Source: Eretmocerus hayati (Eukaryota; Arthropoda; Insecta; Hymenoptera; Aphelinidae). From it: a stretch of 64,000 nt of DNA. Shown one piece after another: positions 1 to 64,000 of this stretch. The notes under the pieces were generated by a model. The model was not told where the DNA came from, searched no databases, and saw only the letters and a program-made list of their open reading frames with translations. The stretch covers positions 59,793,797 through 59,857,796 of the forward strand of contig CM056744.1 in the NCBI GenBank assembly GCA_029851415.1. Direction: 5' to 3'. The first letter of the stretch is position 1. Each line of letters opens with the position of its first letter. The translations under genes were made by a program, and so were the position numbers.

Positions 1-1276
1 GTGGTGGTCATTTCGAGGAATCCAAAATATGATTCTTGGTCTGAATACTCCGATAGAGAAAATTTGTGAAGTGACTCGCGTTGTAGTGGAATTTTTTTAG
101 TTTGACGACATTTAGGATTTAAGAAAATAGTTGATTTTTTTCGAACACTTTCCAATGAGTGACAAAAAACTTGGTGTATTCATGAGCAGAATCAGTTCAT
201 CAGATTGTGGTACAATTATCCTGAGATGAATTTTTACTGATTATCAAGGGTACTGCATACAGCAACATAAGTGTGGCTGGCAATACACGATTTTCTGTGG
301 AAAATTTATCCATGAGATATCTCAAGAGATTATAATTTGCGAAGAACGGTATGAGCGCTTTAATAAGTTATATCAACTTGTTACATGACAAGTGTGATCT
401 TAGCATACACTGAAAGTTGTTATTTCATCCAGAATTTCCTGTATTGATCGTTCTTTAAATATAGCAATTTAGTTAACACGCAAGTTTTGAATCTGATTAC
501 TTTTTCAATGAAAATGTATAAATGAACGTGAGACACAATTGAAGGTATGAGATTCACTCGCCATATTTGGAGTGAGCCCGTCCCACTCGTAGTGAGTATT
601 AACACTCATCTAGGATTTGAAGAAGTAATCCACCGATCAAGATTGTCCATTTTCGAGATCATATCTTGTCATTCAATTGCTTAGATATTCACCTGTCGTG
701 ATTTCGTACTGGCATAGCATTATTTTTCTTAAGAAGTGAGCGTCACACGTTCCCAGCTCATCTCATGATGAGTTGAGCTCAAAATTTGAAAAATGCAGAA
801 AATTTTACTGAAGAGTCGTGTGTAACGAGTTTCCCGACAGATATTTTCCGTGGATAACGTAGCATCGCGGAAACGCGGAATGCCCGCCTTCACATCACCA
901 GTACCCTGAACGGGTCTCACCTTCTTCTCTCTCAACGCTCATAGCTCGGGCTTAAAAAACCGTAGAGGAATGGATAAAAAATGGATTTTGAAGGTCTTGA
1001 AAACAGCTACAAGATGCCGTAAGAATTTTTACGCTAACGTGCTTTGCATAAAAATGAAGGGTGAGTGATTGAAATGAAAATTTTTTCAATTTTGAGTGTG
1101 AATTATAGGTGTGAAATTTCGATTCAAAGAATTCGTCAAGGACACCATTTGATAGGTTTTTTTCTCATCTTTCAAATGCTCCTTCCAAAACTGTTGTAGA
1201 CCTAAACGCGTCGGAGTTATTGTAGTTTTAGTGAAGGTATCCGTGTTCGATTATTTATGCAGGGTACTGTAGATCT
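1..1276. other. No gene recognised
   Basis: AT-rich sequence with short, unconvincing open frames on both strands. No domain, splice pattern, long repeat or RNA gene was recognised. The LINE fragment that starts near 1250 has no reverse transcriptase upstream of it here, so this stretch is probably unrelated flank. Confidence 0.5.
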
Positions 1277-1843
1277 TTGAAATTCCACAAGCACTCTCTT
1301 TCACGAAATCTTCGGAAGAACCTAGTAGAATCCCTCATCTTTCCGATTTTCGACTATGGTAGTATCATTTACAATAATGTAACGGCAGGTGATGACATCC
1401 TGCTACAGAGGGCCTTAAATGCTTGTGTGAGATTCGTAATTGGCAATATTCCCTTTAGAGGGCACGTCACCCCACATCGAATAGCGCTAGGTTGGCTATC
1501 CACTGCCAGGAGGAGGAAATTCCTTCTCGATTCGCTAGCTTTCAATATTATATCCAACAAGAACCCAAGTTACATCGCGAGACATTTCTCGTTGCTCGAC
1601 GATAACCCCGACATCAGACGCTCTGAGAGAAACACTCGCAAACCCTTCCTTGTACCCACGCCTAGGACTGAATCCTTGAAGAATTCATTCCATCATCAGG
1701 CCTCTGAAATTTTGAACCTTATCCCGCACATCCCCCATGAGCACCGACACTTAACGCTGTTTAAATCTGAACTTTTTGCTAAACTCATGAATGGAGATGA
1801 ATCAGCTTGGAAGACTCGAGTAGCAAATGAAGGAATAAGGTGA
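1277..1843 (+). pseudogene. C-terminal end of LINE ORF2 (5'-truncated)
   Basis: A 188-residue open frame with the sequence character of the region that follows the reverse transcriptase palm in APE-type non-LTR retrotransposons. It opens with LSRNLRKNLVESLIFPIFDYGS, shown here in shorter pieces: 'LVESLIFPIFDYGS' is the usual thumb-side block, followed by 'LQRALNACVRF' and 'HRIALGWLS'. No polymerase motif (YADD) lies upstream on this strand, so the fragment cannot be an active ORF2. The frame is open from about 1250 and ends in TGA before a LINE-like 3' end. A reverse transcriptase piece of compatible type lies on the opposite strand at 2431-3940 and covers the portion missing here. LINE identity is well supported. 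The clade (Jockey, CR1 or I-like) is not resolved. Confidence 0.8.
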
Positions 1844-2107
1844 TTCAATCAAAGTATTTTTCATCCTTCATTTTCTTTCACATCGTACATTAGTTTGTAA
1901 TTAGTTTGTAATTTTTTGCGCTTTGTACAGTTCCATTACGTAAATTACAGTGAGCTGCTGCGTCTATTCTGCTATAAAACTGCTTCGAACATTTCAACAT
2001 CTTGGAATCCTAGTTTAAGTTATGCGCATATGTATGAATCTTCAGGGTCAGATGGGGTAGTACCCCGTGACTAAAATAAATACTAATCTAATCTCATCTA
2101 ATCTCAC
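1844..2107 (+). repeat. LINE 3' UTR with TAATCT-type tail
   Basis: Non-coding sequence directly after the LINE ORF2 fragment. It ends in a short simple repeat at 2084-2106 made of TAATC/TCATC units. Non-LTR elements commonly end in such short tandem tails instead of poly(A), so this probably marks the 3' end of the insertion. Confidence 0.55.
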
Positions 2108-2430
2108 TCGCTCGTCGACAATTCTCGAATCGAAGCTGTGCGTTCGAGGGTCTAAACAAATCGAAGCTGCATTCGAGGTCTAAACAAATCGAATGGATAA
2201 TTTTTTTGAGGTGGTGAAAATTGGCGAAGCGAAATAAAAGTCCCAGCGGTCAGAATCGGAAAATTGATGACACTAATAGTGAGTCCGTATTAAAACAGCG
2301 CTGGATAGAGAGGCAGGAGATGTTTGTGCACCCGGGTGGTTGAAATAAGTAAGGTGGGAAGAATGTGTGAGGTTAGAAAACCCCCAATTCAAAGTATATA
2401 AGGCACAGCGCCTCGCTCGATTTTTTGTCT
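2108..2430. other. No gene recognised
   Basis: Short unique stretch between two LINE pieces. It contains a near-duplicate 'aaatcgaagctg' segment around 2138-2195 and an inverted pair of GCGCCTCGC motifs near 2407-2452. No coding potential was recognised. Confidence 0.4.
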
Positions 2431-3940
2431 GCTCATACTCGCCAGCGAGGCGCTATCGCGCCTCTTGATATGCGGTCTCCACGATAACTCCCTGTCTAAT
2501 GTCACACCGAGACTCACGACTGTGTCACTGAACTAGACAAAAACTCCCTCCTGTATCTCAACCCCTGGTCAATCCATTCCCTTGAGATCTGCAATGTTCC
2601 TGTCAGATGCAAAAAAAATTGCTTTGATTTTACCAGCGTTGAGACGTAGGCCGGAGCTCTGAGCCCATTGCAACAAGTCTTCCGATTTCTCCTAACCGAA
2701 CAATTCCTTCTCTGATTTTTTCTTCCTCACTTTAGAGATAGATTTGAAGGTCATCTGCATAGAAGAGATGATTGACCGACTTTCCATGAAGCAAATCAGG
2801 TAGGTCATTGACATACAAGCTGAAGAGCATTGGCCCGAGAACAGATCCCTGTGGGACACCCAGATTGGTTGTGAGCCAATCAGAATTTCCAATTCTCGTA
2901 GTGACAATTTGGGCGCGATTCTGTAAATATGATTTGATTCACAGTAGAGCTGATCTCGAGAAACCGAGGTGTCTAAGTTTGCTCAGTAGCTTTGATGGTG
3001 AGATTGTGTCAAAAGCCTTGCTGAAGTCAAACAGTAGCAACAAGGTGATTTTTTTCCTGTCGATTCCGACTCCGATGTCATCAGTCAACTTCAACAAGGC
3101 TGTCTGAGTGCTATGATGTTTCTTGAAATCAGTTTGGAAGCCATCCAACAAATTTCCACTTTTGAGATACTCCGCGATTTGGTCATGTGCAATCTTCTCC
3201 AGAACCTTAGATGAGAAGCACAGCAATGCAATTGGACGGAAGTCCGTGACCGACGATGGGGCTGCAGTCTTTTTTAAGGCAATAAGCTGTGCTCGTTTCC
3301 AGGCTTCGGGAAAAGTGCTGTGAGCGAAGGAGGAGTTGAAAATGTGTACAATAAGATCACCTAAGGCCGGAAAAGCCTTCGCAATCACGCTTTGGGGGAC
3401 CCCGTCTGCCCCACGAGCCTACGGGGAGAAATGTTTTATAGCAAGGACTACGTCACTGAAATTTATAGGCTTAAATGTAAGCCCATCCTCTGAGGCTGAC
3501 ATTATTTCATCCATTGCTTCTTCAATATTTTCATCAGGTGAGACGGGGACCCCCGTAAAGTGAGTGTTCAGCTCATCCGGTGTGAAACCATGGAGCTCCT
3601 CCTCCTTGCTCTTTGGCAAGAGGCCAAGGTTGCGCATTTTCTTCCATATGTTCTTATTTGAATCAAGAGCGTCTGAAAGATGGCATTGGAGGAAGGAAGT
3701 ACGCTCGCGTTCTAAGCGCATGTCAACCTCTTCACTGAGCCGGAAATACTCATTTTGGAACTCAGAGCACTTGCATCGGTTGCGCTGATTACGCTCCCAA
3801 CGCCATCGCGCCGCATCTCGCTTCCCAATGAGCATTGGGAAGCGAGCATTATATATATGGGTCACATCAGTATATTTCGGCAAATCCGTGCGCACGACCC
3901 CCGCGGATCTTTCAGCAAATTTTTCACATTGAAGTAGGCA
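2431..3940 (-). pseudogene. LINE ORF2 reverse transcriptase fragment
   Basis: Read on the minus strand this is the reverse transcriptase part of an APE-type LINE. Seen in order: a linker with an Arg/Trp-rich block (about 3895-3419); 'FRPIALLCFSSKVLEK' (finger region); 'FDFSKAFDTIS' with the first catalytic Asp (about 3030); 'GVPQGSVLGP' (about 2860); 'FYADDLQIYL' with the two catalytic Asp (about 2755); then the post-palm 'LRLNAGKIKAI' and 'LGVTLDRELSWRPHIKR' (down to about 2440). It is broken: an in-frame TGA at 2939-2941 replaces the Trp normally found in that block, further stops lie after the YADD box, and the frame shifts around 3400. No endonuclease domain is found upstream. Identity as a dead LINE is secure. 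Confidence 0.88.
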
Positions 3941-4215
3941 CCAATGATAGTACTCTCCCAGAGTTTCAAGCCCTGATCAAATTTCTCACGCGCGCTAGAA
4001 ATTCTTGAAGTTTCAAGAAAAGCCTTTTCTAGCGTTCCCAAAAAAATCGCCAAGTTGACTAGAAACATCGTAACGAAGCCTCCAGGGTCACACTCTCTTC
4101 ATTTCGATGTCGACTTTGGAGAAGAAATACGTAAGTCTCTCAGAACCAAATGCGTTTGGTCTACACGAGAATGCATAGAGTCACTTTTTTTCATTTTTAG
4201 CCCAATTTTAAATAA

Positions 4216-5262
4216 ATGCTCTTCCAACGCATCTCAATCTTTCTCCATGCGATTCAACTAGTTTCCTTTGTCTTGAAAAACCCTCCAATTTGCGCTTCTG
4301 CGCGTCCAAATCCGTTGATTTTGATCCGAGTTATGTTCGTTGGAAGATGGTGAGTTATTGAGAAACGCTTAATTCGTCCAGCTCGTCAAATCTACCGCCC
4401 TCCACGAATCGACTCAACATTTGACACAGGTGTTCTTTACAGTGTCCCAAACATGTGGAAAAAATTTCGCGCTGTGTTCCGGCCTTCCGTTGGTTCTATG
4501 AATTCTACTAACACCCTCATTCTTGCGGATTCTTGCGTAATTTTCAGAGCGGTTGCCGCTCTCTTCTCGCGCATGCGCACATCTGCACTGCTTCGGGAGT
4601 ATCCTCAATTGATAGCCCTTGCAATTTCCTACAAAAGACCCCCTGACAAAGTCACTCCGGTACAACTGAAACAGAGATCTAGCTATGCTAAGGCCGGGAA
4701 GACTCGAAATACCGAAAGGACCTAGGCTCACAGGTTTCCAGGGTGACGAGAAGAAGCCGAGGCTTGGCATTTGGGTAGTGGTGATATCTTTCTGCCTTCA
4801 AATAGCTAGATCTCTGGTTCAGTTGCTTTGAGGGACTTTGTGAGGGGGTCATTTTGTAGGAAATTACAAGAGCTATCGATTGAGGATACCCCCGGAGCAG
4901 TACAGATGTGCGCATGCGCAGGAAGGAAGCCGCAACCGCTTCAATATTACGAGAGACTCCGCAAAAATTAGGGTGATTGGAGAATTCATAGGCCCAACGG
5001 GAGGCCGAAAAGCGCGGAATTCCTTCCACATGTTTGGGACACTCGAGAGAACACCTGTATTAAGTTTTGAGTCGATCTGTGGAGGGCAATGAATTTGACA
5101 AGCTGGACAAAATAAGCGTTTTCCAATAACTCACCATCTTTCAACGAACATAACTCGGACCAGAATAAACGGATTCGAGCGTGCAAGGGCACAAATTGTA
5201 GGGTCTTTCGAAACAAAAGAAACAAGTTGAATCGCGTGGGGGAATATTGAGATGCGTCGGAA
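4216..5262. mobile_element. Foldback (palindromic) element, ~1.05 kb
   Basis: The left arm (about 4216-4688) and right arm (about 4800-5262) are imperfect reverse complements. For example, 'gagttatgttcgttg' at about 4330 pairs with 'caacgaacataactc' at about 5141, and 'gatctagctat' at about 4677 pairs with 'atagctagatc' at about 4800. The loop is about 110 bp. There is no transposase. The arms are more diverged than those of the next foldback element, so this copy may be older. Exact ends and target duplication were not determined. Confidence 0.75.
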
Positions 5263-5271
5263 CCCGGGAAA

Positions 5272-5520
5272 GAAAAGCCTTGTTGGAAGTCTTGCTCAAA
5301 GTCTTGTATATAAGACTCTCGAAGACTTTCAACAAGACTTTTATTAATAATCTTGAAGTCACTATAAAGTCTTGGAGAAAGTCTTGCAGGGAGTCTTACA
5401 GAAAGTCTTGCAGAAAGTCTTGGAGGAAATCTTCCAGAAAGTCTTGGAGGAAGTCTTGGAGGAAGTCTTGGAGGAAATCTTGGAAAAAGTCTAGGGAAAA
5501 AGTCTAGGAAAAAGTCTGGG
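5272..5520. repeat. 12-bp minisatellite (AGTCTTGGAGGA-like)
   Basis: Tandem variants of a ~12-bp unit based on AGTCTTGGAGGA or AGTCTTGCAGAA, regular from about 5380 to 5510 and looser upstream. The unit length is a multiple of three, so open frames cross it on both strands. These give Arg/Lys/Ser-rich or Pro/Arg-rich low-complexity peptides that are unlikely to be real proteins. Confidence 0.85.
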
Positions 5521-5600
5521 AGAATGTGTAGAAGAATCGGGCAGATTGTCAACGAGTCGTAATTGGCGTTAAGCGTGATGAGACAATCACGTATATATAT

Positions 5601-7689
5601 GAGTGATTCTGGAGCAAGCTGAACAAAACCGTCACCAGGGGGGTCTGGGAAAAATCCGCAAAAATTTTTTTCCATTAGTACTATGTTGAAATGGTACGAA
5701 AAATTTTTTTTCAGATTTTTTCGGCCCCCCCTGTGGGCCCCAGGGCCCATGACAGGGCCATTTTAGGCCCTTTTTTAGCCTATTCTAGGAAAATCATAGC
5801 TCCGACGCAATTTGATATTTTTCAACGTACTTGGGCGCATTTTTCTCGTCAAGACTAGTACTTCTGAGAAAAAAATTGTCCAAGGCCACCTAGTGAGCCT
5901 GACGATTTCTGCCGCCTATTTATTGAGAGCAAATTTTAGCGATTTTTGGGCTTGCTTCAAAGTGATGTAGCTCCCACTAGACATGTGATAATCGACTTTT
6001 ACAACTAATCATTTTGAAGGTCTTGAAAATACCTACAATTTGCCCACTTGTAAAGGTCAATTATCGCACTTTTTGTTGGAGCTACAGTCGATACAAGTTG
6101 AGCTATTTACGAAAAAGTCGAAAATTCAGGACTCGATTCCAAAAATATATCTTAATTTTTTTTCACCAAACTTGTGCGAAAATGTTCTTTCAGACATCTA
6201 CTTTTAGTAAGGAAAATTTGGTGGAGGTTATTTCTTTTAATTTTTTTTGCCGAGCGTTACAAAATGCCGCATTCCGTGGTTTTAGCAAAAACAGCATCTT
6301 TGACCACGGTCACATATGCTCCCATCTGGACTGATGTGCACCAATCTGTGTGAAAATACTCCCCAAAGTACCCCCAAGTACGTGTAAGAAGTTGCGGGGA
6401 CGAGCCTCTACCCAGGAGCGAGCTGTAGGTTCTATTTACCGTGTCCAAAATAGGCATTATTTTGGCTATTCGAGCGTAAGCGACCGAGAGCATGATTTTA
6501 CTTGTTCTGACTTACAAATGAGATAATGGGCTAGAATGAGGATCCAAACATACTTCTCCGACTCAAAATGACCATCTGAACACAATTCCGAGGTCAGTTT
6601 TGCTCTAAATAGTCGTGCCTCTGCCCATCAAGAACTTAGATTCTGTCGACGGGTTCTGACACCGCAGAGGCTTTAGACGACATTCTAGAGCAAAACTGAC
6701 CTCGGAATTGTGTTTAGATAGTCATTTTGAGTCGGAAAAGCATGTTTTGATCCTCATTCCACCCCATTATCTCATTTGTAAGCCAGAACAAGTAAAATCA
6801 TGCTCTCAGTCGCTTACGCTCGAATAGCCAAAATAATGCCTATTTTGGACACGGTGAATAGAACCTACAGCTCGCTCCTGGCTGAAGGCTCGTCCCCGCA
6901 ACTTCTTACACGTACTTGAGGGTACTTTGGGGAGTACTTTCACACAGATTGGTGCACATCAGTCCAGATGGGGGCATATGTGACCGTGGTCAAAGATGCT
7001 GTTTTTGCTAAAACCACGAAATGCGGCATTTTGTAACGCTCGGCAAAAAAAATTAAAAAAAATAACCTCCACCAAATTTTTTTTACTAAAAGTAGATGTC
7101 TGAAAGAACATTTTCGCACAAGTTTGGTGAAAAAAAATTAAGATATATTTTTGGAATCGAGTCCTGAATTTTCGACTTTTTCGTAAATAGCTCAACTTGT
7201 ATCGACTGTAGCTCCAACAAAAAGTGCGATAATTGACTTTTACAAGTGGGCAAATTGTAGGTATTTTCAAGACCTTCAAAATGATTAGTTGTAAAAGTCG
7301 ATTATCACATGTCTAGTGGGAGCTACATCACTTTGAAGCAAGCCCAAAAATCGCTAAAATTTTCTCTCAATAAATAGGCGGCAGAAGTCGTCAGGCTCAC
7401 TAGGTGGCCTTGGACAATTTTTTTCTCAAAAGTACTAGTCTTGACGAGATAAATGCGCCCAAGTACGTTGAAAAATATCGAATTGCGTCGGAGCTATGAT
7501 TTTTCTAGAGTAGGCTAAAAAAGGGCCTAAAATGGCCCTTTCATGGGCCCTGGGGCCCACAGGGGGGGCCGAAAAAATCTGAAAAAAAATTTTTCGTACT
7601 ATTTCAACATAGTACTAATGGAAAAAAATTTTTGCGGATTTTTCCCAGACCCCCCTGGTGACGGTTTTGTCCAGCTTGCTCCAGAATCA

Positions 7690-7692
<3 letters not shown>
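5601..7692. mobile_element. Large foldback element inserted in (TA)n, ~2.1 kb
   Basis: A long, well-conserved inverted repeat. The left arm (5601-6624) and right arm (6664-7692) are about 1 kb each, separated by a 39-bp loop. Both tips read GAGTGATTCTGGAGCAAGC inward and are flanked outside by TA dinucleotides (5592-5600 and 7693-7722), which fits insertion into a TA microsatellite. The same 106-residue open frame occurs once per arm in opposite orientation (6014-6334 + and 6959-7279 -) with only a few differences, which shows how alike the arms are. No transposase domain was seen, so it is a non-autonomous foldback or MITE-like element. Very similar arms imply recent insertion or arm homogenisation. 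Confidence 0.9.
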
Positions 7693-7729
<37 letters not shown>

Positions 7730-7865
7730 TCATCCCGTATCTGCACCAGAGGACGACTCAACTGGATAATGAGGAATGGGTTGGTGCAACTGGGCAGTCC
7801 GCCCGTCAGCTGTTTCCAACGAACTCAAATATATTTGTTATCCCGAGCCCTCCGCTCGGGTCATA

Positions 7866-8535
7866 ACATATGGGTCCATTCCGCAATAATATGTTTTTGA
7901 TTATTGTAGACGTTCATTCAAAATGGCCTCAAGTTATCAATGAGAAAAAAAAATACAACATCAAGTTATTTGATCAGAGTGATGGATGAAAATTTTCACG
8001 GTATGGTTTACCTCATCATCTGGTCAGCGACATTGGACCCCATCTGACCAGTTACAAATTTCAGTCATTTTTGAGACAGTATAGAATCAAACTTACTTTT
8101 TCAGCTGCTAATAATCCAGCTACTAATGGCGCAGCTGAAAATTCTGTTAGAACAGTCAAGCATGAAGTAGATAAATGATACGCGACGGACATTCCTTGAA
8201 TTTTGCATTGAATAGATTTTCGGGTGATTACGGGAACACAAATCATTGCACGTCCAACAGAACTCCAGCAAAGTTATCTTTCAGACGTGATTTGCGAACC
8301 TCATTTGGCTTACTCAAAATGGATTGAGTTAGTAAAGTTGAACAACATCAATTTGATCAAACAAAGTACAGGGTGGGTAACAGAATAGTAGATTTCATCG
8401 AAAATGAGATTGTTCATGTCAATGATCACAGAGTAGGCTCTGAGAATGAGAGTGAAGCAATGATTTTGAAGAAACTATCTGCTATGATGTATGAAGTAGA
8501 ATCCAATGATGGTTCCGTAACGAAGCGACATGTTA
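7866..8535 (+). pseudogene. Gypsy (Ty3) integrase, N-terminal part of split gene
   Basis: Integrase core of a Gypsy-type LTR retrotransposon. 'MFLIIVDVHSKWP' carries the first catalytic Asp (about 7890), 'HHLVSDIGPHLTS' the second (about 8020), and 'NGAAENSVRTVKHEV' the catalytic Glu (about 8140). The C-terminal 'LKKLSAMMYEV' to 'KRHV' block resembles the GPY/F module that follows Gypsy integrases. There are stops after the catalytic core and frameshifts before the C-terminal module. At 8535 the gene is cut by the 9.55-kb satellite-bearing element and resumes at 18092. Reverse transcriptase and gag are not present upstream, where the 2.1-kb foldback and unrelated sequence lie. It is an inactive remnant. 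Confidence 0.85.
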
Positions 8536-8760
8536 GTGGGTATTCACAGTGGTTCCGTGCGGATTTCCGTGTCGAAAACAGCGAAAACGGGTAAAATACG
8601 TGCCTTTCCGTTTTACTTCCGTGCACTCGAACGGGCAGAAAACGGAGGCTTTTTAGTGGGCATCTGTCGAAAAAAGCTCCGTAAGCTCCCTACCCGTGAG
8701 CTGCCCGTGCAATCCGTTTTCTCCCCGTTCCCCTTTTTTTTACCGTGTGGCGTACTTTGG
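8536..8760 (+). repeat. Left terminal inverted repeat of the 9.55-kb element
   Basis: Matches the reverse complement of 17865-18088 closely over its whole length. Shared blocks include GTGGTTCCGTGCGGATTTCC, 'acgtgcctttccgtt' and 'ggctttttagtgggca'. It runs directly into the first satellite unit, so the TIR and the satellite are continuous and share CCGTG/CACGG motifs. Confidence 0.85.
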
Positions 8761-9112
8761 CTGAGGAGACCAAATGAGATGCATCCGTGGGCTCCCCGTA
8801 CGATCCGTTTTTTTTTCCGTTTCCCGTTTCTTTCCCCTGTCGAGGACTTTGGCTGAGGGAATCAAATAGGACGCATCCATGCGCTCCCCGTGCGATGCGT
8901 TTTTTTTTCCGTTTCCCGTTTCTTCACGTGTGGAGGACTTTGGCTGAGAAGACCAAATGAGATGCATCCGTGCGCTCCCCGTGCGATCCGTGTTTTTCCT
9001 GTTTCCCGTTTTTCCCCGTGTGGCGTACTTTCGCTGAGGAGACCAAATGAGATGCATCCGTGGGCCACCCGTGCGATCCGTTCTCTCTCCATTCCCCGTT
9101 TTTCCTCGTGTT
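8745..9112 (-). repeat. ~90-bp satellite, left (inverted) block
   Basis: About four units of the same satellite that fills 10805-17890, but in reverse-complement orientation (for example 'ggctgaggagaccaaatgagatgcatccgtg'-type cores, shown here only in part). With the right-hand block it makes the whole element a giant imperfect foldback with very unequal arms. Confidence 0.85.
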
Positions 9113-10804
9113 GAGAACTTGATGAGATCGAATTGCACAGAGCTCGTCCCGAAGTATATCCAAAACCCAGAATTAGTCCGCAGCTGAGGGATAAAAATTC
9201 CGATGGCATGCCCAGACCGGGCAAGCGATCTGGAATGTTCAATGGACAGGGAAACGAACTCCTCAGTTCCCTTCGTCAAACACACTCCCCAATCAGATTC
9301 ATTTGACCATCACACGCTCCACTGTGTGCCAAGTTGATCAAGTAACTGGACCTGAACGCGTCATACATACTGTTCTGCCCGAACCAAGGACTCTCAGCTT
9401 CCAAAATATCACTTCTCGCACTTAAATTGGATATGTATGTATCGATGCAAAAGGACCTCCAGATAGCACTATGTTTCCCCTACATCGGTGGGCACTATAA
9501 CTTCACGAACTGAAGGCGAAATTCGGCTCAAAATTTGTCCCCGGCATGCTGGTAAAATGAACATCGACCTCGCATTGGACTGCGGTGATAACTTCAAATG
9601 TTATCATACGCTTATCGAAAGTATTAGGCAGTGTGGGGCGATGTGAGAGTTAGGATATCAGGCGAATCCCAACAGAATCACGGATGTTTGAATTATCTCG
9701 GGATCTCGTGAATTGGATCGAGATTTGAATAAACTGTGCGCCACCGGATGGTGTTGAAATATTTGGTTATAGAACGGAGAGTTTCAAGCCAAATCTTGAA
9801 GATTTGTATTACCTCAAACTTCTTCTAAAACATCCTCATATTCATTGATATCCTCGCAGAATTGATTGCGTGGTCCCTTGGCTTCATTTCATTGGAGCGC
9901 AGTGTCACCGATGCCTAACGAGTTTGGGTATGGAAGATTAGACTTTTCGATGATCACTTAATGAAAGAAATTCTACAACGGATAATATATTTGTCGGAGA
10001 ATTCATAACTAATCAATGTCAATCAGCGTTACAAATGCTCGATCGTTTCCAAATTGATATCCACGTTGGAGGCATCTCGGTCGTACATTTGAGGTGTAGA
10101 TCGTTCGAGGCATGATGTGTTTTGCTTTGAATATCGAAGTCTATCGTAAAACCACTCCTAGTTTGAGCGGAACTCCTCCTCCAAGTCATATTCCTCCCTT
10201 TTCCCTCTATTCTTAGGAGCATAAAAGTTTTCCAAAGGACTCACAATGATACTATATGTAGATGGGTATGATGGGTATGATAGTTGAATACAAACGATCC
10301 CATTTTGAAACTATGAATACAGTACCTTTCATAAATAATGGATCATGTAGGGTCTCACTGAAACAGTAATATTTTTGAACACGGATTTTCCAATCAGTTT
10401 TGAAGATCTCGCAGCCCGCTGAAACCTGGTTTTATCGACATTTCTACTTTCAACTCACGTACATCAATTTTGAAGACATAAGTATGGGATATTCCTATTC
10501 AACTTCGAGATTGGCCTACTTGTCTCGATTCTGAACTGAGAAACTTTGTTATTCGCTTTTATAGTTGCCATCAGTAAACATCCAAACCATGACAGACGAA
10601 TTCATGATACCCATACTTATACATAGGTATATGCACGCGTGTCCCGAACAAATGTAAACACGTCGCTGCGCGCGCCTTATATATACAACGCAGCCGGAAC
10701 GCGGAATAATCGGACCTTCCGTGCCTCGATGGCCGGCCTCCTTGTGATTGCACCGTGAAATGTCAGAAAGATGAGTCTCTTCAGAATATAGGTGGAATAG
10801 TCTC
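9113..10804. other. Unique core of the 9.55-kb element
   Basis: About 1.7 kb without satellite units between the two inverted satellite blocks. Translated pieces on + (about 9500-10130) read through several stops, and no known transposase, helicase or host domain was recognised. It may be remnant internal sequence of the element, captured host DNA, or an older insertion. The only open frames are short (for example 10019-10222 on -) and not convincing. Confidence 0.5.
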
Positions 10805-13800
10805 CTCAGCGGTAGTCCTCAATAGGGGAATGAACGGGAAACGGAAAAAAACGGATCGCACGGGGAGCGAACGGATGCGTCCTATTTGATTCCCTCAGCC
10901 AAAGTCCTCCACACGGGGAAAAAACGGGAAACAGGGAAAAACGGATCGCACGGGGAGCACACGGATGCGTCATAGCACAGGCTGCTATGAATGGTTTTTT
11001 AAAAAATTTTCGAAGAACATTGAGGAGACGTAATGAGATCAATCGAGAAACTAAGGCTGCCTCCACACGAGGAAAAAAACAGGGAACGGGGAAAAAACGG
11101 ATCGCACGGGGAGGACACGGATGCGTTCTATTCAATTCCCTCAGCCAAAGTCCTCCACACGGGGAAAAAAGGGAAACGGAAAAAACGGATCGCACGGGGA
11201 GCGCATGGATGCACCTCATTTGGTCTTCTCAGCCAAAGTCCTTCACACGGGGAAGAAACAGGAAACGGAAAAAAAAACGGATCGCACGAGGAGCCCTTGG
11301 ATGCGTCCTATTTGATTCCCTGAGCCGAAGTCCTCCACACGGGAAAAAAGGGAAACGGAAAAAACGGATCGCACAGGGAGCGCATGGATGCATCTCATTT
11401 GGTCTTCTCAGCCAAAGTCCTCCACACGGGAAAGAAACGGGAAACGGAAAAAAAAGGATCGCACGAGGAGCCCTTGGATGCGTCCTATTTGATTCCCTGA
11501 GCCAAAGTCCTCCACACGGGAGAACGGAAAACGGGAGGAACTGAATTGCACGGGGAGCGCACGGATGCGTCATAGCACAGACTGCTATGAATAGTTTTTT
11601 AAAAAATCTTCGAAGAACAACAAGTAGACGTAATGAGATCAATCGACAAATTTAGGCAGCCTCCACACGGGAAAGGAACGGGAAACAGGAAAGAAACGGA
11701 TCGCACGGGGAGCGCACGGATGCGTCCTATTCAATTCCCTCAAACAAAGTCCTCCACAAGGGAAAGGAACGGGAAACGGTGAAAAACGGAATGCACGGGG
11801 GGGGGCGCACGGATGCATCTCATTTGGTTTCCTCAGCCGAAGTCCTTCACACTGGGAAAGAAACTAGAAACGGGAAGAAAACGGATTGCGGGGATAGCGC
11901 ACGGATGCGTCCTATTTGATTCCCCGAGCCAAAGTCCTCTACACGGGAAAAAACGGGAAATGAAAAAAACGGGTCGCACGGGGAGCCCATGGATGCGGCC
12001 TATTGGATTCACTCAGCCGAAGTCCTCCACACGGGAGAAAAACGGGAAACGGAAAAAAAACGGATCGCACGGGGAGCGCACAGATGCATCTCATTTGGTC
12101 TTCTCCGTCGAAGTCCTCCACACGGGAGGAAAACGGAAAACGGAAGAAAACGGATCGCTCGAGGAGCCCACGGAAGAGTCCTATCCGATTCCCTCAGCAA
12201 AAGTCCTCCACACGGGAGGAAAACGGAAAACGGAGAAAAAAACGGATCGCACGGGGAGCGCACGGATGCGCCCTATTTGTTTCCCTCGGCCGAAGTCCTA
12301 AACACGGGGAGAAAACGGGGAACGGAAAAGAAACAGTTCGCACGGGGAACGCACGGATGCATCTCATTTCGTCTTCTCAGCCAATGTTCTCCACACGGGA
12401 GAAAAACCGGAAACGGAAGGGAGAACGGATCGCACGTGGTGCGCACGGATGCGTGCTATTCGATTCCCTCAGCCGGAGTCCTCTACACGGGAAAAAACGG
12501 GAAGAAGAAAAGAAAAGGATCGCACGGGGAACGGACAGATGCATCTCATTTGGTCTTCTCAGCCAAAGTCCTTCACACGGGAGAAAAACGGGGAACGGAA
12601 AAAGAACGGATCGCACGGGGAGCCCTTGGATGCGTCCTATTTGATTCCCTGAGCCGAAGTCCTCCACACGGGGAAGAAACTGGAAACGGTAAGAAACCGG
12701 ATTGCGATGAGAGCGCACGGATGCGTCCCATTTGATTCCCTGAGCCAAAGTCCTCTACACGGGAAAAAACGGGAAACGAAGAAAACGGATCGCATGGGGA
12801 GCCCACGGATGCGTCCTATTTGATTCTCTCAGCCGAAGTCCTCCACACGGGAGAAAAACGGGAAACGGAGAAAAGACGGATCGCACGGGGAGCGCACAGA
12901 TTAATCTCATTTGGTCTTCTCAGTCAAAGTCCTCCACACGGGAGGAAAACGGAAAACGGAAGAAAATGGATCGCTCGAGGAGCCCACGGAAGAGTCCTAT
13001 CCGATCCCCTCAGCAGATGTCCTCCACACGAGAGGAAGACGGGGAACGGGAGAAAACGGATAGCACGGGGGGCGCACAGATTCATCTTATTTGGTCTTCT
13101 CAGTCAAAGTCCTCCACACGGGAGGACAACGGAAAACGGAAGAAAATGGATCGCTCGAGGAGCCCACGGAAGAGTCCTATCCGATTCCCTCAGCAGAAGT
13201 CCTCCACACGGGAAAAAAACGGGAAACGGAAAAAAGAACGGATCGCACGGGGTGCGCTCGGATGCGTGCTATTCGATTCCCTCAGCCGAAGTCCTCTACA
13301 CGGGAAAAAAACGGGAAGAAGAAGAAGAACGGATCGCACGGGAAACGGACGGATGCATCTCATTTGGTCTTCTCAGCCAAAGTCCTCCACACTGGAAGAA
13401 AACGAAAAAAAACGGATCGCACGGGGAGCTCACGGATGCATCTCATTTGGTCTCCTCAGCCAAAGTCCTTCACACGGGAGAGAAACGGGGAACGGAAAGA
13501 GAACGGATAGCACGGGGATCGCACGGATGCGTCCTATTTGATTCCCCCAGCCGAAGTCCTTCACACGGGAAATAAACGGGAAACGGAAAAGAAACAGATC
13601 GCACGGGAAACGCACGGATGCATCTCATTTGGTCTCCTCAGCCAAAGTCTTCTACACGGGGAGAAAACGGGAAACGGGAGAAAAACGGATCGCACGCAGA
13701 CCGCACGGATTTATCTAATTTGGTTTCCTCAGCCAAAGTTCTTCGCACGGGGAAGAAACCGGAAACGGAAAGAAAACGGATTGCGAGGAGAGCGCACGGA

Positions 13801-16800
13801 TGCGTCCTATTTGATTCCCTGAGCCAAAGTCCTCTACACGGGGAATAGACGGGAAACAGAAAGAAACGGATCGCACGGGGAGCCCTTAAATGCGTCCTAT
13901 TTGATTCCCTGAGCCACAGTCCTCCACACGGGAAAAGAACGGGAGAAAACGGACCGCACGGAGAGCGCTTGAATGCGTCAGAGCACAGGCCGGTATGAAT
14001 GGTTTTTCGAAAAATTTTTGAAGAACAACAAGTAGATGTAATGTACGAATCGAGGAACTTAGGCTGCGTCCACACGGAAGGAAAAAGGGAAACGGAAAAA
14101 AAACGGATCGCACGGGAAGCGCACGGATGCGTCCTATCCAATTCCCTGAGCCAAAGTCCTCTACACGGGAGAAAAACGGGAAACGAAAAGAACGGATCGC
14201 ACGGGGAGCGCACGGATGCGTTCTATTCGAATTCCTCAGCAGAAATCCTCAACACGAGAGGAAAACGGCGAACGGGAAAAAAACGGATCGCACGGGGACC
14301 GCACGGATTTATCTAATTTGGTTTCCTCAGCCAAAGTTCTCCTCACGGGAAAGGAACCGGGAACGGGAAGAAAACGGATTGCGAGGAGAGCGCACGGATG
14401 CGTCCTATTTGATTCCCTGAGCCAAAGTCCTCTACACGGGGAATAGACGGGGAACAGAAAAAAACGGATCGCACGGGAAGCGCACAGATGCCATTTGGTC
14501 CTCTCAGTCAGAGTCCTCCACACGGGGGGAAAACGGAAAACGGGAAAAAAACGGATCGCACGGGAAGCGCACGGATGCGTCCTATTCAATTCCCTCAGCC
14601 AAAGTCCTCCACACGAGACAGAAACGCGAAACAGAACAAAACGGATCGCACGGGGGCGCAAAGATGCATCTCATTTGGTCTTCTCAGCCAAAGTCCTTCA
14701 CCTCGGGGAGAAACGGGAAACGAAAAAAACGGATCGCACGGGAAGCGCACGGATGCGTTCTATTCGAATTCCTCAGCCGGAATCCTCAACACGGGAGGAA
14801 AACGGCGAACGGGAAAAAAACGGATCGCACGGGACCGCACGGATTTATCTAATTTGGTTTCCTCAGCCGAAGTTCTTCACACGGGAAAGAAACCGGAAAC
14901 GGAAAGAAAACGGATTGCGAGGAGAGCGCACGGATGTGTCCTATTTGATTCCCTGAGCCAAAGTCCTCTACACGGGGAATAGACGGGAAACAGGAAAAAA
15001 CGGATCGCACGGGAAGCGCACGGATGCGTTCGATTCGATTCCCTCAGCCGAAGTCCTCCACACGGGCGAAGAACGGAAAACGCAAAGAAAACGGATTGCG
15101 AGGAGAGCGCAAGGATGCGTCCTATTTGATTCCCTGAGCCAAAGTCCTCTACACGGGGAATGAACGGGAAATAGGAAAAAACGGATCGGACGGGGAGCGC
15201 ACGGATGCGTTCGATTCGATTCCCTCAGCCGAAGTCCTCCACACGGGCGAAGAACGGAAAACGCAAAGAAAACGGATTGCGAGGAGAGCGCAAGGATGCG
15301 TCCTATTTGATTCCCTGAGCCAAAGTCCTCTACACGGGGAATGAACGGGAAATAGGAAAAAACGGATCGGACGGGGAGCGCACGGATGCGTTCGATTCGA
15401 TTCCCTCAGCCGAAGTCCTCCACACGGAAGAAAAATGGGTAACGGAAGGAACGGATCGCACGGGGAGCCCACGGATGCGTCCTATTCGATTCCCTCAGCC
15501 GAGGTCCTCTACACGGGGAGAAAACGGGAAACGGAACAAAACGGATCGCACGGGGAGCGCGTGTATGCATCTCATTTGGTCTTCTCAGCCAAAGTCCTTC
15601 ACACGGGAAAGAAACGGGAAACGAAGGAAACGGATCGCACAGGGAGCGCACGGATGCATTCGATTTGATTCCCTCAACCGAAGTCCTCCACACAGGAAGA
15701 AAACGGGAGACGGAAAAAGAATGAATCGCACCGGGAGCGCAGAGATGCATCTCATTTGGTCTTCTCAGCCGAAGTCCTCCACACGGGAAAAAAACGGGGA
15801 ATGGGGAAAAATGAAGGCACGGGAGCCCTTGAATACGTCCTATTTGATTACCTGAGTCAAAGTCCTCCACACGGAGAAAAAAACGGGAAACGGGGAGGAA
15901 CGGATCGGACGGGGAGCGCACGGATGCGTCATAGCACAGGGTGATATGAATAGTTCCTGAAGAAAATTTCGAAGTACAACAAGTAGACGTAATGACATCA
16001 ATAGAGAAACTTAGGCTGCCTCCACACGGGGAAGAACGGGAAACGGGAAAAAACGGACCGCACGGGGAGCGCACGGATGCATCTCATTTGGTCTTCTCAG
16101 CCAAAGTCCTTCACATGGGAGAAAAACGGGGAACGGAAAAAGAACGGATTGCACAGGGAGCGCACGGATGCGTCCTATTTGATTCCCTCAGCCGAAGTCC
16201 TCCACACGGGGAAAAACGGGAAACGGAAAAGAAACAGATTGCACGGCGAACGCACGGATGCATCTCATTTGGTCTTCCCAGCCAAAGTCTTCCACACGGG
16301 ATAAAAACGGGAACCCAAAAAGTACGGATCGCATGCAGAGCGCACGGATGCGTCCTATTTGATTCCCTGAGCGAAAGTCCTCCACACGGGAAAAAAACGG
16401 GAAACGGAAAAAAAACGGATCGCACGGCTAGCGCACGTATGCATCTCATTTGGTCTTCTCAGCCAAATCCCTCCACACAGGAAAGAAACGGGGAATTGGA
16501 GGAGAACGAATCGCACGGTGGGCCCTTGGATGCGTCCTATTTGATTCCCTGAGCCAAAGTCCTCCACACGGGGAAAAAACGGGAAACGCGGAGAAACGTA
16601 CCGCACGGGGAGCGCACGGATGCGTCATAGCACAGACTGCTATGAATAGTTTTTTGAGAAATTTCCGAAGAACAACAAGTAGATGTTGTGAGATCGATCG
16701 AGAAACTTAGGCTGCCTCCACACGGGACAAAACAGGGAACGGGGGAAAACGGATCGCACGGGGAGCGCACGGATGCGTCCTATCCAATTCCCTCAGCCGA

Positions 16801-17890
16801 AGTCCTGCACACGGGAAAGAAACGGGAAACGGAAAGGAAACGAATCGCACGGAGACATTACATGCGCCCTATTTGATTCTCTGAGCGAAAGTTCTCAACA
16901 CGGGAGAAAAACGGGAAACGGAGAAAAACGGATCGCACGGGGAGATCACGGATGCATCTCATGTGGTCTTCTCAGCCAGAGTCCTTCACACGGGAAAGAA
17001 ACGGGGAACGAAAAAAACGGATCGCACGTGGAGCGCACGAATGCATCTCATTTGGTCTCCTCAGCGAAAGTCCTCCACACGGGAAAAAACGGGGAACGGA
17101 AAAAAACGGATCGCACGGGAGCCCTTGGATGCGTCCCATTCGATCCCCTGAGCCAAAGTCCTCCACACGAAACAAGAACGGGGAACGAGAAGAAACGGAT
17201 CGCACGGGGAGCGCACGGATGCGTCCTATTTGACTTACTCAGCCAAAGTCCTCCACACGGGAAAAAAACGGGAAACGGAAAAAAAACGGATCGTACGGGG
17301 AGCCCCCGGATGCATCTCATTTGGTCTTCTCAGCCAAAGTCCTCCACACGGGAACAAAACGGGAAACGGAAAAAAACGGATCGCACTTGGAGCGCACGGA
17401 TGCATCTCATTTGGTCTTCTCAGCCAAAGTCCTCCACACGGGGGAAAGACGGGAAACGGAGAAAACGGATCGCACGGGGAGCCTACGGATGCGTCCTATT
17501 CGATTCCCTCAGCCGAAGTCCTCAACACGGGAGAAATACGGGAAACGGAAGAAAACGGATCGCACGGGGAGCCCGCGGAAGAGTCCTATTCGATTCCCTT
17601 GGTCAAAGTCCTCCCTACGGGAAAAAAACGGGAAACGGAAGAAAACGGATCGCACGGGGAGCGCACGGATGCATCTCATTTGGTCTTGTCAGCCAAAGTC
17701 CTCCACACGGGAAAAAAATGGGAAACGGAAAAAAAACGGTTCGCACGGGGAGCGCACGGATACAGCCTATTTGATTCCCTCAGCCAAAGTCCTCCACAGA
17801 GGAAAAAAACGGAAACGGAAAAAAACGGATCGCACAGGGAGCGCACGGATGCATCTTATTTGGTCTCCTCAGCGAAAGTACGCCACACGG
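10805..17890 (+). repeat. ~90-bp satellite array, right block (~7 kb)
   Basis: About 75 tandem units of 85-95 bp. Each contains CACACGGG, runs of AAACGGGAAACGG, GGATCGCACGGGGAGCGCAC, and one of alternative cassettes ending in CTCAGCC: mainly 'ATCTCATTTGGTCTTCT' or 'GTCCTATTTGATTCCCT'. Minor versions read 'GAAGAGTCCTATCCGATT' and 'TTTATCTAATTTGGTTT'. Because many units keep a length near a multiple of three and few stops occur, long open frames exist in several frames (up to 333 codons at 16773-17774). They are frame-independent artefacts. A different ~90-bp module recurs five times in the array. Confidence 0.92.
10975..16720 (+). repeat. Second module interspersed in the satellite (5 copies)
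   Basis: Five copies of a distinct ~90-bp segment begin near 10972, 11570, 13976, 15928 and 16623. Each reads roughly 'catagcacagRctgctatgaa', then a T/A-rich 'ttttttaaaaaatttcgaag', then 'gtagacgtaatgagatc', then 'aaacttaggctgcctccaca', and returns to satellite at CACACGG. The module always joins the satellite at the same two points, so it travelled with the array during amplification. It could be the original sequence beside the founding unit. Confidence 0.75.
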
Positions 17891-18088
17891 TAAAAAAACG
17901 GGAAACGGGAAGAAAACGGATTGCACGAGCAGCTCACGGGTGGAGAGCTTGCGGAGCTCCTTTCGCCAGGTGCCCACTAAAAAGCCCCCATTTTCTGCCC
18001 GTTTGAGTGCATGGAAGTGAAACGGAAAGGCACGTATTTCACCCGATTTCGACACGGAAATCCGCACGGAACCACTGCGAATACCCAC
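17865..18088 (-). repeat. Right terminal inverted repeat of the 9.55-kb element
   Basis: Reverse complement of 8536-8760 with few mismatches. It ends at ...GAATACCCAC (18088), directly before the flank TTC and the resumed Gypsy reading frame. Confidence 0.85.
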
Positions 18089-18312
18089 TTCCTCATCAAA
18101 TTGTCAAAACTTGTTTCAATTCAACATCAAAAGGAGGGGAGTTTTCACATATGAGTGAGAAAAGTCAAGAACGAATGGAAGGCAAGGAATCAGTTTCAAA
18201 TAAGGGTGTTACACTCGAAAGTATTGAACATTTGATTTGGGTTTACGATACGATCAAACCGAGATGTTCAGCTCGGATAGCACAGAAAATAGCCACCCAA
18301 TCTCCACGTTGA
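18089..18312 (+). pseudogene. Gypsy integrase C-terminal tail (second part of split gene)
   Basis: The frame continues from the Gypsy integrase fragment that stops at 8535. It reads about 73 codons past the insertion and ends in TGA at 18310-18312, just before an A/G-rich stretch (AAAGGAGTGGAG) that could serve as the polypurine tract for a downstream LTR. This tail is hydrophilic, with no domain beyond the usual short post-integrase extension. Assignment rests on frame and context. Confidence 0.65.
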
Positions 18313-18735
18313 AAGGAGTGGAGTTGTAGTGTATGCATATTCAGTATAAGAATGCATTGTCAGCAATTAATGTAAAGAGCAACGACGCGACGTTGCATCA
18401 AGAGCGACACATCGTTGCACTCAGGTGTTATATTTAGTCTTTGTACAGCCGGCGGACTGACACTAGCCCCGCGCTGATTGTCATATATCATATTGATGGT
18501 GGAATATCGGAATTGCCGTATGGCGGCGCCGCGGATAGTACAACTGAGTTGCTTTAACCATTATTGCAATAATTGAATGGTGATTTCTCAACAATGTCTT
18601 GAAGCGTGTTTGTTTTTGTTCCTTGGTAACATTCAAAGTGTTCAGAAAAGTTGAGCACCAAGAAAAAAGTGGGATTCAATAGCAATCTCTACTCTCAGCG
18701 ATTATAACCTCGAATCTGGGCACGCACTCATCGCC
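18313..18735. other. Possible Gypsy 3' LTR remnant and LINE 5' UTR
   Basis: No gene. The sequence directly follows a polypurine-like AAAGGAGTGGAG, so its first part (from about 18325) may be a 3' LTR. No second copy is present in the window to confirm this. The last ~100 bp probably form the 5' leader of the LINE whose ORF1 starts at 18736. Confidence 0.35.
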
Positions 18736-19690
18736 ATGGATCATTGTAAGCGGACAAATTGGAATGCCAAGGAAACTCTCAAGATCCCTCGCATTATTTG
18801 GAGCTTAGACCACCACCCAAGTTGTGCAAAGAGAGCCAAATTTGCAGTAATACAGCGGGATAATGGATCCATAATTTCTATCACTTGCCGCACGTGTGCA
18901 GCTAAAATGATAGAGCTGAATAATTCTCGAGTATATGCTGCAGGTATTCTATCATCTGCCATGAGACCTGCTGACAAAGGTATGGGAACAGATGATTCTA
19001 ACATGCCTTCTAGTATGTCTGATCTCAAAACATTTGTAAGATCTGAATTATCAAATTAAGCCAATATTATGAACGTGAATACAAATAAAGCCGTAAAATC
19101 TCTCACAGAAAATATGAGAATCTTGAACTCCAGAGTCAGCAACTGCGAAGCTTAAATAATAGACATTTACTCCAGGATTGCACAGATGAATACGAATGCC
19201 GCTTCAAATTTGGCAGAAGTTTCATCAACAGTCTACTATGAATTGAGAAATATTGAATCCAGAAAATGTAATCTCCTTCTGCATGGTGTACAAGAACGCC
19301 CTAATCCTGGAGCCAACATCAACCACTCTTATGAAGCCCAAACTTGTGATGAAATATACAAGGAATTTAGTGACATGGATCTGACTGGTGCTCCAATTGA
19401 ACGGATAGGCAATCCAAATCTGAATAGGATACGTCCCATTCATATCACTCTCAAATCCAGGGATAAAGTCTTCAAAGCAATACCTCGAAATAAAAACTAT
19501 CAGCTGATCACATATTCAGTACTGATGAAACTTCAGCCCAGCAAACCCTTCATGAATAAATAGCCTCAGCAAGAGATGCTCATAATACAGTTCATTCGCA
19601 GGATCTTCTGGCTATCAAACATGATCATCGTGCCTCATTTGACTGATAGAGCTAAAACGCGGAGAAACCCCATTAATACTCTATCTTTTC
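18736..19690 (+). pseudogene. LINE ORF1 protein (broken)
   Basis: One frame runs from ATG 18736 to 19563, interrupted by two in-frame stops (TAA at 19057 and TAA near 19153). The N-terminal ~100 residues contain Cys/His positions ('HHPSCAKR', 'ITCRTCAAK'). The middle has a heptad-like segment suggesting a short coiled coil. The C-terminal third ('RKCNLLLHGVQERPN', 'RIGNPNLNRIRPIHITLKS', 'VFKAI') has the pattern of the RNA-binding ORF1 proteins of CR1/L1-like LINEs. The last part (19564-19690) continues in a shifted frame ('DAHNTVHSQDLLAIKHDH'). It is followed by the point where a BEL element was inserted, and ORF2 of the same LINE resumes at 51903. Confidence 0.7.
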
Positions 19691-19762
19691 TCTAGTAAGT
19701 GCCCTGTCTACCACAGTCAATCTTCTCAACACTCATCTACCAAGAAATCAAGCTTCACTCTT

Positions 19763-20267
19763 TGTTGAGCGCAATGCTCTTGAGCGATTGGATAATTTAA
19801 GTGGAAGCGATTTATTGCGGGTCCGGGAAAACGAAATTATAACTCACTGTTATCAATTGAAAGACTGCACTTTAATCACTGAAGAAGTGTGAGAACACGT
19901 GTGAAAAGATGAAGTCGCGAGGTCGCGGCACTGGGAGGAACTATAAACTGAATTCAAATAATGGCGAAAACGGGTGCGACAAAGACATCGGCACCGGCGC
20001 GAGGCGCGAAATGTGGTGACTGCGCGAGCTGGATGAGCTGCGGCCAGCTCGGCGATCCAGCGCTAAGTGCCGGAGCACACGGAATAACGGCGCAAAGAGA
20101 GCATCGAGACGTTGGCTTCTCGAATCTTCAAACGGTTGAACTAGATATAAATATATATATGTGGACATCAGGTGATGTCCACCAGAGCTCCGTCTCTGTC
20201 ACTCTCGATGCCTCGATATTCGTGCGACTCGAGGCCTGTGATATACAGATATATACAGAATTGAACA
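19763..20267 (-). repeat. BEL/Pao 3' LTR (505 bp)
   Basis: On the minus strand it starts TGTTCAATTC and ends GCGCTCAACA. It contains a hairpin GTGGACATCA-gg-TGATGTCCAC (about 20161-20182), a TA run, and an A/T-rich segment. The matching copy is split between 29182-29583 and 51766-51902. Upstream on the minus strand (20268-20290) lies a purine-rich AAAGTGGGCGGCA, a good polypurine tract. Confidence 0.9.
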
Positions 20268-20831
20268 TGCCGCCCACTTTGAACGCTCTAAGCGGCCAAA
20301 CGAACAAATTTAACATTCACAATCCAATTCAATTACTGTGGATCAACATAATTGAAAAATCTTTCATAATCAAATTCGATAAATTTAATAGAAAAAAGAT
20401 TCTCTTCAGTATCGAATTTCCTAGACGAAAAAAAGAAGGAAGAAAAACTCAAAAATCGAAAATCGCGGCAGTCCCCACTACAAAAATTCAATATAGCCAT
20501 CTAAATGATCACAATTTGACTTGAGCATCTAGCTCAGATTTGGCAATGAAAATTTAACAGAGGAAAAAAGTCGTACTCCGGGCAAACTCGAAATTGATAC
20601 AAATATGGGAAAAAAATTGACAGTCAAAGTTTTCTCCAACCGGTTGATCGCAATTTGGCTTCAATATGGAAATTGAGATGATAACAGGACTCGGAACGGT
20701 AGTACGACAGTACAATAATCATAAGACCAGCAAGGGAACGTAGTCGAACATCAGATATTTCGCGGTGTAACGATCGAGGAGAGTTGTGTAGTGATTTGTC
20801 GAAACGCACGCGAAATAAGTGCAAATTATAA
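20268..20831 (-). other. BEL 3' untranslated region with polypurine tract
   Basis: AT-rich, non-coding sequence between the end of BEL pol (stop at 20832-20834 on -) and the 3' LTR. The polypurine tract candidate AAAGTGGGCGGCA abuts the LTR start. The open frame at 19961-20524 on + runs through LTR sequence and is not considered a gene. Confidence 0.6.
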
Positions 20832-21078
20832 TCAATCTGGAGCTCTTCTTGATGATGTTGATCCCCGAGTTATCCGACCTTCTTGATAGACCTCATCCAC
20901 ATCTGGCTCGGTAAGCAATTTGACCAGCTTGACTATAGGCCGACGGAACTCTGACGTGGCCGATTTCAGTGTAACTACTCGAGTGATACCATCTGGTCCA
21001 GGATGGCACTTGATGACTCGAGCTAAGGGCCATTGGGTGGGTCGGCTCAGCTCATCGGAAGCCAGGACAATGTCTCCT
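20832..21078 (-). pseudogene. BEL pol C-terminal domain (DUF5641), separated piece
   Basis: On the minus strand the sequence reads 'DIVLASDELSRPTQWPLARV', then 'HPGPDGITRVVTLKS', then 'FRRPIVKLVKLL', and ends in TGA near 20832. This is the conserved DUF5641 domain at the end of BEL/Pao integrases. It is cut off from the rest of pol by the foldback element at 21079-22808. Taking out that element with one copy of its 3-bp duplication rejoins the domain to the upstream frame without gain or loss. Confidence 0.88.
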
Positions 21079-21568
21079 TAGACCGGGAGCTGGTAATTTT
21101 TTTTTGTGCCACATTTCATAAAGGTTGGGAAGTTACTTAAAATGTTGTCCTTGATGTACCTCACCTAAACCCATCGTCAGCCCTCTCGGCGCCTGGGCGT
21201 TTTTTCAAAATTAAATTTTCAAATAATTTTTTCGACCAACTCATGTGCTATATGACTTAAAATCTGAATCTTTCATGGATGATAGATCATGATCCAAAAT
21301 GATCGGAATCAACCGTCAGCCCCTCCGCAGACTGGGCGTTTTGCGTGAGCCCTTCGTTCAATATTCAATGTTGACAAGTTGGTGTGCTATATTCATCGAA
21401 ATCTGAAACTTCCAGGGATGATAGATCATGATTCAACATGATCGAAATCGACTGTCAGCCCCTCCGCAGACTGGGCGTTTTCGAGACTGACGATTTTTCC
21501 CGATGTAAACAAAGCCCCGCTTCGAGGCCGCGATTTATATATAAGCTTTGTCTCACCCATATTAATTG

Positions 21569-21638
21569 TCTCCGTGGTCTAGTGGATACGGTTCTAGTCT
21601 AGTGTATGGAGGCTTCGGGTTCGTATCCCGGCAGATCC
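21569..21638 (+). tRNA. tRNA-like sequence in left arm of foldback
   Basis: It has a good A box (TGGTCTAGTGG) and B box (GGTTCGTATCC), with a paired T arm around TTCGTAT. The anticodon stem (TCTAG...) encloses an 8-nt loop and the acceptor stem pairs badly. It is a tRNA-derived pseudogene (closest in layout to tRNA-Glu-like genes), not a functional tRNA. Its pol III promoter boxes look intact. Confidence 0.45.
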
Positions 21639-22250
21639 AATTTAATTTTTTTCTTTCATTTCTTTAATTCTTCTCCCGATGTTATTTGAACGCGAGAAAA
21701 CCATCATCCTCTATTAGGGAACTTTTTTTCATCTTAGTACCGTTCATTCGAGAGCGCATTTCATTTGAGGTTTTAACTGCGAACTCCCACGAAATAAAAT
21801 GAATTCGAGGTTCCTCGTCATCAGGCTCGAAATCATAAGTGATATTCAAAAATCAAATATTCGTGCTATGGACGAATATTTGATTCTTGCTCACGAATGT
21901 TTCGAAAATACGACCAGGAATAAAAAGCAGTGTTAGCAGTAAAAAATAAATATATAACTTGTCACAATCGAAGATTGTATTGATACTTGTATGGTTTCTG
22001 GAAAGTACAGGGGTGATGGAGGAAATGATGTATAAATATTGGGAGATCATCAACATGAATGAGTGCTGCACATGGATCAAATTAAACAATACTGTCTCTT
22101 CATTGGACGTTTTGTGTATACCCCTTTGCTATTATTATAACACTGAATGAATGAACGGTACCAAGATAAAAAAAGTTCCCTAATCAGAAGATGATGGTTT
22201 TCTTGCGTTCAAATAATATCGGAAGAAGAATGAGAAAAATAAAAATAATG

Positions 22251-22319
22251 AAACTGCCGGGATACGAACCCGTTCCTTCCAGACACTAGACTAGAACCGT
22301 ATCCGCTAGACCACGGAGT
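22251..22319 (-). tRNA. tRNA-like sequence in right arm of foldback
   Basis: Inverted copy of the 21569-21638 sequence with some substitutions. The A box (TGGTCTAGCGG) and B box (GGTTCGTATCC) are kept and the anticodon stem pairs fully (TCTAG with CTGGA) around an 8-nt loop. The acceptor stem is again poor. The two tRNA-like units point toward each other across the loop. Confidence 0.45.
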
Positions 22320-22811
22320 CGATGCACATAAGTAAGGCAAAGCTCATATATAAATCGCAGTCTCGAAGCGGGGCTTTGTTTACATCGGGGAAAATCGTCA
22401 GTCTCGGAAATGCCCAGTCTGTGGAGGGGCTGACGGTCGATTTCGATCATGTTGGATCATGATCTATCATCCCTGAAAGTTTCAGATTTTAATAAATATA
22501 GCACACCAACTTGTCAACATTCAATATTGAACAAAGGGCTGACGAAAAACGCCCAGTCTGCGGAAGGGCTGACGGTTGATTTCGATCATTTTGGATCATG
22601 ATCTATCATCCTTGAAAGATTCAGATTTTAAGTCACATAGCACATGAGTTGGTCGGAAAAATTATTTGAAAATTTAATTTTACAAAAACGCCCAGGCGCT
22701 GAGAGGGCTGACGGTGGGTTTAGGTTAGGTACATCAAGGACAACATTTTAAGTACTTTTCCAGCCTTTATGAAATATGGCACAAAAAAGTTCACGAGCTC
22801 CCGGTCTACCT

Positions 22812-24837
22812 TCCTTGATTGGTGCTCTCACTTTCAACCATTTATTTCTTTGTTGCATCTGATGTAGAACCTCTCTCCTCCAGCGCAACCAGAAATCATT
22901 GCGCATCTTTACAAGTAATGTCCACCTGCAACGTATGGAGGATGTAAGATCGATATTACGATAAGGTTCGGGCAAAGCGTTGAGAGGCCGCCTAATCAAA
23001 AAATGGCCTGGGGTTAGAGCAACCGGATCCGATGCATCACTACTCAAAGGGCTCAAAGGCCTAGAATTCAAACATGCCTCAATTTGTAAACAGACTGTAG
23101 ACAGTTCATCCAACGTTAAAGTACTATCACCGACCACACGCCTGAGGTGATATTTGAAACTGCGCACCACAGCTTCCCAGAGCCCGCCGAAGTGCGGAGC
23201 TCGAGGCGGAATGTAATGCCACGTGACACCCTCCTGAGCAAGTTTAGCGGTAAGTTCTTTGGACTCAGTCGAGGCTTGCGGAAATAATCGTTTGAGTCCC
23301 TTTTCTGCACCTTTGAAAGTTTTCGCGTTATCAGAATAGATATAAGAAACTCTACCACGTCTAGACGTAAAACGGCGAAAAGCAGCCAGGTAGGTTTCAG
23401 AACTCAAATCAGACACCACTCCAAGGTGCGTAGCCTTGATGAACATGCAAATGAAAATAGCAATATATCCTTTAGTACTTTTAGCGCCACGACCTCGAGA
23501 AAAACGAATGGATACAGGACCTGCAAAATCGACGCCTGTGGCCTCGAAAGGCATCCGTGGGGTGAGTCTCACTTCAGGAAGTGGGCCCACTAGTTGCTGC
23601 ATTAGTTGACCATTCTGCCTCGTACATTCAACACAATGCCTGTAGACTGACTGTACCAGTCGGCCCATGTGGGTGATCCAATATCTCCGACGTAGGTGAC
23701 TCATCATGAGACGAATTCCTCCATGCAAAGTGTCTGTGTGGACCTGTTCCACTAATCTGCGAACCAACGGATCATTATGAGGCGAAATAATTGGGTGTTT
23801 CTCATCATAAGTCAAAGATGCATTTTGGAGACGACCTTGTACCCGTAAAGAACCTTTATCGCACAAGAATGGGAACAATCGATGCAATGGACTTTTGATA
23901 GGCAGTTCTTTGCCTTTCTTAAGACAATCTAAGTCAGAGCTAAAAGTTCTGAGCTGAACACCTCTCCAAACTGCATCTTGAGCTGCCGAGAGCTCTTTCC
24001 AGGTGAACGGGCCATTGATTCGCTTATCTCGACTCATTTTTGCATGAGACATCCAACGATAGAAACACGCAAGCCTGCGCACAATTGTAGACAAAGAACA
24101 ACTCTTTTCCAATCTGGACAACACAAAATATTGAGGGTCCGATGTATCTTTGGCCGTAGACACTTGGACTGACACACAAGGACTCTTCTCATTAAGAGCA
24201 ACAAACGTAGCTGCAGCCGCTTGCTGTTCTGCGCTCAGGATAACTGGATCAGGCCAACTTTGAGTATCTAAAAGTAACCAGTCGGGACCCTGCCACCATA
24301 ATCTACTATCTTTCAAAACTTCTACCGTACGACCTCTAGTGGCTAAATCTGCTGCATTATCTTGGGATCTCACATGCCTCCATTCTGCTTGAGGAAGTTC
24401 CACAATAATCTCCGACACCCTATTTGCTACAAAAGTCTCCCAACGAGAGGGATGACCTCTTAGCCAGTCTAAAACAGTTTTAGAATCTGACCAGCAATAG
24501 ACTGCCGAGGGTTTAGCCTCAAGCTGAGACAGAACATGCTTCAACAATTTGACAAGTAGGACAGCATCACATAATTCAAGTTTTGGAAGAGTTTGAACTT
24601 TGATGGGGGCAACTTTGGTTTCGGACATGATCAACATGGATGATTTCCCTGGCACAACCAAATAAACAGCAGCTGCATACGCTCTCTTGGATGCATCTGC
24701 GAATCCATGACTAACCCAGCTGGAACTTTCTGTAGTCTGCAACCACCTAGGAATATGAATTTCAGACAAAACCGGCAACTGATAACGGATGACCAACCAA
24801 CGATCAAATAATTCTCCAACAAGAGGAGTGTTCAGTT
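22812..24837 (-). pseudogene. BEL/Pao pol: RNase H and integrase
   Basis: Second half of the BEL polyprotein. Near the N-terminus is RNase H: 'GFADASKRAYAAAVYL' (Asp), 'KLELCDAVLL' (Glu), 'CWSDSKTVLDWL' (Asp). The integrase zinc-binding region follows: 'HTDTLHGG' and 'CVEC' (about residues 355-395). Its core triad is 'GVDFAGPV' (Asp), 'YIYSDNAKTF' (Asp) and 'FGGLWEAVVRSFK' (Glu). All catalytic residues are visible. The frame is separated from the upstream reverse transcriptase part by two stops at Trp positions (TAG at 24898-24900 and TGA near 24838) and a frameshift, so the polyprotein cannot be made in one piece. Downstream it runs into foldback DNA at 22808. Confidence 0.92.
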
Positions 24838-24897
24838 AGCCTTAGCAATCCACAAATCCTGAATCAGGATCTTTGTTTGAATAAAAAATGGGGACAA

Positions 24898-26751
24898 CTA
24901 GCCGAGAGGATCAAACAACCGTGCAATTCCCGACAGAATAGATCGCTTAGATACGACTGCAGCTGCTTCTGGAACATCCACCTTGAAGAAAAAACAGTCC
25001 TCTGCTGGTAACCATTTGAGACCTAGAGTTGAGACTGTATCTCCGAGATTGACAGATACAACTTCTTTCGTTTCGTCAGACAGACCTTGTAATAGTCCTA
25101 AGTCATTCGCCGCCCACTTGCCAAGTGGCATACAAGCGGCTTGCATGACAACGCTCAGCTGTTCTCTGGCTTCCGAAGCTTCGTCCACCGAATCTGCCCC
25201 GCCAAACAGGTCATCCATGTAGCTCAGCAGGCGTGAAATTGTGACCGCTAAAGGGTGCGAAGTACCATACAAGTCTGCTAAATAAAACAACACACGAATA
25301 GCTAAGAACGGAGCGGATGTAGTGCCATACGTCACAGTCATCAACATAAAGGCATTAATGATGTCAGCGTCCGACGCCTGCCACACAATGCGCTGGTAGT
25401 TAACATCGACTGGATGCACTGAAATCTGCCTGAACATTTTCACAATATCTGTGACAAACACAAAACGAAAAAATCTCCATCTACTGAGTACTAACGTGAT
25501 ATCATTCTGGAGCTTAGGTCCGGACAACAAACAGTCATTGAGTGATAATCCGTTACCTGATTTTTGAGAGGCATTAAATACCACCCGAATTTTCTCATTG
25601 TGGAACACAGCATGATGCGGTATATAGCAGCATCCTCCACCATCTGAGCCTCTTGGAGCCTCCACCATGGGACCAAGTTCCTCGTAGTCTGCCATGAATT
25701 TGACGTAAGCAGCGTCCAACTTCTCGTCCTTCTGTTGGCGTCTTTCTGACCGTCGCAGGCAAGCGATCGCCGTACTCCTTGAATCTGCAAAGTTAGCTTC
25801 GTTGATTTTTTGAGAAAAGGGTAACCTCACTATCACCCTTCCCTCCGGCGAACGCGAGACTGTTGAAATAAACAGACGTTCGCAATACTCGTCGTCGGGA
25901 GATGATAACTTTCTCGAGGGGATCTCCTCAATTTCCCAAAATTTTTGGACAGACTCTGACAAAGAAAGATCGAGAGCTAGATGACAGACCACAGGACGTA
26001 CAAAAAAACTATCCACCCCGGATATTAAGCAATTCCCGGTTAGAATCCACCCGAAAACTGTACGCTGCGCGATGGGTGTATCAGCTGACCCCTTGACTAA
26101 TCCCTCCAACAAGATTGCGCCATAAACATCCGCGCCTAATAAACAGTCAACGTCTTGAGGAATGTCGGATTTAGGATCAGCTAACTCTAAATCCTTGATA
26201 TGTGGCCAGTTTTGACAGTCGATTGGCGCAGCTGGCAGTTTCCGAGTGAGATCTCGAAGGACAAACGCGTCAAAACTGCAGCGGAATTGCGCATCTCGCG
26301 GCGATTTTACCCATAAAGTGACTTCACCACGGACGACAGCACTCACACCGCCGCCCACACCACTAACTCCGATGTCAACGGCTCTTCGAGGAAGCTGTAG
26401 AATATGCGCGACTCTGTCTGAAACGAACGAGCTCTGGGCACACGGATCAATCAAAGCGCGGGCACGCAATGATTCTCCCGACGGGGACTCTAAATCTACC
26501 ACAGCTGTGGCTAATAATCGCGTGTGCTTAACAGTTGCAGCGTTAACCTGCACTGTTGCGGTATGAGCTGAAGTCGAGCCTGATGCACTAGCATCACCTT
26601 CCCCTAAACCTGAACTAGGCTTATTTTCGTGCAATAACGTATTGTGTGTTTTGCATCGGAGAAAGAGCCGACACTGTCTTACAAAGTGTCCAGGGTTCAG
26701 ACACTTTATACAGCAGTGTTTTTCGCGAGCAAATCCGACTCTCTTAGTCAC
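24898..26751 (-). pseudogene. BEL/Pao pol: zinc knuckle, protease, reverse transcriptase
   Basis: 617-codon open frame. The start has a CCHC knuckle 'CIKCLNPGHFVRQC' that belongs to the end of Gag. Next comes the aspartic protease region with 'ALIDPCAQSSFVSD' (about residue 90). Reverse transcriptase follows with 'FVFVTDIVKMFRQI' (first Asp) and 'LLSYMDDLFGG' (YMDD box, about residue 505). It ends at a TAG in the conserved block just after 'LFDPLG', where a Trp is expected. A frameshift at the preceding knuckle (about 26820) separates it from gag. Two stops of Trp-codon origin suggest G-to-A changes, either by decay or by editing. Confidence 0.92.
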
Positions 26752-27995
26752 GGGTAACCCGGCAAATTTTTCACAATTGTGAATCGCGTGCTCACCATCG
26801 CAGAACGAACACGAACTGGATTTGTTGTAGACGAATTATTTGCTGTATGAGCAAAAATATTCTTGCTCTGATTTTGTCCTTGCCCACGATTTGCACTTGA
26901 AGTGCTTCTCGTTTGAGAGCTGGGATGCGAATCTGCAGAAGCAGCTGTTTCTCGAGCATGCGCGGCCGTCCAGGTCTGCATACGTTTCTCGAGAAAAGCG
27001 TTCAAATCTTTATATTTGGAAAACCCCTGGACGCTTTCCTGCTTCTGCTCCCAAGCCTCCCTAGTAGACACATCTAATTGACGACAAAAACAGTGAACAA
27101 ACCAGCAATCCCAATTATCCGTCGGACAATCTAAATCACGCAGACCTTCTATTTCTTCCTCGGCTTGATTCAACAAATCACCGAGTTCCTGCGCATTTTT
27201 ACCTTTTAACTGTTTGAGGTTAATCATAACCTCCAAATGTAAGAACAGGCGAAGACGAGGGTTATCCTGCCGACGACAAAGTCTATCCCACGCAACATCC
27301 AGACTCGTATCTTTTACTCTTACGCTCGCAAGAGTGCGAGCGGCTGCTCCTTGAACCGATTTGAGCAAATAAGTAAGTTTCTCAATATTTGAAAAAGATT
27401 TATGTGAAATCACCGCTCTGAATTGCTGCTTGAACGATTCCCAATCGCATTGTTTTCCCGAGAATTTGGGGGGATCTATCTGAGGAACTTGATTCAGTGA
27501 GGCTGAAGCTCGAAAAAAATTTTGAGACAGCAAGTCACCGGACATAGCACCAATATCCTGGCCGAGGTTATGACCTGACATATTCATTGTCGACTGAGTG
27601 AATACGGAAAGTTGCCCGCGTGCATCAACATAATCTTGTTGAACCGTAACATAGCAAGACGACTTGTAATATTTTTCTTCTTCAAGAAGTTGCGCGAATG
27701 GTCTAAGTTGCTTATGCCGGTCATGAAATTCTTTCCAATATTCCTCAAGAAGCTGAAGGCTTGATTCTGCAAATGCTGCTGTCATATCCTCGGCGCTTTG
27801 CCTAGCAAAGGTATTAGTGATAAAAAAGTGAATCATCCCGCCCACATTGAGCTGATCCCGGATCAACTCCAGACCCTCATGTTTCCGCGCTTGATCATCG
27901 GCGGATAGCTGGACCGGCTGCGCTGTTGTGGCGTCTTCTGAATGCTCACTATTGCTATCCGATGGTTGGGACTGGCAATAATTCGAGGAGAACAT
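26748..27995 (-). pseudogene. BEL/Pao gag
   Basis: 415-codon frame from ATG at 27995. The central part ('PKFSGKQCDWESFKQQFRAV', 'LKSVQGAAARTLA', 'AWDRLCRRQ', 'LKGKNAQELGDLL') matches the Gag-like DUF1759/DUF1758-linked region of BEL elements. It packages element RNA in virus-like particles. Near the C-terminus the frame slips: a first CCHC-like knuckle (CSFC...H...C) appears in a neighbouring frame at about 26780-26830, and the next frame carries the second knuckle. The frames overlap by four bases. This may be decay or the site of a frameshift event. Most BEL elements use one continuous frame, so decay is favoured. Confidence 0.9.
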
Positions 27996-29181
27996 TTTTA
28001 GAACCCAAAATCAAGCAACAAGAAAATCCAAATAAAGCCCAAGCTCCAGCTCAAAACAATGAAAAGCAATGCCGTTGATTCAGTCGGCAATCAATTTTTT
28101 AAAGCAACACAAAAAACACTCATAAAACATGAAACCAGCTTGTCGAGAGCAAGACAAAAAAATTCCTCCCACTTCACTGAGTGAGTAATGAATTCAACTA
28201 AAAGCACAAATTGCAGCCACCAAATCATAAAATAAGCACTGGGACGCTTCCAAATTTTGAGTGCTAACATGCACTCACACGTGCTCCTTTCACCAATAAT
28301 GTGAGAATAAAATAAATTTGGCCCGCAAAAAGTCCGTGCATGCTCCGAAAAAATGAGCTGGTGTTGAAAACCTAAAAAAAAACAAACACAAACGATGAAA
28401 TTGAGCGGATAGTCGAGCTAAGTAGCAACGGTTCTGGATCACATCGCAGTCATGCATCAAGGAAAACTCAAAAAATATAAGCCGTGCACCTACTAGGGAT
28501 ATTTGCGTGGTGAACTTCCACAGCGAATATACTTGGCGAGATACTCGTAGAGATACTCATAAGAGACCGAGATGGAATCGGTATACAATACGAGCACGCT
28601 GGAATCATCAAACCATATGTTCACTCACGCATATACCACCTACCTGCAGCATATATAGCCGCGAAGATCGTGTGAAGACGGATGAGGCAATAATAGCTAT
28701 ATGGTGTACTCACCGTTAGCAGCCGCGCATAAACGTTCGCGGCTTACTCACACTCCAATCATTGATGACGTCACCTTCGTTGGTGTGAAGAAGCGCTGGA
28801 GCTGCAGCACGAAGATGGCTGCCCCGCTGCCAGCTGGAGAGCGAAATAGCCGCCGGTCCGCCAAAAGTGCTCCCCGAGCACGGCTGAGACCGGAAAATGG
28901 CGCGCTCACCCAGCCGCACGATGCTCCGGCCGCTCACCTCAGCAAGCGCTTCCTCACGGCTTGGCTTTGCTCCGAGGACCTGCTCGAGCTGGTGCAGACT
29001 GTTTTGGAGCTTCTCTCCAGGTGATGCTGCTGCCTCGCTGCAGCTGACGACCGCTGCTCTCATGCAGCCGATGCGCGCACCACACCACACTAACGACGAA
29101 TTTATCGTCGACTACCAGTGCACACACGCGACTCGCACTTCCACGAACCACACTGCAGAGATCCACGCTCTGCTACCAAAA
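27996..29181 (-). other. BEL 5' leader with primer-binding site
   Basis: About 1.2 kb of non-coding leader between 5' LTR and gag on the minus strand. Directly after the LTR end (29182) the minus strand reads TTTTGGTAGCAGAGCGTGG, a primer-binding-site candidate with the usual TGG start complementary to a tRNA CCA end. The primer tRNA was not identified. Open frames on + at 28701-29187 have Arg/Ser/Ala-rich content and are not supported. Confidence 0.65.
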
Positions 29182-29583
29182 TGTTGAGCGCAATGCTCTT
29201 GAGCAATCGGATAATTTACGTGGAAGCGATTTATTGCGGGTTCGGGAAAACGAAATTATAACTCACTGTTATCAATTAAAACACTGCACTTTAATCACTG
29301 AAGAAATGTGAGAACACGTGTGAAAAGATGAAGTCGCGAGGTCGCGGCACTGGGAGGAATTATAAAGTGAATTCAAATAATGGCGAAAACGGGTGCGACA
29401 AAGACATCGGCACCGGCGCGAGGCGCGAAATGTGGTGACTGCGCGAGCTGGATGAGCTGCGGCCAGCTCGGCGATCCAGCGCTAAGTGCCGGAGCACACG
29501 GGATAACGGCGCAAAGAGAGCATCGAGACGTTGGCTTCTCGAATCTTCGAACAGTTGAACTATATATATATATATATATATAT
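29182..29583 (-). repeat. BEL/Pao 5' LTR, inner part
   Basis: Matches 19763-20160 of the 3' LTR with about a dozen mismatches. It breaks off in the TA run (29563-29583). The rest of this LTR is found 22 kb away at 51766-51902. Confidence 0.88.
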
Positions 29584-30430
29584 AAACACTTAGCTCCAAA
29601 TTCTGGGACGCCGATACGGTGTCATAAAATCGGGGACGTCAACATATATATTTTCCCAAATTCTGGGACTTTTCCAAAAACGCGTGAAAATGAAAATTTT
29701 GGGTTGAAAGTATTCTTTTATTCAAACACTAAACCATCCCTCGTGGGAGATAACCGCCGAGGAGATAACAGACGTGTGCTTAGAAAGTGGTTTTTTTCAA
29801 AATATCACGAAATTTTCACGCGTCCCAGAAAATGGCAAAATATATTATTCGCTGCGTCCCAGAATTTATGAATCTAGAAGGACGCCTTCTGGGACGTCCC
29901 AGAATTTAGAACGTCATTTCAGCGATATTTTGTCAAATTCTGGGACGCGTTCTAAATTCTGGGACGTCCCAGAAGGCGTCCTTCTAGATTCATAAATTCT
30001 GGGACGCGGCGAATGATATATTTTGCCATTTTCTGGGACGCGTGAAAATTTCGTGATATTTTGAAAAAATCACTTTTTAAGCAAAATTCTATTATCTCCT
30101 CGGCGGTTATCTCCCACGAGGGATGGTTAGTGTTTTGAACGCAAAACGAAGTCTAAGCACACGTTTGTTATCTCCTCGGTGGTTATCTCCCACGAGGGAT
30201 GGTTAGTGTTTTGAACGCAAAACGAGGTCTAAGCACACGTCTGTTATCTCCTCGGCGGTTATCTCCCACGAGGGATGGTTTAGTGTTTGAATAAAAAAAT
30301 ACTTTCAACCCAAAATTTTCATTTTCACGCGTTTTTGGAAAAGTCCCAGAATTTGGGAAAATATATATGTTGACGTCCCAGATTTCATGAATCCGTATCG
30401 GCATCCCAGAATTTGGAGCTAAGTGTGTTT
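29584..30430. mobile_element. 847-bp foldback element with TTCTGGGACG motifs
   Basis: Ends read AAACACTTAGCTCCAAATTC on the left and the reverse complement AAACACACTTAGCTCCAAAT on the right, flanked by TA repeats. The arms meet near 29935 in a dense palindrome of TTCTGGGACGTCCCAGAA. The right arm is longer because of a 76-bp tandem triplication. No coding capacity was seen; the open frame at 29380-29871 only joins LTR and arm sequence. Its termini are related to those of the 21.3-kb element that follows. Confidence 0.88.
30092..30320. repeat. 76-bp tandem triplication
   Basis: Three copies starting at 30092, 30168 and 30244, each beginning TTATCTCCTCGG and containing 'cccacgagggatgg' and 'ctaagcacacgt'. 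The left arm of the same palindrome has one copy (about 29740-29780), so the triplication arose after the palindrome formed. Confidence 0.88.
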
Positions 30431-30453
30431 ATATATATATATATATATATATA

Positions 30454-30960
30454 TTTGTATAGCTTCAGATTCTGGGATGCAAAATATACGTCATATATAT
30501 TCATATTCCGGGACGCATAATTTGTTCCTTATAAAATTCTCGGCCTCGAAAATATTTCTGAAAAGTCCCGGAATTTGAAAAACGATACCTGTGGGGAGTC
30601 CCAGTATATAAGAAAGTTTCACGCATTGGATGGCCAAAATTCACATCACTTTCTCGGCCTTTTTATTTATTTTTTTATACTTTCCGGGACGTCCCAGTAA
30701 TTGAGAAAATGTTGCAAAACACGGCCCAGAACTTATAGAAGATTAATGAACGGATTCCCAATGCTGTCTTCAGAAATTTTTAGAATTTCTGGGATTTTCT
30801 TCTTGTTTATTTCCATTTTCTGGGACGTCCCAGAATTTGGGATAACATGAAGAAAAGTCTCAGAATGCGAATAGTAGATCTTGAAATGGGTTCTCAATGC
30901 TGCCTGTAATATTTGATCTCCCAGATGGTTGCAGCGATAATGATTATTCGGGTCGCTCAT
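30454..30960 (+). repeat. Left terminal/subterminal region of giant element
   Basis: Repeated variants of CTGGGACG / CGTCCCAG, for example near 30470, 30508, 30565, 30685, 30820. The first ~30 bp match the inverted right end. Beyond that, similarity with the right end is at the level of the repeated motif only. Confidence 0.7.
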
Positions 30961-31360
30961 CAGGATACCCATTTGACCTATTCCGCACCAACCCGCACGA
31001 AACTGAAATCAACATATCTAGAAACAACTCCAAATTCAGGAAGTGTTTGCGATGACAAATCAGCCTGACTATGAATTGTTTAATTTATCTAATTCAAATA
31101 TAAGAACCAGGTGGATATTGCACTCAACTGAATAATTTATTATTAGAAAATAAACCGCCCCCTGATGAACATAAACTCTCATAACAATTAACATGAATGT
31201 ACAGTAATGACCAGAAAATACATCATTATATAATAATCAAGAATACTCTTAGTAACGTAATGATTAGAAAATCAATCTTACAATTTCATCAATTATCTCC
31301 CAATGATGCATTCAGTCTCGAGGACTTCCTACAAACTCCTCTCCTCAGACTCGATTTGAC
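30961..31360. other. No gene recognised
   Basis: AT-rich unique DNA with no repeat or coding signal, between the subterminal repeats and the exon-like fragment. Confidence 0.4.
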
Positions 31361-31747
31361 TTAGAATGCGCTTCTAAACTCAGCTTTCTTTGATGAGGCC
31401 TGATCCTTCGGCTTAACATAACGAGACCGGGTCTTAGTTCCCTTTACATTTATCAATTTTTTCGAAATTATCATCTCTTGAACGTGCTTTCCCTTCGAAA
31501 TATCTCTCAACTTCAACTTTGATTCCTTGGGTTTAGCACTTTCAACTTTCCAGGTTCCGGGCGTCAGAGCGGAGTGAGAGCATGGTGGAATCTATTCACA
31601 CTCCGAGCAGGACAAACGGTTAAGATGTAAAATATCTGGGGTTTCATTCGTCCACAGTAACTGAAAAATGTTCTGGGAATTTGGAGCCAATTCAATTCCA
31701 GGATCGATCGTCTTGCTAATAGCAGTGATGTCATCAGTAATAAAATA
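31361..31747 (-). pseudogene. Exon-like coding fragment, function unknown
   Basis: On the minus strand a frame of 129 codons ends at TAA 31361-31363. It starts directly after a good splice acceptor (CTTTGCAG at 31748-31755). The first half reads 'IDPGIELAPNSQNIFQLLW' and 'LSCSECE', followed by one in-frame TAG (31592-31594), then 'PPCSHSA' and a Lys/Ser-rich basic tail ending in 'KKAEFRSAF'. The Cys pairs suggest a small zinc-binding knuckle and the basic tail suggests nucleic-acid contact. The stop makes it a pseudogene unless the TAG region is spliced out. Not recognised as any named family. It could be a last exon captured by the element. Confidence 0.4.
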
Positions 31748-31864
31748 CTGCAAAGTTCATGGTTTTTTGCGCACAAGTAGAGAAGTTGTGATCGGAGAGG
31801 AAATTTTTTTCAAACAAAAAATGTTGCATCTGACATAGTCCACGTGATTTATGCGATAGATTAA

Positions 31865-34800
31865 CTCCCTATATGGATTCTTGGACCTATCCCGCGTCTC
31901 GGTCACGAACCTCAAGCATTAGCCTCACCTACTGTTCCATTTGGTTGTGAAGTTTCTACTCCGACTTGTGATGTCGCCGTCGCGTTCTTCTCATTGGAGA
32001 GAAGATCACAGGAGAGGATATAAGTCGACACGGACGATTCGACGGTCATTTGTGCTACTTTCGGGATACAAGGGAACTCCTTCATCGCCGTAACAACGAA
32101 CTAGCTGATACTCCGAGGCAGTACAAAGCTCGATGTGGAATGAATGAGGTAACAAATGCCAGATGTGCAGGCGTCATTAAGCCGTAAAACCCATATAAGA
32201 GGAATTCACGAAATAGAATGAAAGTCGACACGAATGATTCAAAGCTCATCTGCGTGGAAGGAGACATATGGAGGTATCTCCACATCGGTGACAAAACGAA
32301 CTTCGCAGACCTCGGGACTGTACAAGGCTGATCGGGAAACGATCGGAGTAGCGAGGTTGAAAGATGAGACCCTTCTTGAACTCCCTATATGGATTCTTGG
32401 ACCTATTCCGCGTCTCGGTCCGAACCGCAAGCATTAGCCTCACCTACTGTTCCATTTGGTTGTGAAGTTTCTACTCCGACATGTGGTGTCACCGTCGCGT
32501 TCTTCTCATAGGAGAGAAGATCACAGGAGAGGATATAAGTCGACACGGACGATTCGACGGTCATTTTTGGTACTTTTGGGATACAAGGGAACTCCTTCAT
32601 CGCCGAAACAACGAACTAGCCGATACTCCGAGGCAGTACAATGCTCGATGTGGAATGAATGAGGTAACAAATGCCAGATGTGCAGGCGTCATTAAGCCGT
32701 AAAACCCATATTAGAGGAATTCACGAAATAGAATGAAAGTCGACACGAATGATTCGAAGCTCATCTGCGTGAAAGGAGACATATGGAGGTATCTCCACAT
32801 CGGTGACAGAACGAACTTCTCAGACCCCGGGACTGTACAAGGGTGATTGTGAAACGGACGGAGTAATGGGAATGAAAAATGTGAGTATTCTAGTACTCCC
32901 TATATAGATTCTTGGACCTATCTCTCGTCTCAGTGACGAGATTCAAGCATTAGCCTCACTTACTGTTCCATTCAGTCGTTATTCCCTACTCCAGCATGAG
33001 GTGTCATCGGTGGAATCCGCTGACAGTGGGAAAAATGACCTAAGAAGGAACCAACCGATACGGACGATCCGATGGTCGTCTGCGTTGCTGGAGGGATACA
33101 AGGAGACTTCTGTTTTGGGGTTTACAAGAATCTGGTACAGTACGGAGCTGAATAGGAAACGAAGGAGGCAACTGGACGACAGATGTGGCGGCATCATTGA
33201 ATCGTATAACCCATATTAGAGGAGTTCCCGAAACAAGATACAAGCCGGCACGAACGACTCGGTGCTTTTCTGTGGTCGAGAAGACACACAGGGGTCCATG
33301 CAGATCGGTGACAGAATGGACTTGGCAGAGCTCCAGGGGGTTCAAGGCTCATTGCAGAATGGACCGGGTGACGGAAACGGGAGATGTGAGTCTTCTTGGA
33401 CTTCTCATATGGGTTATGGGCATATATCTCGCCTCGTACACGAACTTCGAGCATTAGCCTCACTTACTGTTCCATTCAGTTGTTAAGTTCCTACTCCGAC
33501 ATGTGGTGTCACCGTCGCGTTCCCCTCATAGGAGGGAAGATCACAGGAGAAGATAAAATTTGACAGGAATGATTTCATGGTCATCTGCGGTACTTTCGGG
33601 ATACAAGGGGACTTCTTCATCGCGGAAACCTGAACTAGCCGAGATTCCGAGGCAGTACAGAGCTTGATGCGGAATGAAGGAGGTAACAAAATGCTGGATG
33701 TGCAGACGTCATTAACCCGTATAACCAATATCAGAGTAGTTCGCGAAGAGAGATGAAAGTCGACATGAATGATTCGAAGCTCGTCTGCGGTAGAGAAGAC
33801 ATACGGAGGTTTCTCTACATCGGTGACAGGAAGGCCTCCGCAGACCCCGGGACTGTACAGAGCTTATTGTGAAACGAACAGAGTAACGAGTATGAGAGAT
33901 GTGAGTCTTTTTGTACTCCCTATATAGATTTTTTGACCTACCTCTCGAAGCATTAGCCTCACTTACTGTTCCATTTGGTTGTTGAGTTTCGACTTCGTTA
34001 TGTGGTCTCACCGTCGCGCTCCACTCATAAGAGAGGAGATCACAGGAGCGGATACAAGTCGACACGAGCGATTCGATGGTCACTGCAGATGAATCGGGTT
34101 ACGAAAACGGGAGATGTGAGTCTTCTTTGACTTTTCATACGGGTTTCACGGGCCTATATCTCTCCTCGGTCACGAACTTCGAGCATCAGCCTCACTTACT
34201 GTTCCATTCAGTTGTTAAGTCCCTCCTCCAGCATGAGGTGTCATCGGTGGAATCCACTGACAGTAGGAAAAATGACCGAAGAAGAAACCAACCGACACGA
34301 ACGATCCGATGGTCGTCTGCGGTGCTGGAGGGATACGGGGAGACTTCTATTTTGGGGTTTACAAGAATCCGGTACAGTACGGAGCTAAATAGGAAATGAA
34401 TGAGGCAACTGAACGACAGATGTGGCGACATCGTTGAATCGTATAACCCATATGAGAGAAGTTCCGGTAACAAGATACAAGCCGGCACGAACGACTCGGT
34501 GCTTTTCTGTGGTCGAGTACACACACAGGGGTCCATGCAGATCGGTGATAGAATGGAATTGGCAGAGCTCCAGGGGGTTCAAGGCTCATTGCAGATTGGA
34601 CCGGGTGACGGAAACGGAAGATGTGAGTCTTCTTGGACTTCTTATATGGGTTATGGGCATATATCTCATCTAGGTCACGAACTTCGAGCATTAGCCTGAC
34701 TTACTGTTCCATTCAGTTGTGAAGTTCCTACTCCGACATATGGTGTCACCGTCGCGTTCCCCTCATAGGGGGGAAGATGACAGGAGAGGATGAAAGTCGA

Positions 34801-37800
34801 CAGGAACGATTTCATGGTCATCTGCGGTACTTTCAGGATACAAGGGGACTTCTTCATAGCCTAAACTTGAAATAGCCGAGATTCCGAGGTAGTACAGAGC
34901 TTGATGTGGAATGAAGGAGGTAACAGAATGCTGGATGTGCAGACGTCATTAAGCCGTATAACCGATATCAGAGTAGTTCGCAAAGAGAGATGAAAGTCGA
35001 CATGAATGATTCGAGGCTCATCTGTGGTAGAGAAGACATACGGAAGTATCTCCACATCGGTGACAGGAAGACCTCCGCAGACCCCGGGACTGTACAGAGC
35101 TTATTGTGAAACGAACAGAGTAACGAGAATGAGAGATGTGAGTCTTTTTGTGATCCCTATATAGATTTTTTTGACCTATCTCTCGTCTCAGTCATGAACT
35201 TCAAGCATTAGCCTCACTTACTGTTCCATTTGGTTGTTGAGTTCCGACTTCGTTATGTGGTCTCACCGTTGCGCTCCACTCATGGGAGAGGAAATCACAG
35301 AAGCGGATATAATTCGACACCAGTGATTCGATGGTCATCTGCGGTACTTTCGGGATACAAGGGAACTTCTTCATCGCCGAAACCTGAACTAGCCGAGGAT
35401 TTGGGGCTGTACAAAGCTTGATGTGAAATGAAGGAGGTAACAGAATGCTGGATAAGCAGGCGTCATTGAGCCGTATAACCAATATCAGAGTAGTTCGCAA
35501 AGAGAGATGAAAGTCGACACGAATGATCCGAAGCTCATCTGCGATAAAGAAGACATACGGAGGTATCTCCACATCGGTGACAGAAAGACCTCCGCAGACC
35601 CCGGGACTGTACAGAGCTTATCGTGAAACGAACAGAGTAACGAGAATGAGAGATGTGAGTCTTTCTGTATTCCCTATATAGATTTTTTTGACCTATCTCT
35701 CGTCTCAGTCATGAACTTCAAGCATTAGCCTCACTTACTGTTCCATTTGGTTGTTGAGTTCCGACTTCGTTATGTGGTCTCACCGTTGCGCTCCACTCAT
35801 GGGAGAGGAAATCACAGAAGCGGATATAATTCGACACCAGTGATTCGATGGTCATCTGCGGTACTTTCGGGATACAAGGGAACTTCTTCATCGCCGAAAC
35901 CTGAACTAGCCGAGGATTTGGGGCTGTACAAAGCTTGATGTGAAATGAAGGAGGTAACAGAATGCTGGATAAGCAGGCGTCATTGAGCCGTATAACCAAT
36001 ATCAGAGTAGTTCGCAAAGAGAGATGAAAGTCGACACGAATGATCCGAAGCTCATCTGCGATAAAGAAGACATACGGAGGTATCTCCACATCGGTGACAG
36101 GAAGACCTCCGCAGATCCCGGGACTGTACAGAGCTTATTGTGAAACGAACGGAGTAACGAGAATGAGAGATGTGAGTTCTTTTGTACTCCCTATATAGAT
36201 TTTTTGACCTATCTCTCGTCTCAGTAATGAGCTTCAAGCATTAGCCTCACTTACTGTTCCATTCGGTTGTTGAGTTCCGACTTCGTTATGTGGTCTCACC
36301 GTCGCGCTCTACTCATAGGAGAGGAGATCAACGGAGCGGATATAAAGCGACACTAGCGATTCGATGGTCATCTGCGGTACTTTTGGGATACAAGGGAACT
36401 TCTTCATCGCCGAAACCTGAACTAGCCGAGGATTTGGGGCTGTACAAAGCTTGATGTGAAATGAAGGAGGTAACAGAATGCTGGATGTGCAGACGTCATT
36501 AAGCCGTATAACCGATATCAGAGTAGTTCGCAAAGAGAGATGAAAGTCGACATGAATGATTCGAGGCTCATCTGTGGTAGAGAAGACATACGGAAGTATC
36601 TCCACATCGGTGACAGGAAGACCTCCGCAGACCCCGGGACTGTACAGAGCTTATTGTGAAACGAACAGAGTAACGAGAATGAGAGATGTGAGTCTTTTTG
36701 TACTCCCTATATAGATTTTTTTGACCTATCTCTCGTCTCAGTCATGAACTTCAAGCATTAGCCTCACTTACTGTTCCATTTGGTTGTTGAGTTCCGACTC
36801 CGTTATGTGGTCTCACTGTTGCGCTCCACTCATGGGAGAGGAAATCACAGAAGCGGATATAATTCGACACGAGTGATTCGATGGTCATCTGCGGTACTTT
36901 CGGGATACAAGGGAACTTCTTCATCGCCGAAACCTGAACTAGCCGAGGGTTTGGGGCTGTACAAAGCTTGATGTGAAATGAAGGAGGTAACAGAATGCTG
37001 GATGTGCATGCGTCATCAAGCCGTAAAACCCATATTAGAGGAATTCACGAAATAGAATGAAAGTCGACACGAATGATTCGAAGCTCATCTGCGTGAAAGG
37101 AGACATATGGAGGTATCTCCACATCGGTGACAGAACGAACTTCTCAGACCCCGGGACTGTACAACGGTGATTGTGAAACGAACGGACTAACGGGAATGAA
37201 AAAGGTGAGTCTTCTAGTACTCCCTATATAGATTCTTGGACCTATCTCTCGTCTCAGTGACGAGATTCAAGCATTAGCCTCACTCACTGTTCCATTTAGT
37301 CGTTATTTCCTACTCCAGCGAGAGGTATCATCGGTGGAATCCACTGACAGTAGGAAAAATGACCGAAGAAGAAACCAACCGACACGAACGATCCAATGGT
37401 CGTCTGCGGTGCTGGAGGGATACGGGGAGACTTTTATCTTGGTGTTTACAAGAATCCGGTACAGTACGGAGCTAAATAGGGAACGAATCAGGCAACTGAA
37501 CGACAGATGTGGCGCCATCATTGAATCGTATAACCCATATGAGAGAAGTTCCCGAAACAAGATACAAGCCGGCACGAACGACTCGGTGCTCTTCTGTGGT
37601 CGAGAAGACACACAGGGGTCCATGCAGATCGGTGATAGAAGGGACTTGGCAGAGCTCCAGGGGGTTCAAGGCTCATTGCAGATTGGACCGGGTGACGGGA
37701 ACGGGAGATGTGAGTCTTCTTGGACTTCTTATATGGGTTATGGGCATATATCTCGCCTAGGTCACGAACTTCGAGCATTAGCCTCACTTACTGTTCCATT

Positions 37801-40800
37801 CAGTTGTTAAGTTCCTACTCCGACATGTGGTGTCACCGTCGCGTTTCCCTCATAGGAGGGAAGATCACAGTAGAGGATAAAAGTCGACAGGAACGATTTC
37901 ATGGTCATCTGCGGTACTTTCGGGATACAAGGGGACTTCTTCATCGCCGAAACCTGAACTAGCCGAGATTCCGAGGCAGTACAGAGCTTGATGTGGAATG
38001 AAGGAGGTAACAGAATGCTGGATGTGCAGACGTCATTGAGCCGTATAACAAATATCAGAGTAGTTCGCAAAGAGAGATGAAAGTCGACATGAATGATTCG
38101 AGGCTCATCTGAGGTAGAAATGACATACGGAGGTATCTCCACATCGGTGACAGGAAGACCTCCGCAGACCCCGGGACTGTACGGAGCTGATTGTGAAACG
38201 AACAGAGTAACGAGAATGAGAGATGTGAGTCTCCTTGTACTCCCTATATAGATATTTTGACCTATCTCTCGTCTCAGCCATGAACTTCAAGCATTAGCCC
38301 CACTCACTGTTCCATTTGATTGTCGAGTTTCGACTTCGTTATGTGGAGTCACCGTCGCGGTCCACTAATAGGAGAGGAGATCACAGAAGCGGATATATGT
38401 CGATACGAACGATTCGACGGTCATTTGTGGTACTTTCGGGATACAAGGGAACTTCTTCATCGCCTAAACAACGAACTAGCCGAGACTCCGAGGCAATACA
38501 AAGCTCGATGGATGAGGTAACAAATGCCAGATGTGCACGCCACATAAAGCCGTAAAACCATAATTAGAGGAATTCACGAAATAGAATGAAAGTCGACACG
38601 AATGATTCGAAGCTCATCTGCGTGAAAGGAGACATATGGAGGTATCTCCACATCGGTGACAGAATGAACTTCTCAGACCCCGGGACTGTACAAGGGTTAC
38701 TGTGAAACGAACGGAGTAACGGGAATGAAAAATGTGAGTTTTCTAGTACTCCCTATATAGATTCTTGGACCTATCTCTCGTCTCAGTGACGAGATTCAAG
38801 CATTAGCCTAACTTACTGTTCCATTTGGTTGTTGAGTTTCGACTTCGTTATGTGGTGTCACCGTCGCGCTCCCATCATAGGAGAGGAGATCAAAGAAGCG
38901 GATATATGTCGACACGAATGATTCGATGGTCATCTGCGGTACTTTTGGGATACAAGGGAACTCCTCCATCGCCGACAGAACGAACAAGCCAAGAAATTGG
39001 GCTGTACAAAGCTTGATGAGAAATGAATCAGGGAACAGGATGCCAGATGTGCAGGTGTCATTAAGGTGTCTAACCAATATCAGAGAAGTTCACGAAAAGA
39101 GATGAAGGTCGACAAAAATGATGCGAAGCTCATCTGCGGTTCAGGAGACATACGGAGGCATCTCCACATTGGTGACAGAAAGGACTTCGCAGACCTCGGG
39201 ACTGTACAAGGCTGATCGGAAAACGAACGGAGTAGCGAGGTTGAAAGATGTGACCCTTCTTGAACTCCCTATATGGATTCTTGGACCTATCCCGCGTCTC
39301 GGTCACGAACCTCAAGCATTAGCCTCACTTACTGTTCCATTTGGTTGTGAAGTTTCTACTCCGACATGTGGTGTCACCGTCGCGTTCTTCTCATAGGAGA
39401 GAAGATCACAGGAGAGGATATAAGTCGACACGGACGATTCGGAGGTCATTTGTGGTACTTTCGGGATACAAGGGAACTCCTTCATCGCCGAAACAACGAA
39501 CTAGCTGATACTCCGAGGCAGTACAAAGCTCGATGTGGAATGAATGAGGTAACAAATGCCAGATGTGCAGGCGTCATGAAGCCGTAAAACCCATATTAGA
39601 GGAATTCACTAAATAGGATGAAAGTCAACACGAATGATTCGAAGCTCATCTGCGTGAAAGGAGACATACGGAGGTATCTCCACATCGGTGACAGGAAGAC
39701 CTCCGCAGACCCCGGGACTGTACAGAGCTTATTGTGAAACGAACGGAGTAACGAGAATGAGAGATGTGAGTTCTTTTGTACTCCCTATATAGATTTTTTG
39801 ACCTATCTCTCGTCTCAGTAATGAGCTTCAAGCATTAGCCTCACTTACTGTTCCATTCGGTTGTTGAGTTCCGACTTCGTTATGTGGTCTCACCGTCGCG
39901 CTCTACTCATAGGAGAGGAGATCAACGGAGCGGATATAAGTCGACACTAGCGACTCGATGGTCATCTGCAGTACTTTCGGGATACAAGGGAACTTCTTCA
40001 TCGCCGAAACCTGAACTAGCCGAGGATTTGGGGCTGTACAAAGCTTGATTCGAAATGAAGGAGGTAACAGAATGCTGGATGTGCATGCGTCATTGAGCCA
40101 TATAACCAATATCAGAGTAGTTCGCAAAGAGAGATGAAAGTCGACACGAATGATCCGAAGCTCATCCGCGATAAAGAAGACATACGGAGGTATCTCCACA
40201 TCGGTGACAGAAAGACCTCCGCAGACCCCGGGACTGTACAGAGCTTATTGTGAAACGAACAGAGTAACGAGGATGAGAGATGTGAGTCTTTCTGTATTCC
40301 CTATATAGATTCTTTGACCTATCTCTCGTCTCAGTCATAAACTTCAAGCATTAGCCTCACTTACTGTTCCATTTGGTTGTTGAGTTCCGACTTCGTTATG
40401 TGGTCTCACCGTCGCGCTCCACTCATAGGAGAGGAGATCACAGAAGCGGATATGAGTCGACACGGGCGATTCGATGGTCATCTGCGGTACTTTTGGGATA
40501 CAAGGGAACTTCTTCATCGCCGAAACCTGAACTAGCCGAGGATTTGGGGCTGTACAAAGCTTGATTCGAAATGAAGGAGGTAACAGAATGCTGGATGTGC
40601 ATGCGTCATTGAGCCATATAACCAATATCAGAGTAGTTCGCAAAGAGAGATGAAAGTCGACACGAATGATCCGAAGCTCATCCGCGATAAAGAAGACATA
40701 CGGAGGTATCTCCACATCGGTGACAGAAAGACCTCCGCAGACCCCGGGACTGTACAGAGCTTATTGTGAAACGAACAGAGTAACGAGGATGAGAGATGTG

Positions 40801-43800
40801 AGTCTTTCTGTATTCCCTATATAGATTCTTTGACCTATCTCTCGTCTCAGTCATAAACTTCAAGCATTAGCCTCACTTACTGTTCCATTTGGTTGTTGAG
40901 TTCCGACTTCGTTATGTGGTCTCACCGTCGCGCTCCACTCATAGGAGAGGAGATCACAGAAGCGGATATGAGTCGACACGGGCGATTCGATGGTCATCTG
41001 CGGTACTTTTGGGATACAAGGGAACTTCTTCATCGCCGAAACCTGAACTAGCCGAGGATTTGGGGCTGTACAAAGCTTGATGTGAAATGAAGGAGGTAAC
41101 GGAATGCTGGATGTGCAGACGTCATTAAGCCGTATAACCGATATCAGAGTAGTTCGCAAAGAGAGATGAAAGTCGACATGAATGATTCGGGGCTCATCTG
41201 TGGTAGAGAAGACATACGGAAGTATCTCCACATCGGTGACAGGAAGACCTCCGCAGACCCCGGGACTGTACAGAGCTTATTGTGAAACGAACAGAGTAAC
41301 GAGAATGAGAGATGTGAGTCTTTTTATACTCCCTATATAGATTTTTTTGACCTATCTCTCGTCTCAGTCATGAACTTCAAGCATTAGCCTCACTTACTGT
41401 TCCATTTGGTTCTTGAGTTCCGACTTCGTTATGTGGTCTCACCGTTGCGCTCCACTCATGGGAGAGGAAATCACAGAAGCGGATATAATTCGACACGAGT
41501 GATTCGATGGTCATCTGCGGTACTTTCGGGATACAAGGGAACTTCTCCATCGCCGAAACCTGAACTAGCCGAGGGTTTGGGGCTGTACAAAGCTTGATGT
41601 GAAATAAAGGAGGTAACAGAATGCTGGATGTGCATGCGTCATCAAGCCGTAAAACCCATATTAGAGGAATTCACGAAATAGAATGAAAGTCGACACGAAT
41701 GATTCGAAGCTCATCTGCGTGAAAGGAGACATATGGAGGTATCTCCACATCGGTGACAGAACGAACTTCTCAGACCCCGGGACTGTACAACGGTGATTGT
41801 GAAACGAACGGACTAACGGGAATGAAAAATGTGAGTCTTCTAGTACTCCCTATATAGATTCTTGGACCTATCTCTCGTCTCAGTGATGAGATTCAAGCAT
41901 TAGCCTCACTCACTGTTCCATTTAGTCGTTATTTCCTACTCCAGCGAGAGGTATCATCGGTGGAATCCACTGACAGTAGGAAAAATGACCGGAGAAGAAA
42001 CCAACCGACACGAACGATCCGATGGTCGTCTGCGGTGCTGGAGGGATACGGGGAGACTTTCATTTTGGGGTTTACAAGAATCCGGTACAGTACGGAGCTA
42101 AATAGGGAACGAATCAGGCAACTGAACGACAGATGTGGCGCCATCATTGAATCGTATAACCCATATGAGAGAAGTTCCCGAAACGAGATACAAGCCGGCA
42201 CGAACGACTCGGTGCTCTTCTGTGGTCGAGAAGACACACAGGGGTCCATGCAGATCGGTGATAGAAGGGACTTGGCAGAGCTCCAGGGGGTTCAAGGCTC
42301 ATTGCAGATTGGACCGGGTGACGGGAACGGGAGATGTGAGTCTTCTTGGACTTCTTATATGGGTTATGGGCATATATCTCGCCTAGGTCACGAACTTCGA
42401 GCATTAGCCTCACTTACTGTTCCATTCAGTTGTTAAGTTCCTACTCCGACATGTGGTGTCACCGTCGCGTTTCCCTCATAGGAGGGAAGATCACAGGAGA
42501 GGATAAAAGTCGACAGGAACGATTTCATGGTCATCTGCGGTACTTTCGGGATACAAGGGAACTCCGTCATCGCCTAAACCACGAACTAGCCGAGACTCCG
42601 AGGCAATACAAAGCTCGATGAATGAGGTAACAAATGCCAGATGTGCACGCCACATAAAGCCGTAAAACCCATATTAGAGGAATTCACGAAATAGAATGGA
42701 AGTCGTCACGAATGATTCGAAGCTCATCTGCGTGAAAGGAGACATATGGAGGTATCTCCACATCGGTGACAGAACGAACTTCTCAGACCCCGGGACTGTA
42801 CAAGGGTTATTGTGAAACGAACGGAGTAACGGGAATGAAAAATGTGAGTTTTCTAGTACTCCCTATATAGATTCTTGGACCTATCTCTCGTCTCAGTGAC
42901 AAGATTCAAGCATTAGCCTAACTTACTGTTCCATTTGGTTGTTGAGTTTCGACTTCGTTATGTGGTGTCACCGTCGCGCTCCCATCATAGGAGAGGACAT
43001 CAAAGAAGCGGATATATGTCGACACGAATGATTCGATGGTCATCTGCGGTACTTTTGGGATACAAGGGAACTCCTCCATCGCCGACAGAACGAACAAGCC
43101 AAGAAATTGGGCTGTACAAAGCTTGATGAGAAATGAATCAGGGAACAGGATGCCAGATGTGCAGGTGTCATTAAGGTGTCTAACCAATATCAGAGAAGTT
43201 CACGAAAAGAGATGAAGGTCGACACGAATGATGCGAAGCTCATCTGCGGTTCAGGAGACATACGGAGGCATCTCCACATTGGTGACAGAAAGGACTTCGC
43301 AGACCTCGGGACTGTACAAGGCTGATCGGAAAACGAACGGAGTAGCGAGGTTGAAAGATGTGACCCTTCTTGAACTCCCTATATGGATTCTTGGACCTAT
43401 CCCGCGTCTCGGTCACGAACCTCAAGCATTAGCCTCACTTACTGTTCCATTTGGTTGTGAAGTTTCTACTCCGACATGTGGTGTCACCGTCGCGTTCTTC
43501 TAGGAGAGAAGATCACAGGAGAGGATATAAGTCGACACAGACGATTCGGAGGTCATTTGTGGTACTTTCGGGATACAAGGGAACTCCTTCATCGCCGAAA
43601 CAACGAACTAGCTGATACTCCGAGGCAGTACAAAGCTCGATGTGGAATGATTGAGGTAACAAATGCCAGATGTGCAGGCGTCATGAAGCCGTAAAACCCA
43701 TATTAGAGGAATTCACGAAATAGGATGAAAGTCAACACGAATGATTCGAAGCTCATCTGCGTGAAAGGAGACATGCGGAGGTATCTCCACATCGGTGACA

Positions 43801-45826
43801 GGAAGACCTCCGAAGACCCCGGGACTGTACAGAGCTTATTGTGAAACGAACGGAGTAACGAGAATGAGAGATGTGAGTTCTTTTGTACTCCCTATATAGA
43901 TTTTTTGACCTATCTCTCGTCTCAGTAATGAGCTTCAAGCATTAGCCTCACTTACTGTTCCATTCGGTTGTTGAGTTCCGACTTCGTTATGTGGTCTCAC
44001 CGTCGCGCTCTACTCATAGGAGAGGAGATCAACGGAGCGGATATAAGTCGACACGAGCGATTCGATGGTCATCTGCGGTACTTTTGGGATACAAGGGAAC
44101 TTCTTCATCGCCGAAACCTGAACTAGCCGAGGATTTGGGGCTGTACAAAGCTTGATGTGAAATGAAGGAGGTAACAGAATGCTGGATAAGCAGGCGTCAT
44201 TGAGCCGTATAACCAATATCAGAGTAGTTCGCAAAGAGAGATGAAAGTCGACACGAATGATCCGAAGCTCATCTGCGGTAAAGAAGAGATACGGAGGTAT
44301 CTCCACATCGGTGACAGAAAGACCTTCGCACACCCCGGGACTGTACAGGGCTGATTGTGAAACGAACAGAGTAACGAGAATAAGAGATGTGAGTCTTCTT
44401 GTACTCCCTATATAGATTCTTGGACCTATCCCGCGTCTCGGTCACGAACCTCAAGCATTAGCCTCACTTACTGTTCCATTCAGTTCTTAGGTTCCTACTC
44501 CGACATGTGAAGTCACTGTCGCGTTCCCCTCGTGGAAGGGAAGATCACAGGAGGGGTTACAAGTGGACAGGAACGATTTCATGGTCATCTCCGGTACTTT
44601 CGGCATATAAGGGAACTCCTCCATCGCCGACACAACGAACAAGCCGAGAAATTGGGCTGTACAAAGCTTAATTTGAAATGAATGAGGGAACAGAATGCCA
44701 GATGTGCAGGTGTCATTGAGGTGTATAACCAATATCAGAGAAGTTCACAAGAAGAGATGAACGTCCACACGAATGATTCGAAGCTCATCTGTGGTAAACA
44801 AGCCGTACTGAGGTATCTCCACATCTGTGGAAGAAAGACCTTTGCAGACCCCGGGACTGTACAGGGCTGATTGTGCAACGAACAGAGTAACGAGACTGGA
44901 AGTTGTGAGTCTTCCCGTACTCCCGATATAGATTCTTGGACCTATCTCTCGTCTCAGCCACGAACTTCAAGCGTTAGCCTCACTCACTGTTCCATATGTT
45001 CGTTATTCCCTACTCCAGCATAAGGTGTCATTGGGTTAATCCTCTGACAGTAGGAAAAATGTCCGAAGAAGAAACCAACCGACACGAACGATCCCATGGT
45101 TATCGGCGGTGCTGGAGGCATACAGGAGGACTCCCATTCTGGGGTTCACAAGAATCCGGTACAGTACGGAGCTTCATAGGGAACAAATAAAGTAACGGAA
45201 CGACAGATGTGGCGGGGTCATTGAATCGTATACCCCATATGAGACAAGTTCCCGAAACAAGATACAAGCTGACACGAATGACTCGGTGCTCTCCTGTGGT
45301 CGAGGAAACACACAGGGGTCCTTGCACATCCGTGACAAAACGGACTTCGCAGAGCTCCAGGGGGTACAAGGCTCATTGCAGATTGAACCGGGTCACGAAA
45401 ACGGGAGATAAGAGTCTTTTTTGACTTCTTATACGGGTTATGCGGGCCTATATCTCTCCTCGGTCACGAACTTCGAGCATCAGCCTCACTTACTGTTCCA
45501 TTCAGTTGTTAAGTCTCTACTCCGACATATCGTGTCACCGTCGCGTTTCCCTCATAGGGGAAAGATCACAGAAGAGGATTCAAGTCGACACGAACGATTG
45601 GATGATCATCTGCGGTATTTTTGGAATACAAGGGAACTTCTTCATCGCCGAAACAACGAACTAGCCGAGACTCCGAGGCAGTACAAACATCGATGTGGAA
45701 TGAACGAGGTAATAGAATGCCAGATGTGCAGGCGTCATCAAGCCGTATAACCCATATCAGAGGTGTTCACAAAAAAAATGAAAGTCGACACGATCGATTC
45801 GAAGCTCATTAGCGTCAAAGAAGACA
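31865..45826 (+). repeat. 14-kb satellite with ~516-bp dimeric unit
   Basis: Two related ~258-bp monomers alternate. Both carry 'AGTCGACACGAATGATTCG', 'TCATCTGCGGTA', 'GGGACTGTACA' and 'CAAGCATTAGCCTCACTTAC'-like segments, but one continues 'TCGGGATACAAGGGAACT' and the other 'AAGACATACGGAGGTATC'. The dimer repeats every 514-517 bp (compare 35201 with 35718, and 40344 with 40860). Some dimers are much more diverged (for example 34250-34700, 37330-37800, 41960-42430). Longer blocks repeat with offsets of 4,626 bp (37303 vs 41929) and 4,110 bp (38808 vs 42918), differing by exactly one dimer. Open frames of 60-158 codons recur at these periods and are artefacts. Confidence 0.95.
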
Positions 45827-47183
45827 TTTGTGGTATAAAAATACTCACCTTGAAAGAAGGTAATACCTGTCCCCTCGGAAATCTCTTACTTTTTTCCAGT
45901 TTTCCCACGCTCGGAATTCGACGAGAAGACGAATTCGAGTTAGATGATAATAAGTACTTGTCCTCTCGTTGTTCAGCCCAAATCGCAAGAGAATCGTATA
46001 AAAGTGCGAATATTTCTCAGCGTGCGCGGTGACAGCATCGCCTTCCCTGCTGGAAATAATTTCGTGGGACCTAGCCCTGGGAAAATTGTTAATCTTGATA
46101 TTCGCGAAATTTGGCTTCGGAGACGTGCAACATACAAATTTCGACCATTACTCCTCCGAAAATGATCGAATTTGGTCAAAATTTGTAGGCTGCATATTGA
46201 ATTATTTTCAGCAGGGTTAAATATAATCTTCCCGAATCCGAGGTGCGGAAATTAAATTTCGTTTTATAGAACATAAAATAACTTTGTTTGAGACTCTTTA
46301 ACGTCAAAAAGATGCTGAGGACATCACTGCTTCATGTTTCTCTATTAGAGGTAGTTATCTTGATCTTGATAAGAAGAAATGATTGTACTAATTGTAAGTG
46401 GAAAAATATTGATTTCTCAAAAAGTCCAGTTGTAATAGACTATCTGCTAGTCATGCTTGCCACTCTGAATCAATTGAATTGTGTTTGAAACTTGACTTCC
46501 AGTGTAACTAACAGTGATTGGAGACCTAATTTTGCAGCTGAGAAATGAAAGGTTTCCAGGCATTGTTCGCCAACAGCAGTTTGAACATATAGTACAGGCT
46601 ATCTATTTTCTTAGACCTGTATTATGAGCAGTAATAATGGAAATACTGATATCATTTGCCTCAAGATATTATATTTTATTCAATAAAAATGATTCATCTC
46701 TTCTGATCAGAATAAATCACATTCATACTATCGGTAGCACTAACAATGAGTCCAGTAAACCAGTTACGAACATTTCATAAATTATCCTTTGAAATAATCA
46801 TTTTTCTTACCTAAGAGCGCACAATTCCAATAGTAATAGTGCTTTGTTTCATATCTGATGAAGATAAGATTCAGAATATGATGAGAGTACCTAAATTTCA
46901 TTTCAACATTTATTCATTATATGCACGAATAAGGTCATGAATTGATTACATATTCATTAACAATCAAAAGACTCAACAAGTATGTTAATGATGATTCAAA
47001 TGTTTTTCTTGAAAGAAAGACCCATCAAAAGGGTTCATGGTTAAATAGGATCATCATTCAACGTATCTCACTGCAGAAATGACAGAGAACTTCAGAAAAT
47101 CATTTTCTAGTTAACAACACATGAGCATAGGTACATTGTCAATCATAGATGCAAACACAGTATGGAGTATCTAAAGTCAAACA
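45827..47183. other. No gene recognised
   Basis: AT-rich unique DNA after the satellite. Short open frames (for example 45944-46165, 46288-46488) show no domain. It is inside the giant TIR element. Confidence 0.4.
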
Positions 47184-48511
47184 TTAAATATGATCATGGT
47201 AACCCATAGCAAAGTGGAGGGGGGTTTTGCCCTCATCATTGACTGCAGATACTGAGGCTCCGTTCTCTATGAGTATGTTCGCAATTGCAGTGGCCTTCAT
47301 TCCAGGATTAATCGAAAGATGAAGAGGGGTGTTCCCACCTTCAGTGACTGACAATACTGATGCACCATTTTCTATAAGGAACTTCACAATCTCATAGTTT
47401 GAGTCATTATCGTCATAGATGATTGCAAGGTGCAGCGGGGTTGGACCCTCGTCATCTCCATCCATAAGTGAGTCGACATCTGCACCACTGCATACCAGAT
47501 CTTTTGCTAATTCAATATTTCCAAAAATGACAGCTATATCAAAGAGACTGAGTCCATCTGGAGCAACAAAATTTTCTAACACTGACGGGCGTGCACCAAG
47601 GCTCATGGGACCTCTAAGACTTGACAAGGCTGGACCTACTGGATCCAATGACAAGTGGAGAGGAGTGTATCCTCTGCTGTCTCTGGCGAACATGTCTGCT
47701 CCCAATTTGATCAAAATCTCTATCAGCTCTGAATTATATTGAAGTTCCACAGCAAAATGCAGTGGAGTAAAATGATGGAAATTGGAGCCAGGCTTGATGA
47801 TTTTCTTGTTTATGTCGATTTTATGGTTGGAAACAAGGCCTCTTATCTTGGTTGCACAGTCATCACTTTTGAGGAGATGTAATCTAGTGAATCCAAAGTC
47901 GTTGAATTCAGAGTCCTTGTGGATTAGATGACATGACAAAATGTCACGCGTTATATCTATGAATATCTCAGCGCGGCTGGCTTGAGCCACTGCCAGAGCT
48001 ATATCGGATGCAGTATAGTTCAATTTATCTTTGAGAGAATAAGTGGCTCCATGACTGACTATAGTAAAGAGATATTGTTGACCCTCCCAAATGCTGCAGC
48101 AAAGTGAAGTGTGGAAAATCCAGGCCAGAGTTCAGAGTCAAGATTGGTAACTTTGTTCACATTTTCTCCAATATCAATAAAGTGTTTGATAGAATTGATT
48201 CCGATATCTCCTGAACAAGTGCATGCAATATGAAAATATGACGAACCATTGCAGTCGATTGGGTTGGCTCGATTATAAAGATAATGTGACATCATTATAT
48301 CAACATCAACAACACACATTAGGTTATTTTCAAGAGCATAATGAAGAGGTGTTTGACCACGATCATTCTGTAATGTGTAAACAGCTCCCCCCTGCACAAG
48401 TTGCAGTGCAATTGGAATATCTCGTTGTTTCACTGCCACATACAGCAATGAGTCTCTCAGCCTAGTTTCAGGAGGATGGATTGCCTGACTTTGGTCTTTG
48501 TCCTCTGCCAT
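47184..48511 (-). pseudogene. Ankyrin-repeat protein, one frameshift
   Basis: Two frames, 48511-48059 (first ATG at 48511) and 48056-47184, join into one ~440-residue protein if a single frameshift near 48056 is allowed. After the shift the sequence 'SHGATYSLKDK' continues a repeat, so the break is a small indel, not an intron. Repeat signatures: 'RGQTPLHYALE', 'GFSTLHFAAAFG', 'HFTPLHFAVE', 'RGYTPLHLSLD', 'GLSLFDIAVIFGN', 'GPTPLHLAII', 'GNTPLHLSIN', 'GKTPLHFAMG', with '(V/I)LIENGASV'-type second helices: about nine repeats. No other domain, signal peptide or membrane segment. Ankyrin repeats bind other proteins, and the partner cannot be inferred. A single lesion indicates recent loss or an assembly error. 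Confidence 0.82.
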
Positions 48512-48873
48512 CACTATGAAATTCAATGGATAGTACGGATATTAGTGATTTTTTCAAGATGGAAATTGTTTACACCCAATATCCTAGATCTTTCCCTTAA
48601 CGAATTGACTCTGATTTACCCGATATTATTCAGTACTCGTGAAACAATATTAGGAAGAAAACCAATGTATGTCAAATTGACATAGGGAGGGTAGAGAGAA
48701 ATTGACAGTATGAACTACGTGAATATTTGACTTAAATGTGCTATATGGGAAAAGGTTTAAGGAGTAGACTGTAGCGCCACTGGTGGCGCCCGTGCACCGC
48801 CATATTGGCAGAGTTGGGGAAATCGTTCCACACCAGAGACACGGGTGTGTGGCTTGGAGTGAGCAGACCTTTC
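48512..48873. other. Upstream flank of ankyrin gene, no gene recognised
   Basis: Contains the 5' flank of the minus-strand ankyrin gene. No TATA box or initiator could be assigned with confidence. The + frame at 48476-48685 is not supported. Confidence 0.4.
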
Positions 48874-48982
48874 TTTTATAGCCGCCGCGGCTTTAATGGA
48901 GCACATTGCGGCCATCTACGTGGCCTTGACGGCCGCGTAGATCGCCCGCAATGGGCTACATTGAAGCCGGGCGACTATAAAA
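48874..48982. repeat. 109-bp GC-rich hairpin
   Basis: TTTTATAGCCGCC at 48874 pairs with GGGCGACTATAAAA ending at 48982. The inner arms 'tctacgtggcc' / 'ggccgcgtaga' continue the pairing almost to the centre. No loop of note, a few mismatches, both tips AT-rich (TTTTATA). Confidence 0.75.
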
Positions 48983-49127
48983 ACGCGTATGCACTTCGTT
49001 GCGTAATCTAGTATTATGACCGTATTCTCAATTCAAGCGGAGCCCGATGATCGTCACTTCGACCGTATACTCAAGGTAATGAGTAGAGACCCTATGAGTA
49101 GAGACCCTAGGGTCTCTAGTGATGAGC

Positions 49128-49812
49128 TTTAGTTACGCCGTGGACACTAGGGAAAAAAAAGTCCGAGGAAAAATCTGAAAAAATTCGCCCTAAGTAAGTC
49201 GCATCTTGTCAACCTAATGCCGTTGTCGAAAATGTTTGCTCACCCTGCAATATAAATAAACATTCGAGTTATACCACCTAGTATTGCCCATTTCTCTGCA
49301 TAGAAAACCGATACGAGGACAAAAACATTTGCTCATCGTTGCTTTTACCTCACTTGTATTTGCTCAGCCCTCAGAATTGGATGAATCATCATCAATTCTG
49401 AATAAACAATCAAAAACACTTTTTCCAACCCCTAGTACTGTACAAAGCGCAGTGCGCATGTGCCCCGCATGCCATATGCGCACTGCGCATTGTACAGTAC
49501 TTGGGGTTGGAAAGTGTTTTTGATTGTTTATTCGAAATTGATGATGATTCATCCAATTCTGAGGGCTGAGCAAATACAAGTGAGGTAAAAGCAACGATGA
49601 GCAAATGTTTTTGTCCTCGTATCAGTTTTCTATACGGAGAAATGGGCAATACTAGGTGGTATAACTCGAATGTTTATTTATAAAAAATTGGAGGGTGAGC
49701 AAACATCTTTTACAACCGCATTAGGTTGACAAAATGCGGTTTACTTGGGGCAAATTTTTTCAGATTTTTCCTCGGACTTTTTTTCCCCCAGTTTCCACGG
49801 GGTAAAGCTTAA
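49128..49812. mobile_element. ~685-bp foldback element
   Basis: The left arm (49128-49460) and right arm (49470-49812) are near-perfect reverse complements, for example 'agtccgaggaaaaatctgaa' on the left against 'ttcagatttttcctcggact' on the right. The centre is near 49465 with almost no loop and is rich in GCGCA/TGCGC. No coding potential. The open frames at 49284 + and 49410/49364 - are mirror images of each other. Confidence 0.88.
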
Positions 49813-50173
49813 GGTTTATTCGATTATCCAGTTCGGGGCGCACTGGGGCGCTCCAGAGCGCTCTGGAGCGCCCCAGTGCGACCCAAATCGAACGAACGTT
49901 CGGACAGTTCACACCAGTGCGCTCTGGGTCGCCTCAGAAATATTTCAAGCTGTTCCTATGGTTATGCATGTGTGATAGGTGGCGCTCCGACAGATTCTTC
50001 ACCTCAGCATACACGCATAACCATAGGAACGGCTTGAAATATTTCGGAGCCGCCCCAGAGCGCACTGGTGCGAACTGTCCGAACGTTCGTTCGATTTGGG
50101 TCGCACTGGGGCGCTCCAGAGCGCTCTGGAGCGCCCCAGTGCGCCCCGAACTGCATAATCGAATAAACCTTTT
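49813..50173. mobile_element. ~360-bp CG-rich foldback with nested palindromes
   Basis: It abuts the preceding foldback. Arms start at 'aaggtttattcgattat' and end at 'ataatcgaataaacctt'. Each arm contains a perfect self-complementary block GGGGCGCTCCAGAGC/GCTCTGGAGCGCCCC (about 49844-49873 and 50108-50137). Each arm also has CGAACGTTCG. The centre is near 49990. Confidence 0.9.
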
Positions 50174-50283
50174 GTTCGTTTCCGTTTGTGGCCATCAGTG
50201 ATCATAACATTAGATACTTAAGCTTTGGAAATAAGTAGAGACGGCGAATATCAAAGTTCAAATGTTCAAATATTCAAGTTTAA

Positions 50284-50823
50284 ATGATACGACCAGAACT
50301 AACTCGTGTGATGGAGATGTTGAAAAATGTTTGCTTCCGGGGCGAGGAGATTAATGCAACCATCAGGTTGTACATCGAGAGTCGTTATCGGTACTTCAGG
50401 TTTGATACTGTCATAGACATGTACATGTACTTAGCACAAGATGCGAAAGCTCTTCGCAAATTGCTTCATGGTATAAGATCTAGGACTGCAATCGAAACCA
50501 TGGAGATAGGAATGAAAATGGAAAATTTCGATGTATTCACTTGTGCATACAAAGCTTGTGTTGAGACAGGCAAGAACGGAATCATGCTCCACATGCTCCA
50601 TCAGTATACCATAATTATCAGAAGATTGATTCATATCCTCAGAAATCAGTACATGAGAATAGAGGATCAAAGAGCGATGCGGAACTTGGAAATTTTCAAA
50701 GATCAATTTTTGTATATGAATTCTCATCTAGTTGGTCTAATTTCTTCTGATCCATGTGGAATCAATTGTCATTTTAATAATTCACTCTTTCTACTTACAG
50801 GCAAACCCTTGAAGAGATGCTGA
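50284..50823 (+). CDS. Unknown 179-residue protein
   Basis: Intact frame from ATG 50284 to TGA. The sequence is predicted by eye to be mostly helical: amphipathic stretches 'NATIRLYIESRYRY', 'TVIDMYMYLAQDAKALRKLL', 'LHMLHQYTIIIRRLIHIL', and a Cys-containing C-terminus. No signal peptide, membrane segment or known motif was recognised. It lies inside the giant TIR element 0.5 kb from the right subterminal repeats. A second frame at 50884-51120 (78 codons) follows on the same strand and might be a downstream exon. Codon content looks like real coding more than random AT-rich DNA, but no homologue can be named. Confidence 0.45.
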   Translation: MIRPELTRVMEMLKNVCFRGEEINATIRLYIESRYRYFRFDTVIDMYMYLAQDAKALRKLLHGIRSRTAIETMEIGMKMENFDVFTCAYKACVETGKNGIMLHMLHQYTIIIRRLIHILRNQYMRIEDQRAMRNLEIFKDQFLYMNSHLVGLISSDPCGINCHFNNSLFLLTGKPLKRC

Positions 50824-51354
50824 AATATTTTTAAAATTGAATCATGCCTTGCTCTGATAATTTTCTCATTTGTTGAATATTTTTTGATACTAAATATGAT
50901 CATCAGTGGCGAAGGCAATTCCCTTTCTTATCCAATCGTAGCGATTAATCTTAGCATGTTTCATCCCTGCAGCACCCAAGACTGCCCATACCAAAATCCT
51001 GAGCTTGAGAAACCCAGTTCATCAAATCTGGAGTCAATGCAGAAGTTGCATGATTCAAAATTGAAATATCTATTGATTCAATCAGTGATTTCTATCATTG
51101 TTTGTGAAATTTGCATTTAGTCCTCTCCAGGATTTGGTGAAGGGCTTGTCAGGAGATTTTCATTAGTTGGAGCTCTTGTTGATCCTGAGGTTACTCACTG
51201 AGTTCTATGAAATTCAAAAAAGGAGAAATATTGAAATATCAACAATCTTGGGAATCATTGTTAAAAATTGGCTCCAGATGGACAAAAACAGGTTAAATGA
51301 AACCAAATTCATAGATCATAAATCGCTGACCTAGGATCCATATTTGAGAATGAG
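50824..51354. other. No confident gene; one short ORF
   Basis: A 78-codon frame at 50884-51120 on + ('HPCSTQDCPYQNPELEKPSS' in its centre) lacks a recognisable domain. The rest is AT-rich unique DNA leading into the right subterminal repeats. Confidence 0.35.
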
Positions 51355-51760
51355 TGGAAAGAAATATAGCGTCCCAGAAATTGGAAATATATATGAAAAA
51401 AATCCAGGAACGCTTTATATATGATATATGACTGATACTTCCATTTTCTGGGATATATATTTGAGAGAAATATATAATCCCGGAAATAGAGAATATATAT
51501 TAAAAAAGGCCGAGAACGCTCGAAATATTATATTTAACCATATATTGCCAAATTCTGGGACGAAATATATATATTTAAGAAATATATTTTCGTATATTTA
51601 TTTCGTCCCGGAAATTGAGAATATAGCAAATATTTTCAAATACTGGGACGTCCTGGAAAATGATAATATTCAAGGAAGTCTTCTGGGACGTCCCGGAAAT
51701 TAGAAAAAATCCCAGAAATTGGAAAAGTATCGCACGAAATATCCCGGAATCTGAAGCTAT

Positions 51761-51765
<5 letters not shown>
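51355..51765 (-). repeat. Right terminal/subterminal region of giant element
   Basis: Variants of TTCTGGGACG / CGTCCCGGAA repeat at short spacing, for example near 51370, 51450, 51555, 51645 and 51685. The last ~28 bp are the inverted copy of the left end at 30454. Confidence 0.72.
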
Positions 51766-51798
<33 letters not shown>

Positions 51799-51902
51799 GG
51801 ACATCAGGTGATGTCCACCAGAGCTCTGTCTCTATCACTCTCGATGCCTCGATATTCGTGCGACTCAGGCCTGTGATATACAGATATATACAGAATTGAA
51901 CA
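51766..51902 (-). repeat. BEL/Pao 5' LTR, outer part
   Basis: TA run followed by the hairpin GTGGACATCAGG-TGATGTCCAC and LTR sequence to TG(TTCAATTC) at 51902. It matches 20161-20267 of the 3' LTR with about three differences. It supplies exactly the portion missing from the LTR copy at 29182-29583. Confidence 0.88.
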
Positions 51903-53681
51903 CTCTCTACTACCAAAATGCACACTCTATAAAGTATAAACATAGGGAATTTGAATGCAATCTTTTCCAATTATCAATCGTTCCTGATATTGTTTGTATA
52001 ACTGAAACTTGGCTAACTGAAGATGTGAGTTTTACCTTGGATGGCTATAGAATATTCAGAGCTGATAGAATATCAGGCAGAGGAGGTGGTACAATGATTG
52101 CAGTGAAGAAACGTATAGAGTCTGATTTGATTCTCGTTGAGAACATCTGTGGTCAATATCTTGCCATCGAGATCCTAGGATCTACAAACTATATAGTCAT
52201 CAGTGCTTACTTTAGGCCTTCATTACCAGCTCTAAGATTTGATGGTCATGATTTTATCATTCTAGGTGACTTCAATCTACCTCATATAAATTGACAGTCT
52301 GACCCATTTCCAATTTTATCAGAAGATCAAACTACTGAATAGGCATCAATATGTGCCAGTATACTTTTATCAGCACTAACCTCACTCAGAGTGATCCAAC
52401 TAATGGGAACACATGCCACCAAAGGATATTCGCTGGACCAGTTGTTTGTTCCTTGCTATCTAATGGAGAAGATAGAGATTGATGAAGACATGATAAAGCC
52501 TGATTCACACCATATATCATCTTTATGGTACTTCGAGTCATCTTCATCTACACTAGTCGGAGAAACTTCTTGCAGACGGAATTTCAAGAAAGCTGACATC
52601 AGTAACATCAAGGCAGCATTATCCGGAATAGATTGGAAGAAAGTTTTGAATAACTGTGACAGTGACTCGATGGTGGAGAAATTCAATTCTCACGTTTCAG
52701 AAATCATCAGTGAAAATGTACCTATTGTCAGTGTTGAGAATTATACTTTCCCAGAATGGTACGATCAAGAGCTAGAAGACAAAGTATATGAAGAGAAGTA
52801 AGCTCATCTCAAGTGGAAACTCTCCAATTCTCTGCAGTGTGAAATTAAATTCAAGAAATTGCGAGCTGAATGCATACGTTTGTCTAGAGCCAAATACAAG
52901 AAACATGTAGATAATCTTGAGTTAGATGCTTTTGCAAATTCTAGGAAATTTTGGCAATATTACAAGAGCAAGCAATCGACCAATGAAATTCCATCTGAAT
53001 TTTATTTCAAATCAAAAGGATCTGAGACTAATGAGGAATCTTCAAATGTTTTTGCTGACTTTTTCGGTCCCGTCTATCAGAATGAGTCTTCCCCAGACCT
53101 CCCGGTCAAGCCTACTTCGCACTCCTTATCCCAAATCATAGTTTCATCTGCGAGAGTTCATCCAGAAATAAGTAGACTTAATAATTTTACAAATTCTAAC
53201 CTAGATGTTTGCCCATCGATGTTTATAGAGATGTTTGCTGCTGAACTAGAAAAACCTGTCAGTACTAGTTTTAATCATTCTTTTTCACATCGTATTTTCC
53301 CCGCAGTTCGGGAGCAATCCTTGATTAAGCCTATTTTCAAAAGTGGATATAAATTAGACGTTCAAAACTATAGGCCTGTCTCGAACATTGGCACAGTTGC
53401 CAAACTTTTTGACTCGATTGCTACATCTTATCTCACTCATTTTCTGGCACCGGAATTCATCTAGGAGCAACACGCTTTTATGAAAGAACGATCAATCATC
53501 TCCAACCTCATTATTTTTGGAAATTTTTTGCATAAAGCCTTGAATGGAAATTTACAAGTCGACGCTATTCATACTGATTCCTCAAAGGCTTTAGACACTG
53601 TAAACCACATAAGATTTGTAGCTAAGCTATGTAATCATGGCTTGAGCGGATGTAGTCTCAAATGGATCGAATCATATCTTA
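51903..53681 (+). pseudogene. LINE ORF2: endonuclease and first part of reverse transcriptase
   Basis: Starts with an APE-type endonuclease: 'LYYQNAHSIK' (substrate/metal-site region), 'VCITETWL' with the catalytic Glu, 'YRIFRADR', 'GGGTMIAVKK', and 'FIILGDFNLPHI' with Asp/Asn of the active site. A linker (52391-52801) and the pre-RT segment follow. Reverse transcriptase then begins: 'DVQNYRPVSNI', 'EQHAFMKERS', 'DAIHTDSSKALDTVNH' (first catalytic Asp), 'LKWIESYL'. It is broken by stops at 52293, 52799 and 53462 and by frameshifts. A 329-bp palindrome is inserted at 53682. The missing ORF1 is at 18736-19690, on the other side of the BEL element. Confidence 0.88.
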
Positions 53682-54010
53682 CAAGGGGGAACCACGGGGT
53701 CCGGGTCGCCAATCATCCCCAAAATGTTTTCACAGTTTGGTGCCATCTAGAATATGAGAAATCTAGAGTAACTCCGTCAAATGGGCCCCCTGTCGAGAGC
53801 TACAAGCAAAAACGTTAGCACTACCAGTATATATATATATATCACTTTTTAATATGGGCCTATATAAGCAATGTTAATCCCAGTGGCTGTATCTCTGGAC
53901 AGGAGACCCATTTGACGGAGTTACTCTGGATTCTTCATATACTCGATAGTACAAAACTGTAACAAAATCTTGGGGGAGATTGGTGACCCGGCCCCCGTGG
54001 TCCCCCCTTG
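53682..54010. mobile_element. 329-bp palindromic MITE with TTA target duplication
   Basis: Ends read CAAGGGGGAACCACGGGG and its inverted counterpart CAAGGGGGGACCACGGGG. Perfect TTA flanks occur at 53679-53681 and 54011-54013. Removing the element and one TTA restores the LINE frame. The arms also share 'agagtaactccgtcaaatgg'. The middle has a TA run and unmatched sequence. TTA duplications are the hallmark of PIF/Harbinger insertions, so a Harbinger-type MITE is the best guess. Confidence 0.88.
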
Positions 54011-54013
54011 TTA

Positions 54014-54240
54014 GTAGTAGATCACAAAAGGTAGTAATTCGAAACTCATCATTCTTACCGACAATGAATAGATCAGGTGTACCTTAAGGCTCACACTTTG
54101 GATCCCTTCTTTTCTAAACATATACTAATGACCTACCTAGCATGATAGAAAACAGTAATTTTCTTTTGTATGCGGACGACTTGGAAATTTTCAAAGTGGA
54201 AAGGCCACTATTTTCCTTTGAGTGTTAGATTGAAGAGACA
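54014..54240 (+). pseudogene. LINE ORF2: second part of reverse transcriptase
   Basis: Continues the LINE after the MITE. A GVP-stop-GSHFG block replaces the usual GVPQGS (in-frame TAA near 54085), then 'YTNDLPSMIENSNFLLYADDLEIFK' in parts: 'YTNDLPSMIEN' and 'LLYADDLEIFK' with both catalytic Asp (about 54170-54200). Similarity is lost soon after, so the 3' end of the LINE is missing. Confidence 0.82.
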
Positions 54241-56211
54241 CTGGAATGATTTGTTTGAAGAAATACGGTCCATGAAATGAGGACAATACAAATCCAGTAT
54301 TGAAAATATTGAAAAGAAAGTCCATATAATTTCATTTAAAGTTACCATGTTATCACTTGGAAGTTTATTAAAATATTATGATGCTCTTACTTCTACTCAT
54401 ATCAATTAATCTCATCTTGATTTATTTATATAAACTATCATTATCTAATTGATGCAGTTTAAGGAAGCCCCGCCATACGGCAAGAAGAAAAACTATTATT
54501 ATACTTTTGGTGATTCATGTAATGGGCTACATAGCCCGGATACTGTTAAAATGAAAATAAATATCATCCAAATGGCCTCAATAATTCACGACAACATCAC
54601 AGATTCGGTCTGTAGAAGTAATCGTTCGGAATCATCCACCATCCGTTTGAGAATCCAAATTATCGGAATGAATGAATATCTGACGACAATTTTGGAGCTG
54701 TATTGTAACAGCGCTCCCGACGATTCAAGTTACCAAATTTTGCGCGCTCCATCAACAGTTATTCAACATCCACTACGTGAATGATCCTTCAAGCAAAAGA
54801 TTAGAGATGGAGAAAATCCACCACAGATAGGTCTCAGTGAATGATTATGATTGATTTCTACTATATCAATCAAAATTTAATTAATTGACAAGGTTCTGGG
54901 TACTATAGAGAGCCTTCGGGATAGAATCAATCAGAGATGAGATGAATTCTTCCAAGTGTGCTCTCCCTCGCCGAACTCCGGTGATTTTTTCGATTTCTGA
55001 TCTTTCCCTTGGAACATGCTCCAAGTAGAGAAAATAGGAGACGTTCCTTGGAGCTCCAAAATTTGATGATTTTCATCGAATTCCCGAGAGAGTTGTAATA
55101 ATACCGCTGGAAAATCATCATCACCTCATCCAGATGATGATATACGGATTGGGCTTGTATAACCGATAAATGTATTCTAATGACTTGGATTCCCGCACGA
55201 ACGTCTAATATACCATTCAAAATCTAATAAATTGGATGGCATCTGTTTCAATTCGTTTCGCAGCCAAATGTGTCATCTAACCCTACGCAAGCATACGCAA
55301 GAATATTGATTTTGTGATGGATTTTCTGTTTGTTACATCAAAAAGGTAGGAAGAAGAGTGATTCAAATCAATTCGGGAATCCATATGGGTAATCCCACTC
55401 TAAATATTCCTACGGGAGAGGTACTGACTCAGAGTTTCTCCTGAGCACTTTAATCCGATTCTAAGGCATTACATGAAATTTTCACTACTAATGGATCCCA
55501 TCAAAATCTCCTAGGTATCTCGAGCGTATTTCACTTCATCCTTCGAAATCATATCCGGTCAGAACATTTGGGTTCCTTCTCAGAGGAATGCATATCCCTC
55601 TGATCCAGGTAGGGGTACGATCATGAGGATAGCGGCGTTCAAAAGGTTCCAAGAGAACCTATCGAAATTTACCTGGTGGAGTCAAGTTCGTATTCACGAG
55701 CGGTTTTCTTGATCCAAGGAATTAGAAACAGAGGATTCATCCCTCAGGACTGATTTTTGTGATCCCTGAAAATCCGTAATTTGATGAGTAATCGCGTGTT
55801 CTTGTGACGAAAAGACGTTCGGAATCGTTTTACTTTTCCTACACGGTAGCCAGAAGTCTTAGATAGGACCTCGATCTAAGCCATGATGAGCTCTGTCATG
55901 AAGTATCTCGATTTTCATCAATGTGGATGTTTCATCCGATTCGACGTAGTTTCCGAATTCCACAGTATTTTCAAATCTTGGCCAAATTCTCTGAGCAGCG
56001 TTTTTTTCCAAAATTTGCCAGACTACTTCACACCCTGAGATATCAGGAGTGATAGGAAGCCGAGATATTTTGACTGACTCGGAACACAAGATACAACCCG
56101 GAATCGTTGGAGTCTACTCAGATCACTCACACTCACAGTATTTTCATGTAGTCTCAGGGGCTTATGGACACATGAATCACGTTGGAGATAAACAACAGAA
56201 GAACAACTTAC
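54241..56211. other. No confident gene (possible PI4KA intron)
   Basis: AT-rich DNA. Open frames at 54449-54784 (+), 54927-55220 (-) and 55859-56089 (-) have no recognised domain. As the PI4KA exon at 56212-56602 points this way, at least the right part should be intron, but no next PI4KA exon was recognised. Confidence 0.4.
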
Positions 56212-56602
56212 ATCTCGTTTGGACCGTTAGCTCATCATGTTGATCTTTGTGGCTTCGGATGAGGTTAGTTAAAGTAACTAAAGTTTCAACTTGAGCTTGA
56301 AGAATATCTTCTCGAGCATCATCGCATCTCATGAATATATCGCTCAAGAGTGTGTTTAAACAGAAACTGAACCACTCAGCTGTTGGAATTCTACCGTTAG
56401 TAGTATATGAAATATCTTCCAACCAAACAGCTTTCGGCAATCCCTTCAATACTCGTAAAATATAAGGCAATATCCTATTTTTGTATTGAAATTGTGATTC
56501 GAGAAAGTAAATTCCCAAGGCAAGGGTAGCATTCTGATTTCTTCGATCCAATCGGAATACTCCGGCTGCTTGTTCAGGGCATCTCTTGAACAGCCAGTCA
56601 AC
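56212..56602 (-). CDS. PI4KA: Exon of phosphatidylinositol 4-kinase alpha
   Basis: Minus-strand exon of 391 bp with a clean acceptor (TTTCTTTCAG before 56602) and donor (GTAAGT after 56212). It encodes about 130 residues from the N-terminal helical region of PI4KIII-alpha: 'CPEQAAGVFRLDRR', 'ALGIYFLESQFQYK', 'ILPYILRVLKGLPKAVWLED', 'FSFCLNTLLSDI'. The enzyme makes PI4P at the plasma membrane in a complex with TTC7/EFR3 proteins. This part is scaffold, not the kinase domain. The exon is open, with no lesion. Phase is 0 at the start and 1 at the end. Neighbouring exons were not found within the window, so the gene either has long introns rich in transposons or this is an isolated copy. Confidence 0.85.
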
Positions 56603-58239
56603 CTGAAAGAAATCGTCAAGTGATAATCTTCTTCATGTGCACTCAGAGCCAAGGAGGAACAATGGGGGTATTTAGATAAGAGAAAGAATCAATCGAGGGA
56701 TAATTAGGGTGTAGTATGGACTAACGATGGCCCGAAGTAGATGATTCTGGTTCCATGCGTCGAATGTACTTCATCGAAGCTCTGATGGAATCAGTGAATG
56801 TCATAAAGCGATTCAATCTATGAACAATCAAAGTTGAGACTGATAGAAGCAGCAAATATTGTGATCAATTATAATGCCCTGTTCAGCTTTTCGAATAATC
56901 CCACCAATAATCGAGCATCATCATACAAAATTTTCGAGGTCTCAGTGCAAAGATTGATGCTTGATGATCCTGATAGAGCGAAACAACTTTATCTTCCTCA
57001 TCGATCTATTTTTGGCAGATCCTAAGAAAATCTAACCTTGCCGTAAAATGGAAAGAGAAAGTGCGGTACATGTGCTAACATGTCCTCATACGTCTATCTC
57101 GGGAATATCCACTCCTCAACCTCGCCGCAGATACTATCCTTCATACTCTGTCTGTAGAGAGGAGAAACCGAGTGATTTAGACCGGCGTCGAATGAATTTT
57201 GCATTTACCGAAATAGTTTATTGCACGAATAGGGAGTAGAGTGGGCCTGTCGCTCCCGAGTGTGATCTATCACTCGAGGCTAAGCCGAGTATGAGGCTCA
57301 AACTCACACGCGAGTGGTGTATGCATTGGCCGAGTGCACGTAGGGAAGCGAGCGGGTATTGAAAGAGCTCTCGCAGTTTGCGTTCTTCTCTGTGACATTC
57401 CTCGATTTGAACACCAGCGCAATGATAATGAGATGCGTTACTGCTGTAGCAATCTGCGTGCGATATTCTGAAACAAGATTAAACCTGCGCTGCCGAGCAG
57501 AGAGAGCGAATTGACCTCCGAAAGCGCTCTGGGCACCCACTCCTGGCATGGCGAGCTGTCCCAACGAGAGTACTCCACAAAGTTGCAGGCGTGCTACCTA
57601 CTCAAATGCAGTATATAGTCGGAATCTGTACTATTTAACCAGGCTTGGGTACCTGAAGCTAGCAAACACTAACTCACGAATCGGTCCCAAACCAATTTCA
57701 CTTTTTATTACTTTTTTATTACTAATTATTACTAATTCATTACCAAAGAAAAGAATGTATTACCGGTCATGGACCGGAAATACGACAGTTTTCGCTAGCG
57801 GAAGCTTACGCTAGCGAACACGAGGCCGAGAATAGAACGGGAAGGAATGTGGAATAGCTCCTTTTCCATTACTTTTCTATTACTCTCAGGATATGTCATC
57901 AAAGTATGCGTGTGATGTGATTCAGCTGGAATGGTTTTCGCTAGCGTAAGCTTACGTTAGCGAACACCATATATGAGCGAAGCTTTGAAGGCACTTAGAA
58001 CTACAGGGGATCTCATTACTTTTTTATTACTTTTTCATTACTCTAGGAAGGTATAGTCGAGATAATCCTAAGACCCAGAGGAAACAGATGTTTGGGTCTG
58101 GGGCTGGACGAGAGCTGCAGCAGGGTGGAATGAGAACTGTACGGTAGGCTGAGCTTCCTCTGTACAATAACGTGCGATTGAGATAATTCAATCGCATACA
58201 GGAACCTGTGTGACGATAGGCTGGATACCCATGAGTCTC
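56603..58239. other. No confident gene; short repeats
   Basis: Upstream (on -) of the PI4KA exon. No further exon recognised. It contains T/A-rich 'ttacttttttattact' segments (57700-57725, 57870-57890, 58015-58040) and two hairpins near 57.8 and 57.95 kb. The frame at 57304-57564 (-) is unconvincing. Confidence 0.4.
57791..57964. repeat. Two near-identical 28-bp palindromes
   Basis: TTCGCTAGCG-gaAGCTT-ACGCTAGCGAA at 57791-57818 and TTCGCTAGCG-taAGCTT-ACGTTAGCGAA at 57937-57964. Both are centred on a HindIII-like AAGCTT, 146 bp apart, each followed by CAC. They may be binding sites, ends of small elements or remains of a tandem unit. Confidence 0.75.
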
Positions 58240-59490
58240 CAGAGATAATAGAAGAATCGATAACGAATCAACCGCCTCGATCATGGAACCCAGAACAGGG
58301 GAGATCCTGCTTGGAGTCATTATACTCGCAGTTGAGACGTCACTGTGGGTTCTAGAGAGTCCCAATGGACCAGAAACTCCACAGAACCTCAGATCGAGAG
58401 ATCATATACCATCGGTGATGCCCAAAGAATTCATAACCAGCTAGCACCCTCGGCTATGGGGCCCAAGACAGGGCGGAATCCACCTTTGAGCCGTGTTCGG
58501 CGCAGTTATGACGTCACTGTGGGTTGTTAAGAGTCCCAATGGACCCGAAACTCTACAGAACCTCAGACCAGATACCATCGGTGATGTCTAAGGAATTCAT
58601 TACCGGTCAGCACGCTCGGCTATAGGGCCCAAAACAGAGCGGAATCCAGATTCGAGCCGTTATCCGCGCAGTTAAGACGTGACTGTGGGCTGTAGGGAGT
58701 CCAAATCAACCCGGAACTCTACAGAACTCCAGATCAAGTGGTTGTGTACCATTGTTGATGCCCTGAGAATTTATTGCCGGTCAGCATCCACGGCTATCGG
58801 GCCCAGATCAGGGCGGACTCCAGCTTTAAGCTTTTATACGCGCAGTTGAGACGCCACTGTGGATTTTAGGGAGTTCTTCTGGATTCAAAACTGCACAAAA
58901 CTCTAGACTTAGTGTTCATGTACCATCGAAGATGCCCAAAGAATTCATTACAAGTCAGCATCCTCGGCTATGTGGCCTAAAACAGGGCGGAAACCGGCTT
59001 TGAGCCGTGTTCCGCGCAGTTATGACGTCACTGTTGGTCGTAGAAAGTCCCAATGGACCCAAAACTCTACAGAATCTCAGATAAGGTACCATCTGTAATG
59101 TCTCAAGAATTCATAACCGGTCAGCACCCTCGGCTATAGGGCCCAAAACAGGGCGGAATCCAGGCTTAGTCAGTTATCCGCAAGTTAAGACATCACTGTG
59201 GGTTCTAGAGAGTCCCAATGGACCCGAAATTGTATGAAACCTCTGACCAAGTGGTCATGTACGATCGGAGATGCTCAAAGATCAATTACCGATTAGCACC
59301 CTCGGCTATAAGTCCTAAAACAGGGCAAAATCCAGCTTCAGTCAGTTATCCGCAAGTTAAGACATCACTGTGGGTTGCAGAAAGTTCCAACGGACCCGAA
59401 ACTCTACAGAACTCCAGATCAAGTGGTTGTGTATCATTGTTGATGCCGAAGGGATCTATTACTGGTCAGCACCCACGGCTATCGAGAACA
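58240..59490 (+). repeat. ~170-bp satellite, about 7 units
   Basis: Landmark GACGTCACTGTGGG (or variants) at about 58336, 58510, 58676, 58850, 59023, 59189 and 59361, giving spacings of 166-174 bp. Other conserved parts are 'CCCAATGGACCCGAAACTC', 'ACCATCGGTGATGCC', 'AATTCATTACCGGTCAGCA' and 'GGGCCCAAAACAGGGCGGA'. The units differ by about 10-20% by eye. Open frames in the array are artefacts. Confidence 0.9.
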
Positions 59491-60425
59491 GAGCACTATT
59501 TTCATATCAAAAATTTGGATCACCATCCTTTTTGGATGTACCAAATCGTCAGATACGAGTGGAATATAATATCAGCTCATTCCCACATCACAAACACTTT
59601 TGTTTCGCTAAATAGACGTTTTGAGCCATGACGTGGAAATACGTCGATAGCTCAGTGGACAACGTTGCAGTCTTGTAATCCGAAGATCACAGAATCAAAC
59701 CCCACCGTTGATACTTATATTTAGATAATATTATATAATACTGATAACTACACTAAGAACAATCGTACAAGATGATTATTAATCAAAAAACAAATCTGGA
59801 TGTTAATACCCGCGAGTAGTATGGGTATGCTAAGTCCAGACAGGGGAGGCATGGTGGGGGTAGCCATGTATTAGGGGAGCCCGTCTGGCGGTACGTCTAG
59901 TCCAGACAGGGGTAGGGTAGCCTATAGAGGGGTGCCGTGTGGCACGAAGGGGAACTGGTAGCATGTTGGCCTTGCTGTAAGGGCGCTTTGAAGAGTGACC
60001 CATATTCGATTAATTGATCGATGATATAGCAGACTTTCGTCCACGGTCCTTTCTATATATTTCTTCCGTATTTTTTTATGTGAAATGGCCCAGAGATGAA
60101 AGGCTGTGTTATATATATTTTAATTGAAAAATATATAAATGACGACATGAGATTTTCAAAAAAACCTAGAATCCATTTATATAGACTGAAGACACACTTT
60201 TACATGAATGGTTATATTGGTGAATGATTTAATACGTAACCTTACTTCTATGATTATAGTTTTCATAATTATAGGAGAAGAGTTCACTGTGTTATATCCT
60301 AACCATAGAGAGTGTATTAGTATGCTTCAAATTCGGACGATCCTTTACGCTGATGATTCTTAGAATTAATTACATAATCTCGATGTGCAAGATTAAATAC
60401 AATGTGAGCAAGACTCGTGCGGAGT
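59491..60425. other. No gene recognised; short repeats and tRNA-like block
   Basis: Includes a weak tRNA-like segment near 59.64 kb and a G-rich region (59800-59960) with TAGTCCAGACAGGGG repeated at about 59832 and 59899. No coding frame is supported. Confidence 0.4.
59641..59715 (+). other. tRNA-Thr-like sequence (degenerate)
   Basis: A-box-like TAGCTCAGTGG, anticodon-loop-like CTTGTAA (TGT) and B-box-like ATCAAACCC occur in tRNA order and spacing. The acceptor and T stems do not pair, so it is at best a tRNA pseudogene or SINE head. Confidence 0.25.
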
Positions 60426-60790
60426 CTATTCAGATTTTTTCTTCATGATTTTCTTGAAGATGGTTATACAAAGTTTGTCATTGTTTCGAACATTTGAGGA
60501 AAACAGAGATAAGAAACCGTCAAGAAATTGTGACGAGACATACAGGGGAGAAATATAACGCAGGAGTTCCCACAAACGCTGGACTGGATTGACTGTAGTT
60601 GTCGTTGGTTCCATGTGAAGAAAGTGCAGTTCTCCTTGAGACGATCAATATGATGACCGACCGAGGGTGGCTCGCCGTAGCTATCGAAGAAGACGCCGTG
60701 TCCATTTTTATCTACCCATATGAGAGTTTCCACGGAACTTTTAACTTTTGTGTTACTGCAGTGTTCCAAGAGTATTTTGAACTATTCGGA
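60426..60790 (-). pseudogene. Polinton/Maverick adenovirus-type cysteine protease (PRO)
   Basis: The minus-strand frame 60769-60464 contains 'DKNGHGVFFDSYGEPP', 'HHIDRLKENC' and 'QLQSIQSSVCGNSC'. The last has the Gln and Cys spacing of the adenain-family active site. The C-terminal end ('FLDGFLSLFSS' to 'IFKKI') lies in a neighbouring frame ending at 60426, so there is a frameshift near 60530. The catalytic His region upstream is not in the same frame. In Polintons this enzyme matures virion proteins. Other Polinton genes follow on the same strand at 62.0-64 kb. It is a pseudogene, identified with good confidence. Confidence 0.8.
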
Positions 60791-62014
60791 GTGCGCAGGA
60801 GTGGCATTTTATAGTATTTGGCATCATTCAATATGAACTAAATTCTTTTTTGTTGAAACGCATCCTGATTTGTCACTAGCAGACCGCAAAGGATGATTTT
60901 TGGGTAGTTTACAAACGTACCAACGCGATTTTTTGAATTGATAAGGCTGTAACTAAAATACCTATGCCTCAACTACTTCGGTGGAATGATATATCCATCT
61001 ACTTATCTCATATTTTGAGAAAATCTTTGATTCAGAGGTGTGCGCTAATTTGGCTATGATATTAACTCTCATTCATCGATGTAACTGAGTTTTGTGGGAA
61101 AACTTTTTCTGGCTATTGTTTACGAAATTGATGAAATACCTTGTGCAAAACGGAAAATTTAGCAATGAGTTTTCGAAGTTGAAAAAAAGACGAATCGAAT
61201 CCCGTTTGGTTTGTGAGTGTGCGTTGATCCGGACAAATTTTATAAAGCTTCAAAGCTCATAAAGTTATCGCGCCACTGGCTCTCAAAACGGTCATTTTTT
61301 GATGGCATACTCAGGAAACGTGAAGCACAGGATTGGAATGTTGTGCTTTTTTTTCTTCATCGCAAAAGGGATATAACCGCACTGTTCTGAGTTACAATTG
61401 TCGATCGGTATTTCTGTGAGAAGCTGAGGAGAAATATTTGAATCCGGATGGTAAGCTAAATAAGCCGCTAAATGTGATGGTATCGCGATTTTCTTGATTT
61501 TTACATAGTATACGGCTGAAAAATGAACAAAATAACACCACAGTGTATTCTATAAATTGGAATGAGACTCATAGCTCTTGACTCGATTTTGGAAATTTAC
61601 ATCGAATTTCGGAGAAATCAATGATGAAATTCATCTTAAAGTCAAGTCAGGCAAAATATAATCCGTATCGATCGTCTAGACAATGTTTTGAATCGAATCT
61701 GTTCGATTGAAGTTGATTCACGAATGTTTCAAGTGTGAAATTCCGTACATGTCGTTCTGAACCAGATACCTCGGCTTGGAAGAGAGTGGCACCACTTTTT
61801 TCACATGTTTTCGAGGTATAAGAATCACATGAAACCCATTTTAAACGTGTGCGATGAGAAAAATTTTTTTTCATTTTAGAGGGTCAATAGTCAAATGTTC
61901 CATGGGAACCCTCATATAGCTTGCCAGTGTGAGCCTAAAATGAGAACAAAAGATGAGTAATTCTTCATTTATATGAATACAATCAGAGGGAAAAAGATAT
62001 GCGTACCAGGAAGA
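60791..62014. other. No confident gene
   Basis: AT-rich DNA between two Polinton-type genes. A 75-codon frame at 61647-61874 (-) is open but has no recognisable domain. Confidence 0.4.
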
Positions 62015-62752
62015 TTATGGTCTTGTACGTTCGTCACGATGCAAGCTGGCCGGATCCACAGCCGAGGTATTCGGTCTGCGGGATACACTCCAACGGTTGA
62101 CGCCTGGACGCGTTGGAGTGCTCGTAATATTTGGATTGAATTTATCCCACGATTCAAAGTATAGAGACTCGTCGTCTGCTTCTCCTTTCTCGGGTATGTT
62201 GACCGTTTTGAGATTCTTGGCTTTTTTCTGGGGGCCATGGATGGTTGTTTTCCGTATTTGTGTCTGGAGCCACGAGCGTAATTCGTGTGCATAGAGAAGA
62301 TCACAGGCGAATCCTAGTATCATGTCGTGGTAGGAACAATAATGTTCATCTGTTAGTGTGAGAGTTTTGAAAGATGGACAACTGTAGTCTTCCAAGTTGA
62401 TAATCTGTCTGCCTCAAACACCTAAGAGTAGTCGAGCGTTTTAGTGGCCACGCTCGTAGGCATTTTGAGCGCCACTACAAGTAATGCGGAGACTTTCGTA
62501 AACATCCTCTAGCACTGATTCGCTCCACCACCACTCTAGTCCGTGATGTGTCACTGTGAGAAATGAGTTTGTCGAAATAATGTTGCCACAAAATTCGTTG
62601 AATCGATGCGGTGGTTTCACAATCCAGTGCGATGATAAATTGCCATTCAGAGCCAAGATAGCAATTTCTTTAAGTAGGAAAGCACCATTTTTGTCGTGGA
62701 AAGCTTGGATGTCGATGATGAAATCTTTGCACTCCATGGTGGCTCTGGACAA
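62015..62752 (-). pseudogene. Polinton-associated conserved protein (two stops)
   Basis: One minus-strand frame from ATG 62752 to a stop before 62015, interrupted by in-frame TAA (62441-62443) and TGA (about 62414). The N-terminus 'CKDFIIDIQAFHDKNGAFLL' followed by 'KEIAILA' and 'WIVKPPHRF' resembles a family of insect and mollusc proteins with a DxQ/KE pattern that I associate with transposon-borne RNase H-fold proteins. The C-terminal half has 'YSCPSFKTL' and 'YHDMILGFACDLLYAHELRSWL', a Cys/His layout also seen in that family. The nuclease assignment is tentative because the catalytic Glu next to the first Asp is Gln. Its position between PRO and the F54H12.2-like gene supports a Polinton origin. 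Confidence 0.5.
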
Positions 62753-62878
62753 GTGATGGACTCACTCGCGTTCAAAGGTTTCCCAGAGATGACTGACCGT
62801 TGTCGAAAAGGTGTATGTTTGAATCCCCCTTCGGTGGTATGGGGGCGTGTTCGAGGGGGGTGCGCAGGAGTTGACGAT

Positions 62879-64000
62879 CTATGAACCGTAGTCGATAATG
62901 ATTTGACGAGTCGAGCCTATTTCCAGGATATTGTCGAACTCGGCGTATACGATACAATTGATGGTCTCTGTGAGGGCTTTGTCGAATCGGACTACGAATC
63001 TGACATTATCGTGACGAACTAATGACCAGTGGGTACAACAATGAGCGGACATGTCGGGTGTTAGATCGAATGCGAACAAACAGTAGCCGTTTGGATAATC
63101 TGTTTTGTCTATGCCCATACCCTCGTCCGAGAAATGTACCGGACCACTCCCTATTCTCCGGTACCGGAGAGTAGGGTGTGGTACGCCTCAATGTAGAGCG
63201 GGGATGCACTCTTGAAGCTTGGTTGTAACGCTTTGCTGGGTATCTGCTTTCCATCGACGTATAGGGAGAGATCATTGACTGATTAGTTTTGGAAATTGAA
63301 TGGATTTTTCTTGCGATCACCATTAAAGGCTTTAGTATTGACAAATCCTGAGATTATGCGTTTTGGTGAATTTTCTAAGATGACATTTTATATGCAATCG
63401 CCGAGTATACCACTGTGCAGGGTGAAAGATTTGACTTCCACGCGGGTGATGGGATATTGAGCCGTTGTAGTAGCCAAGGTTTTCGCATGAGCGATCAGCA
63501 CGCCAGGGTTGATTCTCGTGCGGCGCATTAGAAGAGTGGCATCAGTGATGCTTTCGGTGTACTTGGTATTTGATGCATCCATCACGCAGAAAGCATCTTT
63601 TGAGAGCACGAGCCTGATTCTCACTTCCACCATATTGAGTAGAAGTCTATTTTGGTTGGAAAAATCACCGTGTAAATGACCTATCAGAACCACAGTTTCA
63701 CCTCCATTCACAAATCTCTGTCTAGTGATGAGCCTTTCATTTTCCCCACTATCAGGTAATTCTTCCATCTCACCGGCAACATCAGCAGCCTACAGAGATG
63801 TAGTGAGATGTGACTCGTTTGCTTCAGGCTCGTAGTTCAATAGAGTTCCGATGTATGCTCTGAATGGATATGCATTGTTGGCTGGCGAAACATGCTTCTG
63901 ATTGAGATGAAAATCCACTTGGCTGAATAAAAAAGGTAAAAAGTTGTTCACTGGGGCTACTTTCTTATCAGTTGCCTGCGTGTACGGTGTAATTTGCACG
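62879..64000 (-). pseudogene. F54H12.2-like Polinton/Maverick protein (broken, partial)
   Basis: The gene enters from beyond the window end and stops at TAG 62879-62881. Segments in order: 'VDFHLNQKHVSPANNAYPF' (about 63930), 'ETVVLIGHLHGDF', 'VEVRIRLVLSKDAF', 'LLMRRTRINPGVLIAHA', 'ITRVEVKSFTLHSG', 'LSLYVDG', then 'GYCLFAFDLTPDMSAHC' and 'NCIVYAEFDNILEI' at the C-terminus. These match a family named after C. elegans F54H12.2 that occurs in Polinton-type elements and is considered a virion structural protein; the exact capsid role is not claimed. Lesions: in-frame stops at 63790, near 63388 and near 63270, another near 63150, and a frameshift between about 63160 and 63120. Confidence 0.78.

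Follow-up and report, generated by a model that had tools for sequence, protein, structure and literature searches.

A segment of 21,312 bp with exact paired termini, lying within an interrupted LTR of the parasitoid wasp Eretmocerus hayati, raises the question of whether so large a piece of DNA moved as a unit or grew where it now stands. The window analysed here is the whole stretch of 64,000 nucleotides around it on contig C4 (GCA_029851415.1, CM056744.1, 59,793,797–59,857,796), and a sequence-only reading of it had left both alternatives standing. We consider it probable that the segment (copy E01, 30454..51765, plus strand) is one of 16 copies of a giant non-autonomous cut-and-paste TIR transposon, targeted to (TA)n and moved in trans.

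The inverted termini are exactly as first described: TTTGTATAGCTTCAGATTC starts at 30454, its reverse complement ends at 51765, and the match is exact, with a perfect TIR of only 19 bp (left, 30454..30472, plus strand; right, 51747..51765, minus strand). Searching the 692-Mb genome for this 19-mer with at most one mismatch gave 38 matches, against 0 for the reversed-pattern control, and these matches formed 16 facing pairs spaced 20.6–57.1 kb, the size of the 57-kb copy including a nested insert of 11.8 kb. The ends were exact in 16/16 copies, and the first bases inside them were always TTTGTATAG. The copies occupy 16 separate places, spread over four large contigs and one small contig, and, shared repeats aside, their flanks are different; defined ends common to dispersed copies with different flanks, the criterion for a TIR transposon, were thus found in 16 pairs. 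The left 301 bp recovered 16 loci at 98–100% identity and 5 further loci at 84–94% in a genome search. The subterminal motifs reported at both ends were also found: the two strands of the window together contain 19 exact CTGGGACG sites, 7 of which lie close to the two ends of the giant element, 11 in a neighbouring element described below (element A) and 1 elsewhere. The terminal blocks carrying motifs of this type (30454..30876 and 51316..51765, both plus strand) are 91% and 89% identical, respectively, to a short relative (L027) of 2.75 kb, which has ends as in the giants and a different interior of 1.9 kb. When the pattern of the ends, which in the giants are of the AGCTTCAGATTCTGGGA type, was widened, 198 matches were obtained against 21 in the control; among 100 matches listed there were six facing pairs 0.3–0.6 kb apart, a MITE-like clan, and no further pairs 1–10 kb apart.

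The sites of insertion are uniform. TA repeats were present at 32/32 flanks of the giants, with 3–25 uninterrupted units, and none of the 16 copies lay in a non-microsatellite site. Within the window, a (TA)13 tract (51766..51791) follows the right end, and on the left a (TA)12 tract (30430..30453) separates the giant, or element B, from element A (29585..30429), a foldback of 0.85 kb that has related ends (AGCTCCAAATTCTGGGACG) and shares one (TA)n site with the giant as a stacked neighbour. Relatives of element A also adjoin copies E03, E06, E07 and E11, and a second repeat or inverted-repeat end was found beyond the TA tract at 8/32 flanks, in 7/16 copies. Hence (TA)n targeting (16/16) and end-to-end stacking (7/16), the criterion for elements of the MuTAnT/SaTar type, were both observed.

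The interrupted LTR consists of an inner part with its TA tract (29182..29584, minus strand) and an outer part (51778..51902, minus strand). The coding part of the retroelement, on the minus strand between the LTRs, contains Pao peptidase, Integrase_H2C2 and DUF1759, so its assignment to BEL/Pao was right. An LTR is indeed interrupted, but by two adjacent elements with (TA)12 between them, and the split is therefore not due to the 21.3-kb element alone, as had been supposed. Moreover, the inner (29182–29579) and outer parts are 96.5% and 95.2% identical to the intact LTR (19763–20267), which corrects the earlier divergence of about 3% to 3.5% and 4.8%. This intact LTR, the pair of the interrupted one in the same retroelement, was the only empty-site comparison, and its TA tracts are shorter than those at the giant. 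Since all sites are (TA)n, a target-site duplication is invisible; at the right flanks of E04 and E10, where only three TA units occur, a perfect duplication can measure at most 6 bp, and these flanks are more easily reconciled with 2, 4 or 6 bp than with the 8–11 bp of MULEs, unless they have mutated.

The same observations bear on a different route of movement, in which a circular form of the element, produced by excision or by copying, would recombine homologously into TA microsatellites. This model comes from the SaTar elements of plants and is presented as speculative by its own authors (PMC5907723). It would agree with insertions confined to (TA)n, with stacking across TA tracts and no readable target-site duplication, and with TA tracts exceeding those of the intact LTR; on the other hand, the exact ends and the constant TTTGTATAG in every copy are directly explained by an end-specific transposase, and we regard the circle route as rather unlikely. 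Copy-and-paste, instead of cut-and-paste, may also have been used.

The sequence-only reading had staked its proposal on the existence of other loci with paired ends and internal sequence, and the genome-wide search gave 16 pairs with shared cargo. Five copies were read whole, and the interiors of the other 11 were sampled. With the window copy as reference, the left non-satellite part (30454..31860, plus strand, 1.4 kb) is 99.4–99.8% identical in the whole copies, the E04 alignment being split into two (99.6 and 99.7%), and it runs on further before the satellite in E02, E03, E05, E06 and E15. The right cargo part (45831..51765, plus strand, 5.9 kb) is 99.83–99.87% identical, with pairwise substitutions of 0.08–0.17% among the five copies, and all 18 substitution columns in its 5.94 kb are private to a single copy. 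Judged from these alignments, such near-identity together with private substitutions is the mark of a recent burst of insertions.

The cargo itself is shared in detail. Two nested inverted-repeat units, one of foldback form at 49133..49805 and a second at 49811..50171, occur in 5/5 whole copies. The ankyrin-repeat segment (47184..48541, minus strand) has matches to Pfam ankyrin repeats, as expected of the ankyrin gene announced by the first reading, but consists of two overlapping frames (47184–48131 and 48059–48541), and the break between them is identical in 5/5 whole copies. The 2.4-kb segment is present in 15/16 copies, and a sampled ankyrin piece stands at the expected place in 10 of the 11 copies not read whole, E13 carrying satellite there; one paralogue outside the giants, 91% identical, lies on C3. 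Caution is needed, as what the E. hayati genome annotation presents as a family of ankyrin genes is transposon cargo. The 179-aa open frame (50284..50823, plus strand) matched no Pfam family above cut-off and no homologue by protein search, and its single-sequence fold had a mean pLDDT of 40, which is uninformative; its sampled piece was found in 9/9 further copies examined, so that ankyrin and 179-aa sequences proved to be shared by nearly all copies examined, a point that the sequence-only reading had proposed to check. An Rfam scan of the window gave nothing at gathering score.

With a non-satellite interior 99.4–99.9% identical in the five whole copies, and cargo found in nearly all of the other dispersed copies, it was a large unit that moved, rather than one that grew only at the window site. 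The alternative, a small foldback that grew here by satellite amplification and nested insertions, finds some agreement in the two nested units, in the variable array length and in the 2.75-kb relative with the same ends. Yet the nested units, the ankyrin segment and the 179-aa frame keep their places in every copy read whole, and nearly all sampled copies contain the ankyrin and 179-aa pieces, which refutes such growth for the window copy and leaves it very improbable; it may instead describe the origin of the founder. That a segmental duplication or an assembly artefact multiplied one locus, as the almost identical copies might suggest, has the slimmest chance of all, given the spread over five contigs, the breaks exactly at the 19-bp repeats, the different flanks, an assembly made from PacBio HiFi and Hi-C data (PMC10482854), five whole copies free of N, and arrays whose differences show that one copy was not pasted repeatedly.

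The transposon carries, as first reported, a 14-kb satellite: 27 monomers of 516 bp spanning 14.0 kb (31861..45830, plus strand; period 516 bp), which Tandem Repeats Finder, being limited to 500 bp, leaves unlisted. The array lies in a single orientation between the ends. In the five whole copies the arrays measure 14.0–34.6 kb and share their right edge, while length, order and left edge differ; array change is therefore real too. A satellite 24-mer had 387 genome matches, against 0 in the control, and 99 of the 100 matches listed fall inside giants. The nearest monomer was in a different copy for 25/27 monomers of E01, 18/43 of E02, 41/68 of E03, 28/60 of E04 and 24/29 of E05, and in-register blocks within one copy are 96.6–99.3% alike, thus older than a burst dated by 0.1% divergence. 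On both grounds, the idea that copy-specific higher-order repeats reflect amplification after the burst was dropped as a general claim.

The dispersal of satellite arrays between chromosomes, and the rate at which the arrays change, have mostly had to be inferred from arrays that are old and poorly dated. In E. hayati, 16 recent insertions, about 0.1% apart in the right non-satellite part of five copies, stand against arrays of 14.0–34.6 kb in those five, and since each insertion marks a satellite array at a separate site, array change becomes measurable against a clock. We give about even odds to a mobile satellite, that is, a satellite family almost confined to a giant (TA)n-targeted transposon that seeds an array at each landing site; both the length and the higher-order structure of the arrays would change afterwards, and capture of host gene segments and stacking with other TA-targeted elements would build large repeat blocks. 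If true, this would let satellites disperse through chromosomes by transposition, and it would be the first giant transposon with microsatellite targeting in an animal.

Which enzyme drives the element was sought within and outside the copies. Of 34 frames of at least 100 aa that overlap 28500–52500, a Pfam scan covered 6 from the window copy; only ankyrin scored above cut-off and no transposase was recognised. E04 has a region absent from E01–E03 and E05, with a broken frame of 240 aa (143 + 97 aa, one stop) that we presumed to resemble the C-terminal part of CACTA-type transposases; neither Pfam nor the protein search supported this. A relative at C1:113049122 matches the E04 region at 91.8% over 1.6 kb and also has the right end, at 91–93% over about 0.2 kb, which makes the region part of the family; in 14 kb at this locus neither a left end nor a frame of at least 160 aa was found. 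The MULE profile PF10551 gave 150 scored matches among 253 candidates in the genome, and at 8 of these 150 loci, those examined, no TA tract of at least 5 units was found within 1.5 kb. As the most likely driver we can name, tentatively, a putative Mutator-like (MULE) transposase. The sequence-only reading did not notice element A, nor how strictly (TA)n is targeted, nor the break common to the ankyrin frames, nor the lack of a recognised transposase.

For the transposon moved in trans, we propose that a transposase supplied by another element would bind the 19-bp ends and the CTGGGACG-type motifs in the terminal ~430 bp and insert the element into TA repeats, the whole interior between the ends being a passenger. 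The satellite array may have been captured by the element or born inside it, and would change by deletion and duplication, with unequal exchange or gap repair as the probable occasion. A host gene, whose 91% paralogue is on C3, may be the source of the ankyrin segment.

Several known classes do not accommodate the element. A Tetris-type foldback was rejected because the TIR measures 19 bp and the array lies between the ends, in single orientation and not within the TIRs. Polintons/Mavericks have long TIRs of hundreds of bp, whereas the TIR here is only 19 bp, and no polymerase or integrase domain appeared in the 6 frames scanned. Helitrons have no terminal inverted repeats and are ruled out by the exact inverted ends.

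The closest likenesses are in plants. MuTAnT/AutoMuTAnT of Medicago, as described in PMC4486113, are likewise TIR elements inserted mostly within (TA)n, with longer TA tracts where a site is occupied than where it is empty, and with a foldback shape like that of the small relatives here. They differ in host and in size (~0.2–1.6 kb, with a putative autonomous element of 4.9 kb), and that description mentions no satellite array; it assigns them a mudrA-like transposase, whereas none was recognised in the giant element, and 14/218 copies outside perfect (TA)n that indicate 9-nt duplications, of which there are none here. SaTar of guayule and rice, in the account of PMC5907723, are microsatellite-targeted non-autonomous TIR elements that form end-to-end stacks without nesting, like elements A and B and the neighbours in 7/16 copies; they are small, use several microsatellite types, and have their MULE membership backed by autonomous elements with similar ends. 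By analogy, our element behaves like these plant TA-microsatellite MULEs, a group to which it may belong.

Among insects, the Tetris foldback of Drosophila virilis, as reported in PMC4079207, is also a non-autonomous TIR element with internal tandem repeats of variable number, which fed a satellite; it is described from three complete copies with target duplications of 8–9 bp, and its ~220-bp tandem repeats are part of the TIRs, unlike the one-sided array of 14–35 kb between short TIRs found here. Pack-MULEs, according to PMC6431247, similarly hold host gene segments between TIRs and are mobilised in trans, and the same source counts Polinton/Maverick and Teratorn among the very large eukaryotic transposons; in comparison with both groups, the cargo here is mostly one satellite, with no recognised transposition gene in 21–57 kb. 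Very large TIR elements are few, and a unit of this size and kind adds to their number; it also places the plant type of TA-microsatellite stacking in an animal.

The genome searched comprised 692,130,109 bases in 17 contigs, with the window at C4:59793797-59857796, and corresponds in size to the published E. hayati assembly, given as 692.1 Mb from PacBio HiFi/Hi-C data in the available text of its description (PMC10482854). The ends, subterminal motifs, satellite, ankyrin frames and 179-aa frame of the giant TIR element all agreed with the sequence-only reading. That reading also took one LTR to be split by a single insert; the interruption was confirmed, from a TA tract at 29561 to another at 51766, but two elements lie inside it, a 0.85-kb foldback (element A, 29585-30429) and the giant element (element B, 30454-51765), with (TA)12 between them. 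The ends of the two elements fit the pattern AGCT.CA.ATTCTGGGA, and each element contains CTGGGACG / GGGACGTCCC motifs, exact CTGGGACG sites numbering 11 in A and 7 in B. The surrounding retroelement is a minus-strand BEL/Pao, whose coding part, spread over several frames, includes Pao peptidase, Integrase_H2C2 and DUF1759 domains; an inverted repeat also lies within it (21079-22808, arms of ~0.67 kb, 89%). Elsewhere in the window we observed a 2.1-kb foldback, 95% self-complementary, with a TA tract at one end (5592-7701), another satellite of ~90/180 bp (8694-17939, nearly 7 kb of it at 11060-17939) with a related inverted block at 8535-9133, and a ~174-bp tandem repeat of ~7 copies (58252-59495).

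In the genome, the left 301 bp of the giant element matched 16 loci at 98-100% and five more at 84-94%, and the 19-bp end gave 38 matches at ≤1 mismatch (control, 0), 32 of which make 16 facing pairs. The copies so delimited are, on C4, E01, the window copy (59824250-59845561, 21.3 kb), E02 (67677781-67707840, 30.1 kb) and E11 (31447375-31479312, 31.9 kb); on C3, E03 (111115044-111161244, 46.2 kb), E04 (99308932-99365988, 57.1 kb), E05 (90284603-90308819, 24.2 kb) and E06 (75588653-75618338, 29.7 kb); on C2, E07 (108944168-108971132, 27.0 kb), E08 (63582592-63610966, 28.4 kb), E09 (43106054-43134921, 28.9 kb), E12 (54734849-54756927, 22.1 kb) and E16 (89897488-89924377, 26.9 kb); on C1, E10 (99662474-99688575, 26.1 kb), E14 (194340060-194360675, 20.6 kb) and E15 (75887398-75924455, 37.1 kb); and, on C7, E13 (18874-44954, 26.1 kb). 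Six of the 38 end matches had no partner at ≤1 mismatch: the one at C2:108340678 forms, with a 91% left end, a 2.75-kb short relative, having only ~430 bp per end in common with the giants and a different, repeat-rich interior, and the other five belong to diverged relatives, 87-95% alike across 0.2-0.57 kb. A MITE-like clan akin to the giant's ends was also seen, with facing TAGCTCCAAATTCTGGGA and TAACT[GA]CAGATTCTGGGA ends 0.3-0.6 kb apart (six facing pairs among the 100 matches listed).

Five copies (E01-E05) were read whole, with the window copy as reference. Identity to it was 99.4-99.8% in the left 1407 bp, which in E04 is interrupted by a nested 11.8-kb insert, and 99.83-99.87% in the right 5935 bp, where the five copies differ pairwise by 5-10 substitutions (0.08-0.17%). 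Each of the 18 substitution columns sets a single copy apart from the rest, a star pattern as after a burst. The E04 insert consists mostly of 1.2- and 1.4-kb tandem repeats; a broken 240-aa frame also lies in this copy, in a region partly common to a relative at C1:113049122.

Over 92% of its length, the ankyrin frame at 47184-48131 matches E. hayati QAD02_003357 with 99% identity. The 2.4-kb ankyrin segment was found in 15 of the 16 copies, E13 being the exception. Of the 11 further copies (E06-E16), 10 have an ankyrin piece as far from the right end as expected, and E13 has satellite in its place; a piece of the 179-aa frame was recovered in all nine further copies examined for it (E06-E10, E12, E13, E15 and E16). 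A frame break interrupts the ankyrin region at 47184-48541 in all five whole copies, at a position through which QAD02_003724, a 91% related protein, reads. Beyond the giants, the segment matched C3:113050061-113052277 (91%, query 193-2401), probably the gene of QAD02_003724, whose source contig has the length of C3; the initial 345 bp of the segment, which lie outside the ankyrin frame, gave two short matches at C4:38466085-38466746 (81-88%). The QAD02_003357 model omits the stretch around the break, as though it were an intron, and its cluster has 10 member sequences; transposon cargo is counted as genes in public protein sets, and ankyrin gene-family counts there may be inflated.

The satellite, present in 14 of the 16 giants, every one examined for it (E01-E06, E08-E10 and E12-E16), has a 516-bp monomer in one strand orientation in the five whole arrays, which hold 27 monomers (14.0 kb) in E01, 43 (22.3 kb) in E02, 68 (34.6 kb) in E03, 60 (30.6 kb) in E04 and 29 (14.8 kb) in E05. 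At the right array edge the same six monomer types occur in all five, and the same eight in E01-E03 and E05; the right non-satellite part starts at the identical base. The left edge is variable, the part ahead of the array measuring 1.4 kb (E01, E12), 1.8 kb (E15), 1.85 kb (E02), 3.5 kb (E05), 3.8 kb (E06) or 5.7 kb (E03), and in E04 ~3 kb of family sequence switches to other sequence. Because E01 and E12 have a common left junction and diverge only after 2.75 kb at 99.6% identity, of which 2.4 kb is array, a truncated form itself probably served as a parent. Dominant repeat distances were 4626, 2580, 3078, 2064 and 8745 bp in E01 to E05, respectively. Monomers diverge by 18% on average, in-register blocks inside one copy are 96.6-99.3% alike, and the nearest monomer is often in a different copy, for 25/27 in E01, 18/43 in E02, 41/68 in E03, 28/60 in E04 and 24/29 in E05; it is within the same copy for 2/27 in E01, 18/43 in E02, 21/68 in E03, 24/60 in E04 and 2/29 in E05. 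These comparisons suggest that array diversity is mostly older than the burst and that copies differ chiefly in the blocks that each has lost, shifted or doubled, part of the doubling being seemingly private to copies. A conserved satellite 24-mer had 387 genomic matches (control, 0); among the 100 listed, 99 fall in E08, E09, E10, E12, E14, E15 and E16, and one is isolated outside the giants, at C1:130627718, possibly a trace of the satellite's source.

Every one of the giants' 32 flanks opens with TA repeats of 3-25 uninterrupted units, and the sequence past them differs between copies, shared repeats aside; E01 and E02 both lie inside LTRs that belong to one BEL/Pao family (90-96%). Another repeat end follows the TA tract in eight flanks of seven copies, as compared over 250 bp, only element A having been read as an entire neighbour: the element-A family in E01, E06 and E07 (mutually 89-91%), an A-related repeat in E03 and E11 (88% between the two), the foldback family of window 5592-7701 in E08 (97%), and relatives of the giant's own right end in E11 and E16 (72-82%). 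Target duplication is not readable inside TA repeats; because the right flanks of E10 and E04 are three TA units and then C or G, a duplication of 2, 4 or 6 bp is favoured over one of 8-11 bp, unless flank bases mutated.

The ends, target, copies and interior observed here are most likely accounted for by a non-autonomous, short-TIR element, recognised in trans through the 19 bp and ~430 bp of CTGGGACG-type motifs and inserted into TA repeats, the interior being a passenger; the short relative has kept the ~430-bp ends and not the interior. We infer a transposase, excision and a gap-repair origin of the array changes. Among candidate drivers a MULE ranks first, given plant parallels such as MuTAnT (PMC4486113, available text) and the abundance of MULE transposases in E. 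hayati, with 150 scored matches. Eighteen loci share a 60.6-bit score, 16 of them with a 394-aa open frame, and this family looks recently active; the available text of an arthropod MULE paper places E. hayati among species with mostly complete detected MULEs (PMC13359780). Nothing observed, with eight of the 150 matched loci inspected for TA tracts, ties a MULE to the giant's ends.

The two E. hayati genome papers, in their available text, make no mention of the giant element, and the word 'satellite' does not occur in their main text. In the open-access full texts available, a scope outside which most subscription journals and preprints lie, we recognised neither a report of this element nor one of any giant animal transposon that targets microsatellites. 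The non-nested stacking around the giant copies is the same as that reported, in the text available, for plant SaTar elements (PMC5907723). TA-microsatellite targeting (plants), tandem repeats (insect foldbacks) and gene capture are known separately; what appears new, within the open-access literature searched, is the combination and scale of these known parts.
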